Part shown: positions 1 through 64,000 of the stretch, one piece after another | Layout: the number at the start of each line of letters is the position of its first letter | Numbering within the stretch: the stretch's first letter is position 1 | NCBI RefSeq assembly: GCF_000203975.2 | Contig: NZ_AFCF02000008.1 | Span: forward strand, 372,001 to 436,000 | Direction: 5' to 3' | Origin: Leisingera sp. ANG1 | GTDB taxonomy: Bacteria > Pseudomonadota > Alphaproteobacteria > Rhodobacterales > Rhodobacteraceae | Length of the DNA stretch: 64,000 nucleotides | Program-made: the position numbers and the translations under genes | Notes under the pieces: model-generated | Seen by the model: the letters and a program-made list of their open reading frames with translations, nothing else | Database searches by the model: none | What the model was told of the DNA's origin: nothing

Positions 1-224
1 CCTGGGCGGTTCTGGGCGAGGCCAAATCCGCCGCTGATATGGGGCAGGACTTCGGGGCGACGATCACCGCGCGGGAACTGGACTGGGCAATTGCCCGCGA
101 ATGGGTACGGACCGGAGACGACTACCTGTGGCGGCGCACCAAGCTGGGACTGCGGCTGGATGAAGCCCAGCGCGCCGCGGTGGATGCCTATATTCAAGGC
201 AAAGCGGCGCAGTTGGCGGCATAA
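1..224 (+). CDS. glpD: Glycerol-3-phosphate dehydrogenase, C-terminal end (partial)
   Basis: The reading frame is open from the window edge to the TAA at 222-224, so only about the last 73 residues are visible. They contain the ELDWAIAREW and DYLWRRTKLGL motifs typical of the C-terminal cap domain of aerobic, FAD-dependent glycerol-3-phosphate dehydrogenase. That enzyme oxidises glycerol-3-phosphate to dihydroxyacetone phosphate at the inner membrane and passes electrons to quinone. The catalytic and FAD-binding parts lie outside the window. The internal ATG at 39 is not the true start, because homologous sequence continues upstream of it. Confidence 0.85.
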   Translation, partial: WAVLGEAKSAADMGQDFGATITARELDWAIAREWVRTGDDYLWRRTKLGLRLDEAQRAAVDAYIQGKAAQLAA

Positions 225-230
225 CTCAAA

Positions 231-316
231 GGGCGGCGCCCGGCCCGGCGGGGTGGAAGCGAAGCGCCCGCCCCGTGGGGGCGGGACGGGCGCTGCCCGG
301 CGTGCCGCCGGGCAGG
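231..316 (-). repeat. GC-rich interspersed stem-loop repeat, copy 1
   Basis: Read on the minus strand this GC-rich block matches the block at 2809-2887: GCCCGGCGG, ACGCCGGGCAGCGCCCG, a hairpin with a C-rich then G-rich arm, and GGGCGCTTCGCTTCC in the same order. The shared inner words and variable loops suggest a small dispersed repeat rather than chance. It lies between the converging ends of glpD and cobO and could act as a bidirectional terminator. Confidence 0.7.
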
Positions 317-332
317 ACATTCTGAAAGGGTC

Positions 333-968
333 TTAAAACTCTACGCCCTTCTGCGCCTTCACGCCGGCGCGGAACGGGTGTTTGATCTGGCCCATCTCGG
401 TCACCAGATCGGCGATCTCGATCAGCTCTTCCTTAGCGTTGCGGCCGGTCAGCACCACATGGGTCATCGGCGGCTTCTGCTCGACCAGGAACTCCAGCAC
501 CTCCTCCAGATCCAGGTACTCATAGCGCAGCGCGATGTTGATCTCATCCAAGAGCACCATGGTAATGCGCTCGTCCAGGATCATCTCCTTGGCCTTCTCC
601 CAGCCCTTCTGCGCGGCGGCAATGTCGCGCGCCTTGTCCTGGGTTTCCCAGGTAAAGCCCTCGCCCATCGCATAGAACTGGCAGAGATCGCTGAAGTTCT
701 CCTCGATCAGGGTGCGCTCGCCGGTCTGCCAGGCGCCCTTGATAAACTGCACCACCGCAGACGGCATCCCATGCGCAATGCAGCGCATGATCATACCAAA
801 GCCCGAGGAAGATTTGCCCTTGCCCGGCCCGGTGTGAACGATGATCAGGCCCTTCTCGCCCTCCTTGGTCTTCATCATCCGGTCGCGCGCCGCCTTCTTC
901 TTGGCCATTTTGGACGCGTGACGGGCGGCTTCTTCTTCTGAAATGCCGGTTTCGGACTTTTCGCTCAT
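333..968 (-). CDS. cobO: Cob(I)yrinic acid a,c-diamide adenosyltransferase
   Basis: This CobO/CobA-type (ATP:corrinoid) adenosyltransferase transfers the adenosyl group of ATP to reduced cobalt in the cytoplasm, a late step of adenosylcobalamin synthesis and of corrinoid salvage. The P-loop HTGPGKGKSSS lies near residue 46, and the family's acidic motif LLDEINIALRYEYL follows, at the usual length of about 210 residues. I place the start at 968, in front of MSEKSETG, because GGAG lies just upstream and the 19 residues before it look non-coding. The gene is transcribed away from the riboswitch-led operon at 1327 onwards and has no visible riboswitch of its own. Confidence 0.95.
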   Translation of the reverse strand: MSEKSETGISEEEAARHASKMAKKKAARDRMMKTKEGEKGLIIVHTGPGKGKSSSGFGMIMRCIAHGMPSAVVQFIKGAWQTGERTLIEENFSDLCQFYAMGEGFTWETQDKARDIAAAQKGWEKAKEMILDERITMVLLDEINIALRYEYLDLEEVLEFLVEQKPPMTHVVLTGRNAKEELIEIADLVTEMGQIKHPFRAGVKAQKGVEF

Positions 969-1029
969 GGGGGCTCTCCAGCTGTTTGACCCCATGTCTT
1001 GACAAAGAAGCCCGCCATAGCGCAAGGGG

Positions 1030-1215
1030 GTTCAGCTGGTTCCTGTGAAAACAGGCGAAGAGGGAATGTGAAGGCCTTGCCAAGGCTCAAGCACAGCCGC
1101 CCCCGCGACCGTGACCGGATGAGGCCGCCATGCCACTGGGAATACGTCCCGGGAAGGCAGGATGGCCGGCAAGGCCTGAGCGCCTTGGCATCCGCAAGCC
1201 GGGAGACCTGCCAGC
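1030..1215 (+). promoter_or_regulatory. Cobalamin (B12) riboswitch
   Basis: The 300-base gap before the DUF1636 gene carries the hallmark elements of the cobalamin aptamer in order: GGTTCCTGTGAAAACAGG near 1031, a GAATGTGAAGGCC segment, the conserved core GCCCCCGCGACCGTGACC around 1098, GCCACTGGGAATACG, and the B12 box AAGCCGGGAGACCTGCC at 1196-1212. It would bind adenosylcobalamin and shut down the downstream DUF1636-cobW-cobN operon when the vitamin is plentiful. The exact ends and the expression platform (1216-1326) were not folded by computation. Confidence 0.93.
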
Positions 1216-1326
1216 TAGAGAGAGATCAACGGGCAGACGGGGTGTTCTGCGACCGGGTGAGGGGCTGGCACGATACAGCTCCTTTCTGGCCATCCCGCAC
1301 GCCCTGCCGCGACAGGAGACGCGCTG

Positions 1327-1737
1327 ATGGCTGACGATATGGCAGGCAAGACTGCCAGCACCCAGGGACCGGTCACGCTGACCGTTTGCCTCACCTGCCG
1401 CCGCGAGGGCGCCGACCCGGAGGCCGCCCGCCCCGGCGCCATCCTGCACGCAGCCCTGGAAGAAGCCGGAATGCCCGAAGGCGTTCGCCTGCGCGGCGTC
1501 GAATGCCTGTCCTCCTGCAAGCGCGGCTGCGCCGTGGCCTTGGTCGGCGGCGAAGAACGCTGGACCTATGTCTACGGCGACCTCGACCCGGACCAGCATG
1601 TCCCTGAAATTCTGGAAGGCGCCGCAGCCTATGCCGCCACTACCGATGGCGTCGTTCCATGGCGCGAGCGCCCGCAGACCTTCCGCAAGCAATCTGTTGC
1701 CCGCATCCCGCCGGCCAAGTTCTTCTCCGAGGAGTAA
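1327..1737 (+). CDS. DUF1636 family putative metal-binding protein
   Basis: This 136-residue protein has a CLTC motif near residue 22 and a CLSSCKRGC motif near residue 61. The spacing suggests a ferredoxin-like (2Fe-2S) or metal-binding fold, as in DUF1636 proteins, which commonly sit beside cobW. It is the first gene after the cobalamin riboswitch and ends two bases before cobW, so it is probably co-transcribed and may have a role in cobalt handling or delivery. A truncated relative appears at 14562. The biochemical function is not established. Confidence 0.85.
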   Translation: MADDMAGKTASTQGPVTLTVCLTCRREGADPEAARPGAILHAALEEAGMPEGVRLRGVECLSSCKRGCAVALVGGEERWTYVYGDLDPDQHVPEILEGAAAYAATTDGVVPWRERPQTFRKQSVARIPPAKFFSEE

Positions 1738-1739
1738 TC

Positions 1740-2774
1740 ATGAGCGACCTCAACAAGATCCCCGTCACCGTCATCACCGGCTTCCTCGGTGCGGGCAAGA
1801 CCACGCTGATCCGCCACCTGATGCAGAACCCGCAGGGCAAGCGCCTGGCGGTTGTGGTCAATGAATTCGGCACCGCCGGTGTGGATGGCGACATCCTGAA
1901 ATCCTGCGCCGATGAAAATTGCCCGGCGGAGAACATCATGGAGCTGGCCAACGGCTGCATCTGCTGCACCGTGGCGGATGACTTCATCCCCACCATCGAA
2001 CAACTGATGGACCTGCCGGAAAAGCCCGATCACATCGTGATCGAGACCTCCGGTCTGGCGCTGCCCAAGCCGCTGCTCAAGGCCTTCGACTGGCCCGCCA
2101 TCCGCTCGCGCATCACCGTGGACGGCGTGATTGCGCTGGCCGATGCCGAGGCCGTTGCAAAGGGCCAGTTCGCCCCTGACCTGGACGCCGTGCAGGCCCA
2201 GCGCGAGGCGGACGACAGCATCGACCACGAAACCCCGCTGTCTGAGGTGTTCGAGGACCAGATCTCCTGCGCCGACATCGTGCTTCTGTCCAAGGCCGAC
2301 CTGGCCGGCGACGCAGGCGTCGAGAAGGCCCGCGCGGTGATCGAGGCCGAAGCGCCGCGCAAGCTGCCGATCCTGCCGATGAGCGAAGGCGTCATCGACC
2401 CGCGCATCATCCTGGGCCTGAATGCCGCTGCCGAGGACGATCTGGAGGCCCGCCCCAGCCACCACGACGGCCACCACGACCACGAGCATGACGATTTTGA
2501 AAGCATCGTTGTCGAAATGGGCGAAGTCTCCGACCCCGAAGCGCTGCAGAATGCTATCGTGAAACTCGCCCGCGAGCGCAATATCCTGCGCGTCAAAGGC
2601 TATGTCGCGGTGGAGGGAAAACCGATGCGGATGCTGGTTCAGGCCGTGGGCGAGCGCCTGCGCGCCCAGTATGATCAGCCCTGGGGTGCGCAGCCGCGCA
2701 AGACCGCCCTGGTGGTCATCGCCGAGCATGACGACATCGACGAACAGGCCATCCGCGCCGAGCTGGGGGCCTGA
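1740..2774 (+). CDS. cobW: CobW-type G3E GTPase (cobalt metallochaperone)
   Basis: The 344-residue protein starts with TVITGFLGAGKTTLIRH, the P-loop of G3E GTPases, and has the metal-binding motif GCICC near residue 77 (NGCICCTVADDF), plus a His/Asp-rich loop (HHDGHHDHEHDD) near residue 240. CobW proteins are thought to deliver cobalt to the CobNST chelatase, which fits cobN following. The ATG at 1740 follows the DUF1636 stop after two bases and has GAGGAG upstream; the longer frame upstream lies inside the DUF1636 gene. Confidence 0.95.
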   Translation: MSDLNKIPVTVITGFLGAGKTTLIRHLMQNPQGKRLAVVVNEFGTAGVDGDILKSCADENCPAENIMELANGCICCTVADDFIPTIEQLMDLPEKPDHIVIETSGLALPKPLLKAFDWPAIRSRITVDGVIALADAEAVAKGQFAPDLDAVQAQREADDSIDHETPLSEVFEDQISCADIVLLSKADLAGDAGVEKARAVIEAEAPRKLPILPMSEGVIDPRIILGLNAAAEDDLEARPSHHDGHHDHEHDDFESIVVEMGEVSDPEALQNAIVKLARERNILRVKGYVAVEGKPMRMLVQAVGERLRAQYDQPWGAQPRKTALVVIAEHDDIDEQAIRAELGA

Positions 2775-2788
2775 AGCTGATGCCCCAA

Positions 2789-2811
2789 GGCGAAACTTCA
2801 AACGTTTCGCC
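2789..2811 (+). other. Stem-loop after cobW
   Basis: GGCGAAAC (2789-2796) pairs perfectly with GTTTCGCC (2804-2811) over a 7-base loop. There is no T-run, so it may be an RNA stability or processing element, or a weak attenuator between cobW and cobN. It runs directly into the interspersed repeat that begins at 2809. Confidence 0.5.
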
Positions 2812-2887
2812 CGGCGGTAACGCCGGGCAGCGCCCGACCTCCCACACGGGAGGGCGCTTCGCTTCCTCCCGAGGCCGGGCACTGCCC
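2809..2887 (+). repeat. GC-rich interspersed stem-loop repeat, copy 2
   Basis: This is the opposite-orientation relative of the block at 231-316. It shares GCCCGGCGG, ACGCCGGGCAGCGCCCG and GGGCGCTTCGCTTCC, with a CCTCCC/GGGAGG hairpin in place of the copy 1 arm. It occupies most of the cobW-cobN gap, so it is probably transcribed within the operon and could alter RNA stability there. Confidence 0.7.
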
Positions 2888-2917
2888 TCTGCTCTTCTTT
2901 CCGAAAGGGCCTGACCC

Positions 2918-5900
2918 ATGCACGTCGTCTTCCGCGAAAGCCACGGCCTTGACGAGACCGACACCCCGCAAGACCTCGGGCAGACGCCCGCGGACCTTGT
3001 GGTGCTGTCCTTCTCCGACAGCGACCTCGGCGCCTTTGCGGCGGGCTGGCACCGCGCGGACGGCAAACTGCCCAGCTTGCGCCTCGCCAACCTGGTGGCG
3101 CTCAAGCACCCGTTGTCGGTCGACGTCTACGCGGAACAGACGCTGGAAGGCGCCAAGGGCGTCCTCGTCCGCCTGATTGGCGGCGAAAGCTACTGGTCCT
3201 ACGGTCTCGCCACCCTGCAGGACCTTGCCCGGCGCAAGGGCTTCGCGCTGGCAATCCTGGCAGCAGACGGCCGCGAGGATGCGCGGCTGGATGAGCTGTC
3301 CACCCTGCCAGTCTCCACCCTGCGCCGCCTGCAATCCCTGTGCGACGCCGGCGGCGCCGTCGCTGCTCAGGCGGCGCTTGCACAGCTTTCGCTGGCGGCC
3401 GGTCTCTACGCAGGCCCGGTTCTGGGCCTCAAGACCACACCCGAACACGGCTTCTACGACCCAGCTAAAGGCGTGCTTGCGGACCTGCCGCCGCAGGACA
3501 AACCGCTGGTGCTGGTGAGCTTCTACCGTTCCTACCTCACCGCTGCCGACACCGCCCCGGTGGATGCCATGATCGAGGAGCTCCGCGCCCGCGGCTATGC
3601 GGCCTATGGCGCCTTTGCCGCCAGCCTCAAGGCGCCCACTGCCGCGGACTGGCTGCGCGAAAAACTGCCCTCGCTGAGCCCGGCAGCCATCATCAACGCC
3701 ACTGCGTTTTCCGCCCAAGGCACCGACGGCAGCGCCTCGCCGCTCTCCGCCACCGGCTGCCCGGTGTTCCAGGTCGCCCTCTCCACCGCACGCAAGAAAG
3801 ACTGGGCCGAGGCAGACCGCGGCCTTTCCCCCGCTGACCTCGCCATGCACGTGGTGCTGCCCGAGGTCGACGGACGCATCTTTGCCGGCGTCGTCAGCTT
3901 CAAGTCGCCGGGCAAGAAAGACCCGGACCTGCAATATTCCCGCTTCGCCCACCGGGCTGATGCAGACCGCATCAAATCTGCCGTGGACCGCGTGGAAGGC
4001 TGGCTGCGCCTCGCCAAACTGCCGAATGCGGACAAGCGCCTGGCTCTGATCCTCTCCACCTACCCGAGCCGCGACCACAACCTCGCCCATGCCGTCGGCC
4101 TCGACGCGCTGGCCTCCTGCGACGAGATCCTGCGCGAACTGGCGGCCCAGGGCTACGCCGTCGAAGCGCTGGAAAACACCGGTCTGCGGCTGATGGAGGA
4201 AACACTCAGCGTCCCGCTGGAGGACTACCGCCAGGCCCTCTCCACGCTGCCGCAAGACCTGCAAAACACCCTGACTGAGGCTTGGGGCAGCCCGGAAGAA
4301 GACGCCGATTGCCGCGACGGCGCCTTTCACTTCAAGGCCTTGCGGGCAGGTAACGCCCTGATCGCCCTGCAGCCCGAACGCGGCGAAGTGAAAACTCGCG
4401 TCGATGATTACCACGACCTCGACCGCACCCCGCGCCATGCCTATGTCGCCTTTTACCTGTGGCTGCGCGACCAAACCGACGCCCTCGTGCACATCGGCGC
4501 CCACGGCACCCTGGAATGGCTGCCGGGCAAGGCAGTCGCCCTCTCCGGCGCCTGCTGGCCCGAGGTGCTGACCGGCCCGCTGCCCGTCGCCTACCCGTTC
4601 ATCGTCAACGACCCGGGCGAGGCCGCCCAGGCCAAACGCCGCATCGGCGCCGTGACCATCGGCCACTTGCCGCCGCCGCTGGCGCAGACCAACCTGCCCG
4701 AGGGCATGGCGCGGCTCGAAAGCCTGCTGGATGAATACTCCACCGCAGACGGCCTGGACCCGGCCCGCCGCGACCGGCTGATCGATGACATCCGGGCAGA
4801 GGCGCAAGGCACCGGCGTCGAAGCCGACCTTGGCCTGACGCCGGATACGTCACCGGCTGAGGCCATCACCCGCATCGACGCCTTTGTCTGCGACATCAAG
4901 GAAAGCCAGTATGGCGAAGGGCTGCACATCTTCGGCACTGGCCAATGCGGGGCAGAGGAACGCGCCGGGCTGATCGCCGCGCTGGATGGGAAAATCGTCA
5001 CCCCCGGCCCTTCCGGCTCGCCGTTCCGCGGCCGCGCCGATGTGATCCCGACCGGGCGCAACCTCTTCACAACCGACCCGCGGGCGGTGCCGTCGCGGGC
5101 GGCGCATGCGCAAGGGGTCAAACTGGCGGAAGAACTGCTGCGCCGCCACCTTCAGGACCACGGCGACTGGCCCAAGGGGCTGGTGATCGACCTCTGGGGC
5201 TCCGCCACCATGCGCACCGCGGGTGAGGAGTTCGCTATGGCGCTGCACCTTGCGGGCCTCGCGCCCAAGTGGGACGAAGGCTCCGAGCGCGTTTCCGGCT
5301 TCGAGGTGCTGCCGCTGTCGATGCTGAACCGCCCTAGGATCGACGTGACCTTGCGCGTCTCCGGTCTGTTCCGCGACGTCTTCCCGGGCCTCGCCCAGAT
5401 GTTCGAAAGTGCCGCTGCTGCACTAGCGGGCCGCGAGGAAACCCAGGCCGACAATCCCTATCTCACTGAGACCCCGCGCGTCTTCGGCCCCAAACCGGGC
5501 CAGTACGGCCTGTCGATGAACCCGCATCTGGATGACTACACCGATGCAGCGCGCCAGGCGGCGGGCGAGGCCTGGCTGAATGCCTCCTCCCATGCGATCG
5601 ACGCCAAGGGCGCAATCACCGACGCCCGCGAAGCGCTGGAAACCCGCCTGCAGGGCGCCGACAGCTTTGTGCACCTGCAGGACCTGCCGGAAACCGACCT
5701 GCTGGTCGCGTCTGACTACGCCGCGCATGAGGCCGGCTTTGCCGCCGCAATGGCGCGCATCGGCCAAGCAACACCGGCGCTCTACCACCTCGACGCCACA
5801 CGGCCCGACAAGCCGCAGGCACGTTCCCTGGGCGAAGAAATCGCCCGCGTCACCCGCGCCCGCGCCGCCAATCCGGACTGGGCCACCTCAATGATGAGTC

Positions 5901-6163
5901 ACGGCTTCCGCGGCGCGGCGGAAATCGCCGCGACGCTCGATCACATGGCTGCCTTCGCGCATCTGGCCCAGGTGGTGCAGCCGCATCTGTTCGACCTCTA
6001 CTTCGAGGCCACCCTGGGCCGCGACGATCTGGTGGCGTTCATGGAGCACGAAAACCCCGAAGCGCTCGCCGCCATGCGTGACCGCTTCCGCGCCCTGTTT
6101 GATGCAGGCCTCTGGAGCACACGGCGCAACTCGATCATGGCAGAGCTGGAGGGCGCCGCATGA
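2918..6163 (+). CDS. cobN: Cobaltochelatase large subunit CobN
   Basis: CobN is the large subunit of the ATP-dependent CobNST chelatase, which inserts cobalt into hydrogenobyrinic acid a,c-diamide in the cytoplasm. The 1081-residue frame carries the family blocks HIGAHGTLEWLPGKAVALSG (near residue 527), ESQYGEGLHIFGTGQ and PTGRNLFTTDPRAVPSRAA. It is somewhat shorter than the roughly 1250 residues of many CobN proteins but reads through without interruption. cobS and cobT are not in the window. The stop overlaps the cobG start by four bases (ATGA), indicating coupling. Confidence 0.96.
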   Translation: MHVVFRESHGLDETDTPQDLGQTPADLVVLSFSDSDLGAFAAGWHRADGKLPSLRLANLVALKHPLSVDVYAEQTLEGAKGVLVRLIGGESYWSYGLATLQDLARRKGFALAILAADGREDARLDELSTLPVSTLRRLQSLCDAGGAVAAQAALAQLSLAAGLYAGPVLGLKTTPEHGFYDPAKGVLADLPPQDKPLVLVSFYRSYLTAADTAPVDAMIEELRARGYAAYGAFAASLKAPTAADWLREKLPSLSPAAIINATAFSAQGTDGSASPLSATGCPVFQVALSTARKKDWAEADRGLSPADLAMHVVLPEVDGRIFAGVVSFKSPGKKDPDLQYSRFAHRADADRIKSAVDRVEGWLRLAKLPNADKRLALILSTYPSRDHNLAHAVGLDALASCDEILRELAAQGYAVEALENTGLRLMEETLSVPLEDYRQALSTLPQDLQNTLTEAWGSPEEDADCRDGAFHFKALRAGNALIALQPERGEVKTRVDDYHDLDRTPRHAYVAFYLWLRDQTDALVHIGAHGTLEWLPGKAVALSGACWPEVLTGPLPVAYPFIVNDPGEAAQAKRRIGAVTIGHLPPPLAQTNLPEGMARLESLLDEYSTADGLDPARRDRLIDDIRAEAQGTGVEADLGLTPDTSPAEAITRIDAFVCDIKESQYGEGLHIFGTGQCGAEERAGLIAALDGKIVTPGPSGSPFRGRADVIPTGRNLFTTDPRAVPSRAAHAQGVKLAEELLRRHLQDHGDWPKGLVIDLWGSATMRTAGEEFAMALHLAGLAPKWDEGSERVSGFEVLPLSMLNRPRIDVTLRVSGLFRDVFPGLAQMFESAAAALAGREETQADNPYLTETPRVFGPKPGQYGLSMNPHLDDYTDAARQAAGEAWLNASSHAIDAKGAITDAREALETRLQGADSFVHLQDLPETDLLVASDYAAHEAGFAAAMARIGQATPALYHLDATRPDKPQARSLGEEIARVTRARAANPDWATSMMSHGFRGAAEIAATLDHMAAFAHLAQVVQPHLFDLYFEATLGRDDLVAFMEHENPEALAAMRDRFRALFDAGLWSTRRNSIMAELEGAA

Positions 6164-7323
6164 GTGCCGCTGCCGCCCCCAAGGTCTACGGCTGGTGCCC
6201 CGGCGCCCTGCGGCCAATGATGTCCGGCGACGGGCTGGTGGTGCGGGTGCGCGCGCCAATGGGTAAACTGACCGCTGCCCAAGCGCGCGGTGTGGCAAGG
6301 CTTTCTGAAGAGTTTGGTAACGGCCTACTGGATATCTCTGCCCGCGCCAACTTGCAGATGCGCGGCATCCGCGAAGAGGCACATGAGGAGCTGATCGGCG
6401 CCCTACGCGATCTCGGCTTCATCGACCCGGACGCAAGCGCCGAAGCCCGCCGCAATGTCCTGCTCGCGCCGTTCTGGACGGCGGGCGACGACACCCACGC
6501 CATCGCAGCAGCGCTCAGCGCCGCGCTGACCGCGGCAACAGACCTTAAACTGCCCGGCAAGTTCGGCTTTGCCGTCGACTGCGGCTCGGAACCCGTCCTG
6601 CAAGACACCGCTGCCGATATCCGCATCGAACGCTCTGACAGCACCCTGATCCTGCGCGCTGACGGCGCTGAAATCGGCCTGCCCGTCACACGTGAATCCG
6701 CTGTCCCCGAAGCTCTCGCCCTGGCCCGCTGGTTCCTGAAACAGGGCGGCGCGCCCGAGGGACGCGGCCGGATGCACCGTCTCATTGCGCGCCGCGGGCC
6801 GCCAGCGGCACATGCCGCACCGGTGGCAAGAACCGCTTTCATCGCAAAGCCGGGCACTGTGTCCGCAGGAACTCTCGCGGCGCTGGAATTCGGCCAGATG
6901 CCCGCCGCAACGCTGGCACAGTTGGCAGGCCACGGCGATATCCGCCTCACCCCCTGGCGCGCGCTTCTGGTGGAAGGCGCGGAAAGCCTGCCGCCCCTGC
7001 CCGGCCTGATCCTGGATGCAACGGATCCGCGCCTGCAAGTCGTCGCTTGCACCGGGGCGCCCGGCTGCCTGCAGGCGCTGTCTGCAACCCGTGATCTGGC
7101 CCGTGACCTAGCGCCGCACGTTCCCTCGGGGACCAAACTTCATATTTCCGGCTGCACCAAAGGCTGTGCCTGCCCGGGCACCGCACCGCTGACACTGACC
7201 GCAACCGGCGAAAACGAATTCTCCCTGATCCGCAATGGCACTGCCGCGGATCAGCCGCTAAAGACCCGCCTGAGCGCCGACGCGTTGCGCGCCGCTCCCG
7301 AACTTCTGAAAGAGGGCAGCTGA
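6160..7323 (+). CDS. cobG: Precorrin-3B synthase
   Basis: CobG is an oxygen-dependent monooxygenase that forms precorrin-3B, the ring-contraction substrate of the aerobic B12 pathway. The 387-residue protein resembles nitrite/sulfite reductases: an N-terminal ferredoxin-like half (LLDISARANLQMRG) and C-terminal cysteines (CTGAPGC near residue 298; SGCTKGCACPG near residue 331) expected to hold a 4Fe-4S cluster. Its presence shows that the organism uses the oxygen-dependent route. It overlaps cobN by four bases and is followed one base later by cobH. Confidence 0.95.
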   Translation: MSAAAAPKVYGWCPGALRPMMSGDGLVVRVRAPMGKLTAAQARGVARLSEEFGNGLLDISARANLQMRGIREEAHEELIGALRDLGFIDPDASAEARRNVLLAPFWTAGDDTHAIAAALSAALTAATDLKLPGKFGFAVDCGSEPVLQDTAADIRIERSDSTLILRADGAEIGLPVTRESAVPEALALARWFLKQGGAPEGRGRMHRLIARRGPPAAHAAPVARTAFIAKPGTVSAGTLAALEFGQMPAATLAQLAGHGDIRLTPWRALLVEGAESLPPLPGLILDATDPRLQVVACTGAPGCLQALSATRDLARDLAPHVPSGTKLHISGCTKGCACPGTAPLTLTATGENEFSLIRNGTAADQPLKTRLSADALRAAPELLKEGS

Positions 7324-7324
7324 C

Positions 7325-7954
7325 ATGCTCCACACCTATGAAACCAACGGCGCCGCGATCTACGCCGAAAGCTTTGCCACCATCCGCCGCGAAGCCGATC
7401 TGGCGCGCTTCAACAAGGACGAGGAAAGCGTCGTTGTCCGCATGATCCACGCCGCCGGCATGGTGGGGCTGGAAGAGCACGTGCGCTTCTCAGAAGGCAT
7501 GGCCGAGATCGCCCGCGCAGCCCTGGCGAACGGCGCGCCGATCCTCTGCGATGCCTATATGGTGAGCGAAGGCATCACCCGCCCGCGCCTGCCCGCGGAC
7601 AATGAGGTAATCTGCACACTGCGCGACCCCAAGGTGCCGGAGCTGGCCAAGGAAATGTCCAACACCCGTTCCGCCGCCGCACTGGAGCTGTGGCGCCCGA
7701 AACTGGACGGCGCCGTCGTGGCCATCGGCAACGCCCCCACCGCACTGTTTCATCTGCTGAACATGCTGAAGGACCCGGCCTGCCCCCGCCCCGCCGCCAT
7801 CATCGGCTGTCCCGTGGGCTTTGTCGGCGCGATGGAATCCAAGGACGCGCTGATGGAGGACCTGCCGGTCCCGTCGATGATCGTGAAGGGCCGTCTGGGC
7901 GGCTCCGCCATCACCGTTGCGGCGGTGAACGCACTGGCAAGCTGGAAAGAGTAA
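7325..7954 (+). CDS. cobH: Precorrin-8X methylmutase
   Basis: CobH moves the C-11 methyl group to C-12, converting precorrin-8X to hydrogenobyrinic acid. The 209-residue frame has the family's MIHAAGMVGLEEHVRFS block and the GCPVGFVGAMESKDAL block near residue 164. The active-site His is most likely in MIHAAG. It starts one base after cobG ends and is followed by cobI two bases after its own stop, so the genes form one transcript. Confidence 0.95.
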   Translation: MLHTYETNGAAIYAESFATIRREADLARFNKDEESVVVRMIHAAGMVGLEEHVRFSEGMAEIARAALANGAPILCDAYMVSEGITRPRLPADNEVICTLRDPKVPELAKEMSNTRSAAALELWRPKLDGAVVAIGNAPTALFHLLNMLKDPACPRPAAIIGCPVGFVGAMESKDALMEDLPVPSMIVKGRLGGSAITVAAVNALASWKE

Positions 7955-7956
7955 CG

Positions 7957-8673
7957 ATGGGCAAAGTCATCTGCGCAGGGCTTGGCCCCGGTGATCCCGA
8001 CCTGATGAGCGTCCGCTCGCACCGGCTGATCACAGGCGCGCGCCACATCGCGTACTTCCGCAAGGCAGGCCGTCAGGGCCAGGCCCGCGCCATCGTCGAG
8101 GGCATGCTGGCCGAAGGCGTCACCGAACACGCGATGGAATATCCGGTTACGACCGAAATCCATTTCTCCGACCCTGAATACAACCGGGTGCTGGGCGAAT
8201 TCTATGACCAGTGGGCCGACACATTGGCCGAAATCGCCAAGGATGAGGACGTGGTGGTCCTGTGCGAGGGCGACCCGTTCCTCTATGGCTCTTACATGCA
8301 TCTCTACACCCGGCTGCAAGGCCGTGCGGAGCAAGAGATCGTGCCCGGCATCACCGGCATGTCCGGCTGCTGGACCGCCTCTGGCCAGCCGATCACCTGG
8401 GGCGATGACGTGCTGACCGTGGCGATGGCGACCCTCAGCGAGGATGAGCTGGCTAAGCGCGCGGCAGAAACCGACGCGCTGGTGGTTATGAAGATCGGCC
8501 GCAACCTGCCCAAGCTGCGCCGCGCACTGGAACGGGCTGGCCGTGCCGGTGAAGCCTGGCTGGTCGAACGCGGCACCATGCCCGGCCAGACCGTTCAGAA
8601 GCTGTCGGAGATCACAGGCGAGGTGCCCTATTTCTCCATCGTATTGGTTCACGGACAGGGGCGCCGGCCATGA
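7957..8673 (+). CDS. cobI: Precorrin-2 C20-methyltransferase
   Basis: A SAM-dependent tetrapyrrole methylase of 238 residues that converts precorrin-2 to precorrin-3A. The N-terminal GLGPGDPDLMSVRS motif and the CEGDPFLYGS motif near residue 101 are typical of the CobI/CbiL branch, as is EIVPGITGMSGCW. The ATG at 7957 lies two bases after the cobH stop; the longer frame upstream is inside cobH. The stop overlaps cobJ by four bases. Confidence 0.95.
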   Translation: MGKVICAGLGPGDPDLMSVRSHRLITGARHIAYFRKAGRQGQARAIVEGMLAEGVTEHAMEYPVTTEIHFSDPEYNRVLGEFYDQWADTLAEIAKDEDVVVLCEGDPFLYGSYMHLYTRLQGRAEQEIVPGITGMSGCWTASGQPITWGDDVLTVAMATLSEDELAKRAAETDALVVMKIGRNLPKLRRALERAGRAGEAWLVERGTMPGQTVQKLSEITGEVPYFSIVLVHGQGRRP

Positions 8674-9434
8674 AACTATCGCAAAACGGCTGGGTGGTGA
8701 TTGCGGGCCTCGGCCCGGGAAATGAAGCACTGGTGACCCAGGAAGTCCGCGACGTCATCGCGGAAGCCACGGATATCGTTGGCTATATCCCCTATGTGAA
8801 CCGTATCGCGCCGCGCGAGGGGCTGACCCTGCACGCCACTGACAACCGGGTTGAGGTCGACCGCGCCACCCATGCGCTGGAGATGGCCGCCGAAGGCAAG
8901 CGCGTGGTCGTGGTGTCCTCCGGCGATCCGGGCGTGTTTGCCATGGCCTCCGCCGTGTTCGAGGCGCTGGAGAACAGCGCGGAAAGCCACCCCGAATGGC
9001 TGGATCTGGAGATCAAGGTGCTGCCGGGCATCACCGCGATGCTGGCCGCCGCTGCCGCCATCGGCGCGCCGCTGGGGCATGATTTCGCGGCCATCAACCT
9101 CAGCGACAACCTGAAGCCCTGGAGCCTGATCGAAAATCGCCTGCAGCTGGTTGGCGAGGCCGGTCTGGCAATGGCGTTTTACAACCCGCGCTCCAAGTCA
9201 CGCCCGCATCAGTTTGCCCGCGCGCTGGAGATCCTGCGCGAGGCCTGCGGCGCGGATACGCTGATCACCTTCGCTCGCGACGTGACCAAACCCGGGCAGG
9301 AGCTGCTGACCGTGCCGCTGAAGGAGGCCACGCCTGAGATGGCCGACATGCGCACCGTGGTGATTGTCGGCAACCGCGACACCCGCAGGGTGGGCAATTA
9401 CGTCTATACTCCACGCTACGCTGCCGAAGGATGA
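8670..9434 (+). CDS. cobJ: Precorrin-3B C17-methyltransferase (ring contraction)
   Basis: CobJ methylates C-17 and contracts the ring of precorrin-3B to give precorrin-4. The 254-residue tetrapyrrole methylase has IAGLGPGNEALVT at the N-terminus, VVSSGDPGVFAMAS near residue 85, VLPGITAMLAAAA, and the diagnostic AFYNPRSKSRPHQ segment near residue 169. It overlaps cobI by four bases and runs 19 bases into the 3' end of the oppositely oriented cobK. Confidence 0.95.
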   Translation: MKLSQNGWVVIAGLGPGNEALVTQEVRDVIAEATDIVGYIPYVNRIAPREGLTLHATDNRVEVDRATHALEMAAEGKRVVVVSSGDPGVFAMASAVFEALENSAESHPEWLDLEIKVLPGITAMLAAAAAIGAPLGHDFAAINLSDNLKPWSLIENRLQLVGEAGLAMAFYNPRSKSRPHQFARALEILREACGADTLITFARDVTKPGQELLTVPLKEATPEMADMRTVVIVGNRDTRRVGNYVYTPRYAAEG

Positions 9435-10159
9435 GCAATCCAGGCCATCACCTCTGCCACGCTGCCTTTGATGGGGCGCTCGGGCACCTTGGGTCTGCCG
9501 ATCATGATGACCGGCAGGCCAAGACCGCGCGCGGCAGTGAGCTTGGCCGCGGCCCCCGCGCCGCCGGCGTTCTTGGCGACCACATGGGTGATGGCGTGGC
9601 ACTGCATCAGCGCGGTGTCGCCCGCGACGTCAAACGGCCCGCGGGCAATCTCGACCGTTGTGTGCGGCAACGGCAGGGGCGCTTCGGGTTCGTCCACCAG
9701 CCGCAGCAGGTAGTGATGCAGGGGCTTGGCCGCGAATTGGGCGAGGTTCTGCTTGCCGATCGCCAGGAACACCCGCGCGGGGGTGTCAGGCAGAGCACCC
9801 ACCGCCGCTTCGATGCTGTCCGCGTGAACCCACTGGTCGCCTTCTCCCGCCTGCCAGGCCGGGCGCTCAAAGGCGCAGAGCGGCACGCCCGCCAATGCGC
9901 AAGCGCCCACCGCGTTGGTGCTCATCTGCGCCGCGAAGGGATGGGTGGCATCGACCACATGGGTGATCCCTTCGGCCTGCAGGTAATCCGCCAGCCCGTC
10001 CGCGCCGCCAAAGCCGCCAATGCGGGTGGGCAGCGGCTGGCTGACCGGTTTGGCGGTACGGCCCGCGTAGGAGAACACCGCATCCGTGCCGGCCTCGGCC
10101 AAGGTTTTCGCGAGCGTCGAGGCCTCGGTGGTGCCGCCCAGCAGGAGGATGCGTGTCAT
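9416..10159 (-). CDS. cobK: Precorrin-6A reductase
   Basis: CobK uses NADPH to reduce precorrin-6A to precorrin-6B. The 247-residue protein begins MTRILLLGGTTEAS and carries HVVDATHPFAAQMS near residue 72 and AKNAGGAGAAAKL near residue 206, all typical of CobK/CbiJ. It is the only reverse-strand gene inside the main block. Its start codon (10157-10159) shares the palindrome CATG with the start of cobL (10158-10160), and its 3' end overlaps cobJ by 19 bases, so it has no intergenic space at either end. Confidence 0.94.
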   Translation of the reverse strand: MTRILLLGGTTEASTLAKTLAEAGTDAVFSYAGRTAKPVSQPLPTRIGGFGGADGLADYLQAEGITHVVDATHPFAAQMSTNAVGACALAGVPLCAFERPAWQAGEGDQWVHADSIEAAVGALPDTPARVFLAIGKQNLAQFAAKPLHHYLLRLVDEPEAPLPLPHTTVEIARGPFDVAGDTALMQCHAITHVVAKNAGGAGAAAKLTAARGLGLPVIMIGRPKVPERPIKGSVAEVMAWIAHPSAA

Positions 10160-11345
10160 GTCTGATCCGTGGCTCACAATCATTGGTCTGGGCGAAAATG
10201 GACTGGAAGGCTTGGGCGATGCAAGCCGGAAGGCGCTGGCGGAGGCCGATGTGATTTTCGGCGGCCCGCGGCACCTGGAACTGGCGGGTGCGGGCAGCAA
10301 AGGCCAGCCCTGGCCAGTGCCATTTTCCACCGGGCCGGTGCTGGCGATGCGCGGGCGCAAGGTGGCTGTTCTCGCCTCCGGCGATCCGTTCTGGCATGGC
10401 GCCGGCGGTTCGCTGATGCGGGATCTGGCGCCCGATGAGTGGATCTCTTACCCGGTGCCATCCTGTTTTGCGCTGGCCGCCAACCGGCTGGGCTGGAAGC
10501 TGGAAGAGGTGCTGTGCCTTGGCCTGCACGCCGCACCCTATGCGCGGCTGCGGTCTCTGCTTGGAAACGGGACGCGCGTGATTTGCACCCTGCGCGACGG
10601 CGGCGCACCAGCTGAGCTCGCAGACTGGCTGACCGCAGAGGGCTTCGGCGCCTCAAAACTGACGGTGATGGAGTGCCTGGGCGGGCCGCGCCAGCGGGTG
10701 CGTTCCGCCAAGGCCGAAGGGTTTGAATTGCAGAGCATTCAGGCGCCTGTTGCTTTGGCTGTCGAATCTGCAGGCAGCAAGGGCCTGCCGCAGGCGTCCG
10801 GGCTGGCGGATACGCAATTCACCAGCGACGGGCAGATCACCAAGCGGCCGGTCCGGGCGCTGACCCTGTCGGCCCTGGCGCCTCGTGCGGGAGAACTGCT
10901 GTGGGATATCGGCGGCGGCTCCGGCTCGGTCTCGGTCGAGTGGTGCCTGGCCGCCCCCGGCGCACAGGCCATCACTTTTGAGCCGCGCGAGAGCCGGCTG
11001 GAGAACATCCGCGCCAATGCCGCGGCTTTTGGCCTCGACCACCGGATGAAGCCGGTGCTGGGTAAGGCGCCGGCAGTGCTGGACGGCCAGCCCCTGCCTG
11101 ACTGCGTCTTCATCGGCGGCGGCGGCTCGCAGGCGCTGCTGGACCACCTGTGGAATATCCTGCCCGAGGGCACCCGGCTGGTGGCCAATGGTGTCACGCT
11201 GGAAACCGAGACCCTGCTGATGCAGGCCCATGCCGCGCGCGGCGGCCATCTGCTGAAGGCGGAGATTGCCGAAGCCGGGCCGCTGGGGTCGATGCGCGAC
11301 TGGCGGCGGGCGCGGCCTGTCATTCAGTGGAGCGTCACGCGATGA
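10158..11345 (+). CDS. cobL: Precorrin-6Y C5,15-methyltransferase (decarboxylating)
   Basis: CobL is a fusion of a CbiE-type tetrapyrrole methylase (residues 1 to about 200; ITIIGLGENG-like start, VLASGDPFWHG near residue 75) and a CbiT-type SAM methyltransferase (about 225-395; LLWDIGGGSGSVSVEW near residue 250). It methylates C-5 and C-15 and decarboxylates the acetate side chain, giving precorrin-8X. The 395-residue length is normal. I chose MSDPWL at 10158; the frame upstream lies in the antisense of cobK. It overlaps the next gene by four bases. Confidence 0.95.
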   Translation: MSDPWLTIIGLGENGLEGLGDASRKALAEADVIFGGPRHLELAGAGSKGQPWPVPFSTGPVLAMRGRKVAVLASGDPFWHGAGGSLMRDLAPDEWISYPVPSCFALAANRLGWKLEEVLCLGLHAAPYARLRSLLGNGTRVICTLRDGGAPAELADWLTAEGFGASKLTVMECLGGPRQRVRSAKAEGFELQSIQAPVALAVESAGSKGLPQASGLADTQFTSDGQITKRPVRALTLSALAPRAGELLWDIGGGSGSVSVEWCLAAPGAQAITFEPRESRLENIRANAAAFGLDHRMKPVLGKAPAVLDGQPLPDCVFIGGGGSQALLDHLWNILPEGTRLVANGVTLETETLLMQAHAARGGHLLKAEIAEAGPLGSMRDWRRARPVIQWSVTR

Positions 11346-11719
11346 AGGTGGCAGGCATCGGGTTTCGCAGTGCCGCCACAGCGGCAGATCTGCAGGCGGC
11401 ACTGGCATTGACCGGCGCGCAGGTGGATGCGCTGGCCTCTGTCGCGGAGAAGGCCGGGGCGCCCGCCATGCAGGAATTTGCGCGCAGCATCGGCCTGCCG
11501 GTGATTTCATTGCAGGAACAAGATATTGCCGGTGAGCAGACCTTGACCTGCTCCCCCAGGATCAAGGCGCGGTTCGGCACCGGGTCGCTGGCGGAAGCCG
11601 CGGCGCTGGCCGGGGCGCGCCACGGGGTGCCGGGCGCGCAGTCGCGCCTGCTCGCCCCCAGAGTTGTCACCGCGGATGGGCTTGCCACCGCGGCCATAGC
11701 AGAAAGACTTGAGCCATGA
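11342..11719 (+). CDS. cobE: CobE / CbiG C-terminal domain protein
   Basis: A 125-residue protein that starts [19 protein letters not shown] and contains [15 protein letters not shown] near residue 77, the pattern of the CbiG C-terminal (CobE) domain found in aerobic B12 clusters. The precise activity of CobE is not settled. It overlaps both neighbours by four bases (ATGA at each end), so it is probably made together with CobL and CobM. Confidence 0.85.
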
Positions 11720-12510
11720 CCGTTCACTTCATTGGCGCCGGCCCCGGCGCTGCCGATCTTCTGACCCTGCGCGGGCGCGACATCATCGCGTCCTGCCCGG
11801 TGTGCCTGTACGCGGGCTCACTGGTGCCGGAGGAAATCCTGAGCCATTGCCCGGCAGATGCAAAGATCGTGAACACCGCAGCGATGGATCTGGATGCCAT
11901 CGTGGCTGAGATCAAGGCTGCGCATGCGGCAGGCCAGGACGTGGCGCGGCTGCATTCCGGCGACCTGTCGGTCTGGTCCGCCATGGGCGAGCAGATCCGC
12001 CGCCTGAAAGCAGAGGGCATCCCGGTGAGCGTCACCCCGGGCGTGCCGTCCTTTGCCGCTGCGGCTGCGGCGCTTGGGACCGAGCTCACCCTCCCCGGCC
12101 TCGGCCAGTCGGTGGTGCTGACCCGCACCCCGGGCCGCGCGTCGTCGATGCCCGCAGGCGAGTCGCTGGAGAATTTCGCGAAAACCGGCACCACCCTGGC
12201 GATCCACCTGTCGATCGGCAATCTGGACCATGTGGTCGACAGCCTGACACCGCATTACGGTGCGGACTGCCCGGTCGCCGTGGTCTACCGCGCCAGCTGG
12301 CCGGATCAGCAGATCATCCGCGCCACCCTGGACACGCTGAAAGAGTCGCTGGATGAGAAGATCTCCCGCACCGCGCTGATCCTGGTGGGGCCGGTTCTGA
12401 AGGGCGAGGGCTTTGAAGAAAGCTGCCTCTATTCCACCGACTACGACCGCCGCTACCGGCCGCAGAGCGCCGACAGCCCGTGGTCGAGCTGGAGCCATGG
12501 GGACGACTAA
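11716..12510 (+). CDS. cobM: Precorrin-4 C11-methyltransferase
   Basis: This tetrapyrrole methylase methylates C-11 of precorrin-4 to give precorrin-5. The 264-residue protein has [16 protein letters not shown] at the N-terminus, the CobM-typical [14 protein letters not shown] near residue 34, [17 protein letters not shown] near residue 77, and VYRASWPDQ near residue 194. The gene overlaps cobE by four bases, and cobB starts about four bases after its stop. Confidence 0.95.
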
Positions 12511-12514
12511 GGCC

Positions 12515-13834
12515 ATGACAAGCATGAACCCTCCCGGACTGATGATCTCGGCGCCGTCCTCAGGCACCGGCAAGACCACCGTGATGCTGGGCCTTTTGCG
12601 GGCGCTGGCCGAGGACGGGCTGACCGTGCAGCCCTACAAGAGCGGACCGGACTATATCGACCCGGCATTCCACCTGGCAGCTGCCAAGCGTCCGAGCTTC
12701 AACCTGGACACCTGGGCGATGGATGGCGGGCTGCTGGATGCGGTCACTGCCCAATCTGCAGGTGCGGAAATCTGCGTCGGTGAAGGCTCCATGGGGCTTT
12801 ATGACGGCGTCGCGACCCGTGGGCAGTCGGGCTTTGGCTCCTCCGCCGAGACCGCCAAGCGCATGGGCTGGCCGGTGGTGCTGGTGGTCGATGTGGGCGG
12901 TCAGGCGCAGTCCGCTGCGGCCACCGCGCTGGGGTTCAAGAACTACGACCCTGAGCTGCCCTTTGCCGGGGTGATCCTGAACCGCGTGGCAAGCCCGCGG
13001 CATGAGCGGCTGACGCGTCTGGGGATGGAGAAGGCAGGCATCAAGGTGCTGGGCTCCCTGCCCCGGCGCGGCGACCTGACCCTGCCGGAGCGGCATCTGG
13101 GCCTGATCCAGGCGGTGGAGCACCCCGATCTGGAGGCCGCCATCGCGGGCTATGCCGCCTTCCTGCGTGAGCATGTAGACCTGGAGGCAATCAAGGCCGC
13201 AGCACTGGCTGGTCAAGCGCCTGCGCCCGCAAACCTGCCCAAACCGCCCGCGCAACGGATTGCGCTGGCCCGGGATGCGGCGTTTTCCTTTACCTACCCG
13301 CATCTGCTGACCGGCTGGCGCGCTGCGGGCGCAGAAATCCTGCCGTTCTCGCCGCTCGCTGACGAGGCCCCGGCGGCGGACGCCGATCTGGTCTGGCTGC
13401 CCGGCGGCTACCCGGAGCTGCACGGCGGCACACTGGCGGCGGCGGAGACCTTCCGCGCCGGGGTGAGAAAACACGCCGAGACCAAACCGGTGCATGGCGA
13501 ATGCGGCGGCTATATGGCCCTGGGCGAGGCGCTCATTGACAAGGAAGGCAACCGCCACCAGATGCTGGGCCTTCTGGGCCTCGTGACCTCTTACGAGAAG
13601 CGCAAGTTCCACCTCGGCTACCGCCGCGCCATTCTGCAGGCCGGGATGCCGGGCTTTGACGCAGGCACGGCACTACGCGGGCATGAGTTCCATTACTCCA
13701 CCATTCTGGAAGAGCCTGACGCGCCGCTGGCAAATGTCATGGACGCCGACGGCGGCCCGGTGCCGGAGACCGGCTCGATCAAGGGCCACGTCACCGGCAC
13801 CTTCTTCCACTTGATCACGGGAGAACAGGCATGA
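12515..13834 (+). CDS. cobB: Hydrogenobyrinic acid a,c-diamide synthase (glutamine-hydrolysing)
   Basis: CobB amidates the a and c carboxylates using ATP and glutamine. Of its roughly 439 residues, the first half is a dethiobiotin-synthetase-like ATPase (SAPSSGTGKTTV near residue 12; PYKSGPDYIDP near residue 41) and the second a class I amidotransferase-like domain with VHGECGGYMALGEAL near residue 327, whose Cys is the expected nucleophile. The start is uncertain: ATGs at 12497, 12515 and 12524 are all in frame, and 12515 follows the cobM stop. It overlaps cobA by four bases. Confidence 0.95.
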   Translation: MTSMNPPGLMISAPSSGTGKTTVMLGLLRALAEDGLTVQPYKSGPDYIDPAFHLAAAKRPSFNLDTWAMDGGLLDAVTAQSAGAEICVGEGSMGLYDGVATRGQSGFGSSAETAKRMGWPVVLVVDVGGQAQSAAATALGFKNYDPELPFAGVILNRVASPRHERLTRLGMEKAGIKVLGSLPRRGDLTLPERHLGLIQAVEHPDLEAAIAGYAAFLREHVDLEAIKAAALAGQAPAPANLPKPPAQRIALARDAAFSFTYPHLLTGWRAAGAEILPFSPLADEAPAADADLVWLPGGYPELHGGTLAAAETFRAGVRKHAETKPVHGECGGYMALGEALIDKEGNRHQMLGLLGLVTSYEKRKFHLGYRRAILQAGMPGFDAGTALRGHEFHYSTILEEPDAPLANVMDADGGPVPETGSIKGHVTGTFFHLITGEQA

Positions 13835-14565
13835 GCGGTTTTGTGAGCTTCGTCTCTTCCGGCCCCGGCGACCCGGAGCTGCTGACCGTCAAGGCGGTGA
13901 AGCGGCTGGAAGCGGCGGATGCGGTGCTGTTCGACGACCTGTCGTCGGGGCCAATCCTGAGCCATGCCCGCGCCGATGCCGATCTGGTTGGGGTGGGCAA
14001 ACGCGCCGGCCGCCCCTCGCCCAAGCAGGATCACGTCAGCCAGCTCTTGGTCGATTACGCTCAGAGCGGCCTCAACGTGGTGCGGCTGAAATCCGGGGAC
14101 TCCGGCGTCTTCGGGCGGCTGGAGGAAGAGATGACGGCACTGCGCGAGGCGGGCATCGGGTTTGAAATCGTGCCCGGCGTCACCGCAGCCTCCGCTGCTG
14201 CGGCGGCAGCCAACATTCCGCTGACCCGGCGGCTGACCGCGCGGCGGCTTCAGTTCATCACCGGCCATGACGTTACCGGCGGACTGCCGGACGATCTGAA
14301 CATGGCAGCGCTGGCCGACCCGCATGCCACCACCGTGGTCTATATGGGCAAACGCACCTTTGCCGACCTGGCAGAGAAGCTGATGGAAGCGGGCCTGCCC
14401 GCGGACACCCACGCGCTGGTGGCGCAAGGGGTTTCCACTCCTGAGCAGAAACTGTTCTGCCACACCGTGGGCGAGCTGCCATCGATGCTGCGCGCGATGG
14501 AAACCAAGGCGCCGGTGCTGATCCTGTACGGGCCGCTGGCCGATCAGGATCTGCCTGCCGTATGA
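13831..14565 (+). CDS. cobA: Uroporphyrinogen-III C-methyltransferase
   Basis: CobA (SUMT) dimethylates uroporphyrinogen III to precorrin-2, the entry point to cobalamin. The 244-residue protein has FVSSGPGDPELLTVKAV at the N-terminus, RLKSGDSGVFGRLEEE near residue 89 and VPGVTAASAAAAAANIPLTRR near residue 114, and lacks the CysG dehydrogenase domain. It closes the uninterrupted + strand run. A broken DUF1636 gene starts within its last codons (ATGA overlap). Confidence 0.95.
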   Translation: MSGFVSFVSSGPGDPELLTVKAVKRLEAADAVLFDDLSSGPILSHARADADLVGVGKRAGRPSPKQDHVSQLLVDYAQSGLNVVRLKSGDSGVFGRLEEEMTALREAGIGFEIVPGVTAASAAAAAANIPLTRRLTARRLQFITGHDVTGGLPDDLNMAALADPHATTVVYMGKRTFADLAEKLMEAGLPADTHALVAQGVSTPEQKLFCHTVGELPSMLRAMETKAPVLILYGPLADQDLPAV

Positions 14566-14647
14566 GCATGCCCACCCTCACCCTGTGCCGCACCTGCCGC
14601 GACGCCGACCCTGCCCTGCCCGGTCAGGTCGCCGCAGCGCTGGAGAC
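14562..14647 (+). pseudogene. Truncated second DUF1636 gene (5' part only)
   Basis: The ATG at 14562 overlaps the cobA stop. The first 28 or so residues, with LTLCRTCRDADPALPG, match the start of the DUF1636 protein at 1327 (TVCLTCRREGADPEAARPG). The second Cys motif and the rest are missing. From about 14648 the DNA instead encodes, in another frame, the end of CbtB. The open frame continues by chance into cbtA and stops at 14781-14783, giving a 73-codon composite that is unlikely to be a real protein. Confidence 0.75.
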
Positions 14648-14692
14648 GCCGCGCATGATGTGCGCCACGCAACTGGCTTCCCCTGCCACTAA
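14648..14692 (+). pseudogene. cbtB: cbtB remnant (last 14 codons)
   Basis: Read in the frame starting at 14648, the DNA encodes AAHDVRHATGFPCH followed by TAA at 14690-14692. This matches the conserved His/Cys tail of CbtB, the small cobalt-transporter subunit that normally precedes cbtA. The rest of the gene is absent and the sequence changes abruptly to a DUF1636 gene. One deletion therefore explains both broken genes. Confidence 0.75.
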
Positions 14693-14696
14693 GGCC

Positions 14697-15395
14697 ATGT
14701 TCAGTCGCATTCTGACCAGCGGCCTGTTCGCTGGCGCTGCAGCAGGGTTGATTACCGCCCTGCTGCAGCTGTATTTCGTGTAGCCCGTGCTGCTCCACGC
14801 CGAGCTCTACGAGGGCGGCGAGCTGGTGCATTTCGGCGCTGACCCCGTAACCGCCCATCCCGACCTGCCCGGCATGTTCGCCGAACCGGTGCGCGATGGC
14901 CTCAGCATCATCTTCACCATGCTGACCTACACCGGCTATGCGCTGGTGATGGCGGCGCTGATGTCTGTGGCTGAACGCCAAGGCCATGAGATCAACGCAC
15001 GCACCGGCCTGATGTGGGGCCTGGCGGGTTTCATCACCTTCCACTTCGCCCCCGGCCTGTCGCTGGCGCCGGAGGTGCCGGGTGTTGCTGCTGCTGACGT
15101 GGGCGTGCGCCAGGTCTGGTGGACCGTCACCGTGGCCGCGGCCGGCGTTGCCATGTGGCTGATTGCCTTTGGCGGCAACCTGGTCAGCTACTTGATCGCA
15201 GCCCTTTTGCTGATGGCCCCGCATATCGTTGGCGCACCTGAGCCGGAGAGCTTCTCCGGTCCGGTCCCGACCGAGATCGGCGCGCTGTTTGCCGCCCGTG
15301 CCTTCGGTGTCGGCATGGCCGCATGGGTGCTCTTGGGCAGCTTTGCCGGCTACTTCTGGCAAACAGAAGGCAAGCGCGCGGAAGCCGCAGCCTGA
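14697..15395 (+). pseudogene. cbtA: Cobalt transporter subunit CbtA, interrupted by an in-frame TAG
   Basis: From the ATG at 14697 the frame encodes MFSRILTSGLFAGAAAGL, the usual CbtA start, then LLQLYFV, TAG (14781-14783) and PVLLHAELYEGGELVHFG, continuing to 15395. CbtA normally has a sense codon here (FVQP), and CAG to TAG is one change. About five membrane segments are visible. Either the gene is dead, or a GTG at 14787 restarts translation and loses the first helix, or the stop is suppressed, or it is a sequencing error. CbtAB imports cobalt in species lacking CbiMNQO, so loss would matter to this pathway. Confidence 0.8.
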
Positions 15396-15406
15396 TCCCC
15401 TGACAC

Positions 15407-15442
15407 CTCCCGCCGGGCCTGCCCAGGCGGGAGCTTTCTTTT
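15407..15442 (+). terminator. Rho-independent terminator after cbtA
   Basis: CTCCCGCC (15407-15414) pairs with GGCGGGAG (15426-15433) over an 11-base loop and is followed by CTTTCTTTT. It would end the cobN-to-cbtA transcript. Confidence 0.85.
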
Positions 15443-15452
15443 CGAGGATGAC

Positions 15453-15956
15453 ATGATGTCCCGTTCTCTTGCTCTTTTTGCCATCGGCCTGATCTTTGGC
15501 GGCGGCGCCGGCTTTGTGACCGCTGCCGGCAATGGCATCACCTTCGACGGCCATGATCACGGCGACCCGGCGCATCACGGCGGCGGTCATGGTGAAATGG
15601 CGGCGCATGACCATTCCCAGACCGTCAGCCTGGCGGCTGGCCCGGATGCGCCCAGCGTCGCCATCCAGCTGCACAAGGACCCGATGGCTGGATGGAACCT
15701 GCAGGTCACGCCGCAGAACTTCCGCTTTGCCCCGCAGAACGCCTCTGCCGCGGACGTGGACGGCGAAGGCCACGCGCATGTCTATGTGAACAGCGAGAAA
15801 CTCGCCCGGCTCTACGCCAGCTGGATGCATATACCTGCCCTGCCCGGCGGGGCTGAGGTCAAGGTCTCGCTCAACACCAACAGCCACAGCGCGCTGCTGG
15901 TGGACGGTCAGCCGGTGGAAGCGAAGATTACCGTTCCCGCAGGCGAAGGCTCCTGA
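15453..15956 (+). CDS. His-rich exported protein of the cobalt/B12 locus
   Basis: A 167-residue protein with an N-terminal hydrophobic segment (LALFAIGLIFGGGAGFVTAA) that reads as a signal peptide or membrane anchor, followed by a stretch dense in His (GHDHGDPAHHGGGHGEMAAHDH, residues 33-54) suited to binding divalent metal. The rest looks like a small beta domain. I do not recognise the family. Its place between cbtA and cobF, after a terminator, suggests periplasmic cobalt or nickel handling. ATGs at 15453 and 15456 are equally possible; GAGG lies upstream. Confidence 0.75.
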   Translation: MMSRSLALFAIGLIFGGGAGFVTAAGNGITFDGHDHGDPAHHGGGHGEMAAHDHSQTVSLAAGPDAPSVAIQLHKDPMAGWNLQVTPQNFRFAPQNASAADVDGEGHAHVYVNSEKLARLYASWMHIPALPGGAEVKVSLNTNSHSALLVDGQPVEAKITVPAGEGS

Positions 15957-15986
15957 ACCGTAATTCCCGGCTTGCAAGACAAATGG

Positions 15987-16012
15987 CACGGCCCCATAGA
16001 GGGCCGTGTTTT
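15987..16012 (+). terminator. Terminator between the His-rich gene and cobF
   Basis: CACGGCCC (15987-15994) pairs with GGGCCGTG (16001-16008) and is followed by TTTT. The adjoining TTTTCACGTGAAA (16009-16021) contains the 12-base core of ParB sites, but only the core. Confidence 0.75.
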
Positions 16013-16030
16013 CACGTGAAAGGCCCCGTC

Positions 16031-16783
16031 ATGATTGAGCTTTCCCTGATCGGCATAGGCACCGGAAACCCGCAGCACATGACGCTGCAGGCGATGGACG
16101 CGCTGAACGCTCAGGATGTGATCCTGATCCCCAACAAGGGCGCGGGCAAGGACGACCTTGCGGGACTGCGCCGCGAGATCTGCGCGCGCGCAATCCAGGG
16201 TGAAGGGCCGAGAATAGTCGAGTTCGCCCTGCCGGTGCGGGACGAGGCCACCAAGAGCTACCGCAAGCGGGTGGACGACTGGCACGACGCCATCGCCGAA
16301 ATCTGGTGGCAGAACATCACGGCCCATCTGCCGGATGGCGGCAAGGCCGGGTTCCTGGTCTGGGGCGACCCGTCGCTTTATGACAGCACCATGCGGATTG
16401 CCGAGCGGCTGAAAAGGCTGGCAGAAATCAAACTGACCGTGATCCCCGGCATCACCTCGATCCAGGCGTTGACCGCAGCGCATGCGATCCCGGTTAACGA
16501 AATCGGCGCGCCCTTCACCATCACCACCGGCCGCCAGCTGCGTGAAAACGGCTGGCCGGACAGTGCTGATACGCTGGTGATCATGCTGGACGGAGAATGC
16601 TCCTTTCAGTCCATCGCGCCGCAGGGTGTGGAGATCTTCTGGACTGCCTATGCCGGGATGGAGAACCAGATATCGGTGTCCGGCCCACTGGCAGAGGTTT
16701 CAGAGCAGATCATCGCAACCCGCGCCAAGGCACGTGCCGAGCACGGCTGGATCATGGACATCTATCTGCTGCGAAAAAGCTGA
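16031..16783 (+). CDS. cobF: Precorrin-6A synthase (deacetylating)
   Basis: CobF methylates C-1 and removes the C-20 acetyl unit, turning precorrin-5 into precorrin-6A, a step found only in the aerobic route. The 250-residue tetrapyrrole methylase has LIGIGTGNPQHMTLQAM at the N-terminus, FLVWGDPSLYDSTMRIAE near residue 109 and VIPGITSIQALTAAH near residue 138. I used the ATG at 16031 because it begins the conserved fold; the frame upstream contains the terminator. It completes every ring-building methyltransferase of the aerobic pathway in the window. Confidence 0.95.
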   Translation: MIELSLIGIGTGNPQHMTLQAMDALNAQDVILIPNKGAGKDDLAGLRREICARAIQGEGPRIVEFALPVRDEATKSYRKRVDDWHDAIAEIWWQNITAHLPDGGKAGFLVWGDPSLYDSTMRIAERLKRLAEIKLTVIPGITSIQALTAAHAIPVNEIGAPFTITTGRQLRENGWPDSADTLVIMLDGECSFQSIAPQGVEIFWTAYAGMENQISVSGPLAEVSEQIIATRAKARAEHGWIMDIYLLRKS

Positions 16784-16829
16784 AACCGGCGGCTTTGCGG
16801 CGGCTCTCATGTTACCGGGCTGGATTGAG

Positions 16830-16919
16830 TGGCGGGGAGACAGGGATTCGAACCCTGGGAACGCTCTCACGTTCAACGGTTTTCAAGACCGCCGCATTCG
16901 ACCACTCTGCCACCTCCCC
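16830..16919 (-). tRNA. tRNA-Ser (UGA)
   Basis: Read on the minus strand the sequence folds as a class II tRNA: acceptor GGGGAGG with TCTCCCC, discriminator G, encoded CCA, anticodon stem GCGGT/ACCGT enclosing CTTGAAA (anticodon TGA), a long variable arm, and T arm CAGGG-TTCGAAT-CCCTG. UGA reads UCN serine codons. It lies between cobF and the SPOR lipoprotein, with no gene in the flanking 16784-17172 interval. Confidence 0.96.
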
Positions 16920-17172
16920 GGTCCGTCAGCGGTTTAGGATGCAACGCCGGGCGAGGCAAGGGGAAATCCTAGGCCCGCAACCAGCCCGCAAGGTAAATTT
17001 TTGAACGGCCGCCCGGCGCGCGGAAATATGCCGCCGCTGAGGCTTTCCCTTGTGCCGCGGCCCGGCAGGGTTTTCATGACCGGAAGCGCAGGCTATCATG
17101 CCGCCAAATCAAGAAGACCGGGCATTCCGGCAGGGGCGCAGAAGCGCCGCGGGCACAGGCAAGGATGAGAGC

Positions 17173-18093
17173 ATGACAGACACCGTGTCGAGAGCAAAAC
17201 ACGCCCCGCGGATCGCCGCGGCGGCCCTGGGCCTGTTGGTCCTGGCAGCCTGCGAGGACGGGCCGAAGCTGGGGTTCCTGGAGCCCAAACCCAAGGCGGA
17301 GGGCGAGGTCAAGGCTTCCAGCAGCACCAAGCTGGTGGAACGCGACGTGGAAGCGCCGGATGTGTTCCAGGTGACCGAAGCGGGCCTGTGGGACGGCCGC
17401 CCCTCGATCGGCGGCGTCTGGGTGGCGCATCCCGATACCAAGGACCCGGAACGGGTGATCATCCGCAACAATGCCAATGGCCAGTTCGTGATCGGCGCCC
17501 TGTTCCGGCGCGAGCGCGAAATCCCTGGGCCGCGGCTGCAAGTGTCCTCTGATGCCGCCGCAGCACTTGGTGTACTGGCAGGCGCCCCGGTGGAGCTGAA
17601 CGTGACCGCCCTGCGGCGCGAGGAGGTTGATCCCGATCCGCTGCCGGAAGAGACCGCAACCGGAGATGCCGCCCTGCCGGAAGGTACGGAAGTGACCGAG
17701 GCTGCGCTGGCCGGAAGCGAGATCTCTGAAACCCCGCTGGATCCGATTGCCGGCGCCGCGGCTGCAATCGAAGCCTCGGCACCCTCAGCCGCCTCTGCTG
17801 CGGCCCCTGCCAAGGCAGAACCTGCCGCCGCCGCGGCCCCCAAGCGGCAGAAATCCTCGCTGAGCAAGCCGTTCATCCAGATCGGCATTTTCAGTGTCGA
17901 GGCCAATGCCAAACGGACCGCCAACATGATGCGCAGCGCCGGCATGGTGCCGGAAGTGCGTGAGCAATCCGCCAGTGGCAAGACCTTCTGGCGGGTGCTG
18001 GTCGGCCCGGCACAGAACAAATCCGAACGCAGCCAGCTGCTGCAAAGCGTGAAGGAAACCGGATTCGCGGATGCCTATGCAGTCTCAAACTGA
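17173..18093 (+). CDS. SPOR-domain lipoprotein
   Basis: The 306-residue protein starts with a short basic segment and a hydrophobic stretch ending in the lipobox LAAC, so it should be lipidated and carried to the envelope. A long Ala/Pro/Glu-rich linker (about residues 150-230) leads to a C-terminal SPOR domain (FIQIGIFSVEANAKRTANMM onward) that binds denuded glycan strands at the division septum. The ATG at 17173 precedes the signal sequence. Its 3' end overlaps the carboxypeptidase gene, a pairing that fits a shared role in cell-wall remodelling. Confidence 0.88.
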   Translation: MTDTVSRAKHAPRIAAAALGLLVLAACEDGPKLGFLEPKPKAEGEVKASSSTKLVERDVEAPDVFQVTEAGLWDGRPSIGGVWVAHPDTKDPERVIIRNNANGQFVIGALFRREREIPGPRLQVSSDAAAALGVLAGAPVELNVTALRREEVDPDPLPEETATGDAALPEGTEVTEAALAGSEISETPLDPIAGAAAAIEASAPSAASAAAPAKAEPAAAAAPKRQKSSLSKPFIQIGIFSVEANAKRTANMMRSAGMVPEVREQSASGKTFWRVLVGPAQNKSERSQLLQSVKETGFADAYAVSN

Positions 18094-19291
18094 TCCCCGC
18101 ACCGCGCGCCTGGCGCGTGCCCTGAAATCTTCGCTGCGCATGGGCCTGGCTGCCGGGCTGGCGGTCAGCCTGTCGGCGCTGTCCGCCGCCGCCTTTGATA
18201 CCAAGGCGCGCGCGGCCTATGTGCTGGATGCAGGCACCGACACGGTGCTTTTGTCCAAGAACTCCGACGTGCCGCTGCCGCCGGCCTCGATGTCCAAGCT
18301 GATGACGCTTTACGTGGCATTTGAGGCCCTGCGCGACGGGCGGCTGACGCTGGACGAGACCCTGCCGGTCAGCGAGCACGCGATGAGCTACAAGGGCTCG
18401 ACCATGTTCCTGGACACGCTGGACCGGGTCCGGGTCGAAGACCTGCTGCGCGGCATCATCGTGCTGTCCGGCAACGACGCCTGTGTGGTGATTGCCGAGG
18501 CGCTGAGCCCGGATGGAACCGAGGCCGGGTTCGCCCGCTATATGACCAAGCGCGGCCAGGAACTGGGCATGACCGCCTCAACCTTTGCCAACTCCAACGG
18601 CTGGCCCGCCGCAGGGCACCGGATGTCGGTGCATGATCTGGCAATCCTGGCAGAGCGGCTGATCGAGGATTTCCCGGAATACTATCCGCTGTTTGCAGAG
18701 ACCAAGTTTGAATTTGACGGCCGCGCGCCGTCCAATGTCCGCAACCGCAACCCGCTGCTGAAGCTGGGCATCGGCGCCGACGGGCTGAAGACCGGCCACA
18801 CCGAGGAAGCGGGCTATGGCCTCGTCGGCTCTGCCAAGCAGGGCGACCGGCGGGTGATCTTTGTGGTTTCCGGTCTGGACAGCGAACGCGCCCGGGCAGA
18901 GGAGGCAGAAGCCCTCGTTAACTGGTCGTTTCGCCAATTTACCAAGAAAACCGTTGCCAAAGAGGGCATCCCCATCGCCGAAGCCGAGATTTGGCGGGGG
19001 GCCGAGCGATCGGTAGGGCTGGTGCCGGCCGAGGATCTGGAAATCCTGCTGCCGTCTTTGGCCGGCGGCACCATCGAGGGCGAAGTGGTCTACAGCGGCC
19101 CGATTGAGGCGCCGGTAGCCCAAGGCCAGCGGCTGGCCGAACTGGTGCTGCAGCCCGAGGAACTGCCGGAGGTGCGGCTGCCGCTGGTGGCCGAAAGCGA
19201 CGTGCCCGCAGGCGGATTTGTGGTGCGGGTGAAAACCGCAGCGCAGGTGCTGATCAAGCAATTCCTGACCGGTCCCGAGGGGGCGCTGTGA
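18071..19291 (+). CDS. dacC: D-alanyl-D-alanine carboxypeptidase (PBP5/6 family)
   Basis: The 406-residue protein has a signal peptide and the three penicillin-binding motifs in order: SMSK (near residue 75, nucleophile Ser), SGN (near residue 136) and KTG (near residue 239). It trims the terminal D-Ala of peptidoglycan stem peptides in the periplasm; the C-terminal beta domain is the PBP5-C region. The start may be 18071 or 18077, overlapping the SPOR gene by 23 or 17 bases. It overlaps tmk by four bases. Which Dac paralogue it is cannot be decided from sequence alone. Confidence 0.93.
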   Translation: MPMQSQTDPRTARLARALKSSLRMGLAAGLAVSLSALSAAAFDTKARAAYVLDAGTDTVLLSKNSDVPLPPASMSKLMTLYVAFEALRDGRLTLDETLPVSEHAMSYKGSTMFLDTLDRVRVEDLLRGIIVLSGNDACVVIAEALSPDGTEAGFARYMTKRGQELGMTASTFANSNGWPAAGHRMSVHDLAILAERLIEDFPEYYPLFAETKFEFDGRAPSNVRNRNPLLKLGIGADGLKTGHTEEAGYGLVGSAKQGDRRVIFVVSGLDSERARAEEAEALVNWSFRQFTKKTVAKEGIPIAEAEIWRGAERSVGLVPAEDLEILLPSLAGGTIEGEVVYSGPIEAPVAQGQRLAELVLQPEELPEVRLPLVAESDVPAGGFVVRVKTAAQVLIKQFLTGPEGAL

Positions 19292-19938
19292 CAGCGGACA
19301 CGGGGCGCGGCGGCGTGTTCATCACCTTCGAAGGCATCGACGGGTCCGGTAAGTCCACCCAATGCCGCCTGCTGGCCGAGGCGCTGCAGGCGGAGGGCCG
19401 GGATGTTGTGCTGACGCGCGAACCTGGCGGCTCCCCCGGCGCCGAGGAGATCCGCCGCCTGGTGCTGGAGGGCGACCCTGACCGCTGGTCGGCGGAAACT
19501 GAACTGCTCTTGTTCATGGCGGCGCGGCGCGACCATCTGGAGCGCACCATCGAGCCTGCCCTCGCAGCTGGCAAGGTGGTGATCTGCGACCGTTTTGCCG
19601 ACAGCACAAGGATGTATCAGGGGCTGTCCCGCGGCGATCTGCGTGCAGCGGTGGACCAGATGCACAAGCTGATGATCGGGCGCGAACCGGACCTGACCCT
19701 GCTGATTGACATGGACCCCGCCGAAGGCCTGGCCCGCGCCAAAGGGCGGCAGGGCAAGGAAGAGCGGTTCGAGGATTTCGGGGTCGCGCTGCAGGAGAAG
19801 ATGCGCGCGGGCTTCCTGGCGCTGGCGCAGGAATTTGCCACCCGCTTCCGGGTGGTCGATGGCGCCCGCCCGGTAGAGGAGATTGCGGCCGATGTACGCA
19901 AGCTGGCGGAAGCTGCCCTGAAGGGAACTGGGGCATGA
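19288..19938 (+). CDS. tmk: Thymidylate kinase
   Basis: This enzyme phosphorylates dTMP to dTDP for DNA synthesis. The 216-residue protein has the P-loop FEGIDGSGKSTQCRLL near residue 13, the dTMP-binding TREPGGSPGAEEIR near residue 44 and CDRFADSTRMYQG near residue 99. It overlaps its neighbours by four bases on each side and is probably co-transcribed with dacC and holB. Confidence 0.96.
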   Translation: MTADTGRGGVFITFEGIDGSGKSTQCRLLAEALQAEGRDVVLTREPGGSPGAEEIRRLVLEGDPDRWSAETELLLFMAARRDHLERTIEPALAAGKVVICDRFADSTRMYQGLSRGDLRAAVDQMHKLMIGREPDLTLLIDMDPAEGLARAKGRQGKEERFEDFGVALQEKMRAGFLALAQEFATRFRVVDGARPVEEIAADVRKLAEAALKGTGA

Positions 19939-21053
19939 GCGCTGACGAAGACCTTCCCCGCGCCGACCAGGCCGAGGGCGCACCGCATCCGCGCGAGACC
20001 CTGCGGCTGATCGGGCAAGAGGCGGCAGAGCAGGATTTCCTGACCGCCTACACTTCCGACCGCCTGCACCACGGCTGGCTGCTGACCGGCCCGCAGGGGG
20101 TGGGCAAGGCAACGCTGGCCTGGCGGATCGCCCGTTTCCTGCTGGCAACGCCGCCGGCCGAGGAGGGCCTGTTCGGCGCCCCGCCCCCGCCGCAGACGCT
20201 GGACATTGACGCAGAGCACCCGGTCTCCCACCGCATTCAGGCGCTGGCGGAACCGGGACTGGCGCCGATCACCCGCTCTTACGATGACAAGGGCAAGCTG
20301 CGCAGCCAGATCGTGGTGGACGACATCCGCAAGCTCAACCGCTTCTTTGGCCTGTCGGCCACCGACGGCGGGCGGAGGGTGGTGATCGTTGACGCCGCCG
20401 ACGACATGAATGTCAGCGCCGCCAATGCGCTCTTGAAAATGCTGGAGGAGCCGCCGGCACGCACCACGATCCTGCTGATCTCGCACCAGCCCTCGCGCCT
20501 GTTGCCAACGATCCGCTCGCGCTGCCGCACCCTGCGGCTGGGGCCGCTCAGCGCGCCGGACATGGAGGCAGCGCTGGCGCAATCAGGTGTCGAGCTGCCC
20601 CAGAATATGGACAATCTCGCGGCCCTTGCTGGCGGCTCTGTCGGCGCGGCGCTGCGGCTGATCAATCTGGGTGGCCTGAAGATTTATGCCGAACTGGTGC
20701 AGATCCTCGATTCCATGCCGCGGCTGGACCGCCAGCGCGCCATGGCGCTGGCCGAGGCGGCTGCCCAGCGCGGTGCGGCTGAGAAATTCGAGCTGCTGTT
20801 GTCGCTGACCGAGATGGCGCTGGCCCGGCTGACGCGCACCGGCGCCACCGGCGCACCGCCAGCGCCGGAAGCGGCACCGCAGGAGGCAGCGATGCTGCAG
20901 CGCTTGTCCCCCGATCCGCGCAAAGCGCGCGCCTGGGCCGACCTTGCCGCGGAAGTGACAGCGCGTGCCCGCCACGGGCAAGCGGTGAACCTTGACCCCG
21001 CGGCGCTTGTCCTAGATACGGTTTTCAAGATGCAGGAAACCGCGGCGCGCTAG
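19935..21053 (+). CDS. holB: DNA polymerase III delta' subunit
   Basis: A clamp-loader subunit that works with tau/gamma and delta to load the beta clamp. The 372-residue AAA+ protein has WLLTGPQGVGKATLAWRIA near residue 48, VVIVDAADDMNVSAANALLKMLEEP near residue 152, where the family's SRC motif follows as IRSRCRTLRL near residue 197. The tmk-holB-tatD order is widely conserved in alphaproteobacteria. Confidence 0.93.
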   Translation: MSADEDLPRADQAEGAPHPRETLRLIGQEAAEQDFLTAYTSDRLHHGWLLTGPQGVGKATLAWRIARFLLATPPAEEGLFGAPPPPQTLDIDAEHPVSHRIQALAEPGLAPITRSYDDKGKLRSQIVVDDIRKLNRFFGLSATDGGRRVVIVDAADDMNVSAANALLKMLEEPPARTTILLISHQPSRLLPTIRSRCRTLRLGPLSAPDMEAALAQSGVELPQNMDNLAALAGGSVGAALRLINLGGLKIYAELVQILDSMPRLDRQRAMALAEAAAQRGAAEKFELLLSLTEMALARLTRTGATGAPPAPEAAPQEAAMLQRLSPDPRKARAWADLAAEVTARARHGQAVNLDPAALVLDTVFKMQETAAR

Positions 21054-21088
21054 GCATCCGGCGCGGCGCAAGCGGCACCAGAGGATTC

Positions 21089-21898
21089 ATGACCGAGACG
21101 CCCCCCCAGATTACGGACAGCCATTGCCACCTGGACTTTCCGGACTTCGAAGGCCGCCTGGATGAGGTGATCGCCAGCGCGGCAGAGGCCGGCGTGACCC
21201 GGATGGTGACGATCTGCACCAAGATGAAGAACGAACCGTCCGTGCGCGCCATTGCCGAGGCGCACACGCCGGTGTTCTACGCCGCTGGCACCCACCCGAT
21301 GAGCGCCGCAGATGAGCCGCTGGTTACCGTTGATGAGCTGGTGGCGCTGGCCAAACACCCGAAGTTTGTCGGCATCGGCGAGACCGGGCTGGATTACCAC
21401 TACACCGCCGACAGCGCCGAGGTGCAGCAGGAGTCCTTGCGTATTCACATTGCTGCCGCCCGCGAAACCGGCCTGCCGCTGATCATCCACGCCCGCGCTG
21501 CCGACGACGACATGGCCCGCATTTTGGGCGAGGAGATGAACAACGGCGCCTATTCCTGCGTGATGCACTGCTTCTCGTCTTCGGCAGAGCTGGCCAGGGC
21601 GGCCCTGGACCTGGGCTTCTACCTGTCGATGTCCGGTATTGCCGCCTTCCCCAAGAGCCAGGAGCTGCGCGATATCTTTGCCGCTGCACCCGTGGAGCGC
21701 ATTCTGGTCGAGACCGACGCGCCTTATCTGGCGCCGCCGCCTTACCGCGGCAAGCGGAACGAGCCGGCCTATACTGCCTTTACCGCCAAGGTGGGGGCCG
21801 AGGTATTCGGCATGGACTACACCGCTTTTGCCGCGCAGACGCAGCAGAACTTCGACCGGCTGTTCTGGAAAGCCGCCCAGTATGAGGCTGCCGCCTGA
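21089..21898 (+). CDS. TatD-family metal-dependent hydrolase
   Basis: A TIM-barrel amidohydrolase-like enzyme of 269 residues with the TatD/YcfH signatures: DSHCHLD near residue 10, AGTHPMSA near residue 68, GIGETGLDYHY near residue 94, IIHARAADDD near residue 131, HCFSS near residue 154 and VETDAPYLAP near residue 206. These residues bind two divalent metals. Family members are 3'-5' exonucleases or D-aminoacyl-tRNA deacylases; the substrate is not determined here. The stop and the next start share one base (TGATG). Confidence 0.93.
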   Translation: MTETPPQITDSHCHLDFPDFEGRLDEVIASAAEAGVTRMVTICTKMKNEPSVRAIAEAHTPVFYAAGTHPMSAADEPLVTVDELVALAKHPKFVGIGETGLDYHYTADSAEVQQESLRIHIAAARETGLPLIIHARAADDDMARILGEEMNNGAYSCVMHCFSSSAELARAALDLGFYLSMSGIAAFPKSQELRDIFAAAPVERILVETDAPYLAPPPYRGKRNEPAYTAFTAKVGAEVFGMDYTAFAAQTQQNFDRLFWKAAQYEAAA

Positions 21899-22695
21899 TG
21901 GCTGAGATGCGCTTTACCATCCTGGGCTCGGGCTCATCGGGCGGGGTGCCGCGCATTGGCGGCCATTGGGGCGATTGCGACCCCAAGAACCCGAAGAACC
22001 GCCGCGGCCGTTGCTCGATGCTGGTGGAGCGCATTGATGCGGGCGGCACCACCTCAGTGCTGATCGACACTCCGCCGGACATGCGCAACCAGCTTCTGGA
22101 TGCAGAAGTCGAACGCCTGGACGCCGTGGTCTTCACCCATTCCCACGCCGATCATCTGCACGGGATCGATGACCTGCGCATGGTCTATTACAACATGCGC
22201 CAGCGGATCGACGTATATGCCGACGGACCGACCCAGAATGACCTTTTGAACCGGTTCGGCTACGCTTTCACACAGCCTGAAGGCTCTCCCTACCCGCCGA
22301 TCCTGGACCTGAAGGCCATCAGCGGCCCGTTCACCATTGAAGGTCCCGGCGGCGCAATCCCGTTTCGCCCTTTTGAAGTGAAGCACGGTTCTGTCGATGC
22401 CCAGGGTTTCCGTATCGGCGGCCTGGCCTATCTGCCGGATGTGAAAGAGATCCCGGACGCCGCCCTGCCGGAACTGGAGGGCCTGGAAGTCTGGGTTTTG
22501 GACGCGCTGCGCCGCACGCCCCATCCGACCCATTTCAGCTTCAGCGACGCAATGGAGTGGTTCGAAAAGATGGCGCCCAAGCGCGGCATCCTGACCAACA
22601 TGCATATCGACATGGACTACGCCACTTTGGAGGCCGAGACTCCGGACCACATCACGCCTGCTTATGACGGGATGGTCATCCGGATGGAGATCTGA
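21898..22695 (+). CDS. Metallo-beta-lactamase-fold hydrolase (PhnP-like)
   Basis: The 265-residue protein has the zinc-binding HSHADHLHGIDD motif (near residue 80), a His near residue 161 (EVKHGSVDAQG) and a later HIDMDY, a pattern seen in PhnP/RNase Z-like phosphodiesterases. SGSSGGVPRIGGHWGDCDP at the start is typical of this group, which often follows tatD. It probably hydrolyses a cyclic phosphodiester or nucleotide, but there is no phn operon nearby, so I leave the substrate open. Confidence 0.88.
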   Translation: MAEMRFTILGSGSSGGVPRIGGHWGDCDPKNPKNRRGRCSMLVERIDAGGTTSVLIDTPPDMRNQLLDAEVERLDAVVFTHSHADHLHGIDDLRMVYYNMRQRIDVYADGPTQNDLLNRFGYAFTQPEGSPYPPILDLKAISGPFTIEGPGGAIPFRPFEVKHGSVDAQGFRIGGLAYLPDVKEIPDAALPELEGLEVWVLDALRRTPHPTHFSFSDAMEWFEKMAPKRGILTNMHIDMDYATLEAETPDHITPAYDGMVIRMEI

Positions 22696-22741
22696 TGGGC
22701 GCGCTTGCGCCCTTTTTCATTTACGCATTTTGAGGCCGGAT

Positions 22742-23674
22742 TTGTTTCAAAGCCTGATTGACGTCATCCTGCCGGTGTTCCTGGTTGTCGGCGCAGGCTA
22801 TGCCGCCACCGCGCGGGGCGTGCTGGAGCAGGCGCATGTCGATGGGGTAATGAAATTCGCCCAAGGCTTTGCGATCCCCTGCCTGCTTTTCAAGGCAATG
22901 GCGGAACTGGATCTGTCTGCCAGCTTCAATCCGCAGCTGCTGGCGAGTTTTTATACCGGCGCCTTCACCTGTTTTCTGATCGGACTGTTTGGCGCCCGCA
23001 TCCTGTTCAAGCGGGAGTGGGAGGACTGCATCGCCATCGGCTTTTGCTGCCTGTTCTCCAACTCCGTGCTGCTGGGGCTGCCGATTACCGAACGCGCCTT
23101 CGGGCCGGACAACCTGACCGGCAACTACGCAATCATCGCCTTCCATTCGCCGTTCTGCTATGGCGTCGGCATCACCGCGATGGAGTTTGTGCGCAACCGC
23201 GGGGCGGGCGGCATCAAGACTGTCACATCGGTGCTGAACGCAATGTTCCGCAATGTGCTGATCCTGGGAATCACGCTGGGGTTTGCGGTCAACCTGTCGG
23301 GGCTGGCGATTCCGCTGGTCATCAATGAGGCACTGTCGCTGCTGATCCGCGCGGCGCTGCCTGCGGCGTTGTTTGCGCTTGGCGGGGTGCTGGTGAAGTA
23401 CCGCCCCGAAGGCGATATGCGGGCGATTCTGTTTGTCTGCTTCACCTCGCTGATGATCCATCCGGCGATTGTCTGGACCTTGGGATCGGCCTTGGCGCTG
23501 CCGCAGGATCTGTTCCGCTCCGGCGTTCTGAACGCCGCGATGGCGACCGGGTTCAACGGCTATATCTTCGCCAATATGTACGGGCGGGCCAAACGGGTGG
23601 CCGCGTCCTCCGTGCTGATTGCCACTGGGGCCAGTATCCTGACCGTGTGGTTCTGGCTGCTGGTTTTGAGCTGA
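22742..23674 (+). CDS. AEC-family membrane transporter
   Basis: About ten hydrophobic segments in 310 residues, starting FQSLIDVILPVFLVVGAGYAA, place it in the auxin efflux carrier (AEC) family, whose bacterial members move malonate, malate or other small organic acids. No ATG fits: the frame has TTG at 22742 with GAGG six bases upstream, whereas the earlier in-frame ATG lies inside the preceding gene. The substrate is unknown. Confidence 0.85.
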   Translation: MFQSLIDVILPVFLVVGAGYAATARGVLEQAHVDGVMKFAQGFAIPCLLFKAMAELDLSASFNPQLLASFYTGAFTCFLIGLFGARILFKREWEDCIAIGFCCLFSNSVLLGLPITERAFGPDNLTGNYAIIAFHSPFCYGVGITAMEFVRNRGAGGIKTVTSVLNAMFRNVLILGITLGFAVNLSGLAIPLVINEALSLLIRAALPAALFALGGVLVKYRPEGDMRAILFVCFTSLMIHPAIVWTLGSALALPQDLFRSGVLNAAMATGFNGYIFANMYGRAKRVAASSVLIATGASILTVWFWLLVLS

Positions 23675-23700
23675 AGAAAAAAGGGCAGCAGTTCTGACCG

Positions 23701-23722
23701 AATGTTTCGCGCGCGAAACATT
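23701..23722. promoter_or_regulatory. 22-bp perfect palindrome
   Basis: The core TGTTTCGCGCGCGAAACA extends by AA and TT to a perfect 22-base inverted repeat with no spacer. It sits between the converging ends of the AEC gene and the racemase gene. It lacks a T-run and so is a poor terminator. It resembles a regulator or ParB-type operator but is two bases longer than a parS core. The role is unknown. Confidence 0.6.
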
Positions 23723-23788
23723 TGGGCAGCAAGACTGACCTTATCCTTCAGATTTCATTAGCAATTTTCCACCAAAGGGTTACCGCGA

Positions 23789-24523
23789 TCAAAACCGGGG
23801 ATCATCCAGCTCCAGTGGAAATCCCTTGGGCAGCAAACCAGCCTGAAACCAGTTGATGAAGGAATGGATCGAAAACACCGGCAGGCCGGTGGCCTTCCTC
23901 ACGTCGCGGGCGTAAGGCACCATATTTGTGCATTCCAGCACGATAGCGCCCAGATCCGGTATGTCCGCTACCATTGCGCGGGCTGCATCGACCATGTCCA
24001 GGCGGCAGGATTCGAAGTCAATCGAGGGCGCGTCACCCAGGATATCGCGGGTAAAGGCGCGGAGGCCGTCAGTGCCTGCAATGGGCGTATCCGGCGCAAC
24101 ACCTGCGGCAACAAGGTGGGCGGGTGTCAGCGTCGCCTTGGAAATAGTCAGGATGCCGCAACGCTTGCCCGCGGGCAGCAGGTTTTGCACCATCGGCACC
24201 TGCATCAGCGAGGATGTCGCCACCGGCACGCCCAGCGCCTGCTTCACCTCATCCTGGATCAGCGCCAGGAATCCGCAGTTGGTGGTGATGCCATCGGCGC
24301 CCATGGCGACCAGGTCACGGCCGGCCTCGACAAACAGGTCCACCAGCTCCTTGGGGTTGCCGCGCACGACGTTCTCAGGGTTGGCGCCGCGCACAACCTT
24401 GTAATGGACCGGGAAGTCCCAGGTCATCGCGTTGCCCATGTCGCCATAAATGCGGGGAAAGCGGGTTTCCAGCATCAGGATGCCAACCGCCGCGCCAAAA
24501 ACCGTCTTGCCACCGTGTTCCAT
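23789..24523 (-). CDS. Aspartate/glutamate racemase-family protein
   Basis: The 244-residue protein has the two catalytic cysteines expected of the Asp/Glu racemase superfamily (TTNCGF near residue 82 and LECTNM near residue 195) and the AVGILMLETRFPRIYGD start common to the family's hydantoin-racemase-like branch. It lies ten bases downstream of the GntR gene on the same strand, so the two are probably one operon. With the dehydrogenase and enolase-like genes nearby it suggests handling of amino-acid stereoisomers; the substrate is inferred only. Confidence 0.82.
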   Translation of the reverse strand: MEHGGKTVFGAAVGILMLETRFPRIYGDMGNAMTWDFPVHYKVVRGANPENVVRGNPKELVDLFVEAGRDLVAMGADGITTNCGFLALIQDEVKQALGVPVATSSLMQVPMVQNLLPAGKRCGILTISKATLTPAHLVAAGVAPDTPIAGTDGLRAFTRDILGDAPSIDFESCRLDMVDAARAMVADIPDLGAIVLECTNMVPYARDVRKATGLPVFSIHSFINWFQAGLLPKGFPLELDDPRF

Positions 24524-24532
24524 GTGAACCCC

Positions 24533-25228
24533 TTACTCGTCCGGGACGTAAAGCTGGGAAAAGGCGATGCGGACAGCTTCCGTCGCCTCCTCCCGCCGTT
24601 TCTCGATATGGCTGCGCATGGCCGATACCGCCGCATCCGTGTTGCGGGCTGCAATGCCTTCGACGATCTGGCGGTGGGCCGAAATGTCGCCCGGCGCCTT
24701 GCCCCCTGCCCGGTCGCGCATGCGTTTGAGGTCAATGAGCCGGATATAGCGGATCCGGCCGTTGAGGTTGTTCAGGATGCGCTGCAATTCGCTGTTACCC
24801 GAAAGCTGCGCCAACCGGGCATGGAAGCTTTCGTCCATCGCCAGCAGTTCTTCCGGGTCGGTGGCGCTTTCGTACTCCGGCTCCATCCGGTTCAGGTAAT
24901 CCGCCAGCGCGGCAATGTCCCCATCCGGGGCACGGGTGCAGGCCAGCCGCACGGCTTCGCATTCCACCGCCACGCGGGCCTCATACAGGTCCATGATATA
25001 GCTGGGCGTCAGCGGGCGGCAGAAAAATCCGCGGTTGTTCTGGAAGGTCAGAAAGCCTTCGGCCACCAGCCGGTTCAGCGCTTCGCGCAGCGGCGTGCGG
25101 CTGGCGCCCAGCACCTCGGACAGGGCGCTTTCGTTGATCCGCTGGTCAGGCTTGAAGGCAAAATCCGCCGCCATCCGGCGCAGCGCCTCATACACCCTGT
25201 CCACATTGCTTTCGCGTTTGGCCATCAT
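24533..25228 (-). CDS. GntR-family regulator with FCD domain
   Basis: A 231-residue regulator with a winged helix-turn-helix (INESALSEVLGASRTPLREALNRLVAEGFL, residues 32-61) and an all-helical FCD effector domain containing the metal-binding Asp/His positions (DLYEARVAVE, ESFHARLAQLSGN, HRQIVEGIAARN). FCD regulators usually sense an organic acid or sugar acid. The perfect inverted repeat at 25295-25312, 67 bases upstream of the start, is a likely autoregulatory operator. Confidence 0.92.
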   Translation of the reverse strand: MMAKRESNVDRVYEALRRMAADFAFKPDQRINESALSEVLGASRTPLREALNRLVAEGFLTFQNNRGFFCRPLTPSYIMDLYEARVAVECEAVRLACTRAPDGDIAALADYLNRMEPEYESATDPEELLAMDESFHARLAQLSGNSELQRILNNLNGRIRYIRLIDLKRMRDRAGGKAPGDISAHRQIVEGIAARNTDAAVSAMRSHIEKRREEATEAVRIAFSQLYVPDE

Positions 25229-25294
25229 TCCCGCCGTGTGTTCAATCCGCGGAGCAAACTAGGGCGGTGCCCGGTCCTTGGCAAGATTGAATTC

Positions 25295-25312
25295 GGAATT
25301 GAATACAATTCC
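25295..25312. promoter_or_regulatory. Candidate GntR operator
   Basis: GGAATTG-AATA-CAATTCC is a perfect inverted repeat with 7-base arms and a 4-base centre, resembling the ATTGTATACAAT-like sites of FCD-type GntR regulators. It sits between the LysR stop and the GntR start, in the GntR promoter region. Confidence 0.6.
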
Positions 25313-25320
25313 CTGATCAG

Positions 25321-26223
25321 TCACTCTTGGTGCGCAGTGTAGGGTGCCAGCTCCTGCTTCAAGAGCGCCAGGAACTCCTGCCCGACTGCCGACAGGGGGC
25401 GCGACTTGGAGGTGATCACCGCCATATCCATCATGATGCGCGGCCGGAACGGGCGGGAAACAAATCCGCCGCCGCTCTCGAAGCCCAGTACGAAGGGGTC
25501 GAGGAGCGAAACCCCCATTCCCTCCTGCACGAAACTCAGGAGGTTCTTGAACATATGCGAATGCACGCGGGTTTTCAGAGGGATCCCTGCCTGCTGAAAG
25601 ACTTCCCGGGTGCGGCGGTGGGTCATGTGGTCCGGCCCCATGACAATGAAGGGCACACCCTCCAGCAATTCGGGCGTCAGCACCTCGTGTTCCGCCAGCG
25701 GACTGTCCGCAGGCATCGCCAGACGGGTTTCGACGCTGACTGGATGCACCTCCAGCCCGTCATGGATCAGCGGCATCTCGCAGACGCCGATCTCAAACAG
25801 ACCGGCGATCACCCATTCCTGGATCTTCAGCGAATACTGCGCCTGGAAGGAGATCGACAAATCGGGGCGTGTACGGGCAAAACGGGCGATCAGCGCAGGC
25901 ATGAAACCAAAGGACATGGAGTGCTGCGAGGCCACCTGCAGCTGACCCGCCTGTTTGTTCTGCAGGTCCGTCACTGCCTGCGCCACGTGGTCCAGCCCGC
26001 GCACCACGGTGTCGACCTCCTGAAACAGCACGCCGGCCTCCGGCGTCGGGATCAGCCGGCCCTTGCTGCGTTCGAACAGCTTGAGCCGTGTCTGGCGCTC
26101 CAGCTGGTAGAGCAGATTGGAAATGCCAGGCTGGGAGATCCCCAGTTGCTCTGCCGCACCGGTAACAGTGCCGGTTTCGACAATGGCGTGAAAGGCCTGC
26201 AGCTGGCGGAAGCGGAGAGACAT
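25321..26223 (-). CDS. LysR-family transcriptional regulator
   Basis: The 300-residue protein has the LysR helix-turn-helix at its N-terminus (FHAIVETGTVTGAAEQLGISQPGISNLLYQLE, residues 10-41) and a periplasmic-binding-protein-like effector domain from about residue 90. It is divergent from the enolase-superfamily gene across a 100-base promoter containing an inverted repeat, the classic arrangement for control of the neighbouring catabolic operon. Confidence 0.93.
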   Translation of the reverse strand: MSLRFRQLQAFHAIVETGTVTGAAEQLGISQPGISNLLYQLERQTRLKLFERSKGRLIPTPEAGVLFQEVDTVVRGLDHVAQAVTDLQNKQAGQLQVASQHSMSFGFMPALIARFARTRPDLSISFQAQYSLKIQEWVIAGLFEIGVCEMPLIHDGLEVHPVSVETRLAMPADSPLAEHEVLTPELLEGVPFIVMGPDHMTHRRTREVFQQAGIPLKTRVHSHMFKNLLSFVQEGMGVSLLDPFVLGFESGGGFVSRPFRPRIMMDMAVITSKSRPLSAVGQEFLALLKQELAPYTAHQE

Positions 26224-26249
26224 GTCAGCTCATCACTTTTCATGATACC

Positions 26250-26274
26250 TTATCCAATTCTTTGTATTGGTAAT
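26250..26274. promoter_or_regulatory. Candidate LysR operator in a divergent promoter
   Basis: TTATCCAAT, seven bases, ATTGGTAAT is a near-perfect inverted repeat (CCAAT/ATTGG) of LysR box type in the 100-base gap between the LysR gene and the enolase-superfamily gene. Confidence 0.6.
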
Positions 26275-26323
26275 GATGATCCAGTCAAGGCAGGCTTTTC
26301 CCGCACCTGGGAGGAAGATCAAA

Positions 26324-27451
26324 GTGCTGGAACAAAAGATTGCCGGGATGGATTTGTGGCATCTCGCGCTGCCCGTCTTGTCGCGCCGCGACCATGGGAT
26401 CGGGTCTGTTGAGGGCTCCTGCGAAGTTGTGATTGTCCGGCTGCGCAGCGAAGGCGGCGCCGAAGGGTTTGGTGAGGCCTCGACCTGGTCGGTTTTCACC
26501 GGCACGCCCGAGGCCAGCCTTGCGGCGCTGGACCGCTACATCCGGCCGCTGGTGGAGGGCCGCCGGGTGGCGGACCGCGCGGCGATCATGGAGGATGCGG
26601 CCAAGGCAGTAGCCCATTGCACCGAAGCCAAGGCGGCGCTGGAAACCGCCCTGCTGGACCTCACCGGGCGGATCGCGGGGGTGCCGGTCTGGGCGCTGCT
26701 GGGCGGCAAGTGCCGCGATAGCATCCCTCTCAGCTGTTCGATTGCCGATCCGGATTTTGAGAAGGACGTGGAGCTGCTGCACCGGCTGCGCGCAGACAAG
26801 GTTGGGCTGATCAAGCTGAAGACCGGCTTCAAGGATCACGCCTTCGACATCATGCGGCTGGAACGGATTGCCAGAGACTTCCCCGAATTCCGGGTGCGGG
26901 TGGACTACAATCAGGGCCTCAGCATCGAGGACGCGCCTGCGCAGGTCCGCGATGTGGCGGAGTTCAAGCCGGATTTCATCGAGCAGCCGGTGCGGTTCCA
27001 CCACTTTGGCATGATGGCAATGCTGCGCCAGATGATTGATGTGCCGCTCTTGGCGGACGAGAGCATCTTTGGCCCGGAGGACATGGTGCGCGCGGCACGC
27101 GAAGGCATCTGCGATGGTGTCTCGGTCAAGATCATGAAATCGGGCGGCCTCAGCCGCGGTCAGACGGTGGCGCGGATTGCGGCGGCCAACGGGCTGTCGG
27201 CCTATGGCGGCGACATGTTCGAAGCAGGGGTGGCGCATCTGGCAGGCACCCACATGATTGCGGCCACGCCAGAGATCCGGCTGGGCTGCGAGTTCTACCA
27301 GGCAAGCTATTTCCTGAAAGAGGACATACTGGAGACCCCCTTCCAGGTCGTCGACGGTCAAGTGGTGGTGCCGGACGGACCGGGCCTGGGCATCAAGCCG
27401 GATGTTGAAAAGCTGGACCGTTACGCGGTCTCAAAGAAGGTCGCGGCATGA
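26324..27451 (+). CDS. Enolase-superfamily enzyme (mandelate racemase/muconate lactonizing type)
   Basis: The 375-residue protein shows the catalytic layout of the muconate-lactonizing subgroup: KxK (LIKLKTG, near residue 164), three metal ligands (VDYNQ near 194, IEQPV near 220, ADESIF near 245) and a Lys on the other face (SVKIMKSGG near 270). Such enzymes racemise or dehydrate carboxylates by 2-proton abstraction. I chose GTG at 26324, with GAGGAAG seven bases upstream, over the earlier ATGs, which overlap the LysR operator. Epimerisation of an amino acid or betaine is possible given the neighbours, but the substrate is unproved. Confidence 0.88.
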
Positions 27452-28701
27452 CGGCGGGAAAGAAAACCGTTGCCATCATCGGCGCCGGCATTGTCGGCGT
27501 CTCGGCCGCGATTGAGCTGCAACATGACGGGCATCAGGTGATCCTGATTGACGGCAAGGGGCCGGGTGAAGGCACCAGCCACGGCAACGGCGGCATTCTG
27601 GCCTCCTGCTCCATCGTGCCGGTCACCGGGCCGGGGCTATGGAAGAAAGCGCCGAAGATGCTGCTGGACCCGGAGCAGCCGCTGTTCATGCGCTGGGGGT
27701 ACCTGCCGAAACTGGCGCCCTGGCTGATGAAATACATGGGGCATGCCAATGCCGACGACACCGCCCGCATTGCCGCGGCATTGGCACCTATCGTCGGGGA
27801 CTCGCTGTCGGATCATCAGGCGCTGGCGGCCGGGACCGGGGCGGAGCGGCATTTGAAATCCTCTGACTATCTGTTCCTCTATAATGACCGCTCGCATTTC
27901 GGAGAGGACGCATTCGGCTGGGGCCTGCGCAAGAAACACGGTTTCCAGTGGGATGAGTTGGAGGGAGCGGAGTTCCGGGCCTATGACGGCATCTATTCCC
28001 GGGACATCACCTTTGCCGCGCGGCTGAAGGACCACGGCATCATCACTGACCCCGGCCAGTACGTGAAGGACCTGGCGGCCCACGTCACCGGCAATGGCGG
28101 CCGGCTGATCAAGGCCTTTGTGACGGACGTGGCGCGCGAAAACGGCACGGTGACCGGCGTGCGCGCAGGCGGCGAGACCATCCCCTGCGACGCGGTTGTG
28201 GTGGCCACCGGCGTTTGGTCCAAGCCGCTGGCAGAGAAACTGGGAATTTCCGTACCACTGGAAGCAGAACGCGGCTATCATCTTGAATTATGGGAGCCTT
28301 CGGCGATGCCCAAGGCCCCTGTGATGGTAGCAGCGGCCAAATGCGTGGTGACCCCGATGGAGGGACGGATCCGGATTGCAGGCATCGTGGAATTCGGCGG
28401 GCTGGAAGCCGGGCCGTCGAAAGGCCCGCTGGAGCTGTTGCACAGGAATGCGCGCCGCATCCTGCCGGGTGTCACCTGGAAACACGAAGAGGAATGGCAG
28501 GGCGCCCGCCCTGCCCCGGCCGACTCGATTCCGGTGATCGGCAAAGTTCCCGGCCTGTCCGGCGCCTACGTCGGTTTTGGCCACCACCACATCGGCCTGA
28601 CAGGCGGACCAAAGACCGGGCGCCTGCTGGCGCAGATGATTTCGGGCCGAACCCCGAACATGGACATGAGCGCCTATGACCCGGCGCGATACGCGATCTG
28701 A
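27448..28701 (+). CDS. FAD-dependent oxidoreductase (DadA-like, D-amino-acid dehydrogenase family)
   Basis: A 417-residue flavoprotein with the ADP-binding fold [21 protein letters not shown] at residues 8-28 and the family's [12 protein letters not shown] near residue 45. The C-terminus has [21 protein letters not shown] near residue 370, typical of DadA. It would oxidise an amine or D-amino acid and pass electrons to the respiratory chain. It overlaps the enolase-superfamily gene by four bases, so racemisation or epimerisation followed by oxidation is a reasonable reading of the operon. Confidence 0.88.
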
Positions 28702-28712
28702 TACCAACCAGT

Positions 28713-28726
28713 GCCCCTTAAGGGGC
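28713..28726. promoter_or_regulatory. 14-bp palindrome upstream of dctP
   Basis: GCCCCTTAAGGGGC is a perfect palindrome 24 bases upstream of the TRAP binding-protein gene and 11 bases after the dehydrogenase stop. It could be a regulator site or an mRNA processing hairpin. Confidence 0.45.
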
Positions 28727-28750
28727 CGCAACCACAACAGGGAGTAAATG

Positions 28751-29725
28751 ATGAAGAAACTGACCAAACTGCTGGCCGCCACCGCGCTGACCGCAGCCGC
28801 CGCCCTGCCCGCTGCGGCTGAAACTTGGGACATGCCGATGGCCTATTCGGCGTCCAACTTCCACTCTGCCACAGGTGCCGAGTTTGCCGAGTGTGTAACC
28901 ACCGGCACCGGCGGCGAAGTTGAGATCAAGACCCACCCCTCCGGCTCGCTGTTCAAGGGCGCCGACATCAAGCGCGCTGTGCAGACCGGCCAGGCCCCCA
29001 TTGGCGAGCGGCTGCTGTCCGGCCACCAGAACGAAAACGCGCTCTTTGGCTTTGACTCGATCCCGTTCCTGGCGACCTCCTTTGATGACAGCGACAGGCT
29101 GTGGAAGGCGGCAAAGCCCTCCATCGAAAAACTGCTGGCTGAGCAAAACCTGACCCTGCTTTACGCTGTGCCGTGGCCGCCGCAGGGCCTCTATTTCAAG
29201 AATGAGGTGAACTCGGTGGCCGACATGAAAGGCATCAAGTTCCGCTCCTACAACAATGCCACCTCGCGGCTGGCGGAGCTGACAGGCATGCTGCCGGTGA
29301 CCATCGAGGCGGCTGAGATCAGCCAGGCCTTTGCCACCGGTGTGGCGGAGTCGATGGTCTCCTCCGGCTCCACCGGGTATGACCGCAAAGTCTGGGAAAG
29401 CCTGAACTATTTCTACGAAGTGGATGCCTGGCTGCCCCGCAACTACGTGTTTGTGAACTCCGATGTCTGGAACGGCACCTCCGAGGCCAACCAGAACGTG
29501 ATCAAGGGCTGTGCCAAGCTGGCGGAATACGCGGGCAACTGGCGCGCCAAGGAGTACACCGGCTTTACCCTGCAGGGCCTGCGCGATGGCGGCATGACCG
29601 TGGGTCCGGCGTCCGATCAGATGGTGGGCGAGCTGAAGGAAATCGGCGTCACCATGACCAATGAGTGGCTGGAAGCGGCCGGCGAAGAAGGCAAGGCCAT
29701 CGTCGACGCCTTCCGCGCTGAGTAA
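28751..29725 (+). CDS. dctP: TRAP transporter substrate-binding protein
   Basis: The 324-residue periplasmic protein has a signal peptide cut after AALPAAA and the DctP fold, with the Arg-bearing IKFRSYNNATSRLAELTGMLPV block (near residue 160) that usually grips the substrate carboxylate and the SSGSTGYDRKVWESL block near residue 207. ATGs at 28748 and 28751 are adjacent; the second gives better spacing to GGGAG. It is the first gene of a TRAP system downstream of the oxidoreductase, so its ligand is probably that enzyme's substrate or precursor. Confidence 0.93.
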   Translation: MKKLTKLLAATALTAAAALPAAAETWDMPMAYSASNFHSATGAEFAECVTTGTGGEVEIKTHPSGSLFKGADIKRAVQTGQAPIGERLLSGHQNENALFGFDSIPFLATSFDDSDRLWKAAKPSIEKLLAEQNLTLLYAVPWPPQGLYFKNEVNSVADMKGIKFRSYNNATSRLAELTGMLPVTIEAAEISQAFATGVAESMVSSGSTGYDRKVWESLNYFYEVDAWLPRNYVFVNSDVWNGTSEANQNVIKGCAKLAEYAGNWRAKEYTGFTLQGLRDGGMTVGPASDQMVGELKEIGVTMTNEWLEAAGEEGKAIVDAFRAE

Positions 29726-29739
29726 TCAGACAAATTGGT

Positions 29740-29766
29740 ACGGGCGGCGCGGCAGGTGCCGCCCGT
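29740..29766 (+). terminator. Intercistronic stem-loop between dctP and dctQ
   Basis: ACGGGCGGC (29740-29748) pairs with GCCGCCCGT (29758-29766) over a 9-base loop, followed by AGTCTTATAAG. Such partial terminators commonly let the binding protein be made in excess over the membrane subunits. Confidence 0.7.
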
Positions 29767-29798
29767 AGTCTTATAAGAATAATGCCGATGGGGATGCT

Positions 29799-30332
29799 AT
29801 GACTGTGCTCAGGGGGCTGCGCTCCGGACTGGATTTTCTCTACCTTGCGGCGGGGGTGCTGGCCGCGCTCTGCCTGATTGCCATTCTGGGGCTGATCGTG
29901 GTCCAGATGCTGGCCCGCTGGACCGGTGAGGTCTTCCCCGGCGCGCCGGATTACGCAGGCTATGCGATGGCCGCTGCGTCCTTCCTGGCCTTTGCCAATG
30001 CCCTGAACCGCGGCAGCCATATCCGGGTGTCGATCCTGCTGAACGCCGTGCCCGAAGGTTTCCGCCGGGTGCTGGAAATCTGGTGTTTCGGCATCGGCAC
30101 CGCGGTGATGTGGTACTTCTGCTTCTACGCCTATCGCTTTGTCTACTGGAGCTGGAAGTTCAACGACGTGAGCCAGGGTCAGGACCGCACGCCGCTTTGG
30201 ATCCCGCAAAGCGCCATGCTGATCGGCGCGGTCATCCTGGCCATCGCCCTCACCGACCACCTGATCCACGTGATTTTCCGCGGCGACCACCGCATCACCC
30301 GGGATCTCGAAGATCAGAGCCACGCGGAGTAA
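29799..30332 (+). CDS. dctQ: TRAP transporter small membrane subunit
   Basis: A 177-residue protein with about four membrane segments and the DctQ signature GSHIRVSILLNAVP near residue 69. It forms the membrane complex with the large subunit, whose ATG follows its stop after six bases. Confidence 0.9.
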   Translation: MTVLRGLRSGLDFLYLAAGVLAALCLIAILGLIVVQMLARWTGEVFPGAPDYAGYAMAAASFLAFANALNRGSHIRVSILLNAVPEGFRRVLEIWCFGIGTAVMWYFCFYAYRFVYWSWKFNDVSQGQDRTPLWIPQSAMLIGAVILAIALTDHLIHVIFRGDHRITRDLEDQSHAE

Positions 30333-30338
30333 GGGCCC

Positions 30339-31649
30339 ATGGAAAACATCTCAGTCATCATCCTCTTCCTCTTCGTGCTGTTCACGCTTCTGGGCACCGG
30401 CGTTTGGGTCGGCCTGGCGCTGATGGGCGTGGCCTGGGTTGGCATGGAATTGTTCACCACACGGCCTGTGGGCGACGTGATGCTGACCACGGTCTGGTCG
30501 GCTTCCTCCAGCTGGACCCTGACGGCGCTGCCGATGTTTATCTGGATGGGCGAAATCCTGTACCGGACCCGATTATCCGAGGACATGTTCAAGGGCCTCA
30601 GCCCCTGGATGGCGCCCCTGCCCGGCGGGCTGGTGCACACCAATATCGTCGGCTGCACGGTATTTGCCGCGGTCTCCGGCTCCTCCGCCGCGACGCTGAC
30701 CACGGTGGGTAAGATGTCCATCCCGGAGCTGCGCAAGCGCAACTACCCCGAGAAAATGGTGATCGGCACCCTGACCGGCGCGGCCACCCTGGGCCTGATG
30801 ATCCCTCCGTCGCTGACGCTGATTGTCTATGGCGTCACCATCAATGAATCGATCACCAAGCTGTTCTTTGCTGGCATCCTGCCCGGCCTGGTGCTGGCGG
30901 CGATGTTCATGGGCTATGTGGCGGTCTATTCCAAGGTCGGCAAGGACTGGAACCCGAACAGGGAGGACAAGCTGACCTTCGCGCAAAAGGTCAAGAACTC
31001 CCGCTTTCTGGCGCCGGTGATTGCGCTGATCGTGGTGGTGATCGGGTCGATGTACCTGGGCTTTGCCACGGCAACCGAGGCTGCCGCATTCGGCGTTATC
31101 GGCTCGCTGCTGCTGGCACTTGGCCAAGGCTCTCTGAATTGGAAGACCTTCACCGAGAGCCTGATGGGCGCCACCCGCACCAGTGCGATGATTGCATTGA
31201 TCCTGGCGGGCGCGGCCTTCCTGTCGCTGTCGATGGGCTTCACCGGCTTGCCGCGGGGCCTTGCCGACCTGATTGCCGGCTGGGAGCTTTCGCGCCTGGA
31301 ACTCCTCATGGTGCTCCTGGTGTTCTACATCGTGCTTGGCTGCTTCCTCGACGGCATCTCCTCGGTGGTGCTGACCATGGCAGTGGTGGAGCCGATGATC
31401 CGCCAGGCCGGCATCGACCTCATTTGGTTCGGCATCTTCATCGTGGTGGTTGTGGAAATGGCGCAGATCACTCCGCCGATCGGTTTCAACCTGTTTGTGA
31501 TGCAGGGCATGACCCACCACGAGATGAGCTATATCGCCCGTGCCGCGATCCCGATGTTCCTGATCATGGTGCTGATGGTGTTTGTGCTGATCGCCTTCCC
31601 GGAGCTGGCAACCTACCTGCCGAACAACCTCAGGCCGGGACCGGTCTAA
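30339..31649 (+). CDS. dctM: TRAP transporter large membrane subunit
   Basis: A 436-residue, highly hydrophobic DctM-type permease with about twelve membrane segments. The family blocks SGSSAATLTTVGKMSIPELRKR (near residue 112), LMIPPSLTLIVYGVTI (near residue 151) and TPPIGFNLFVMQGM (near residue 377) are clear. It imports the substrate with sodium. It is followed four bases later by a bile-acid-sodium-symporter-like gene. Confidence 0.93.
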   Translation: MENISVIILFLFVLFTLLGTGVWVGLALMGVAWVGMELFTTRPVGDVMLTTVWSASSSWTLTALPMFIWMGEILYRTRLSEDMFKGLSPWMAPLPGGLVHTNIVGCTVFAAVSGSSAATLTTVGKMSIPELRKRNYPEKMVIGTLTGAATLGLMIPPSLTLIVYGVTINESITKLFFAGILPGLVLAAMFMGYVAVYSKVGKDWNPNREDKLTFAQKVKNSRFLAPVIALIVVVIGSMYLGFATATEAAAFGVIGSLLLALGQGSLNWKTFTESLMGATRTSAMIALILAGAAFLSLSMGFTGLPRGLADLIAGWELSRLELLMVLLVFYIVLGCFLDGISSVVLTMAVVEPMIRQAGIDLIWFGIFIVVVVEMAQITPPIGFNLFVMQGMTHHEMSYIARAAIPMFLIMVLMVFVLIAFPELATYLPNNLRPGPV

Positions 31650-31653
31650 CCTC

Positions 31654-32592
31654 ATGCTCCGCGCGCTCGCCTTTGCTGCCCGGCACGGGCGGGCCGCACT
31701 GGTCCTGGGGCTTCTGGCCGGGCTGTTGCTGCCCAGCCTCGCCGCCGCCCTCCAGCCCTGGCTGCCGCAAATGGTGGCCGGGCTTTTGTTTCTGAACGCC
31801 TACCGCATCGGCCTGCGCAAAGCCGCAGGCGGGCTGGCGGACGGTATCGGCACGCTGAAGGCCATCACCCTTCTGCAAGTCGCCCTGCCGCTGCTGGCTC
31901 TGGGGATTGCCGCGCTGTTCGGCGTTGCGCAGACCCCCGCCGCTATGGCGCTGATCCTGATGCTGAGCGCCCCCTCGGTGACCGGCAGCCCGAATATTAC
32001 CGCGCTGATGGGGCACGCACCGGAGCCGGCCTTCCGCCTGCTGATCACCGGCACTGCGCTGATGCCGCTGACGGTGATCCCGGTGTTCCTGCTGGCGCCC
32101 GGCCTCGGCGATCTGGGCGAGGTGCTGCGCGCCGCCGGACGGCTGATCGGCGCGATTGGCCTGACGGTTGCGGCAGCCTTTTTGCTGCGCCGCCTGACCC
32201 TGCCGCAGATGCGTGAGGACCAGGCCAAAGCCATCGACGGGCTGACCGTGATTGCGCTGGCAGTGATTGTGGTCGGGCTGATGGCCGCGCTGGGGCCTGC
32301 GCTGCGGATGGACCCGCTGCTGGTCCTGCAGTGGCTGGGATTCGCTTTGGCGGCCAACCTGGGCCTGCAGGCACTGGTGTTTGCAGTATTGCGACGCCGC
32401 GCGGGCAGTGGCGCGGTGCCCGTTTCCGTTGTCGCCGGCAACCGGAACTTTGCCCTCTTCCTGATCGCCCTGCCCGCGGCCACAACCGATCCGCTGCTGA
32501 TCTTTCTCGGCTGCTACCAGATCCCGATGTACCTGACTGCGATCCTGATGAAGCCGCTTTACGGCCGCGCTGCGCTCAGGACAGGAAGGTGA
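31654..32592 (+). CDS. Bile acid:sodium symporter (BASS)-like membrane protein
   Basis: The 312-residue protein has about nine or ten hydrophobic segments. Features such as GLLLPSLAAALQPWLPQMVAGLLFLNAYRIG and the SAPSVTGSPN and VVAGNRNFALFLIALP stretches suggest the BASS/SBF-like carrier superfamily. It is the last gene of the TRAP operon and may export or import a related carboxylate. Its last 17 bases overlap the end of the convergent gene at 32576. Confidence 0.65.
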   Translation: MLRALAFAARHGRAALVLGLLAGLLLPSLAAALQPWLPQMVAGLLFLNAYRIGLRKAAGGLADGIGTLKAITLLQVALPLLALGIAALFGVAQTPAAMALILMLSAPSVTGSPNITALMGHAPEPAFRLLITGTALMPLTVIPVFLLAPGLGDLGEVLRAAGRLIGAIGLTVAAAFLLRRLTLPQMREDQAKAIDGLTVIALAVIVVGLMAALGPALRMDPLLVLQWLGFALAANLGLQALVFAVLRRRAGSGAVPVSVVAGNRNFALFLIALPAATTDPLLIFLGCYQIPMYLTAILMKPLYGRAALRTGR

Positions 32593-33478
32593 CCCCCGGC
32601 ATGTGCCGGATCAGCTCGGCATCCGCCACGTAGCTTTCGCTCATGTCGTCCACCAGTGCCTGCGACCAGCCAGGAAGGTCGATTTCCTCCTCGATCTCCG
32701 CCTCGTCGTGGAAGTAACTCAGAAACAGCGCACGCACCCGCTCCCTCTGGTCTTCCGACAGCCCGGGGCGGCTTGCCAGATAAGCCTCCAGCCGCTCGTA
32801 TCCTGCCTCGGAGATGATGCCGCGGGTGATGTCCAGCTCACCGCTGAAGCGAAAGCCCTCCCCAAGGCCGGTTACATGACCCAGGATGCTGGGCCAGATC
32901 ACCGGTGTTTCCTCATTGCACCAAACGGTAATGCGGCAGCCGGGATTGCGATCCTGAATGTCCTCGACAACCTCCGACCACCGCAGATTCAGAAAATCGG
33001 TGTCCGACGCAAACTGCTTCCAGGTGCGTCCGGACTGGGACTTGAACACCGGCCCGACCAGAGTGGCCGGGTTGCGCAGGCCCAGGAAAAACTCGCAAGG
33101 GTTCCCGGGAAACAGGCCGCGCAGGGCTGCTGCGTTCTTGCCAGCATTGCGGTACAGCCTGCCGCCGTTCAGCATCCAGCCCGGCACACCCAGAAAACTG
33201 GAATTGGTCAGGATGATGCGCGATACCGCCTGATCCTTGACCAGTCCGGCCAGCAGGGCCTCGCGCTCCTGTTCCGTGACGAACTCCTGATCCTGCTTGC
33301 GCAGCAGCTGGTTGAGCGCACTCATGTAGGTGCCAGGGCGGCGGATCATGACACCCCGCTCCAACAGCGGTTGCGCGTCCTTGCGCAGCGACCAGGTCAG
33401 CTGGCCGTTGTCGGTATTGGGCGCGCCGACGTGAAAGGCGAGGGTGATGTCCCGTATGTCCGTATCTGCCTGGCTCAT
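32576..33478 (-). CDS. Conserved hypothetical protein, sulfotransferase-like
   Basis: A 300-residue soluble protein that opens with LAFHVGAPNTDNGQLTWSLRKDAQPLLERGV, resembling the P-loop-like start of proteins annotated as sulfotransferase-related in roseobacters. I see no firm PAPS-binding motif. It is convergent with, and overlaps by 17 bases, the preceding carrier. Three larger minus-strand genes lie upstream of it, at least two of them glycan-related, so a role in surface polysaccharide modification is plausible but unproved. Confidence 0.6.
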   Translation of the reverse strand: MSQADTDIRDITLAFHVGAPNTDNGQLTWSLRKDAQPLLERGVMIRRPGTYMSALNQLLRKQDQEFVTEQEREALLAGLVKDQAVSRIILTNSSFLGVPGWMLNGGRLYRNAGKNAAALRGLFPGNPCEFFLGLRNPATLVGPVFKSQSGRTWKQFASDTDFLNLRWSEVVEDIQDRNPGCRITVWCNEETPVIWPSILGHVTGLGEGFRFSGELDITRGIISEAGYERLEAYLASRPGLSEDQRERVRALFLSYFHDEAEIEEEIDLPGWSQALVDDMSESYVADAELIRHMPGVTFLS

Positions 33479-33551
33479 TTTCCTGTCCGGCCTTTGCCCG
33501 GTATTTGCTCAGCAGCGCATTGGAAGCCTGCCGCGGGTCCCTTTGTGCGCG

Positions 33552-34925
33552 TCATAGCCGCTCCTTCATCCGGCGGAAGAACCGGTCGTCCCGCTGGCGC
33601 AAGATATACGCGCAGACCTGCTTCGCAAGCCCCGGATGGCCGCGGTCAAGTGCCAGATTGGCAAGCTCCCTTTGGAACCGGGGGAAACTGTGGCGCTTGC
33701 GCAAAAGGCGATGAAAGCGGTGCGGGGTCAGCTCGCCGGTAATGGCGCCGCGGGCAATTTCCTGCAGAATACCCATCTGCTGCAGTGAGGAGCCCAGCCT
33801 GTGCCCCAGCAGCGGGCAGCGCCAGAAGGTGACATTATCGCCGGTGAACCGCGCCGCATGGCCCGCATCCGGCGCCACGTAGGGGTCGAACATGATGTGC
33901 ACCTCCCCTGCCCCCTGGCTGGCCTGCGCCGCATCTCCGAAGGGGCCGGAAAAATCCCGGTCCCAAACCTTCTTGTAGCGCATTTCCCAAGGCACGATGG
34001 TCTTGTCCAGCGTGGACTGCGGGCTGATTGCAAACACCGTTGAGCCCGGCGCCGCCGCGGCAAACGCCGCCGCCGCATAACCGCCCATCGAGGCGCCGTA
34101 AAACACAACACGGGAGAACTGCGCGAAGAAGCCGCTGTCGCGCAGTTCCTCAAACTTGCGGGTGACCTCCTTATGGCGGAACCAGGTCCAGCCGTTGGCC
34201 ATCACCCCCAGCATCGACCAGCCCTGCGCCTCGATAAAGCTGAAGCCCCAGGGCCGGCGGTCATCCCGCTTGGTCATCGCAATGTCGAGATTGTCGAACG
34301 TAACAACCAGCGTGCTGCCGCGCGGCATGAACAGGAAGGAGTGCTCTTCCAGCTCGTCGAAGAAGCCTTCCTTGCCGGCCAACTGCCGGGCCACCTTGGA
34401 CCACTCTCCGGAAGGCGGCAGCACCTCCTGCGGTTCGGCGGACAGAATTGCCAGACCGTTGCGGTCCGCTTCCGGCGGCAGCAATGTATTGCAGCTGCCG
34501 TAGGCCTTCAGGAACGGATAGCTGCCAGACCCCTTGCGGATTTCTATCACCATCCGGCTCAGCGGGTGCAGCGCCCGGTCCAGCAGCGGTTTGATGTTCT
34601 GGATCTTGTGGCGGACGCCAAAGCTGTTCAGCGCCAGGATCACATCGTACTGACGGTTTTCAACTGCACCGGAAACGACCCGGATGGCATCGCGGTCCAC
34701 CCCGCCCTGTTCGAGGCGGGCATGCCAGTCCTGCGCTGCCGCCTCGTTCACAGGCTTTGGCTGCCCCTTTCGGTCGAGGCTGACCAGATCAATGCTGCAT
34801 CCATAGCGCCGGTGCAGCAAAATGCACAACTCCGGCGCCTGGCCGTTGATATCGGCGACCGTCAAAACATCATCCACATCCAGCGCGGGCAGCACGGTTC
34901 CGATGTCGAAAATGTCACTCAGCAT
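33552..34925 (-). CDS. Two-domain protein: methyltransferase-like N-terminus, alpha/beta-hydrolase-like C-terminus
   Basis: The 457-residue protein has an N-terminal Rossmann-like part (VADINGQAPELCILLHRRYGCSIDLVSLD, residues 23-51; MVIEIRKGSGSYPFLKAYGS near residue 125) nearly repeated in the C-terminal domain of the protein encoded at 35055. Residues 270-290 carry YGASMGGYAAAAFA, a nucleophile-elbow-like motif of alpha/beta hydrolases. The function is unknown; the neighbours suggest modification of a cell-surface glycan. Confidence 0.65.
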   Translation of the reverse strand: MLSDIFDIGTVLPALDVDDVLTVADINGQAPELCILLHRRYGCSIDLVSLDRKGQPKPVNEAAAQDWHARLEQGGVDRDAIRVVSGAVENRQYDVILALNSFGVRHKIQNIKPLLDRALHPLSRMVIEIRKGSGSYPFLKAYGSCNTLLPPEADRNGLAILSAEPQEVLPPSGEWSKVARQLAGKEGFFDELEEHSFLFMPRGSTLVVTFDNLDIAMTKRDDRRPWGFSFIEAQGWSMLGVMANGWTWFRHKEVTRKFEELRDSGFFAQFSRVVFYGASMGGYAAAAFAAAAPGSTVFAISPQSTLDKTIVPWEMRYKKVWDRDFSGPFGDAAQASQGAGEVHIMFDPYVAPDAGHAARFTGDNVTFWRCPLLGHRLGSSLQQMGILQEIARGAITGELTPHRFHRLLRKRHSFPRFQRELANLALDRGHPGLAKQVCAYILRQRDDRFFRRMKERL

Positions 34926-35054
34926 GGGTATTCAACTGTCTTTCAATGGCCAGGCGGCCCAAAGACGGCCGCGAGCTGGACTTGGCAAGCGCTTATTTGA
35001 AGGGCGTTCCCTCGCCACCCAATACACGCAAAAGGTTAATGGCCCGGTTAACTG

Positions 35055-36623
35055 TCAAGAACCCTGTCCGGTACGGGTCAGCACTGTGGAGTACTTGCCG
35101 TGCTTGGCCAGCACATCGACAACGCCGAAGTCTTTCATCGCACCGATGCCGCCTGATCCCTTGCGGATATCCAGGACAATGCCGCCGCCGTCATTGATCT
35201 GGCTGCGGAACAGTCTGTCATAGGTGCTAACGGGATAGTGGAAGCCGCAGGACGCCAGGCTGATCACCAGATCAAACGTGCCAAGTGCAGGAATATCCCC
35301 GGTTTTGGGGTTGCAGACGGTAATCTGATCAGACGGGACACCGTTTTTTTCCAGAAATGCGCGGGCGGTATCCAGGCTTGCATAGCCTGCAGCGTCACCC
35401 TGAAACCCGAAATGCCGACTGCTGCTTTCTTCGATATCAATCAGTGCGATGCTGCAGCCGTAGCGGCGGTGCAGCAGCAGACTGGAAAACGCATAGCCGC
35501 AGCCGATGTCAGCGGTACGCTTGGGATTGATGGCATCAACCGCTTCCAGGAAATGCGCGCATTCGCGTTCAGCTATGCGCAGTGCGCCATGCAGGATCGC
35601 ATCCCGGTTCGTGCGGGCTTCGTCCAGCAATAACTGCTCACCTCCCGCCAGCCAATCGCGGATTGTCTGGCCGGAACTTGCCAGTTCGCTTCGCTGCAGA
35701 AGAATGTTGGCCACGTCCTGGTCGCTGAACATGGAAAAATCCAGCGTGGCCGGGTCGACAGGCTCCGCCTGTTCTTGTTCTGCCTCCGGCGCGGGCTGCA
35801 GCAGGTGGCGGGATTTCTCAGCATCGATCCCGTGTTTGATCAGCAGCTCATGCACATAGCAGCCTTCGGCCGGAACCCCGCCGTATTTGGCCGCGATATT
35901 ACGGAACCGGCGGCCCCAGAAATGGATCGACAGCGTGTCGCTCCGGATGTGTTTGCCAGCCTGGTTGCGACGGTTCGGATTCAGCACCACGCCAGCCTGC
36001 TTGAACGGAACCGGATAGATCACATGGCCCGGCCGCGAGTTTGAGACCTCTCCGGTTTCCTGCAGGAACCAGGTCAGCGCATCCGGCCCCCAGACGCCCC
36101 AAGGCAGCAGCGACACATGCACGCCCTGCCCCGCATCCTTCAGTGCCTGCAGTTCAGCCTGTTTTTCCGCGCTGTACCACGGCGGGATGGGGTATTCGTC
36201 GCTGGTGAATTTCAGCATTGCTTTCAGCGTCTTGGACGTCTTCGGCAACCGCAGCACACCATTGTTGACCATCGGCTTGTTGTCGGAAATCCAGCCGTGG
36301 AAATGCTTGCCCTTGATGTCCCAGGGCTGACAGCAATAGGCATCGGTGTCGGCCCAAACATAATCCGTCTGCTGCAGCATATGCAGGCGGAACACATCCG
36401 CATGATAGGCCGGGCTGCCTGTCTTGGCGTGGCGGATAATGCGATCTGCGGGCAGAATATCGTTGGCATCCGCTACCTGAACGCCATCCGGCACCCCCTT
36501 GACCTCATCATAGGTGAACAGGATCACCTCGTGGCCATTGTCGAGAAAGGACTTCAGGCAAAGCTGTTCCAGCCAGCTCAGCTCAGGGCCAACCCAAAGT
36601 GACGCAATGGCCGGAAGTGCCAT
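35055..36623 (-). CDS. Glycosyltransferase (DXD type) with C-terminal methyltransferase-like domain
   Basis: The 522-residue protein begins with a GT32/capsular-type glycosyltransferase domain, with AYHADVFRLHMLQQTDYVWADTDAYC (near residue 72) holding the DxD metal site. From about residue 370 a SAM-methyltransferase-like domain follows (ADIGCGYAFSSLLLHRRYGCSIALIDIEE). The same domain core occurs at the N-terminus of the 33552 gene, so it has been duplicated locally. It probably adds sugars to a surface polysaccharide. Confidence 0.75.
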   Translation of the reverse strand: MALPAIASLWVGPELSWLEQLCLKSFLDNGHEVILFTYDEVKGVPDGVQVADANDILPADRIIRHAKTGSPAYHADVFRLHMLQQTDYVWADTDAYCCQPWDIKGKHFHGWISDNKPMVNNGVLRLPKTSKTLKAMLKFTSDEYPIPPWYSAEKQAELQALKDAGQGVHVSLLPWGVWGPDALTWFLQETGEVSNSRPGHVIYPVPFKQAGVVLNPNRRNQAGKHIRSDTLSIHFWGRRFRNIAAKYGGVPAEGCYVHELLIKHGIDAEKSRHLLQPAPEAEQEQAEPVDPATLDFSMFSDQDVANILLQRSELASSGQTIRDWLAGGEQLLLDEARTNRDAILHGALRIAERECAHFLEAVDAINPKRTADIGCGYAFSSLLLHRRYGCSIALIDIEESSSRHFGFQGDAAGYASLDTARAFLEKNGVPSDQITVCNPKTGDIPALGTFDLVISLASCGFHYPVSTYDRLFRSQINDGGGIVLDIRKGSGGIGAMKDFGVVDVLAKHGKYSTVLTRTGQGS

Positions 36624-36733
36624 GATACCTGCCCCTTATTCTACCCAATACATTGGCGCCTAACCGCGCCTTTTTGTTAACGAAAATTACCGCGCTTGCT
36701 GAACGCCTGTCAATCTGCCGGGATCTGGAAACC

Positions 36734-39010
36734 TCAATGTGTGGTTTCGCCGCGCTCCACGGTGAACCAAAAATCGCTGCCCGGTTCCTTTTCGGCAATT
36801 TCATCCGGGATCACACCTGGGCCGCTGAGAAAGACATTGGCGCCGAAATGCGCGTGCATCCGGGACAGTTTGCAGAGCTTATCGCTGGTCAGCTCGTGAA
36901 ACAGCGCAATCATGTCCTCCCGGGTCTTCAGTTCCTCGATCTTCTCGCGGTGCTTGCGGCATGAGTATTCATGCGCCGCAGCGATGTCCGGGTCCGCCAG
37001 CAGCCGCGCCATCTCAGCCTCCAGCGCCGGGATCATCCGCTGGATTGAGCGCTCCTCTTCGGCATTGTTGTTCATCCGGAACCAGTAGGACAGCCCCTGG
37101 TCGCGGTCGACATGGTTGACCCGGCCGCGGTCGCGTTTGACCAGAAAGCTTTCGGCGCTGCGCACAGCGTAGTGGTTGAGCTGCACCAGATCGTAGCCGT
37201 ATGTGCTCATTGACGAGCGCCAGCCATTGCGGAACATCTCCCGTGGCATGTCCTGTCCGGAACCGTTGACCCAGCGGATATCCTCCCACAGCTGCGGCTT
37301 CAGCCCCTTGGGGCGGTGCACCCCCAGCTTCTTGAAGATGCCAGTGTTGCGGAACAAGGTCTTGAAGCCCCAGGCCTGATGCGGCTTGCGGGTGACCTCA
37401 TGCGCGCAGCGGGTGAATTCCCGGGTGATCAGATCGCCGGTAAAGTCGCGCACATCGTTGTTGCCGAACAGCCGCCAGGTCATCGCGATCATGTTGGCGT
37501 CATCCACCGCCTCGAACAGATCCGCCAGCCGCCCGTCACCGCATTTGATGTTGATGAACTCGTCCACATCCATGCAGATCAGCCAGTCTGCGTCCCGGAT
37601 GACCGGTTCTTCCTCCGCCGCTTGCAGTGCCGCATGCTGCGGCTTCAGATCCGTGCCCCTGAACGGGTTTTCACGGTGCTGCACGATGCCCTTCTCCTGC
37701 AGCATCTGCAGCATCGTGTCGGTGCCGTCGGTGCAATCGTTGGTGTAGACAAGGAAATCATCCACCCCGATTGCCCGGTGATAGGCCAGCCATTCCAGAA
37801 TGAACGGCCCCTCGTTCTTCATGGTCGTAACGATAGCCGTCCTGGGCTTGCCGCCTGAACGCTTGACCGCCTGCTCTTCAGGAATGCGGACGGGTTTGGC
37901 ATTGAAGTATCTGGTGGCCAGGTCCAGCAGCTCAGGTGTTTCAACAAGGCTGGTCTTCGGCACGATTTTCGAGACCGTATCTGCGGGGTGGCGCAAGGCC
38001 ATGCAGCGGTAGAACCGGGCATCCTGGTCAGGATCAGGGTCTGCACCGACAACCCGGATCAGCCGCCAGATGCAGTCCGCTGACGCCTTGGCCGGCGCCA
38101 GGCACCAGCGCGGCCGCAGCCCGGAAGCGTCGAACTGGATGCAGATGTGATCGCCAAAGGCAGGCTCGTCTCCTTTGCGCACCCGCCAGGGATAAGCCTG
38201 CACACCGCCCAGCTTCAGACAGCCGGAGGGGGCGGCCACCGCGCGGTCAAAGACATTCATCCCCTCGCCCGGCGCGAGAAGGTCGAACAGGTCGATATTG
38301 GCCACAGCGCGGGCCCGCGCCAGGAACCGCGCGCGCAGGATCTCATAGATCAGGAACTCCCCCAGCGGTGCGCTCCAGGAGTCGGCAGGCGGGATCTCCA
38401 TCCGGTCCTTGCCCGGGGCGCCAGGCACATTAAAGGGATGCGCTTCCGCAGGCAGCCCCTCCTTGCCCAGGGGCAGGCCGGAATACACCACCACAACCCG
38501 CTCAAGCCCGCCGATGTCTTCCGCAAGCTCTTGCAGTGCATGAACAAAACGGCGGCTGTCCCGGGGCCGCGCCCTGTCAAAAATGACGCCCCCCTGCATA
38601 CCGTGCTGCGCCGCATGGAACCGCAGCCATTCCGCCGCTGCTTCGGCACTTTCCCCGTTGCGGACTGCCGCAATGACGCTCAGCCCGGCAAACAAACCGG
38701 TCTCATCCGGCTGCAGCGGAACCAGCTGCTGCTCTGCGTCAGCCGAAATGCTTACCGCGCTGCTGGCACCGCTGATCGGAATATCCAGAACCGGTGCACC
38801 ACCAAAATTGTGCAGCACCGTTCCGGCATGGGATGACATGGCCGCGGCAACGTCGCGCGGGGAACCCGATCTGAAGAACAGCCTGGCGGTCCGGCCTTCC
38901 GGACCTGCCATTTCCACGGCATCCAGCAGATCCGCCCCGGCAAGCGTCAGTGCGCTGAGTTCACGTTCGAGGACTTTGCCGCCGCAATTCCCGGCATCTG
39001 GACTGGACAT
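36734..39010 (-). CDS. Large glycosyltransferase (family 2/92-like)
   Basis: Of 758 residues, the central part (about 380-680) is a GT-A glycosyltransferase: TAIVTTMKNEGPFILEWLAYHRAIG near residue 388, CMDVDEFI near residue 483 (DxD), and HRPKGLKP further on. The N-terminal 350 residues are of unknown fold. The protein ends with a helical stretch rich in charged residues. No membrane segment is evident. It lies about 200 bases left of the left attachment site of the mobile element and belongs to the chromosomal glycan cluster. Confidence 0.75.
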   Translation of the reverse strand: MSSPDAGNCGGKVLERELSALTLAGADLLDAVEMAGPEGRTARLFFRSGSPRDVAAAMSSHAGTVLHNFGGAPVLDIPISGASSAVSISADAEQQLVPLQPDETGLFAGLSVIAAVRNGESAEAAAEWLRFHAAQHGMQGGVIFDRARPRDSRRFVHALQELAEDIGGLERVVVVYSGLPLGKEGLPAEAHPFNVPGAPGKDRMEIPPADSWSAPLGEFLIYEILRARFLARARAVANIDLFDLLAPGEGMNVFDRAVAAPSGCLKLGGVQAYPWRVRKGDEPAFGDHICIQFDASGLRPRWCLAPAKASADCIWRLIRVVGADPDPDQDARFYRCMALRHPADTVSKIVPKTSLVETPELLDLATRYFNAKPVRIPEEQAVKRSGGKPRTAIVTTMKNEGPFILEWLAYHRAIGVDDFLVYTNDCTDGTDTMLQMLQEKGIVQHRENPFRGTDLKPQHAALQAAEEEPVIRDADWLICMDVDEFINIKCGDGRLADLFEAVDDANMIAMTWRLFGNNDVRDFTGDLITREFTRCAHEVTRKPHQAWGFKTLFRNTGIFKKLGVHRPKGLKPQLWEDIRWVNGSGQDMPREMFRNGWRSSMSTYGYDLVQLNHYAVRSAESFLVKRDRGRVNHVDRDQGLSYWFRMNNNAEEERSIQRMIPALEAEMARLLADPDIAAAHEYSCRKHREKIEELKTREDMIALFHELTSDKLCKLSRMHAHFGANVFLSGPGVIPDEIAEKEPGSDFWFTVERGETTH

Positions 39011-39212
39011 ACTGCTGCATCACGCTGTGAAATTCTTGGCCCCGGGCACAAGTGTCCGGAGCGGCCCCCTTATAGCCGGTCCGCGGAAATGCAGGAACCG
39101 GCAATTGCCGCTGGCCACCCGCATCAGGCCAAGCAGTTGATATAAGGGCAACAGGCATTCTCGGCACACACAGGAAACCTGAGCTTGCAGCAGTTTTTTC
39201 AGAGAGAGATGA

Positions 39213-39226
39213 TGGTGCGGTCGAGA
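39213..39226 (+). repeat. Left attachment repeat (att)
   Basis: TGGTGCGGTCGAGA here matches exactly the 14 bases at the tRNA-Leu 3' end (61269-61282) in the same orientation. The match ends on both sides, as expected of an integration core. The rest of the 39011-39378 interval holds no gene. Confidence 0.85.
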
Positions 39227-39378
39227 TGCATTGTAGACTTGAACAAAGGCGTTCAGGCAAGTTCACGAACCTCCATGAATTTCATTTTTTCGGCGCAAAT
39301 TCAGTATTTTACGGTTCAATCCAGTTCAAGATCGGTTAAACTAAGCCAAGAAAATTGGGTGGGCAGAAAGGTGGATCA

Positions 39379-40557
39379 ATGGCGACACTCAACCGGTTAT
39401 CAGCGCTCCATGTGAAGAATGCCGCACCAGGGAAATACAGCGACGGTGGCGGATTGTGGCTTCATCGACGCGCGGACGGCGGCGGGCAGTGGTTTCTTCG
39501 AGTACAAATCCACGGAAGACGCCGCGAAATGGGGCTGGGCTCAATCGCGGAGGTCAGCCTGAAGGAAGCTCGTGAAGAGGCCGCAAGGTGGCGTGCTGTC
39601 GTCCGAGCAGGAAAAGACCCGATTAAAGAACGCGAGCGCCTGCGCCGGGAAGCTGCGAAAGCGGATCACACCTTGGCGACTGTAGCAATGGAAGCCTTTG
39701 AAGCCCGCAAGGCCGAACTAAAGAATGACGGAAAGTCAGGCAGATGGTTCTCGCCCCTGGAGCTTCACATTCTCCCGAAGCTGGGGAACGTGCCGATTGA
39801 AGAAATCGACCAGCAGGACATAAAGAACGCACTTGCCCCAATTTGGCATAGCAAGGGCGAAACTGCCCAAAAAGCACTGGGCCGTCTTGGCATCGTTATC
39901 CAGCACGGCGCGGCGATGGGGCTCGCCGTGGACATTCAAGCTACTGCGAAAGCGAAAGCCCTTCTGGGCAAGTCCCGGCAAAAGCGGAGCCATATTCCCG
40001 CGATGCCGTGGGGCGAGGTGCCAGGGTTCTATAACAGCCTTAACGAAGGCTCGATAACCCACCTGGCGCTGCGCCTGCTAATCCTGACTGCTGTTCGTTC
40101 CCACCCGGTCCGGCACTGCCATATTGATGAAATCGACGGGAACACATGGGTGATCCCGGCGGAACGGATGAAATCCGGAAAAGAATTCCGCGCCCCCCTG
40201 TCAACCGAAGCACTGTCCGTCATTGAGCAGGCGGCGGCTTTTGCCCGAGATGGATACCTGTTCCCCAGCGTACGCAAGGGTGTGATTTCCGACGCGACAA
40301 TGTCCCGATTGATGGAACGGCGTGAAGTTGCGGCCCGCCCCCACGGGTTCCGCTCCAGTTTTAGGACTTGGTGCGCGGAGGCGACGGAAACCCCACGAGA
40401 GATTGCTGAGATGGCTCTTGCGCACTCTATCGGAGGCAAGGTCGAATTATCCTATCGCCGGACAGATTACCTCGAAAAACGGCGAGCCCTGATGGAGAGG
40501 TGGGCAAGTCACGTGACCGGCAACACCGCTGAGATTGTGCAACTGGTTGCAAAATGA
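39379..40557 (+). CDS. int: P4-type tyrosine-recombinase integrase
   Basis: The 392-residue protein has the DUF4102-type N-terminus (LHVKNAAPGKYSDGGGLWLHRRADGG), a SAM-like core-binding domain, and the catalytic C-terminus with Arg in LTAVRSHPVRHC, HGFR near residue 320, the LAHSIGG box and the Tyr in LSYRRTDYLEKR. Such integrases insert elements at tRNA 3' ends, as found here. I chose the ATG at 39379 with AGGTGG five bases upstream over the GTG at 39355. Its last codons contain one of the element's palindromes, which may govern the next gene. Confidence 0.93.
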   Translation: MATLNRLSALHVKNAAPGKYSDGGGLWLHRRADGGGQWFLRVQIHGRRREMGLGSIAEVSLKEAREEAARWRAVVRAGKDPIKERERLRREAAKADHTLATVAMEAFEARKAELKNDGKSGRWFSPLELHILPKLGNVPIEEIDQQDIKNALAPIWHSKGETAQKALGRLGIVIQHGAAMGLAVDIQATAKAKALLGKSRQKRSHIPAMPWGEVPGFYNSLNEGSITHLALRLLILTAVRSHPVRHCHIDEIDGNTWVIPAERMKSGKEFRAPLSTEALSVIEQAAAFARDGYLFPSVRKGVISDATMSRLMERREVAARPHGFRSSFRTWCAEATETPREIAEMALAHSIGGKVELSYRRTDYLEKRRALMERWASHVTGNTAEIVQLVAK

Positions 40558-40567
40558 AAGAACTCTA

Positions 40568-41377
40568 ATGAGCACAAAAGTACAAAGCATTTCGATAGCG
40601 TCGATTTTTCAACGGTGTATCGGCCTCGCCACCAATGAGGCAGTATGTATTGGCTTAGCGAAGCAGCTTGCTGAAGCTGCCCCTCTTCGCTCCACCCGCT
40701 TCGATCAGGGTACTGGTGACATCGCAAGCGCTCTCCGGATTTCGGATGAGCAAAACAAACTAAGAATGGGCTTAGCGATGTACCTAACAGAGAGGTACAT
40801 CCACCAGCATGCCGACAGCCTGCACATCGTGGACAGCAATCGAGAAACAAAACTGCTGGGAGCAAACATCCTGACGCCGACAAGTGGTCAGGAATTCGCT
40901 CCCATAGAGTTCAAACCCCGCAGCTCCGAGACGGCGGAACCAACAAGCATGCAACTCGCCAAAGAGGAGTTGCTTTCCCGGGTTCGGAACAGGGGCAATC
41001 TCTATGCCTATCTGGACACATCCGATTGGAACATCCGCGGACTTGAGGAATTCACAGAAGCCGAGCCGCCCATCGACGGCATCCACTTTGTACGGCAGCT
41101 TATGGAATACCCTCGCTTTGCAGTTTGCGTCGGAGTGTCCCGAAAACCGTCAGACCCCCAACTTTTAAAGTTATTGCAGTACGGCACGATGCACGAAACG
41201 TTTCTACAGGCCCTCGACTATGTAAATTCTAGCGACGAAACTGTTTACCAGGATGAACTGGCAAAACACCTTAGCCGCAACAAGAAGAATTGGGCCTTTA
41301 AAAATGTTTGGGAACTTTTGCAGGAAAGCAAAGCGAACATCCCCGAGCATCCTGGTCGCCCACCGAAGAAAAATTAA
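40568..41377 (+). CDS. Hypothetical element protein
   Basis: A 269-residue soluble protein that I do not recognise. No membrane segments or nucleotide-binding motifs are visible. It has short runs such as DTSDWNIRGLEEF and YPRFAVCVGVSRKPSD and a basic, proline-rich end (HPGRPPKKN). It begins 10 bases after the integrase stop, with a dispersed palindrome (40538-40551) just upstream of its ribosome-binding site, so it may be coupled to int and controlled through that site. Confidence 0.7.
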   Translation: MSTKVQSISIASIFQRCIGLATNEAVCIGLAKQLAEAAPLRSTRFDQGTGDIASALRISDEQNKLRMGLAMYLTERYIHQHADSLHIVDSNRETKLLGANILTPTSGQEFAPIEFKPRSSETAEPTSMQLAKEELLSRVRNRGNLYAYLDTSDWNIRGLEEFTEAEPPIDGIHFVRQLMEYPRFAVCVGVSRKPSDPQLLKLLQYGTMHETFLQALDYVNSSDETVYQDELAKHLSRNKKNWAFKNVWELLQESKANIPEHPGRPPKKN

Positions 41378-41446
41378 TCCCGCCCCATTTTTTACCGGTC
41401 CAGAGTGGTCGATTTTGGTCGCAGATAAGCCAAAAAGGACTCCCCA

Positions 41447-41632
41447 ATGGAACCGCTGTATTTCAACATCAACGACATCCGCAGCCTGACCGGGTTGTGC
41501 AAGACAACTGTGTACAACCGGGTCAACGATGGGACCTTTCCCCGCCCGGTAAAGATCGGGGCAAGGTCGTTCTGGAAACGGGACGAATTCCTGAGTGCCC
41601 TTGAGGTCCTGGAAGCTAACCGCCCGCATTAA
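41447..41632 (+). CDS. AlpA-like MerR-type regulator / excisionase
   Basis: The 61-residue protein has the AlpA layout: NINDIRSLTGLCKTTVYNRVNDGTFPRPVKIGARSFWKRDEF, a helix-turn-helix followed by the FPxPxKIG..xxWxxxE/D wing. AlpA-like proteins switch on integrase or excision genes in P4-like satellites and are a hallmark of Gram-negative phage satellites. AAGGAC lies at a good distance before the ATG. Confidence 0.88.
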   Translation: MEPLYFNINDIRSLTGLCKTTVYNRVNDGTFPRPVKIGARSFWKRDEFLSALEVLEANRPH

Positions 41633-41827
41633 GAAACCCGCCCCGGATGTACCGGGAGCGGGCTGTCTTAGGTTGCACTGAACAGTACCATTTCCTGGCT
41701 CTGGGCACAATCCAAGAGCATGCAATGCACCATGAACTTCTTCAGGTGCAACCGGCTGCAACTCAACGGGAGCACCGTGATTGCAACTGGTTGCAAAACT
41801 TCCTGACCACTCCCAATGCCCACTGCT

Positions 41828-41920
41828 TCGCCACCTCCGCCGTCGGCCTGAAAACCGAACAGCAGGGCCAGTTTCACGGAGGGCAGAACTGTGACCTGTG
41901 AACCTTCTTACCGTGCAGGC
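41828..41920 (+). repeat. Duplicated leader, copy 1
   Basis: The segment covering the start of the replication-initiator-like gene is repeated at 43632-43720. Both share CCTCCGC, GCCTGAAA-CCGAACA, GGAGG-CAGAA and TGACCTGTGAAC-TTCT-ACCG, including the first codons (MTCE). It seems to be a duplicated translation-start region. Confidence 0.7.
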
Positions 41921-43702
41921 TGTGACAACAGCAGCCAAGGCACCGCCTGTAGCCCTAACGATGATTATCGTCGCGGCCTGAAAACCGATAGCGGAAATCT
42001 TGAAGGCGCAGCCTACAAGAACCGGAAAAACAATGTCGTCGCAATACGCCCAAGAGGTACGACACGTGTAAACGAGAAATTCCGGTCTGGCCTATCCGGG
42101 GAAGACATCACTCCCCTCGACCGGTTGCTGGTCGTGCAGGAAGTCAACCGGAAGTGGGCCAAAGCCCTCAACCCGTTTGAATACCGGCTGGTCAGCTACA
42201 TTCTTGACCGGACGATCTTCTGGGGCCGGGAGACCTTCCGCGCCTGTCACAACAACATCATGAACGGCACAGATGACTTTGCCGGGGTCGGCATGAAGCG
42301 GACCAAATACCTCGAAACCATGAAATCCCTCGAAGACCGCAACGTGATCACCCGCGAACGCGCCCGTGATTTCGTAACCCTTGGCCTCAATCTCGACTGG
42401 GACCCGAAGGAAGATTGTAGGAAATTGCACCTTCCGAAGCGCGTATCCGAACCCGGAAAAGCCCAGAAGTCCACGACATGGACTTCTAAAAGTCCGTGTG
42501 CTGGACTTCAGAAGTCCGCCACACGGACACAGAATAAAGAGAATAAAGAAAAAGGGAATAATATTAGCGCTGAGCCTGACGGCTCGCGCGGTGAGTTGGA
42601 TCTGGATAAAAATTTTAATTTTGATCCGGGCGAAAAATCCGAGATCGTTCCGGACAAAAATCAGGAAAATTCTCCCGGCGAAAAAAAATGCAACGGGTTG
42701 CACTCGGCTGACAAGGTCCAGGCCGGACCGGCTGAACGGATGGCGAAGGTGGATGGCGACCGTAAAACGGCGGCGGAGAAAGCCAAGACCAAGAAGAAAC
42801 CGAACACCACGGACATCGAGATCGTCTGGAAAGACGCGATGGCCGAGACCTTCCCGATGTATAACCACGTCGGTTGGGGGGTCAAACAGCGCGCCAAGGT
42901 GAAGAAAGCCCTTTCCAAATACGTCTACGACAACACGATCACGCTCCCGGCTCTTCTGGACTGGTCGGTCCGCCACTGGCCGCGACTGCTGCGGACCCAG
43001 TTGTTTTTCTTCTCCAATCCGCCGGAGGTGCCGCGCATCAATTTCGTCCTCTCGGAGGGGGTCCTACGACTGGTCGCGGATGCCTATGCCACTGGCGAAT
43101 TGGACCGGTTGATCTGCGGGGACGAGCGGGACGAACTGAAGCGCCTGATGCTGAACGGTCAGAATGAGCGGGAAGCTCTTGCCATGATCGGTGAGGGTCG
43201 CGCCCGGAAGCGGATGAGAGACGAGATCAACCGGAAGACGCGGGAGGCCAACCGTAAACTGGCTGCCGCTCGTGACCGAGAGGACCGAGCGATCCGGCTG
43301 GAGGGGATTGGCGAGCGGCTGGCGGAAGCTGGCGTGTCGGTCCAGCCTGTGAAAAAGCGCCGCCCCGGGCAGGCATGGCAAGCCCCTCCGATCCCGTTCT
43401 CGAACAGCCCGGCGATGCAGGAGAAACGCCGCGCAGAAAGGGTCGCCAAACCGGCACTGCCAGTACCTTCCGGCAGCCCGCCGCCGGGCTCAAAGATGGA
43501 AACATGGGATGAATTGCAGGCACGCCTGCGCAAAGCAAACGAAGAACTGATGAACGGATGCGGGGATCGCCATCAGGTCGATTGCGCCGGGTTGCAAGGG
43601 ACACAGAACGCCTCAAGCCCCCATGGCTTTCTCGCCTCCGCTGACAGCCTGAAATCCGAACATCATGCCCAGCAGCCCCGGAGGCAGAATAATGACCTGT
43701 GA
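41891..43702 (+). CDS. Replication-initiator-like protein with winged-helix N-terminus
   Basis: The 603-residue protein has near residues 85-160 a winged-helix pattern like phage replication protein O and plasmid RepA initiators (NPFEYRLVSYILDRTIFWGRE and VGMKRTKYLETMKSLEDRNVI). Low-complexity charged linkers follow, then a C-terminal coiled region (RLVADAYATGELDRLI, RARKRMRDEINRKTREANRKL) of which a decayed copy lies at 56205-56396. It is probably the element's replication protein. It starts with GTG at 41891, after GGAGGGCAG. Two palindrome copies lie upstream and one inside. Confidence 0.65.
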   Translation: MTCEPSYRAGCDNSSQGTACSPNDDYRRGLKTDSGNLEGAAYKNRKNNVVAIRPRGTTRVNEKFRSGLSGEDITPLDRLLVVQEVNRKWAKALNPFEYRLVSYILDRTIFWGRETFRACHNNIMNGTDDFAGVGMKRTKYLETMKSLEDRNVITRERARDFVTLGLNLDWDPKEDCRKLHLPKRVSEPGKAQKSTTWTSKSPCAGLQKSATRTQNKENKEKGNNISAEPDGSRGELDLDKNFNFDPGEKSEIVPDKNQENSPGEKKCNGLHSADKVQAGPAERMAKVDGDRKTAAEKAKTKKKPNTTDIEIVWKDAMAETFPMYNHVGWGVKQRAKVKKALSKYVYDNTITLPALLDWSVRHWPRLLRTQLFFFSNPPEVPRINFVLSEGVLRLVADAYATGELDRLICGDERDELKRLMLNGQNEREALAMIGEGRARKRMRDEINRKTREANRKLAAARDREDRAIRLEGIGERLAEAGVSVQPVKKRRPGQAWQAPPIPFSNSPAMQEKRRAERVAKPALPVPSGSPPPGSKMETWDELQARLRKANEELMNGCGDRHQVDCAGLQGTQNASSPHGFLASADSLKSEHHAQQPRRQNNDL

Positions 43703-43720
43703 ACTTTCTCACCGCGAAAG
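43632..43720 (+). repeat. Duplicated leader, copy 2
   Basis: This is a diverged copy of 41828-41920, overlapping the 3' end of the initiator-like gene and the first codons of the next small gene, which likewise starts MTCE. Confidence 0.7.
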
Positions 43721-44009
43721 CAGCGAAAGCTATTGCCGGGTGATCGCCCGCGCCCAGCGCTTCCGGGTTATCATCTGCAAGGATACAATTCAGTGGATCA
43801 TTCAGTACCGCATAGGAGACGCTGAGAGGGGTGCTGGAAGCCGTTGGCGCGCTCTCAGCTATCACCGCTCCCGCAGCGCCCTAATCCGCCTCTGGCACGT
43901 AAAAACCAAGCAGCCCGTGCCGGGGGAAATCTCCAATCTGCCCGAGAACATTCCGCCCCCGCAAACTTCAAAGAACAGCGCTCTGAGATCGGCAGATGAA
44001 GGCTGGTGA
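43692..44009 (+). CDS. Hypothetical small basic element protein
   Basis: A 105-residue protein starting at the ATG at 43692, which lies in the duplicated leader and has GGAGGCAG upstream; it overlaps the end of the previous gene. It is rich in Arg and aromatic residues (YCRVIARAQRFRVIICKDTIQWIIQYRIGD). I cannot assign a family. The longer frame from 43665 overlaps the initiator gene and lacks the leader's start. Confidence 0.6.
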   Translation: MTCELSHRESSESYCRVIARAQRFRVIICKDTIQWIIQYRIGDAERGAGSRWRALSYHRSRSALIRLWHVKTKQPVPGEISNLPENIPPPQTSKNSALRSADEGW

Positions 44010-44134
44010 AACGTGACAAGCATATCAAGCGGCACAGCAAACCTGTCACCAAGCCCATCCTCAACTTAACCGAAATCCTGGCGTTGAGGCTGTTACCCAG
44101 AAATTCTCGGCCCGCCAGCCGAACGTTCCCCCAG

Positions 44135-44428
44135 GCTGCACAACGGTAAGAATTCAGGAATGTGAGAGGCAGGTGCAACCAGTTGCAACGTACCTAAGTG
44201 GGTATCGCCCAGCGCGCCGTTGCAACTGGTTGCAAAATCCACTGAACAGCCCCCCCCTGAAAGGCCATCATGGTCGCCTCACGCCGAACCGGAGGCATGG
44301 AAAGGTGTCGGCTTAGGGCAGCTTCGGCAGTTTTTGCACCCCGAAGCCAAGCTGTCTTGAGGTTAAAAGCCATCGGCAATCCGGCCCGATTTGGGACCCA
44401 ACTGACAGAACGTGCTAACAGCGACCCT
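44135..44428 (+). repeat. Backbone direct repeat A, left copy
   Basis: About 290 bases that reappear, diverged, at 56397-56641. Shared words include AATGT-AGA-G-AGGTGCAACCAGTTGCAA, GAGGTGTCGGCTTAGGG-like, GGCAGTTTTT-C, AGCCAAGC-GTCTTGA, GGCATCGGCAAACC-type and GGGACCCAACTGACAGAAC. The two copies bracket the restriction-like cargo. It contains two dispersed palindromes and no gene; the region from 44010 to 44494 is otherwise empty. Confidence 0.8.
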
Positions 44429-44494
44429 TTCCGCAACCATTTGAAACTGAAATTCCGCCAAACCTGATGAATGGACAAGCACTCGAGAACACTA

Positions 44495-45181
44495 TCACGT
44501 TCGCCTGGCTTTCGACCACGAGCAAGAACGCTTCAGTCGACAGTTGTCACAGGATGGGCTGCGCGCCTTACATACCGCGGCAGCGTAGTCGAGGACCGCC
44601 CAGTTCACCAGCTCAGGTCTCTCATGCTTCACGAGCCAAGTTGCAGCCTCTTGCAACCAAGGATCGTGGCGAATGTCGGCTAGCGAACGCGGGCGTACTA
44701 CGCGTTCTAAGACGCGAGCCATGTTTACATCTAGCAATGGCCGAACTTTCTTGTGCTGGAAAAGCAAGATCGCGTTCGAGACGTACTGCCCCACCCCAGG
44801 AATATTAGCATGTTTGAAAGCATCACTCGGGAAGACCCCGCCGTGGGCATCAGCGTAAGCCGCCAGGCCTTGAAGCGATGCCGCACGGCGCTTCCAAAGA
44901 CCGATTGGCTTCAAGTATGCTTCGAGCTCTTCGCGTTCGGCACGCGCTATTTGGCCCCACCCCGAGTACTGTCTAAAGAAGGCGTCGTACATTCGCGCAA
45001 CAGTTTCCGCTCGTGTGCGTTGGAGGAGGACTTCGACGCAGATCTTTTCAAAGGTGCTCGCACTTGGAGAGCGCCAAGGCAAGTGGCGCCCATGGCCTGA
45101 GTACCATGCGACTAGAGCGGCCCGGGTACGCGTGATACGCAATTTTTCACTTCGAGTTAGATGCGCATCGACCATATGCAC
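44495..45181 (-). CDS. HhH-GPD DNA glycosylase, probable T:G mismatch (Mig-type)
   Basis: The 228-residue endonuclease III/MutY-fold protein has the helix-hairpin-helix NIPGVGQYVSNAIL (127-140), the catalytic Asp151 (PLLDVNMARVL) and a 4Fe-4S loop with C204, C211, C214 and C220. At the residue that is Lys in Nth and Ser in MutY it has Tyr133, as in the thymine glycosylase Mig of Methanobacterium, with the same 18-residue spacing to Asp. It lacks the MutY C-terminal domain. Divergent from the methyltransferase, it would repair T:G mismatches left by deamination of 5-methylcytosine. Confidence 0.85.
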   Translation of the reverse strand: MHMVDAHLTRSEKLRITRTRAALVAWYSGHGRHLPWRSPSASTFEKICVEVLLQRTRAETVARMYDAFFRQYSGWGQIARAEREELEAYLKPIGLWKRRAASLQGLAAYADAHGGVFPSDAFKHANIPGVGQYVSNAILLFQHKKVRPLLDVNMARVLERVVRPRSLADIRHDPWLQEAATWLVKHERPELVNWAVLDYAAAVCKARSPSCDNCRLKRSCSWSKARRT

Positions 45182-45372
45182 TCAATACTTTTTCCCTTCA
45201 CAAAGTGTAGTCGATAATCCAGGACATCCAAACCCCGGAGCGTCCAGCTTGTCCCGAGGCAAACTGCCCCGCTAACCTTGCCCTCGAGCGTTGACGTGCC
45301 TGGTTTGCTCGACTAGACCAGGGCACCGCAAGCCGCTCGGCCCCGCGGAATGGCCCTTATTTGGGATGCACG
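45182..45372. promoter_or_regulatory. Divergent promoter region of glycosylase and methyltransferase
   Basis: The two genes diverge across 191 bases with no other reading frame worth calling. Their promoters must lie here, and the methyltransferase could regulate both by binding or methylating it. I did not identify a clear operator. Confidence 0.5.
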
Positions 45373-46812
45373 ATGACCAAGACCTTTACATGCGTCGACC
45401 TTTTCGCTGGCTGCGGCGGCCTTTCTCTGGGCCTGCGTGCCGCGGGTTTCAAAGAACGTCTGGCTGTCGAGAAATCTGAGATGCCAGCCGAGACCTACCA
45501 TCACAACCTCATCGCCCCGGTCGACGACGTCGAGAAGTGGAAACGTGACCACGTTGGCGCCGACTTAGCCGAGCAAGTGCGCCGTGGACTGGTGGTAAAC
45601 GAACTCGGCGCGCTCTTGGAGCGCAAGGAGCTGGTCGAGGGTATCGCAGCCGAAGGCATTGACCTCGTTGCTGGCGGCCCGCCGTGTCAGGGGTTCTCCA
45701 TGGCCGGTCGCAGAAACCCGGACGACGCGCGCAACAAGCTGCCGTGGCAGTTCTTGGAATTTGTGGAGGCAGTGAATCCCAAGGCTGTCATCATCGAGAA
45801 TGTCTCGGGCATGAAGAGCGACTTCGCCAAGCACGGGAAACGCTCGCCTTTCAAAGAGCTCCAAGAGGCCCTTCGCCAAACAGGATCGGGATACGTTGTT
45901 CAACCTCTATTGCTAAATGCACGCCATTTTGGAGCGCCGCAAAATCGGCCGCGCTTGTTCCTAGTAGGTATTTCAAGAGACATTGCGGACACGCTTGGTA
46001 TCACCACATCGAATACACTGTGGAGTTCCGCTGACGACGATGGCGCAAAAGCGCCTACGGCGGGTGGGCGCCCGGCGCTGGCCCCGAGGCGTACACACTT
46101 CAACTCTCTGGAACTCGAGTGCCTTGGGCACTATGCAGACAGGCAAAAGGAGCGCGTTGTACAGGAAGCGCTATACGATCTGCTGGACAACGAGCTTAGT
46201 CCGCGGTCACTCGACTATCAGGAATTGCTGGCGGGGCTAGACCAACACGTTACCCGCAAACAATCCAACGGCCTGAAAAACCACATCAAGCGTAGACATT
46301 CAGACAAGGTTACGAAACGCTTCGGCTTTTATCAGATAGCAGCGGAAAGAGGCGTCAACAAGCAGGTGCTGGGCCTCCCTTATCGCCACGATCTCTCCAG
46401 CGAGGCTCGCCTCGAGGCTATTCGCGACACCTACCCTGGGCCCGGCAAGGGTGGCGACGTTGATTTCCTCGAAGACGTCCAGACCTACATCCAGCACGTA
46501 CAGGAACTGGCGACAAAGAAGCATAGCCAACGTGCGCTTCGCTTGCTCGAACCTTCACCGACAGTCGTTAGCCTGCCGGATGACTTCGTGCATCCAGTGG
46601 AACCTCGAGTACCCACCGTCCGTGAATTGGCGCGCTTACAGTCGTTCCCAGACACCTTCGAATTCCGTGCCAAGGAAACGACGGGAGCGCACAAGAGACG
46701 CGTCGAGGTTCCACAGTACACTCAGGTAGGTAACGCCGTCCCGCCGCTGCTCGCAAAAGCACTAGGAGCGCACCTGCACGAGATCCTCGCTCAAGCAACC
46801 TACGAGCAGTAG
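45373..46812 (+). CDS. DNA (cytosine-5-)-methyltransferase
   Basis: The 479-residue protein carries the C5-MTase motifs in order: DLFAGCGG (9-16, SAM), GGPPCQGFS (101-109, catalytic Cys105), IENVSGM (VI), QNRPRLFLVGI (VIII), a variable target-recognition stretch, TVRELARLQSFPDTFEF (IX) and QVGNAVPPLLAKALG (X). It makes 5-methylcytosine at an unknown sequence. I prefer the ATG at 45373 to the TTG at 45361. Placed head-to-head with a mismatch glycosylase and tail-to-tail with the Dpt-like genes, it is probably the host-protecting part of the module. Confidence 0.93.
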   Translation: MTKTFTCVDLFAGCGGLSLGLRAAGFKERLAVEKSEMPAETYHHNLIAPVDDVEKWKRDHVGADLAEQVRRGLVVNELGALLERKELVEGIAAEGIDLVAGGPPCQGFSMAGRRNPDDARNKLPWQFLEFVEAVNPKAVIIENVSGMKSDFAKHGKRSPFKELQEALRQTGSGYVVQPLLLNARHFGAPQNRPRLFLVGISRDIADTLGITTSNTLWSSADDDGAKAPTAGGRPALAPRRTHFNSLELECLGHYADRQKERVVQEALYDLLDNELSPRSLDYQELLAGLDQHVTRKQSNGLKNHIKRRHSDKVTKRFGFYQIAAERGVNKQVLGLPYRHDLSSEARLEAIRDTYPGPGKGGDVDFLEDVQTYIQHVQELATKKHSQRALRLLEPSPTVVSLPDDFVHPVEPRVPTVRELARLQSFPDTFEFRAKETTGAHKRRVEVPQYTQVGNAVPPLLAKALGAHLHEILAQATYEQ

Positions 46813-46817
46813 GTGGG

Positions 46818-46850
46818 TGGGCCAAGCCGAGTGCTGCTCTGCTTGGCCCA
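46818..46850. terminator. Shared stem-loop between convergent methyltransferase and DptH-like genes
   Basis: TGGGCCAAGC (46818-46827) pairs perfectly with GCTTGGCCCA (46841-46850) over a 13-base loop, in the 42-base gap between the two converging genes. T-runs are weak on both sides, so bidirectional termination is likely but not certain. Confidence 0.6.
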
Positions 46851-46854
46851 GCGC

Positions 46855-49800
46855 CTACCTTTTGAGTGAGAAGAAGGGTTGCCCCTTCATCAACACACCC
46901 TCGTTATTGTTGTTCATACAACGGTAATAGGCCCAGTGCGTCTGCAACTTGGTCACCTCAGTAACCATGTCTCCCACATTGCTCCGGAAACCAATCCCCT
47001 CGAACTGCTTGGCCGTAGCGTTACGCACGTTGTGAACGACCCAAGTCGAGAGTGCCTCTGCCCAGTTGTAGCTTCGCGTGTTGAAGTGCGAGAGGTATTG
47101 CGACGAAAGGATGACTCCCATGCCGAACTCCCGCCCTTCGAGCATCAATTTCATTAGCACTTCGAAGTCCCGTCCCATTGCGTGGTGCGCTTCGTCGATC
47201 AAAACGAACGAGTCCACGAAACGTCGGCTCTTCCCGTCGCCGCCAGTGATAAAGGGCTTTTTCTCCCGCGTTTTCATGTAGTCGGTGTACAGGTTGTCGA
47301 GGAACATCGTGGCAACGATGTCCACGATATCCTGTCCTGCACCCGAGATGCCCGAAAGGTTCAATACCGTACTGCGGTCGAATAGCTCCACGAAAGAACG
47401 CGTCTTGGACGGATCGCTCTCGAAGATCATCAAGTCAACGAGCATTCGCAGCACGGAAATCACGCTATCGTTTTTACCAAGTTCTTGGTAGGCCGCGTAA
47501 ACATCATTAATCGTCGGAAAAGAACCGTGGGGCGCCGAACTATATGCTGCGATAACACACCCGTATAGGTCATTTCGCTGGACGACACCTATGTTGGAAA
47601 TTCGGCGAAGGAGATCGCTGAAGAAATTCGCGCGCCGGACGCGTTCCATCTGGATGCTACCGTCCAACCGGTCAGTGTTGATCGCAAAGAAGTTGATAGG
47701 CAAGGGAGCCTTGGCTGGGTCCAAAACCTGCGCTCCGAGTGCAACCGGGTACTCTTTCTCGGAGTAGTCCCGCTTGTAATCAAAGATGAAAACCTTAGGG
47801 GCCGTTCCACGGTTGGCCGATGCCGAATTCGCGATCTGGTAGACCAACGATTTCAAGAACTGCGTCTTGCCCGTCCCTAGGTCGCCAACGACACCGATGT
47901 TCATCTGACTCAGTGAGGTCTCGCTTAGCTTGAGATGGATTGTCCGTTGCGTGCTGCCATGCGAGTAGTGCCCAACTAGGACCTCTATGCCCGCGTCGGC
48001 GGAAACATCCGCGGGTGCCAGCGTTGCCGAGGAAACCTGCTTTGTCGCCACTTCGGATTGCACTTTCACCGGCTCGCCCGCCCCGCGTACTGTAGGAGCC
48101 GCCGTGTTAGACGAGGCCACCTGCTCAGGTTGCTCCACTTCTGGCTCCGCCTCCTCTACCGGGGTAGGCTCGTTCGCCGAAACAGGCTGTCCAGTTCCTT
48201 CCGGGTTCGCCAAGGGGGCAAGGGCCTCCGCGTGGGCTTTCTTTCCCGGCAGGCCAGGCATTGTGCCAGCGCGTTCCAGCACGCCGTCTATCACGTCAGT
48301 GATCGCGACCTGCACGTGCCCTCCAACACTTGGGATGTTGAAAGCTGCTGGGTCAATGAGAACTCCGCCCGGTTCGCGACCCTCTGCAAAAAACAGGTCA
48401 AACGGGTCACCTTCCTCTGTGCGGCCACCGACCTGGAACCATAGGACGGTTCCACTTTCAGCGACGATCCGCGAATTTGATGATGCAACCGATCCAAGTA
48501 TCTGCGCTTCTAGTGCAGAATCGCTATTCGCTACCGATGGCCGCAAGGAAAGTGCGGCCTCCAAGAAGCTTGCGAACGCGGCCCAGGGCAAGACGCGGGC
48601 GCCCGCGGCATCAAGGTTCTTGGAAACTTGGCTCAGAACTTTGAACGTGCTTTCCAGTTGCTCGAGTGGGTCCTCGAGCTTGTTCCGCGCCGGGAACCGG
48701 CTGCTATGCCCGGTTCTCATTTTCACCTCGACCGGATGCATTCGAACCGTGCCGTTGCCCGCGTCGTCGACCATTGCGCTCAGCAAAAGCAGGTCCGCGC
48801 GCCGTTGGTCATCCGGTGTACGGGCGCCTTCTCCGAGGAGATCCAGCAGCGGGTAAACCGAATCCATGGGGACAACGCAGCGAATCTCACCTGGCGCAGC
48901 AGCCCCTTCCCAGTTCGCAAGCCCCCTAAATGCAAGGTTAAACCCGATAGCGCCGAGACTCTGGGTGTGCCCCATCGTCAGCAGCGACGAGAGGCCTACG
49001 CCCCGCATGCCGAGGCTGGTGATAACCTCGGTTGCATCCTCGTCCTTGTTGTGCACGCCGCAGTCGCCGAGAACACGCTTGATTTCGGTCGTGAGCGTTT
49101 TCGAAGGTTTGGCCAAGACCGTGTAGGGATGGGTCGAAGAAATAGCGGAGATCGCGTTTTTTTGGCGTTGCCGCGAAAGAAACGCCGGTCTCCATTCCCA
49201 CAGGGCCACGTCGGCACGGGACGCGCGGAGCTGAGAGGACAAGACCGCCGGGCTCAAGTTGCGGTTGCCAGTGATCGTCCACTTTGCATTCTCGCCCAGC
49301 ATGCGGTCACCTAGCTGCAAACGAGCCTCCATTCGGCACGCTTCCCCAGCGAGCTGCAAGCCCTCCAGCTTAGCAAGCACAGCGGAAAAACTCGCCAGCC
49401 CAGCAAAGGAGCGCCTCTCGATCCCCAGTCCAAAAGTCGACACACTATCGCTGGCGTGCGCCAACTGCCACGATCGAAAACGGTTCACAGGGAGGTTGGG
49501 CCCCGCGGTACAAGTGGCTTCAGTCTTCTCCTTGGCTACGTCCGTGCGTACGGTAACGACGCTGTCTTCAACAAATTGCAAGTCGACGTGGTGCTGGGTG
49601 AGAGACCCGGCATCTTCAGTCATCCATTCAAAGGGGGGCAAACTTCCACCGTCGCGGGCGTCACCCACGTCCTGAAGCCTAGCGAGAACACGGCTAGAAC
49701 TTGGCGGCGTTCCCTTTCTCTCGCTCGAGTCCACGATGCGAATCCCGCCAGGAAGCAGGCCTTCGCGTTCGCTCAGCAGGTTGACCGACGCGGCGATAAT

Positions 49801-52467
49801 CGCGTCATCGGTTTCTTCGAAGCGCTTGCCTCCTCTGGGCGCGGCAAGGCCAATTCGCAGATGCTGCGACGCGGGGAAAACCCGGAGGTAATCACGCAAG
49901 GCAGAGGACACCCCCCCTCGATCGAGGCCAGAAGGCGTTCCGAACGGCAAGTCCAGACCAAGCAACTTTAGGGACTGAGCCTGATTCGCTACCTCGAGCG
50001 GGAGGCTCGAAAGCATGCTCCATCCAACAAACATTTCCTGCGGCCCTGGGGCAAGCCCCGTGGACACCCAGGTCATACCCGTGTCCGTAGATGGGCCCGC
50101 CTCGGGGAACATCTCACCGTCGATGAACCGCAGGAAGGACCGTGAGACCTTGCCGAACACCGGGTCGTGGTTGATTTCCCCTCCAGCGGCCTGGACGCTC
50201 CACGCCCAGGCCAAGCGAACTGGGTGCAACGGCGACAGCAACACGCCCTTTGCCTGCCCCAACTGCGTGTCGAACAGCAGGGCAGAGAAAGGGTACGCAG
50301 CCCAGGAATTTGCCCGCGCACCCTTCGCCAGTTCCAAAATCGCACCGTAGGCCTCGATGTAAGCCTCGACCTTCTCGCGCGCGACGGTGCGTAGGTCCAA
50401 TGTGCTCGGTAGGGCGCGTACGGATTGCAGGCCAATCACAGGCTCATTGCCTAGCCCGAGGTTCAGGAAGGCTCTCCAAAAGCGATCCGCCGCAAGGGAG
50501 GCGGAGATATCCATTGGAAAAGTGACCGACCGCGCGCCATCAGTGTTCGTGAAGGCACCGAGCCCGTCATCCCATTGAAGGGAGGTTGCCCCCGGTCTTC
50601 TCCCGGCCTCGACGAGGCAACTTCCGAGGCATGCGCGGAACTGGTCACTTGGAGCGTCCAGAATTGCCTGATCGCGGAACCACTTCTCGAGATCTCCCCG
50701 CGGATCCAGCTCCATCTCTTCGTTCAGATCTTCGCTTGCGGCAATCACGGGCTCCGCCATGAACGCCGCGAGGAAAGGGTTGACTTGACCATTCTCGACG
50801 AGCGGAACGGTAATGTTGACCGTCTTGCCACCTAGATCGACAACAGGGTCGGCAGGCTGGCCGGTCAAATCGTAATAGTTGATAAAATCCGATTTGGTTC
50901 CTTCTGTCGGCTTGAGCTTTCCCCCTCCCACCCATGCCGGGTTTTTCACGTCTCCTACCACAACCAGTTCCGCCGTGCCGCCCTTGTCAGAAAGGGTCAA
51001 GTCTCGGTCGGGCGTACCGCCTTCGGGTTCGACTAGCGTGTTGTCACCATCAACGGCAAGAAACACGTCGCCCGAGAAGCTGGGCACTTGCCCTTTACCC
51101 TTACCCGTTGCTTCGACGACAAGCACACTGGGCACAACTGGGTTAGGCGAGAAGAGCTTCAACTCGAAGCTTTCGCGGAACTGCGAGCCCAATGTGGTCC
51201 GCGATGGGCTAACCGAAAGCGTAAAGGGTTTCTCACGCCACTTGCCGCCTTTCATGGCGATCTTCCGAGTCAGTTCGAACTCCAGTTCCAAAGCCCCGTC
51301 AACGGTGACGCAGGAAACGACCGTCGCCGCGCATGCACTCGCGGGCCTGCATTCCAACTTGGCACTTGGCTTATCGCCGGGATCGACCTCAAGCCGCAGC
51401 TTGTAGTAGCCGAGCAAAACGGTTCCGTCGTCTCGGCGAACCGGGGCAGCGGGAGGCAAGACATGGTCAACGCCGCGCCATTCAAGCCGGGGCATTTCCT
51501 TTTCCCCGCCGTTTCCTAGGGCCCAGAACTGGTAGTCGACCTCACCCTTCTTAGGCCTATCAAAAAACGCGGCTTCCGACGTTCCGGCCCAAGCATCCAA
51601 CCGTTCCTGTCCCCGCGATTTCCCGTGGAAGGCCAAGGCAAGCAGGCCATGCCCAAGCGAAGCTCGGCTTGCGACGAAGCCGGACCAGTCCAGCTTAGCC
51701 AACGGATGCTCTTCACCCTCTCCGTCGCTCTCCTGCACGCCCAGAAGCGAGAGCTCGATATCGTCGATCTCGCTCCATCCCTGCTGCACAATTTTCGCGT
51801 AATCTGACGGCCTATGATTCGACGCAAATCCCTCCTTCGACTTCGGCCGTGGCAGGCCCGCGCTGGCAAAAACCAAGAGGATCTCCCGGTTGGGAAGATC
51901 CCAAGGAAAGATTTTCAGGCCTAGCTCGAGGGCGTCGCAGAGCATGTCTAGATGTAGCCAGAACGCTTCTGTCCAACGCTTCTCCCCGTTCCCGGCTTCG
52001 CGATAAGCGGCGGCCAGGAAAGTAAAGACCGTCTGCAGAGCATTGGCCATTTCCGCCGTGTGAAAATCAAACTGCCGCGCCAAGATGTCGGCGGCTTGGC
52101 GCGCAATATCCGGTGCCTGCAAGATCGCCTGTTCGTCCGAGCTTAGCCCGCCAGGCAGGCCTCCAACCAAAACATCTCGGAAGGTTTCCAGCGATTTCAA
52201 CTCGCGCACATCGCCTTCTGTGGCAATGAGCAAGATTGAGGCCGCGGTCTCTCCGCCTTCTGGCGTACGGTAAGAGATGGCTTCACCCAGTGACAATTCA
52301 CCGGGCGCTGACCCTAAGCGCACTGGTGTTCCGCCGAGATCAGCCAATGCCGCGGAGAGGTCGGCCTTGAAAGCAGAGGGCAGTCCACGTGGGAGGATAA
52401 TCTTCGCCAACCCTTGGTTCTGGGCGCAGGCGCTCGCGATTGCCTCGGGGAGTAATTTTCTCTTCAT
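46855..52467 (-). CDS. DptH-like large protein: nuclease domain plus HerA-type ATPase
   Basis: The 1870-residue protein ends with a HerA/FtsK-type ATPase: Walker A GDLGTGKTQ at 1528-1536 (Lys1534), Walker B VLIDEAHHA near residue 1755, and a sensor-like VILSSQYLSHF. Upstream, ADLLLLSAMVDDAGNG...PVEVKMRTG fits a PD-(D/E)xK nuclease (Asp1225 or Asp1234, Glu1247, Lys1249). The first 1200 residues have no motif I can name. Size and layout resemble DptH, the ATPase of phosphorothioation-dependent restriction. It follows the DptG-like gene by two bases. An equally large ATPase of another restriction family remains possible. Confidence 0.7.
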   Translation of the reverse strand: MKRKLLPEAIASACAQNQGLAKIILPRGLPSAFKADLSAALADLGGTPVRLGSAPGELSLGEAISYRTPEGGETAASILLIATEGDVRELKSLETFRDVLVGGLPGGLSSDEQAILQAPDIARQAADILARQFDFHTAEMANALQTVFTFLAAAYREAGNGEKRWTEAFWLHLDMLCDALELGLKIFPWDLPNREILLVFASAGLPRPKSKEGFASNHRPSDYAKIVQQGWSEIDDIELSLLGVQESDGEGEEHPLAKLDWSGFVASRASLGHGLLALAFHGKSRGQERLDAWAGTSEAAFFDRPKKGEVDYQFWALGNGGEKEMPRLEWRGVDHVLPPAAPVRRDDGTVLLGYYKLRLEVDPGDKPSAKLECRPASACAATVVSCVTVDGALELEFELTRKIAMKGGKWREKPFTLSVSPSRTTLGSQFRESFELKLFSPNPVVPSVLVVEATGKGKGQVPSFSGDVFLAVDGDNTLVEPEGGTPDRDLTLSDKGGTAELVVVGDVKNPAWVGGGKLKPTEGTKSDFINYYDLTGQPADPVVDLGGKTVNITVPLVENGQVNPFLAAFMAEPVIAASEDLNEEMELDPRGDLEKWFRDQAILDAPSDQFRACLGSCLVEAGRRPGATSLQWDDGLGAFTNTDGARSVTFPMDISASLAADRFWRAFLNLGLGNEPVIGLQSVRALPSTLDLRTVAREKVEAYIEAYGAILELAKGARANSWAAYPFSALLFDTQLGQAKGVLLSPLHPVRLAWAWSVQAAGGEINHDPVFGKVSRSFLRFIDGEMFPEAGPSTDTGMTWVSTGLAPGPQEMFVGWSMLSSLPLEVANQAQSLKLLGLDLPFGTPSGLDRGGVSSALRDYLRVFPASQHLRIGLAAPRGGKRFEETDDAIIAASVNLLSEREGLLPGGIRIVDSSERKGTPPSSSRVLARLQDVGDARDGGSLPPFEWMTEDAGSLTQHHVDLQFVEDSVVTVRTDVAKEKTEATCTAGPNLPVNRFRSWQLAHASDSVSTFGLGIERRSFAGLASFSAVLAKLEGLQLAGEACRMEARLQLGDRMLGENAKWTITGNRNLSPAVLSSQLRASRADVALWEWRPAFLSRQRQKNAISAISSTHPYTVLAKPSKTLTTEIKRVLGDCGVHNKDEDATEVITSLGMRGVGLSSLLTMGHTQSLGAIGFNLAFRGLANWEGAAAPGEIRCVVPMDSVYPLLDLLGEGARTPDDQRRADLLLLSAMVDDAGNGTVRMHPVEVKMRTGHSSRFPARNKLEDPLEQLESTFKVLSQVSKNLDAAGARVLPWAAFASFLEAALSLRPSVANSDSALEAQILGSVASSNSRIVAESGTVLWFQVGGRTEEGDPFDLFFAEGREPGGVLIDPAAFNIPSVGGHVQVAITDVIDGVLERAGTMPGLPGKKAHAEALAPLANPEGTGQPVSANEPTPVEEAEPEVEQPEQVASSNTAAPTVRGAGEPVKVQSEVATKQVSSATLAPADVSADAGIEVLVGHYSHGSTQRTIHLKLSETSLSQMNIGVVGDLGTGKTQFLKSLVYQIANSASANRGTAPKVFIFDYKRDYSEKEYPVALGAQVLDPAKAPLPINFFAINTDRLDGSIQMERVRRANFFSDLLRRISNIGVVQRNDLYGCVIAAYSSAPHGSFPTINDVYAAYQELGKNDSVISVLRMLVDLMIFESDPSKTRSFVELFDRSTVLNLSGISGAGQDIVDIVATMFLDNLYTDYMKTREKKPFITGGDGKSRRFVDSFVLIDEAHHAMGRDFEVLMKLMLEGREFGMGVILSSQYLSHFNTRSYNWAEALSTWVVHNVRNATAKQFEGIGFRSNVGDMVTEVTKLQTHWAYYRCMNNNNEGVLMKGQPFFSLKR

Positions 52468-52469
52468 TT

Positions 52470-53933
52470 TTAGAATCCTGGCATGATCTCGAGTGCATCG
52501 TCCGCGTCGTGGCTACTACGGGCTAGGCCGTAACTTTCGAGGCGAGAAACGAGCGTTCTCTGTGATGCATCGATCCCGATCGAAGCAAGCGCTGAGGTGA
52601 GGTCTGTCATCCGGGACAGCTGCCCCGGCCCTCTGGCTTGTAGACTACTGATTGTGACCAGCCATTCCTGGCCCGGCTCTACCCATGTATACTTGCCCGC
52701 CGACTTCAGAAGCGCGTACAGATCTTGCTCACCGTCGCTGGACCGTGCCAGCAAGGAGTACCTGATGGTTTCCCATGTGTTGTTCGCGGTCCCCGACTTC
52801 TTCGCGGCCATCGCGGCCCCCACTTCTTGCTCGAACCCGGAGCGGCCCTTGCACACTTTTCGGGCCGCCTGTAGCCAAGAAGTCAAGCCATTTCCCTCTT
52901 GATCGAACTCGGCAAACGCGGGAACCGCCTCGCCATCCTCCGACACGAGATCATTGATGAGCTCCCTGCAGGCGCTTCCGGAATCAGCTAGTTGGCGAAC
53001 AATCGGCCCAACGTCAGCGGCGCTCTTCTGCATGAGATCATCCCAAGAGAAGAGCCGATTGCTGTCGTCCATCATCGACCGAACGGCGTCTCCCGCATCT
53101 TCCTCGGTAATCAGAGCGGCACATAGCCGACGGTAGAGGTGCATCTCGAACATAAACCCAGTCGCCAAGGCGGTCCGAGCCACACAAGATGCCCAGTCTG
53201 TCCAGCGACGGCGCGGCATCTGGTCAACCCATCCCCGTTCGCAAAGATTGTCCCAGGCTCCTGCAAACCACGAGTACGGGGTGTTGCTGGGCAGCCAACG
53301 CGGCTGACGGAGATCCTTGATCACATGAGAGGGGCCGTGCTGCTTCACGGTTTGGACGATGGCGTCCATGTCACCAGGAGTCACTCCTGCAAAGAAATCC
53401 CGGATCCATGCGGGCATCCCACCACCCGAGGGCGACATGACCGCACTTGTCCAACCAGCAGCAACAGACGTTTTCCCACCGCCGAGCGCGTACATCTTCT
53501 CTAGGTTCAGCGCCAAGTTAGCTGGGTTTCTCTTACCCGTTATACCACGTAGATCCTGCAAGAGTGCGGTTTCGATACTAAGAGGCGTCGCTGCCGACCG
53601 AAGGGCTTTGCTCGAATACGGTGCTTCAAGCTCCTCTAGGAGGATCGAAACGACTTTCGCGGCACTGTTACGGTCGCGCGCTTTCCTCCCATTGACTAGG
53701 GCCGTGCAGAGGTCTTCGAATTTCTTCGATCCGTGCTCCGGCCTCGTGAACTCGAAACCGGCCTTTGCCTTGGCGCTCAACTCCCCGTAGGCATAGCCAG
53801 CAAAACCGGCTTTTTTCTCTTGTCGCTTGTTTACATTCCTCTCGACCGACCACGCCAGCTCGGACATGAACAGTTCCCGCGAAGGCGGGTATTCAGGTCG
53901 ATTAAGTCCGAACAACGAGACATTCTTTGCCAT
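52470..53933 (-). CDS. DptG-like middle component
   Basis: A 487-residue protein with no catalytic motif that I can identify. It has mostly helical, polar sequence with a Gly-rich turn (MYALGGGKTSVAAGW near residue 145) that is not a P-loop. Its identity is inferred from position between the DptF-like and DptH-like genes and from its length. AAGGAG, overlapping the upstream TAA, precedes its ATG. Its stop lies two bases before the next start, so the three proteins are made together. Confidence 0.55.
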   Translation of the reverse strand: MAKNVSLFGLNRPEYPPSRELFMSELAWSVERNVNKRQEKKAGFAGYAYGELSAKAKAGFEFTRPEHGSKKFEDLCTALVNGRKARDRNSAAKVVSILLEELEAPYSSKALRSAATPLSIETALLQDLRGITGKRNPANLALNLEKMYALGGGKTSVAAGWTSAVMSPSGGGMPAWIRDFFAGVTPGDMDAIVQTVKQHGPSHVIKDLRQPRWLPSNTPYSWFAGAWDNLCERGWVDQMPRRRWTDWASCVARTALATGFMFEMHLYRRLCAALITEEDAGDAVRSMMDDSNRLFSWDDLMQKSAADVGPIVRQLADSGSACRELINDLVSEDGEAVPAFAEFDQEGNGLTSWLQAARKVCKGRSGFEQEVGAAMAAKKSGTANNTWETIRYSLLARSSDGEQDLYALLKSAGKYTWVEPGQEWLVTISSLQARGPGQLSRMTDLTSALASIGIDASQRTLVSRLESYGLARSSHDADDALEIMPGF

Positions 53934-53944
53934 CGAAAAACTCC

Positions 53945-55951
53945 TTAACGCGTCTCGTCATAGTTGCGGTCCGAGAAATTGAACCTATTCCTGTCACCCC
54001 CAGAGTGCATCTGTGCGGCGACCATCGCCGCGCGCAGCCGTTCAATACGAGGCTCGATTATTAGGCGACTGTCGGTGAACCCGTGGCCTTCAAGCCCCGC
54101 CATGGCCTCGCGCAGCAGGTGAAAATCAAGAGAGGTTACCGCGGAAGCGTGATCCTCGCGCTGCGACCGAAGACGGATCTCGAGTTCCACTCGGTCTCCT
54201 TCGACGCGGGCGGACAAGTTCATGTCGTTGCGCGGGATCTCGATACGGACCTTTGGTGCATTGGGTTCACCTTGCGTCACACGAGGCTGCAAGAATGTGA
54301 ACATCGCCTTGTGCGCGCCCTCGGAAACTGGCGCGACGATCTCAAGAATGGCATCCTCCAGAGACGCGTCCAGCCGCCCACTTGAAAACGCGTCCAACCA
54401 CGTTTCTTGCCAGGCCGTGACAACGGAAACGTAGGCCGGCCAACCGCGAACTAGTGCGACGAGCCGATACATATACCGCCCGTACCACGACAGTAGATTG
54501 CTACGCTCCTTGAGGGCCAAGCCGGATTCCTTGTCCGGGTCAATCGCTTCCTGTACGATTTCTTCGATCCGAGCATCCAGTTTTCCCCAGTACGCCCCAA
54601 CGGCTTCGTCCCTGGACACTAGGTCAGCTCCGGGGTATTTCCCATCTTTCAACCCATCCAAGGCTTCGTCGATGTCAGCGCTGCCATGCCCAGTAGATGG
54701 GCCAAAATGCTTCAAGGGATCTGCGAAATGGACCGCCTTCATGGCATCGCTGGTGGTTCTCGGCCAATTAAAGATGTTGGCTTCGCCCCCCGTGCTAGAA
54801 GCTCCAGCCTCGAACAACATCATGTGCGAACGAAGGTTTCCCAGCGCAACGGCACCCGCGACCCGTTCTCTGATGCCCTTGGATTGGATCTTTTCGAGGC
54901 TCTCTGCTACGTGCCGGGCAAGGCGAGACATGGTATCGCTACTTGCCGGGCCAACCAGCGAGTGCGCCGAGAGAGCCCAGAGCTCACGGTAGCTGAAGTG
55001 CGTGCCAGAAAGGATCTCGGCCCCACGCATCAATGAGCACCACCCCCGTGCCACGATATCCTTTGACAACGAGCGCGCATTCGCAGCGATCGGGTCCAGC
55101 TCATCCAGCCGCAATTCCTTTTGAAAATTGCGGGCAAGATTAGTCAGGCAGGGTTCAAACGCCGTTGCCACGTCGGCACGCTCAACACCGCCAAGCGGCG
55201 TCACGCGCAGTTCGACCGTCGGCAAAGCTGCATCTGCCTGTTCCATCAGGGGCGGTTCGGGCCAATTCTCGAGAAGCGAGGCGCTGTCCATATACACGAG
55301 GTGCAAGACCGCGGTTACCTTGCCCGCCGCGCGCACTTTGGCAAACTGGTAGTTGCCACCCTCTTGCCCCACAACCAAGTCCAGGCAGGGCTCCTCCGCA
55401 CCTTGACAGCGCAATTCGCCATTCAGCAGCCAGGCAACAATATCCGAAGCAACTTTCTCGTCGTCGTCCTTCAACTTTGACCGCTCCGACTGCTCGCCAA
55501 TGAGAACACCGCGGTTAATGCACCCAAGAAAGTGTTCCTTGCCGCGCAGCGCACTGGCGATATCTCTCCTGAGAGCAGAACCTTGCCGATCGACAGGAGG
55601 AATGGTCGCATCATTCAACACCCGCAGAGCACGCCCGTTCGGCAAGTCGAACTCGTAGCAACGCTGGGCAAAAACGCTCCCCCCCCCTTTCCGGATCCCG
55701 CGCACATTCGCCACTACTTCGGCCGCAAGTTTAGATTTACCGTTGCCTGCCCCACCGACAAGAAACACCATGTGGGCTGGGCCTAAAGTATCAGACGCAG
55801 AGCAAGCCATCATCATGGCTCGGCAGGCTTCGGAGGACATCGGGGAGGACCGTCCATTTGGCCACTTTTCGCCGGATGCGGCATAAACCGGGGAAACCGC
55901 GACTCCGAGCCCCCCGAACGAACGCTCCAGGATCCAACTTGGGTAAGACAT
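53945..55951 (-). CDS. DptF-like P-loop ATPase
   Basis: The 668-residue protein has a Walker A motif GGAGNGKS (66-73) preceded by a hydrophobic strand (HMVFLV) and is otherwise of unknown fold, a layout matching DptF of phosphorothioation-dependent restriction. Its start at 55951 has GAGGG upstream, and the AT-rich 55952-56100 interval should hold the promoter for the three-gene operon. Its stop overlaps the ribosome-binding site of the next gene, 11 bases from that start. Confidence 0.65.
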   Translation of the reverse strand: MSYPSWILERSFGGLGVAVSPVYAASGEKWPNGRSSPMSSEACRAMMMACSASDTLGPAHMVFLVGGAGNGKSKLAAEVVANVRGIRKGGGSVFAQRCYEFDLPNGRALRVLNDATIPPVDRQGSALRRDIASALRGKEHFLGCINRGVLIGEQSERSKLKDDDEKVASDIVAWLLNGELRCQGAEEPCLDLVVGQEGGNYQFAKVRAAGKVTAVLHLVYMDSASLLENWPEPPLMEQADAALPTVELRVTPLGGVERADVATAFEPCLTNLARNFQKELRLDELDPIAANARSLSKDIVARGWCSLMRGAEILSGTHFSYRELWALSAHSLVGPASSDTMSRLARHVAESLEKIQSKGIRERVAGAVALGNLRSHMMLFEAGASSTGGEANIFNWPRTTSDAMKAVHFADPLKHFGPSTGHGSADIDEALDGLKDGKYPGADLVSRDEAVGAYWGKLDARIEEIVQEAIDPDKESGLALKERSNLLSWYGRYMYRLVALVRGWPAYVSVVTAWQETWLDAFSSGRLDASLEDAILEIVAPVSEGAHKAMFTFLQPRVTQGEPNAPKVRIEIPRNDMNLSARVEGDRVELEIRLRSQREDHASAVTSLDFHLLREAMAGLEGHGFTDSRLIIEPRIERLRAAMVAAQMHSGGDRNRFNFSDRNYDETR

Positions 55952-56204
55952 TCCGCCCTCTCGCGTGATTAGTTAAAGCTCTTTCCTATAGATTGAGCCT
56001 ATGGAATTTAAGCTGCGATCACCAGAGAAGAAAAAACCCCCTTTCCTGCTGATAACATTAAAAAACAAAGCACCTCGTTGAAAAAATGTCGCAATCAAAG
56101 CGAGTAATCATACCCGATAACAAAGCTAAATCCGCTTGGCACGCAAGCCCCCTTCCTCACCCTGCCCACGACAATCAGCCGCAGCAAAACGCTGCTTCAC
56201 TTTG

Positions 56205-56396
56205 CCCAGCCAGATGTCCGAGTGCATGTCGCGCCTGATCGCGGATGCCTACGCCACAGGCAAGCTGAAGCGACTGATGCTGACCGGTATGACGGAGCAG
56301 GAAACCCTTGCCCTGATTGGTCAGCGCCGCGCCCGGAAGCGGTTGAAAGTGGAGGTCAACCGGAAAACGCAGGAGGCCAACCGAGCGTCTTCACGG
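56205..56396 (+). pseudogene. Remnant of a second initiator-like gene
   Basis: The frame encodes RLIADAYATGKLKRLMLTG, TLALIGQRRARKRLK and EVNRKTQEANR, matching the C-terminal part of the initiator-like protein at 41891 (RLVADAYATGELDRLI, ALAMIGEGRARKRMR and EINRKTREANR) with an internal deletion of about 13 codons. Everything before and after is lost, and it runs straight into the right copy of repeat A. The remaining open frame (56136-56522) is not a credible gene. Confidence 0.7.
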
Positions 56397-56641
56397 TCTG
56401 CGCAACGGAAAAAATTTAGGAATGTCAGAAGTAGGTGCAACCAGTTGCAAATCCCGCCGAAAGGCACTCTTGCAACACCACCACGGGCGCCCCACGCCGA
56501 AGCGGAAGCACATGCATTGTGACAGTTTAGGGTAACAGCGGCAGTTTTACGCCCGGCAACCAAGCGGTCTTGAAGGGAGAAGGCATCGGCAAACCAGCCC
56601 GATATGGGACCCAACTGACAGAACACAATAACAGCGACCCT
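56397..56641 (+). repeat. Backbone direct repeat A, right copy
   Basis: This is a diverged, same-orientation copy of 44135-44428, ending at the same GCGACCCT word and including one dispersed palindrome (56436-56449) and GGGACCCAACTGACAGAAC. With the initiator remnant it marks the right edge of the 12-kb cargo insert. The 56642-56979 stretch after it has no convincing gene. Confidence 0.8.
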
Positions 56642-56875
56642 CGAGGAAACACAGCTCTTCCCCCAGACCGCCGAGAGCAACCAGTGTTTGGCTCTCTACA
56701 TTTGTAAGACTACCGTCGTCTTATTCTGGCCGCTGGCAGCTTTTTACGGATTTGTCACCGCTCGACTACTTGGCTGGCAACCTAACTCAGCAGAGAAACT
56801 TCTGCCGTTCAATAGCAGGTCCCGAACCACTCCCCCCCCAAACGCAAACAATTGTTTTTACTTATATTTCTTCCA

Positions 56876-56899
56876 AGTTTGGCACCAAATTGCTAAACT
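56876..56899. promoter_or_regulatory. Inverted repeat upstream of the tail gene
   Basis: AGTTTGGCA, six bases, TGCTAAACT (8 of 9 arm positions match) lies about 80 bases upstream of the tail assembly gene start, in an AT-rich stretch that otherwise has no gene. It is a candidate operator or promoter element. Confidence 0.45.
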
Positions 56900-56979
56900 G
56901 GCATAGAGAAAACCGTCCTGCACCGCCCACCCCTATCACGTGCCGAAGCGTTGCAACCAGTTGCAAAGGAAAAGACAGA

Positions 56980-57620
56980 TGAGCATTCAAAAGGTCATGC
57001 TCTACGGCCACCTAGCTGAGAAATTTGGCGGTGAACTTCCCATCAAGGGCAACACCCCTACCCGTGTCATTCAGATCATTGAGGCGAACTTTCACGGCCA
57101 GTTCTACAATGCCCTGAAGGTGGGAGAATATTTTGTCTGGAGCGAAAGAGCTGACGGCACGGAACGGGGTTACGGGACAGCCGAAGACCTCACTATGTCC
57201 ACTTCGGATGAAGTTCTCCATATCATGCCACGGATTGAAGGCGCATCCAGCAATAAGGGAGGGATAACGGCGGTCTTGGGCTTAGTTTTGATTGGGGTTG
57301 CCATCGTTGCCAGCAATGGCGCAGCAGCCGGACTGGTCGGCAGCCTGGATACTGCACTTGCCAGCGGCGGTCTCGCGAGCACTGCCGCACACATGGGTAT
57401 CGGAATGGCCCTGTCCGGCATCGGCCTCATGCTCTCACCCATGCCAGAGTTGAACATCGACAACGACCCAGACGACCAGCAACAGTCCTACATTTTGGGC
57501 GGGCCGATCAACACAATGTCCGAAGGCGGAGCGATCCCGGTAATTTACGGCGCCCCCATCGTGGGCTCGACGGTAATCTCCGCGGGCGTCAGTATCGAAC
57601 TGCTTGCAGTGGACGAGTAA
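56980..57620 (+). CDS. Lambda gpI-like phage tail assembly protein
   Basis: The 213-residue protein starts with VMLYGHLAEKFGGELPIKGNTPTRVIQIIEANF, the beta-grasp-like start of the lambda tail assembly protein I family. A Gly/Ala-rich hydrophobic stretch follows (GGITAVLGLVLIGVAIVASNGAAAG, from residue 92), then GGPINTMSEGGAIPVIYGAPIVGSTVISAGV, matching the conserved end of that family. It is the only phage structural-type gene in the element. A palindrome and GGAAAAG precede its ATG; a second palindrome follows its stop. The longer frame upstream crosses the palindrome. Confidence 0.85.
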
Positions 57621-57637
57621 TTTGCAACGGGTTGCAA

Positions 57638-58204
57638 GCTAGTTGGAAACCGCCATCTCAGCCCGCGCTGGATGCTGCAAACACACTCGGCTGCTCGCAG
57701 CCCGGAGCAGACATAGACATGGCCGCGGGTGCCAAAGATGCTGTCGGTGCAAAATTCCATGGTCAATTTCCTGAAAGCGGACCCTCGGCAGGGCCGAGCT
57801 ACCTCATGTGATGCTGCGGGGCGCACCAGGGGCCGCGGAGCGCAGGAAGCCGCCGCTGCAAAGTTGCGAACCGTCTTCGCCTTTCGGAACCTGACCGGCC
57901 CATAACAGACATCCCATACCGTCACGTAAGCTGCGATGCGGCGTCTCCGAACCGGTCGTTCGTCCCTCGCGCATTATCCCGACTCCACCGAATGACAGGA
58001 GCGCGGAGAAAGCTGAGGTTGCCTCAGGTATGCACAGACACGATCCATTTGCGGAGCCGATCTAACCAACGCTAGTTGTTGGCCTTAGTCTTTTTCCCCA
58101 AATCCGATGGTCAGCGCTTCCAGGTATTTTTGAAGTTTCATATTTCTAAGGTTGGAAACGACAAAAGCAATTGTTAATTTGCGCAGCAATCATGTGTCAT
58201 CAGA
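57638..58204. other. Gene-free stretch of 567 bases
   Basis: I find no credible gene, tRNA or mobile-element end here. It begins right after a palindrome copy. Its GC content is high in the first half and falls towards 58.1 kb, so it may be the junction between backbone and the AT-rich second cargo. Confidence 0.5.
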
Positions 58205-58870
58205 TTAGAATAGAATAGCATTCTGGAGGTTTCTTCGATTGGTTCGAGTAAATCTAAAAAACTCTTCAAGATCGCCAATGAGAACTGTCGAGAAGGATGC
58301 CGAGATGGAAATTGCGACTACTAATCTTTGAGCTGTCGCACTATACCAATTTACTTCCACATCATTGCTCTCTTGAATGCGGCCACTCCAATTTGGATGC
58401 ACTGCCTCACATAGAACACCATAAACTGCCATCATTCCATTCTGCATCTTTTCAGAATTCCGAACCGCATCCATGACATTCGGCGTCTTTTGCTGGGACA
58501 AACCACTGAACTCCAGAGATGCAAATATGTACGAACTCAAGACTCGCTTGATCTCATCTCCATCCACTCTCTTGACCGCGGATTTGAACTTTCGAAAGAA
58601 ATCGGCAAGTACTGCCATTGTCTCAAGACCTGCACGCGCCGATGCAGCAGCACCAAGTAATCTTCCGTCGCCCACGAGCACTGCGGTGTCATCTAGAAGC
58701 GCTGAAACACGCATCAAATTTCGCTCAACATACTGCTCAACGTCGGCCTCAATACCAAGATCTGTACCCCACTCGAAACGCCCAGACACAGCTTTTTCGG
58801 CCAACGAAGTGCCTGCGGAAGACACTATCTGCTGGCATTTTTCTCTGGGGATTGCTGATGGCTTATTCAA
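58205..58870 (-). CDS. Small helical partner protein (HEPN/DUF5677-like, tentative)
   Basis: The 221-residue, mostly helical protein contains GRLLGAAASARAGLETMAVLADFF near residue 69 and YGVLCEAVHPNWSG near residue 150. This resembles the substrate-binding-type helices and the HPN turn of DUF5677/HEPN-like proteins, but I see no RxxxxH nuclease motif. It starts with TTG (58868-58870), which overlaps the upstream TGA stop (58867-58869) as TTGA, so translation is probably coupled to the RNase III-like gene. The function is unknown. Confidence 0.6.
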   Translation of the reverse strand: MNKPSAIPREKCQQIVSSAGTSLAEKAVSGRFEWGTDLGIEADVEQYVERNLMRVSALLDDTAVLVGDGRLLGAAASARAGLETMAVLADFFRKFKSAVKRVDGDEIKRVLSSYIFASLEFSGLSQQKTPNVMDAVRNSEKMQNGMMAVYGVLCEAVHPNWSGRIQESNDVEVNWYSATAQRLVVAISISASFSTVLIGDLEEFFRFTRTNRRNLQNAILF

Positions 58871-60651
58871 CTTGACGCCTCCAAAATGCCAAGCTTCTGC
58901 AACATTTTGAAAGCCGCTGTGTTCTTGGCCCAGACAAAGCGGCTACTGGACGCTCTCGTTGAATTTCCCTCATACTCACAGATTGCTGTGTGGGTAGCTG
59001 CGTGGATCGGCCCTGAAGTTATCTTGGAGTACATAGGCAGCACAGGAGATTTCTGCTGTACGTATTCTTGCAAAACAGTAACGTATGAGAACTTTTCGTC
59101 GAATTGCTCTGGTAACCTCCTATCCCCATCTGGACGACCTGCCGTTTCAGAGAACACGCTTTGCACCCGAAGCCATGCTTTCATCTTCCCAAAGAACTTG
59201 TCCTGTTCGTTTATGAACAAAGCGAACAGTAGGGCTTGGGCCATTTGACGATCTGCGTTTACTCCCCAATCATGTATTGGCTCATATATTGAGCGACTCA
59301 ATTTTCTTAGCTGAAATCTCTCAATGGCTGCATCACAAATCCGCGGGTGAACACCTTCAACGCTCAAGCTTCTAAACTCAGAATCGCTGTTGATGATGGA
59401 AAACTCCAGAGCGAGCGCTCCTATGCGACTAGTGATTTCATTATCAGGCATTCTGTTGTATCGCGAACGTCCCGCGCTCTTCGTCTTCAATGCCTGCATC
59501 AATCTAAAGTAGTCAGGCTGGAGACCAAGTTCCTTATTGACCTCATTCGCAAGATCAAAGACCTCTTGCGGTATAGACCGCGTTGAGATCGGTTTTTTCT
59601 CCTTTTCAACTGATGCTGACTTTTTAGCTAGGAGGCGCATCAATGATTTGCGGCTCTCCTTGTGCCGCTTCAGTGCAATTATTGCCGTCTCAGCAAGCTT
59701 TTTTGAGCCCTCCTTCTTTGATTTCGCGCTAACACTAACCTCGCCAATTCTTGAAAGTTGCAAACTGACGTGAAATATAGGGTCGTGGTCAGGGGTGTTT
59801 GGGTCCCGCTTATACTGATATGAAGGAAGTTGGAGACCTAAATCTTGCGCATATTCCTGCAAGAGTGTTTTTGCGTCGCCAAACTCAATATCTTCCGCGA
59901 AGGTTTCTAGGAAGTTTTTGGGATCAAGACTTGTAAGAACGAACTCTTTCGCCTTAAAAAAACCTTCATATAGGAAGAGGGCGTGAACCAGCTTCTTGTA
60001 CGCCTTGTCGAGTAGACCTTTTTCCTCCGTGAACCCTCTGCCAACGAGTGGGGTCCCCAGCTGTTTGTCTACCCAAAAGCGCTCGGTCAGAGCATAGCTA
60101 CCAAGATAATTGCACGCATTCGCAAATGCACCCACACTCTTGTTTTCTACCCACTTGGTTTCCAAGAGGTAGAGCGACAAAATGAGATCAATCAGCGCCT
60201 TACCGGCTGTTGGTGATGGCATAGATCGGACATTTCCAGAAAGCCCCGCGCGGCGATAAACGCGCGAGAAGTCTGTCTGAAATGAAGGGTGATAAAGGGC
60301 AACCGCAATCTCATTAGCCTGATCTTCGCCTCCACGAACTCTAGAGAGTTTTTCCAAAAACTCTATGCATCTATTTGAAAAGAGTTCCTCTGTGGACTTA
60401 ACGTCTTCGATTGCCGTCCATTTCCTTTCAAACCTTGAAAGCTCCTCGCGGAACTTTTCTTCAACTGACGAATTCAGGGTTTCTAGAGCCGCGGTTAAGC
60501 CATGTAGCTCCGCGTCTTGTTTGACGTCGTTTAAGCTATGCGAACTTTGAGCGGTGCCATTCTTTTCATTCCTCCCCAAGGTCCAATCTCCGCTCTTTTC
60601 CAAGTGACTATCTTTGATGAGCAGACTGCCGTGTTGAGCACCTGTTAGCAA
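58867..60651 (-). CDS. Tandem degenerate RNase III / dsRNA-binding protein
   Basis: The 594 residues read as RNase III-like 1 (about 95-245; ALYHPSF as in the family's ALTHPSY), dsRBD 1 (258-328; AKTLLQEYAQDLGLQLPSYQ, SKKEGSKKLAETAI), RNase III-like 2 (about 380-495; LMQALKTKSAGRSRYNRMPDNE) and dsRBD 2 (523-590; VTVLQEYVQQKSPVLPMYS, KNTAAFKMLQKLG). Catalytic acids are mostly replaced: where RNase III has LEFLGDAVL and ADAFEAL, this has KALIDLIL and DKAYKKL, then TSRIGALAL and RQMAQALLF. It should bind but not cut dsRNA. The TTG at 60651 is the only upstream start and is uncertain. Confidence 0.65.
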   Translation of the reverse strand: MLTGAQHGSLLIKDSHLEKSGDWTLGRNEKNGTAQSSHSLNDVKQDAELHGLTAALETLNSSVEEKFREELSRFERKWTAIEDVKSTEELFSNRCIEFLEKLSRVRGGEDQANEIAVALYHPSFQTDFSRVYRRAGLSGNVRSMPSPTAGKALIDLILSLYLLETKWVENKSVGAFANACNYLGSYALTERFWVDKQLGTPLVGRGFTEEKGLLDKAYKKLVHALFLYEGFFKAKEFVLTSLDPKNFLETFAEDIEFGDAKTLLQEYAQDLGLQLPSYQYKRDPNTPDHDPIFHVSLQLSRIGEVSVSAKSKKEGSKKLAETAIIALKRHKESRKSLMRLLAKKSASVEKEKKPISTRSIPQEVFDLANEVNKELGLQPDYFRLMQALKTKSAGRSRYNRMPDNEITSRIGALALEFSIINSDSEFRSLSVEGVHPRICDAAIERFQLRKLSRSIYEPIHDWGVNADRQMAQALLFALFINEQDKFFGKMKAWLRVQSVFSETAGRPDGDRRLPEQFDEKFSYVTVLQEYVQQKSPVLPMYSKITSGPIHAATHTAICEYEGNSTRASSSRFVWAKNTAAFKMLQKLGILEASS

Positions 60652-61268
60652 TGGTTTCGGTCCGAGTTGTCTTCAGAAAGCCCTTCGGCTAGTGAGATAG
60701 ACGCAGCGCGGATCTGGTTCGACGCTATGGGCTTTCCGATGCTCGTAGAATGGGCTCAAAGCGACCTTGTTGACTGCGCAGCACCGGCGCGTTGAGTGCT
60801 TCAATACTTACGCGCTGTCGGCCCTGTGCGAACATTAGCCAGGATAGTCATCGCCGCGGCGCGGTTTCCACTAACCCGCCTTTCGTAGCATCGTGCAGCA
60901 AGGTCCGGCAGTCCAAGGTCCGCATCCCTTCCGTTCGATGATGGTTGGTGGCTGCACCTGCGGCGAAGGTCTGCTCCTTTAATTGCTCGTGCAGCATGGG
61001 ATCGCCGCCCGGCTGGCAGATCCCAAGACTTTGCAAACGTCGCTGTCTGCGCTTGGGCGTCACTCGGTCCTGCCCAGGCTGCGCGCGCAGCGAAAGTTGG
61101 CTTGGTCCCGCATCTTGCCAGTCAGTGAACGTCTGGGCTGCCCACCTCCAGCCCAACTTAGCACTTCCAGCAATCAAACGCGTTGCATGGCAAAGGGTGG
61201 ACCAAGGGGTGTATACGCTTACCCAACAACCGATAAGATATTGAAAGAAATGATATTTTAAGGAAAGT
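60652..61268. other. Gene-free stretch at the right end of the element
   Basis: 617 bases between the RNase III-like gene and the attachment site. I find no credible gene. The promoter of the minus-strand operon must lie in its left end. The middle part (60850-61150) is GC-rich, with short open frames that match nothing I recognise, perhaps decayed DNA. Confidence 0.5.
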
Positions 61269-61282
61269 TGGTGCGGTCGAGA
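61269..61282 (+). repeat. Right attachment repeat (att)
   Basis: TGGTGCGGTCGAGA, identical to 39213-39226. It is the reverse complement of the last 14 nucleotides of tRNA-Leu, CCA included, so integration leaves the tRNA gene intact. Confidence 0.85.
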
Positions 61283-61355
61283 AGACTCGAACTTCCACTC
61301 CGGTTAAGGAACAGCGACCTCAACGCTGCGCGTCTACCAATTCCGCCACGACCGC
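61269..61355 (-). tRNA. tRNA-Leu (GAG), integration target
   Basis: On the minus strand it folds as a class II tRNA: acceptor GCGGTCG/CGACCGC, discriminator A with encoded CCA, anticodon stem CAGCG/CGCTG around TTGAGGT (anticodon GAG), long variable arm, and T arm GGAAG-TTCGAGT-CTTCT. It reads CUU/CUC leucine codons. Its 3' end faces the mobile element, the usual position for tyrosine-recombinase integration. Confidence 0.95.
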
Positions 61356-61543
61356 ACTGTCTTAGGCTTGGTGTAGCGGCGTATAGACCAGCACGGATGC
61401 GATGTGAAGCCGAAAATCATCTTTTTTGCGCGGAATATCCAAGCTCCTGCCCTATCCGGGCTAAGCGCAGGAAAACAGGGGCGCAATTCGGCTGCCAAGA
61501 CCGCGCGACAGCCCGGGGCAGGCGTTGAATAACCCAAATGAAA

Positions 61544-61567
61544 GCGGCCGGCACTTTTGCCGGCCGC
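61544..61567 (-). terminator. Terminator of the peptidoglycan-binding protein gene
   Basis: GCGGCCGGC (61544-61552) pairs with GCCGGCCGC (61559-61567) over a 6-base loop; on the minus strand it is followed by TTTCATTT. It ends the gene at 61595. Confidence 0.75.
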
Positions 61568-61594
61568 TTACTGTTCCGGTCAGCGGAGAAACCG

Positions 61595-63205
61595 CTATTC
61601 AGAACCGAAGGTCGGCAGTGCAGCACCGCCGCCGGACGCCTGCACCGGCTGCACACGGCCGCCTGCCAGTTCGCTTGAAGCCGCCTTGATCAGTTCCGCG
61701 CGGCCGGACTGGCCTGGTGCGAATACAGGCTCGGCACCGCTTTCAAGCGCGATCACTGCCATGCTGTACCATTCCTGCGCCTTCTTCACCGCGTTCGGTG
61801 CGCCGAAGCCCAGCGCCAGGTGGTGGCCGATCAGCTCTGCATAGGGGCGCTGCCCGGTGCCGGTCAGGATCAGCGCCGCGCCCAGTGCCACATCCATGTC
61901 GTCGCGCCGGTAGCCGGAGAACAGGCAGATCCCTGCCGTGTTGGACAGCTGCTCCAGCGACATGCCGGATTGCAGCACAAATTTCTGCACATCCCCCATC
62001 ACTTCGCCGCTGCCAGCGCTGCCGAGCTTGGCCAGATAGGGCTTCAAGGCCGGGCCGAAGGCATCGCACTGGCTGTCGATCTGCGCCTGTGAGGCTCCTG
62101 CAACCTTACCGGCCCGGGCTTCACCTGCGTTGATGGCATAGGTGCGGGCCAGACAGAACTGCTCACCCAATGCCAGTTCCGGGTCGTTCATGCTGTCGGC
62201 GGTCATGAATCCGCCGTTGGAACTGGTCAGCAGGCTCACCTTGCTGCAATAGCTTGTAAGCGAGGCGCTTTGCTCTGGCTGATCGAACAGGGTTATGCCG
62301 CCCAGGGCCGCATTTTCCTGCCCCGAGAAAGCCATCACTGTGCTGCGGTTCTGCGCGGCCTGAACCGGCGCGTCCGGGCCGGTATCCGCCATCCTGCAAG
62401 TGCCCTGATGGCAGGCGAAGCTGGCCGGGGTCACGCCGCGGGCCAGGAAATCGTTGCGCTGGTACCCTTGCGGCGTCGAAGCAAAGACCATCACCGAACA
62501 ATTTGACGCGCCGCACCAGAACGAGCTGCCGGAGACTGAGGTATCCAGCACATAATCGTTGCGGCCGTCGCCATTCAGGTCTGCCAGCTGCATGAAGCCA
62601 GTGCGCTGCAGCAGCTGTTCGCCGGTCGGTTCGGAGCTGGCGGCAATTTCATCCACCGCGTGGCTGACTTCTGGCGGCAGCCCGCCATAACCGCCGCTGG
62701 CATAGGTGCTGCCTGGAGCGCGGATGCCTGCGGCCTCATCCCGCCAGGTGTGCAGCACACCGCGCACGCCCTGCGGGCCTTGCATCGCCTTGATAACCTG
62801 CGGGCCGCCAACCTGGGCCCGGTTGTAGGAGCTGACCAGGAAATTTCGCTCATACGGTGCCAGATGGCCGGTGGCCGGATACCCCATATGAACCTGGTAC
62901 TGGGTAATGGCGGCACGGGACCGCCGTCCCAGCACCCCGTCCGGGGTGCCTGAATTGAAACCGAAGTAGTTGAGCGCTACCTGGGTTTCACGATTCTCGG
63001 CCCGGGCCGCAGAGTAGGTTGGCGCGCGCCTGTACGTAGTGGCGGCGCGGCGCCGTTGCTTGTTCTTATGGACTTCATTGACAATGACGCCGCCGATCAC
63101 GGCGCCGGCAATGGCGGCCCCCAATTCGTCCGCGGCTGCAGGACTGGTGACGGATGTTGCCAGAAATGCGGCGGTAAGGGCCGGCTTGAGCGGCTTGATA
63201 AACAT
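61595..63205 (-). CDS. Exported peptidoglycan-binding-domain protein
   Basis: The 536-residue protein has a signal peptide ([19 protein letters not shown]), a small Gly-rich hydrophobic segment ([17 protein letters not shown]), and a PG_binding_1 repeat near residues 70-110 ([29 protein letters not shown]). The remaining 400 residues contain the FG-GAP-like [13 protein letters not shown] near residue 214 and several Cys pairs expected for an exported protein. It probably works at the envelope or periplasm. No enzymatic motif is evident. Confidence 0.8.
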
Positions 63206-63332
63206 GATACGCGCCCCCTATGGATACTCGCTATGGAATCAGGATACTCCACAGAAAGCACTGGCACCTAGGGGTTTTCCGGCCAATTTTAGCAACCCCC
63301 CTTACAAACGATGGAAGAAGACGGCATCGGGC

Positions 63333-63983
63333 ATGGTTGAGTGGATCACATCAGACGGTTTAGTCGAGTATGATCAAGCGGTTGCCTTCATGGAGGAGCG
63401 CGCTGCGGCAATTGCTGCCGGATCGGCGGAAGAATGCATCTGGCTGGTTGAGCACCCGCCGCTTTACACAGCCGGCACCTCTGCCAAACGTGAAGACCTG
63501 ACAGATCCCGAACGTTTCCCGGTCTATGAGAGCAAGCGCGGCGGCCAGTACACCTATCACGGGCCGGGACAGCGGGTGGTCTATGTGATGCTGGACGTGG
63601 GCAAACGCGGCCACGATGTGCGCCGTTTTGTTCAGCAGCTGGAAAGCTGGGTGATCGCGGCTTTGGATGAGTTCAACATCAAGGGCCACATCCGCGAAGG
63701 CCGGGTCGGCGTCTGGGTCGAGCGGCCTGAAAAGCCGCGGACCCTTGCGGGCAGTATGGCTGAGGACAAGATTGCCGCCATCGGAATCCGCTTGCGGAAA
63801 TGGGTGAGCTTCCACGGCATCTCCATCAACGTTGAACCGGAACTGGAACATTTCACGGGCATCGTTCCCTGCGGCATCACAGAATACGGGGTGACCAGCC
63901 TCGTGGATTTGGGGCTGCCGGTGACGATGGCAGATGTGGATGTCGCCCTGAAACGCAGTTTCGCGCAGGTCTTTGGACGCTGA
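63333..63983 (+). CDS. lipB: Octanoyltransferase (lipoyl synthesis)
   Basis: LipB moves octanoate from acyl carrier protein to the lipoyl domains of E2 and GcvH. The 216-residue protein has [20 protein letters not shown] near residue 68, and the catalytic [15 protein letters not shown] near residue 173 (Cys; Lys in [11 protein letters not shown] near residue 143). I place the start at the ATG at 63333 (MVEWITSDG), where the family's homology begins; the longer frame is non-coding. It is divergent from the envelope protein gene. Confidence 0.95.
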
Positions 63984-64000
63984 CCTCAACTGTCTGCTAC

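What the first reader, a model, noticed from the sequence alone, without database searches (positions are those of the whole stretch)
58205..60651. Two-gene module built on a double pseudo-RNase III / double dsRBD protein
Seen: RNase III-like, dsRBD, RNase III-like, dsRBD in one 594-residue chain, a Dicer-like order, with the catalytic acids replaced mostly by Lys, Ser or Ala. It is coupled by a TTGA overlap to a 221-residue helical protein. Located as AT-rich cargo of an integrated element. Inference: a dsRNA sensor whose partner may be the effector or regulator, possibly an anti-phage or regulatory system.
Basis: partly seen in the sequence, partly recalled or inferred. Interest (0 to 1): 0.88.

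Follow-up and report, generated by a model that had tools for sequence, protein, structure and literature searches.

The report
Mobile dsRNA-binding dead-nuclease gene pair
A mobile DNA element carries two overlapping genes: one encodes a protein built like the RNA-cutting enzyme RNase III but with its cutting residues replaced, the other a helical partner; the same pair turns up in one other bacterium, so it looks like a real but rare accessory system that may grip double-stranded RNA without cutting it, possibly to detect infection.

Summary
Partly confirmed. The 594-aa protein (P1) has two clear dsRNA-binding domains and, before the first, an RNase III-like domain whose four catalytic carboxylates are gone (E41→P, D45→K, D114→K, E117→K). 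The second "RNase III-like" domain is not established: alignment is suggestive, but sequence statistics are at chance and models are low-confidence. The partner (P2) is a small protein related to DUF5677 proteins. The strongest new evidence is recurrence. A Bosea MAG carries both genes in the same order, also overlapping (P1 about 23%, P2 about 28% identity), with the acids again lost (A/K/R/F), in a 40% GC patch within 69% GC DNA. No other P1 was seen in 1,879 genome look-ups for P1 or P2 (overlapping sets; 505 used P2 only). In the window the pair is cargo of a 22-kb element in a tRNA-Leu gene, a site empty in 12 of 20 congeners, on the same element as a DndH/SspF-like gene set. Most likely P1 binds dsRNA or structured RNA without cutting and controls P2 in a mobile host-parasite conflict module. 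RNA binding, sensor and effector roles are inferred, not shown. No family or system searched here covers the pair.

The parts
58867..60651 (-). P1, 594-aa protein: N-terminal helical part, pseudo-RNase III domain, dsRBD1, about 160-aa helical domain, dsRBD2 (TTG start; true start may be up to about 35 codons further in)
59884..60390 (-). P1 residues 88-256: RNase III-like domain without catalytic acids (E41>P147, D45>K151, E65>V173, D114>K216, E117>K219; E. coli numbering)
   Evidence: N-terminal helices (residues 101-150, block pLDDT 45-62) low confidence
59662..59877 (-). P1 residues 259-330: dsRBD1; by eye keeps LQE, the PDHDP loop and SKK...KK
   Evidence: (pLDDT 87-96 over 261-330)
59089..59571 (-). 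P1 residues 361-521: helical domain, possibly a strongly degenerate second RNase III domain (not established)
58888..59085 (-). P1 residues 523-588: dsRBD2; by eye keeps LQE and GPIHA, lacks the KKxAK cluster
58205..58870 (-). P2, 221-aa DUF5677-like partner; positions kept in 8 of 8 aligned rows include R54, R79, E83, Y150, L153, E155, H158, P159, N160, G163
58867..58870 (-). 4-base overlap of P1 stop and P2 start (translational coupling likely, inferred)
39213..61268 (.). integrated element carrying the pair near its right end
39213..39226 (.). left direct repeat of 14 bp, copy of the tRNA-Leu 3' end
61269..61355 (-). tRNA-Leu (GAG), integration target; its 3' end 61269-61282 is the right repeat
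39355..40557 (+). tyrosine integrase of the element (Arm-DNA-bind_3, Phage_integrase)

Best explanation
A rare, horizontally moved two-gene accessory module. Shown by sequence: P1 is a relative of RNase III with a dead RNase III domain plus two dsRBDs, and in both known copies it is followed by a DUF5677-like partner, P2. Inferred: P1 clamps double-stranded or strongly structured RNA without metal-dependent cleavage, because acids that repel RNA in the catalytic valley have become Lys/Arg or neutral. It thereby acts as the RNA-sensing or RNA-holding subunit that recruits, restrains or releases P2. The likeliest biological setting is host-parasite conflict: phage or mobile-element dsRNA (convergent or antisense transcripts, or replication intermediates of RNA phages) triggers P2 to limit infection.
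For: Domains. Four catalytic acids lost in both homologues (0 of 8 retained; 0 of 10 with E65), with D45 basic in both (K/K) and D114 basic in both (K/R). E117A and E117Q in E. coli RNase III remove Mg-dependent cleavage but not dsRNA binding (passage of PMC6121014). Removing the acids E38 and E65 from the valley stabilises the RNA complex (passages of PMC9291653). The pair recurs with the same order and overlap in a Bosea MAG, in a patch of 40% GC against 69%. In the window it is cargo of a tRNA-Leu element; that site is empty in 12 of 20 congeners and P2 was found in 0 of those 20. The element also holds DndH/SspF-like genes.
Against: No functional data. PADLOC has no model for either protein. 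Only two copies are known, so 'defence' rests on location. The net charge of the dead domain is not raised (P1 -2, homologue -4; 24 RNases III -7 to +2), and dsRBD1 of the homologue is acidic (-5), which argues against strong RNA binding there. P2 has no family match above noise and no relative among solved structures. Of 8 P2-like loci outside the window, 5 have no P1 within 4 kb on either side and 2 are cut too close upstream to tell. The Bosea copy lies among chromosomal genes, not in a recognised element or defence island.
Confidence: 0.42

Rival explanations
1. P1 regulates the host's own RNase III: the dead domain forms a heterodimer with, or competes for substrates of, the housekeeping enzyme, changing host or phage RNA processing; P2 stabilises or positions it.
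For: RNases III work as dimers, and non-catalytic partners of active RNases III are known in trypanosome editing complexes (passages of PMC9508840). The same genome has an ordinary RNase III (L002: second match, 29% identical; one search identifies it as RNase III).
Against: Interface residues could not be assessed; the partner P2 is unexplained; P1 may pair with its own C-terminal half if that half is RNase III-like.
Confidence: 0.2
2. Toxin-antitoxin-like pair: P2 is toxic and P1, alone or with a bound RNA, neutralises it; the pair serves element maintenance as well as defence.
For: Two overlapping genes, mobile cargo, sparse distribution. P2-like genes elsewhere lie near a RES-domain gene (L043) and a DUF6602 gene (L040).
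Against: P2 relatives occur without P1 (5 of 8 loci with at least 4 kb read on both sides), so P1 is not a general antidote; P2 itself gave no toxin-family match.
Confidence: 0.16
3. Element-serving RNA binder: P1 protects or controls the element's own structured or antisense RNA (replication, excision or transfer control) and has nothing to do with phage.
For: Located near the end of an integrated element.
Against: In Bosea the pair lies between uvrA and chromosomal-type genes; none of six neighbouring frames scanned with Pfam is an integrase or other element gene.
Confidence: 0.12
4. Decaying paralogue of RNase III without function.
For: All catalytic acids lost; AT-rich; rare.
Against: Two copies with about 23% identity both keep long frames of 594 and 566 aa, two dsRBDs and the overlapping partner.
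Confidence: 0.05

Closest known systems
Bacterial RNase III (Rnc)
   Same: First RNase III-like domain followed by a dsRBD; alignment over that half; Gly of the LGD and EG signatures kept
   Different: Four catalytic acids and E65 replaced; 594 aa; further helical domain and second dsRBD; mobile, with partner gene
mL44 (MRPL44) of mitochondrial ribosomes (name and inactivity recalled)
   Same: Mitoribosomal large-subunit chains rank among the model's matches (3j6b_5 Z 11.8, rmsd 11.1, 177 aligned; 6vlz_c Z 11.4, rmsd 11.0, 246 aligned); I take them from memory to be RNase III-dsRBD proteins without catalysis
   Different: Ribosomal protein of eukaryotes; P1 is a bacterial mobile gene with two dsRBDs and a partner
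KREPB6-8 of trypanosome editing complexes
   Same: Non-catalytic RNase III proteins that work through a partner (PMC9508840 passages)
   Different: They pair with active RNases III and use zinc fingers; P1 has two dsRBDs
Dicer / Drosha
   Same: RNase III and dsRBD parts; ranked among the model's matches (9aso_A Drosha Z 11.8, rmsd 6.7, 200 aligned); possible RNase III-RNase III order
   Different: No helicase or PAZ match, no catalytic acids in the first domain, a dsRBD between the two halves, second RNase III domain unproven
DUF5677 proteins (PF18928)
   Same: P2's relatives match this family (7 of 8 aligned members) and share R79xxxE83 and E155xxHPN motifs with P2
   Different: P2 itself gives no DUF5677 match; 5 of 8 relatives outside the window clearly stand without P1

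Membership tests
RNase III | catalytic carboxylates E41, D45, D114, E117 | tested here: not met
   0 of 4 kept in P1 and 0 of 4 in the homologue (three MAFFT modes agree for D45, D114, E117; E41 aligns to P147/A109 in two modes and to G136/H99 in the third)
RNase III | RNase III fold plus C-terminal dsRBD in the first half | tested here: met
   helices before residue 150 uncertain, the model used RNase III rows, and the homologue's domain alone is weak by PSSM (19 of 300 shuffles as good)
RNase III | curated equivalog score (TIGR02191) | tested here: not met
   59.1 against cut-off 166.25
Dicer-type RNase III | two RNase III domains in one chain | tested here: inconclusive
   second domain at chance by PSSM and hhalign; low-confidence model matches an isolated RNase III domain (1jfz_B, Z 10.2, rmsd 3.7, 134 aligned) but was made with RNase III rows
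Dicer-type RNase III | helicase and PAZ domains | tested here: not met
   only dsrm in Pfam at E up to 10
dsRNA-binding domain proteins | dsRBD (PF00035) above gathering score | tested here: met
   52.2 bits against 23, 2 stretches; homologue 45.1 bits, 2 stretches
dsRNA-binding domain proteins | binds dsRNA | not testable with these tools
   needs protein; by eye dsRBD1 keeps canonical residues and dsRBD2 lacks the lysine cluster; dsRBD1 of the homologue has net charge -5
DUF5677 (PF18928) | Pfam gathering score | tested here: not met
   P2: no DUF5677 match at E up to 10; relatives L029 and L030 20.8 and 25.3 bits against 27.1
DUF5677 (PF18928) | homology to members | tested here: met
   phmmer of P2 against L041 2.5e-17, L042 8.8e-10, L044 1.1e-8 in 750 frames; 7 of 8 aligned members match the family
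Described anti-phage systems (PADLOC 2.0.0) | profile match | tested here: not met
   0 families for P1 and P2 at E up to 1; among 8 P2-family members, PD-T4-7 and HEC-02B match one member each at E 0.035 and 0.042 only

The most novel reading that the evidence does not exclude
A bacterial dsRNA-sensing immune module: a pseudo-nuclease whose active site has turned from acidic to partly basic acts as a non-cleaving dsRNA receptor and switches on a DUF5677-like effector, a prokaryotic counterpart in logic to animal dsRNA receptors, built on a tandem, Dicer-like pair of dead RNase III/dsRBD halves.
Probability: 0.27. Interest if true: 0.93.

Novelty: new variant of a known kind. Interest (0 to 1): 0.66.

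Why it matters
RNase III is widely used as a cutter. Dead RNase III proteins are known from eukaryotic organelles (recalled; KREPB6-8 seen), and the paper searches named in the report listed no bacterial, mobile, two-gene one. If P1 reads dsRNA, bacteria would have a dedicated dsRNA receptor with an actuator. Whether bacteria guard against dsRNA in that way becomes directly testable with two small genes. It could also give a function to a branch of the DUF5677-like proteins.

Tried and rejected
Homologue searches that gave nothing beyond RNase III-like or weak partial matches: P1 peptides in genome contigs (28 stretches, 0 relatives) and viral contigs; P2 peptides in viral contigs; tblastn of P1 in plasmids and phages, of P2 and of P1's C-terminal part in plasmids; the Bosea homologues in plasmids, phages and viral contigs; the pair profiles in viral contigs (105 and 81 stretches, 0 relatives). 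Whole-genome look-ups for P1 or P2 (1,879 in all, sets overlap, not distinct genomes) found P1 only in the window's own genome and the Bosea MAG. They were own, 394 family (the 70 other genomes match only within residues 197-397), 61 relatives (P2 only), 385 class, 398 phylum, 377 order of Bosea (P2 only), 67 genus of Bosea (P2 only; one more P2-like gene, L047, no P1 beside it) and 196 order (two other matches, positions 192-345, frames of 262 and 293 aa, not examined further). In one search the seven further matches are weak: L029 and L030 led on to the P2 family, L033's matched stretch is a POTRA piece by Pfam, L025, L031 and L034 are RNase III, L032 was not identified. In one search L025 and L026 are RNase III and L024 was not identified.

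Second RNase III domain: PSSM test, hhalign with single and paired sequences and two structure models do not establish it. The first job left the C-terminal half without aligned rows; the second used RNase III rows, so its match is partly circular. In VIA-align many matches have rmsd of 6-15 A over two domains, and the tool warns that Z under about 13 can be a common arrangement for helical folds.

A reading of P2 as a HEPN nuclease was considered from memory: by eye no R-x4-6-H motif lies at its conserved histidine; nothing was tested. Literature searches in the held library: searches found 0 papers; one search found 1 paper with DUF5677 (on Salmonella case severity; listing only); held 307, 237, 106 and 34 papers, of which I saw 15, 15, 15 and 10 in the listings; none of those listed is on such a module by title and start of abstract. 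I read passages of three papers only.
Full report
Observation. The minus-strand frame 58867-60651 encodes 594 aa (P1) and ends in a TGA that overlaps the TTG of the 221-aa frame 58205-58870 (P2) by four bases. Pfam finds only the dsRNA-binding motif in P1 (E 9.3e-14, 2 stretches) and nothing above noise in P2 (best E 0.11). NCBIfam adds RNase III, TIGR02191, at E 4.4e-16 in two stretches, well below that family's cut-off. An HMM built from 25 RNase III sequences (24 distinct; one gene was held twice) matches P1 at 206-329 (57.2 bits) and 523-588 (29.5 bits) (the E-values printed there are for a target set of 3 sequences).

First RNase III domain. MAFFT aligns the catalytic domain of ordinary RNases III to P1 up to residue 256. 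A PSSM of 161 catalytic-domain columns scores it above 300 of 300 shuffles (z 4.0); the homologue's domain is weaker (19 of 300 shuffles as good). hhalign of the catalytic part alone gives a probability of only 4.5% for P1 alone and 17-22% for the two-sequence profile, so the support comes mainly from its C-terminal half joined to the dsRBD. AlphaFold2 with 15 RNase III rows gives block-mean pLDDT of 63-92 for residues 151-250 and 87-96 for 261-330, but 45-62 for residues 101-150. VIA-align matches it to RNase III structures: the Campylobacter nuclease domain 3o2r_A (Z 11.5, rmsd 3.8, 125 aligned, model 91-248), the Mycobacterium one 2a11 (Z 11.2, rmsd 3.9, 129) and E. coli RNase III 7r97_A (Z 11.2, rmsd 6.7, 192); Dicer, Drosha and mitoribosomal chains rank alike, several with rmsd above 10. 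Because RNase III rows were in the alignment, this is confirmation, not independent discovery.

Catalytic site. In E. coli numbering the catalytic acids are E41, D45, D114 and E117 (passages of PMC6121014 and PMC9291653). In P1 they read P147, K151, K216 and K219; in the homologue A109, K113, R178 and F181. All 24 reference enzymes have E at E41 and E117 and D at D45, and 23 of 24 have D at D114. E65, another acid of the RNA valley, is V173 and H137. One of three alignment modes places E41 elsewhere, also on non-acids; E38 could not be placed reliably (R133 in P1; Q102, or E96 in one mode, in the homologue). So the domain cannot use the two-metal mechanism, and two positions are basic in both copies. 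Published work says E117A and E117Q stop Mg-dependent cleavage without harming dsRNA binding, and that removing E38 and E65 from the valley stabilises the RNA complex. The inference is a grip-not-cut protein. Against a simple charge argument, the net charge of the domain is not higher than in RNases III, and dsRBD1 of the homologue is acidic.

Second half. The stretch between the two dsRBDs (361-521) has about the length of an RNase III domain and aligns plausibly: the Gly of LGD is kept in P1, the homologue and 12 of 12 RNase III rows. But the PSSM score is at chance (110 of 300 shuffles as good in P1, 201 of 300 in the homologue). hhalign with the two-sequence profile gives probabilities of 0.1-0.3% (global score 6.8 against 100 column-shuffled decoys of mean 3.2, sd 1.8, maximum 10.2). 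The model is low-confidence without RNase III rows (blocks 41-60) and with them (blocks 39-64). That second model matches RNase III structures, including an isolated nuclease domain (1jfz_B, Z 10.2, rmsd 3.7, 134 aligned), but the rows were RNases III. I call it unproven.

Partner. P2 has no Pfam, NCBIfam, PADLOC or PDB relative above noise on its own. Positions kept in all eight rows include R54, R79, E83, Y150, L153, E155, H158, P159, N160 and G163. A profile of the eight found no solved structure better than E 0.3.

Recurrence. A scan of the 84,980-species genome collection with P2-family peptide patterns returned five loci. In one of them, a Bosea MAG (L041), the frame just upstream is a P1 homologue: phmmer E 1.4e-26 over 750 frames, in two stretches (P1 57-327 and 504-584; the part between is not matched locally), with two dsrm stretches in Pfam. 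Its P2 homologue (E 2.5e-17) starts at a TTG overlapping the P1 stop by 8 bases, unless a downstream ATG is used. Identity is about 23% for P1 and 28% for P2. The two genes form a patch of 40% GC in 69% GC DNA, between uvrA and, further on, IalB-, GidA- and phytoene synthase-type genes; none of six neighbouring frames scanned is an element gene. Of 8 P2-like loci outside the window (L029/L035, L030/L036, L040, L041, L042, L043, L044, L048), 1 has P1 beside it, and it is the closest relative; 5 have none within at least 4 kb on either side; 2 (L030, L044) lie 897 and 322 bases from a contig start, so an upstream P1 cannot be excluded. L045 is the same gene as L030 and was not counted; L037 (E 2e-4) was dropped because its matched stretch is a POTRA piece by Pfam. 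Both known P1 genes have P2. Searches of 394, 61, 385, 398, 377, 67 and 196 genomes found no further P1 (three of them, 505 genomes, asked for P2 only).

Setting. In 12 of 20 congeners the left flank and the tRNA-Leu lie 196-216 bp apart. In 3 (G404, G407, G412) 7-31 kb lies between them. In 1 (G401) the tRNA piece lies 0.3 kb off on the other strand. In 4 (G238, G398, G405, G409) the pieces fall on different contigs or are split and do not settle it. In the window the distance is 22.3 kb (my reading of the listed positions). P2 was found in none of these 20. A 14-bp copy of the tRNA 3' end at 39213 marks the other end, just before a tyrosine integrase. The element also carries a C5 cytosine methylase and a three-gene set whose large protein ends in a DndH-like part (E 1.3e-61) and whose third matches SspF weakly (E 7e-4). 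GC is 47% for the pair, 57% for the element left of it and 65% for the window left of the element.

Mechanism. Shown by sequence: domains, loss of the acids, linkage, location on an element. Inferred: RNA binding, control of P2, immune role. The preferred model is a dsRNA- or structured-RNA-responsive accessory module in host-parasite conflict; confidence is moderate because nothing functional is known and only two copies were found. Main rival: modulation of the host RNase III by a dead partner, as in trypanosome editing complexes (passages of PMC9508840).

Known or new. No model in PADLOC 2.0.0 matches either protein at E up to 1. P1 gives one family of unknown function in PHROGs, best over residues 212-327, the RNase III-like half. 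Searches of the held papers showed no description of such a pair among the listings I saw; those listings were capped, and subscription papers and most preprints are not in that library. I rate it a new variant of a known kind (inactive RNase III/dsRBD proteins), with a categorically new sensing system as the bold reading.

Noticed in passing
window 39213-61268: A 22-kb element in tRNA-Leu(GAG) with 14-bp repeats; the same site holds other inserts of 7-31 kb in three congeners (G404, G407, G412), so it is an integration hotspot.
   Followed up: yes
window 45361-55951: C5 cytosine methylase next to a 1870-aa protein with a DndH-like C-terminal ATPase part (also mad8-like, E 5e-11), a 487-aa protein without match and a 668-aa weakly SspF-like protein. 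No modification gene of the phosphorothioate type showed up among the ten element frames scanned with Pfam: possibly a restriction cassette paired with cytosine methylation.
   Followed up: partly
window 56940-57620: A phage tail assembly protein gene (phrog_32, E 4.1e-39) inside the element; none of the other element frames scanned (Pfam, PHROGs) is a tail gene. Could interfere with phage tail assembly or be a relic.
   Followed up: partly
window 40538, 41782, 44174, 44221, 56436, 56952, 57623: A palindromic motif of the type TGCAACTGGTTGCA/TTGCAACCAGTTGCAA occurs seven times in the element (family D2), like the operator of an element regulator.
   Followed up: no
window 43067-44428 and 56232-56641: Two stretches of the element are diverged copies of each other (pieces 77-82% identical, families D1, D4, D5, D6).
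   Followed up: no
L035:6775-9713: A P2-like gene lies next to a thymidylate synthase-like gene and an aGPT-Pplase3/ADDT gene, that is, phage-type DNA base hypermodification.
   Followed up: no
L043:5286-8817 and L040:3838-6979: P2-like genes near a RES-domain gene and near a DUF6602 gene.
   Followed up: no
L041:3912-6692: The interval between uvrA and the next matching block also holds 1.9-3.6 kb in the eleven other Bosea-group genomes for which I read both places; the downstream block occurs in several copies per genome, so the comparison is rough, but the pair may sit in a variable spot there too.
   Followed up: partly
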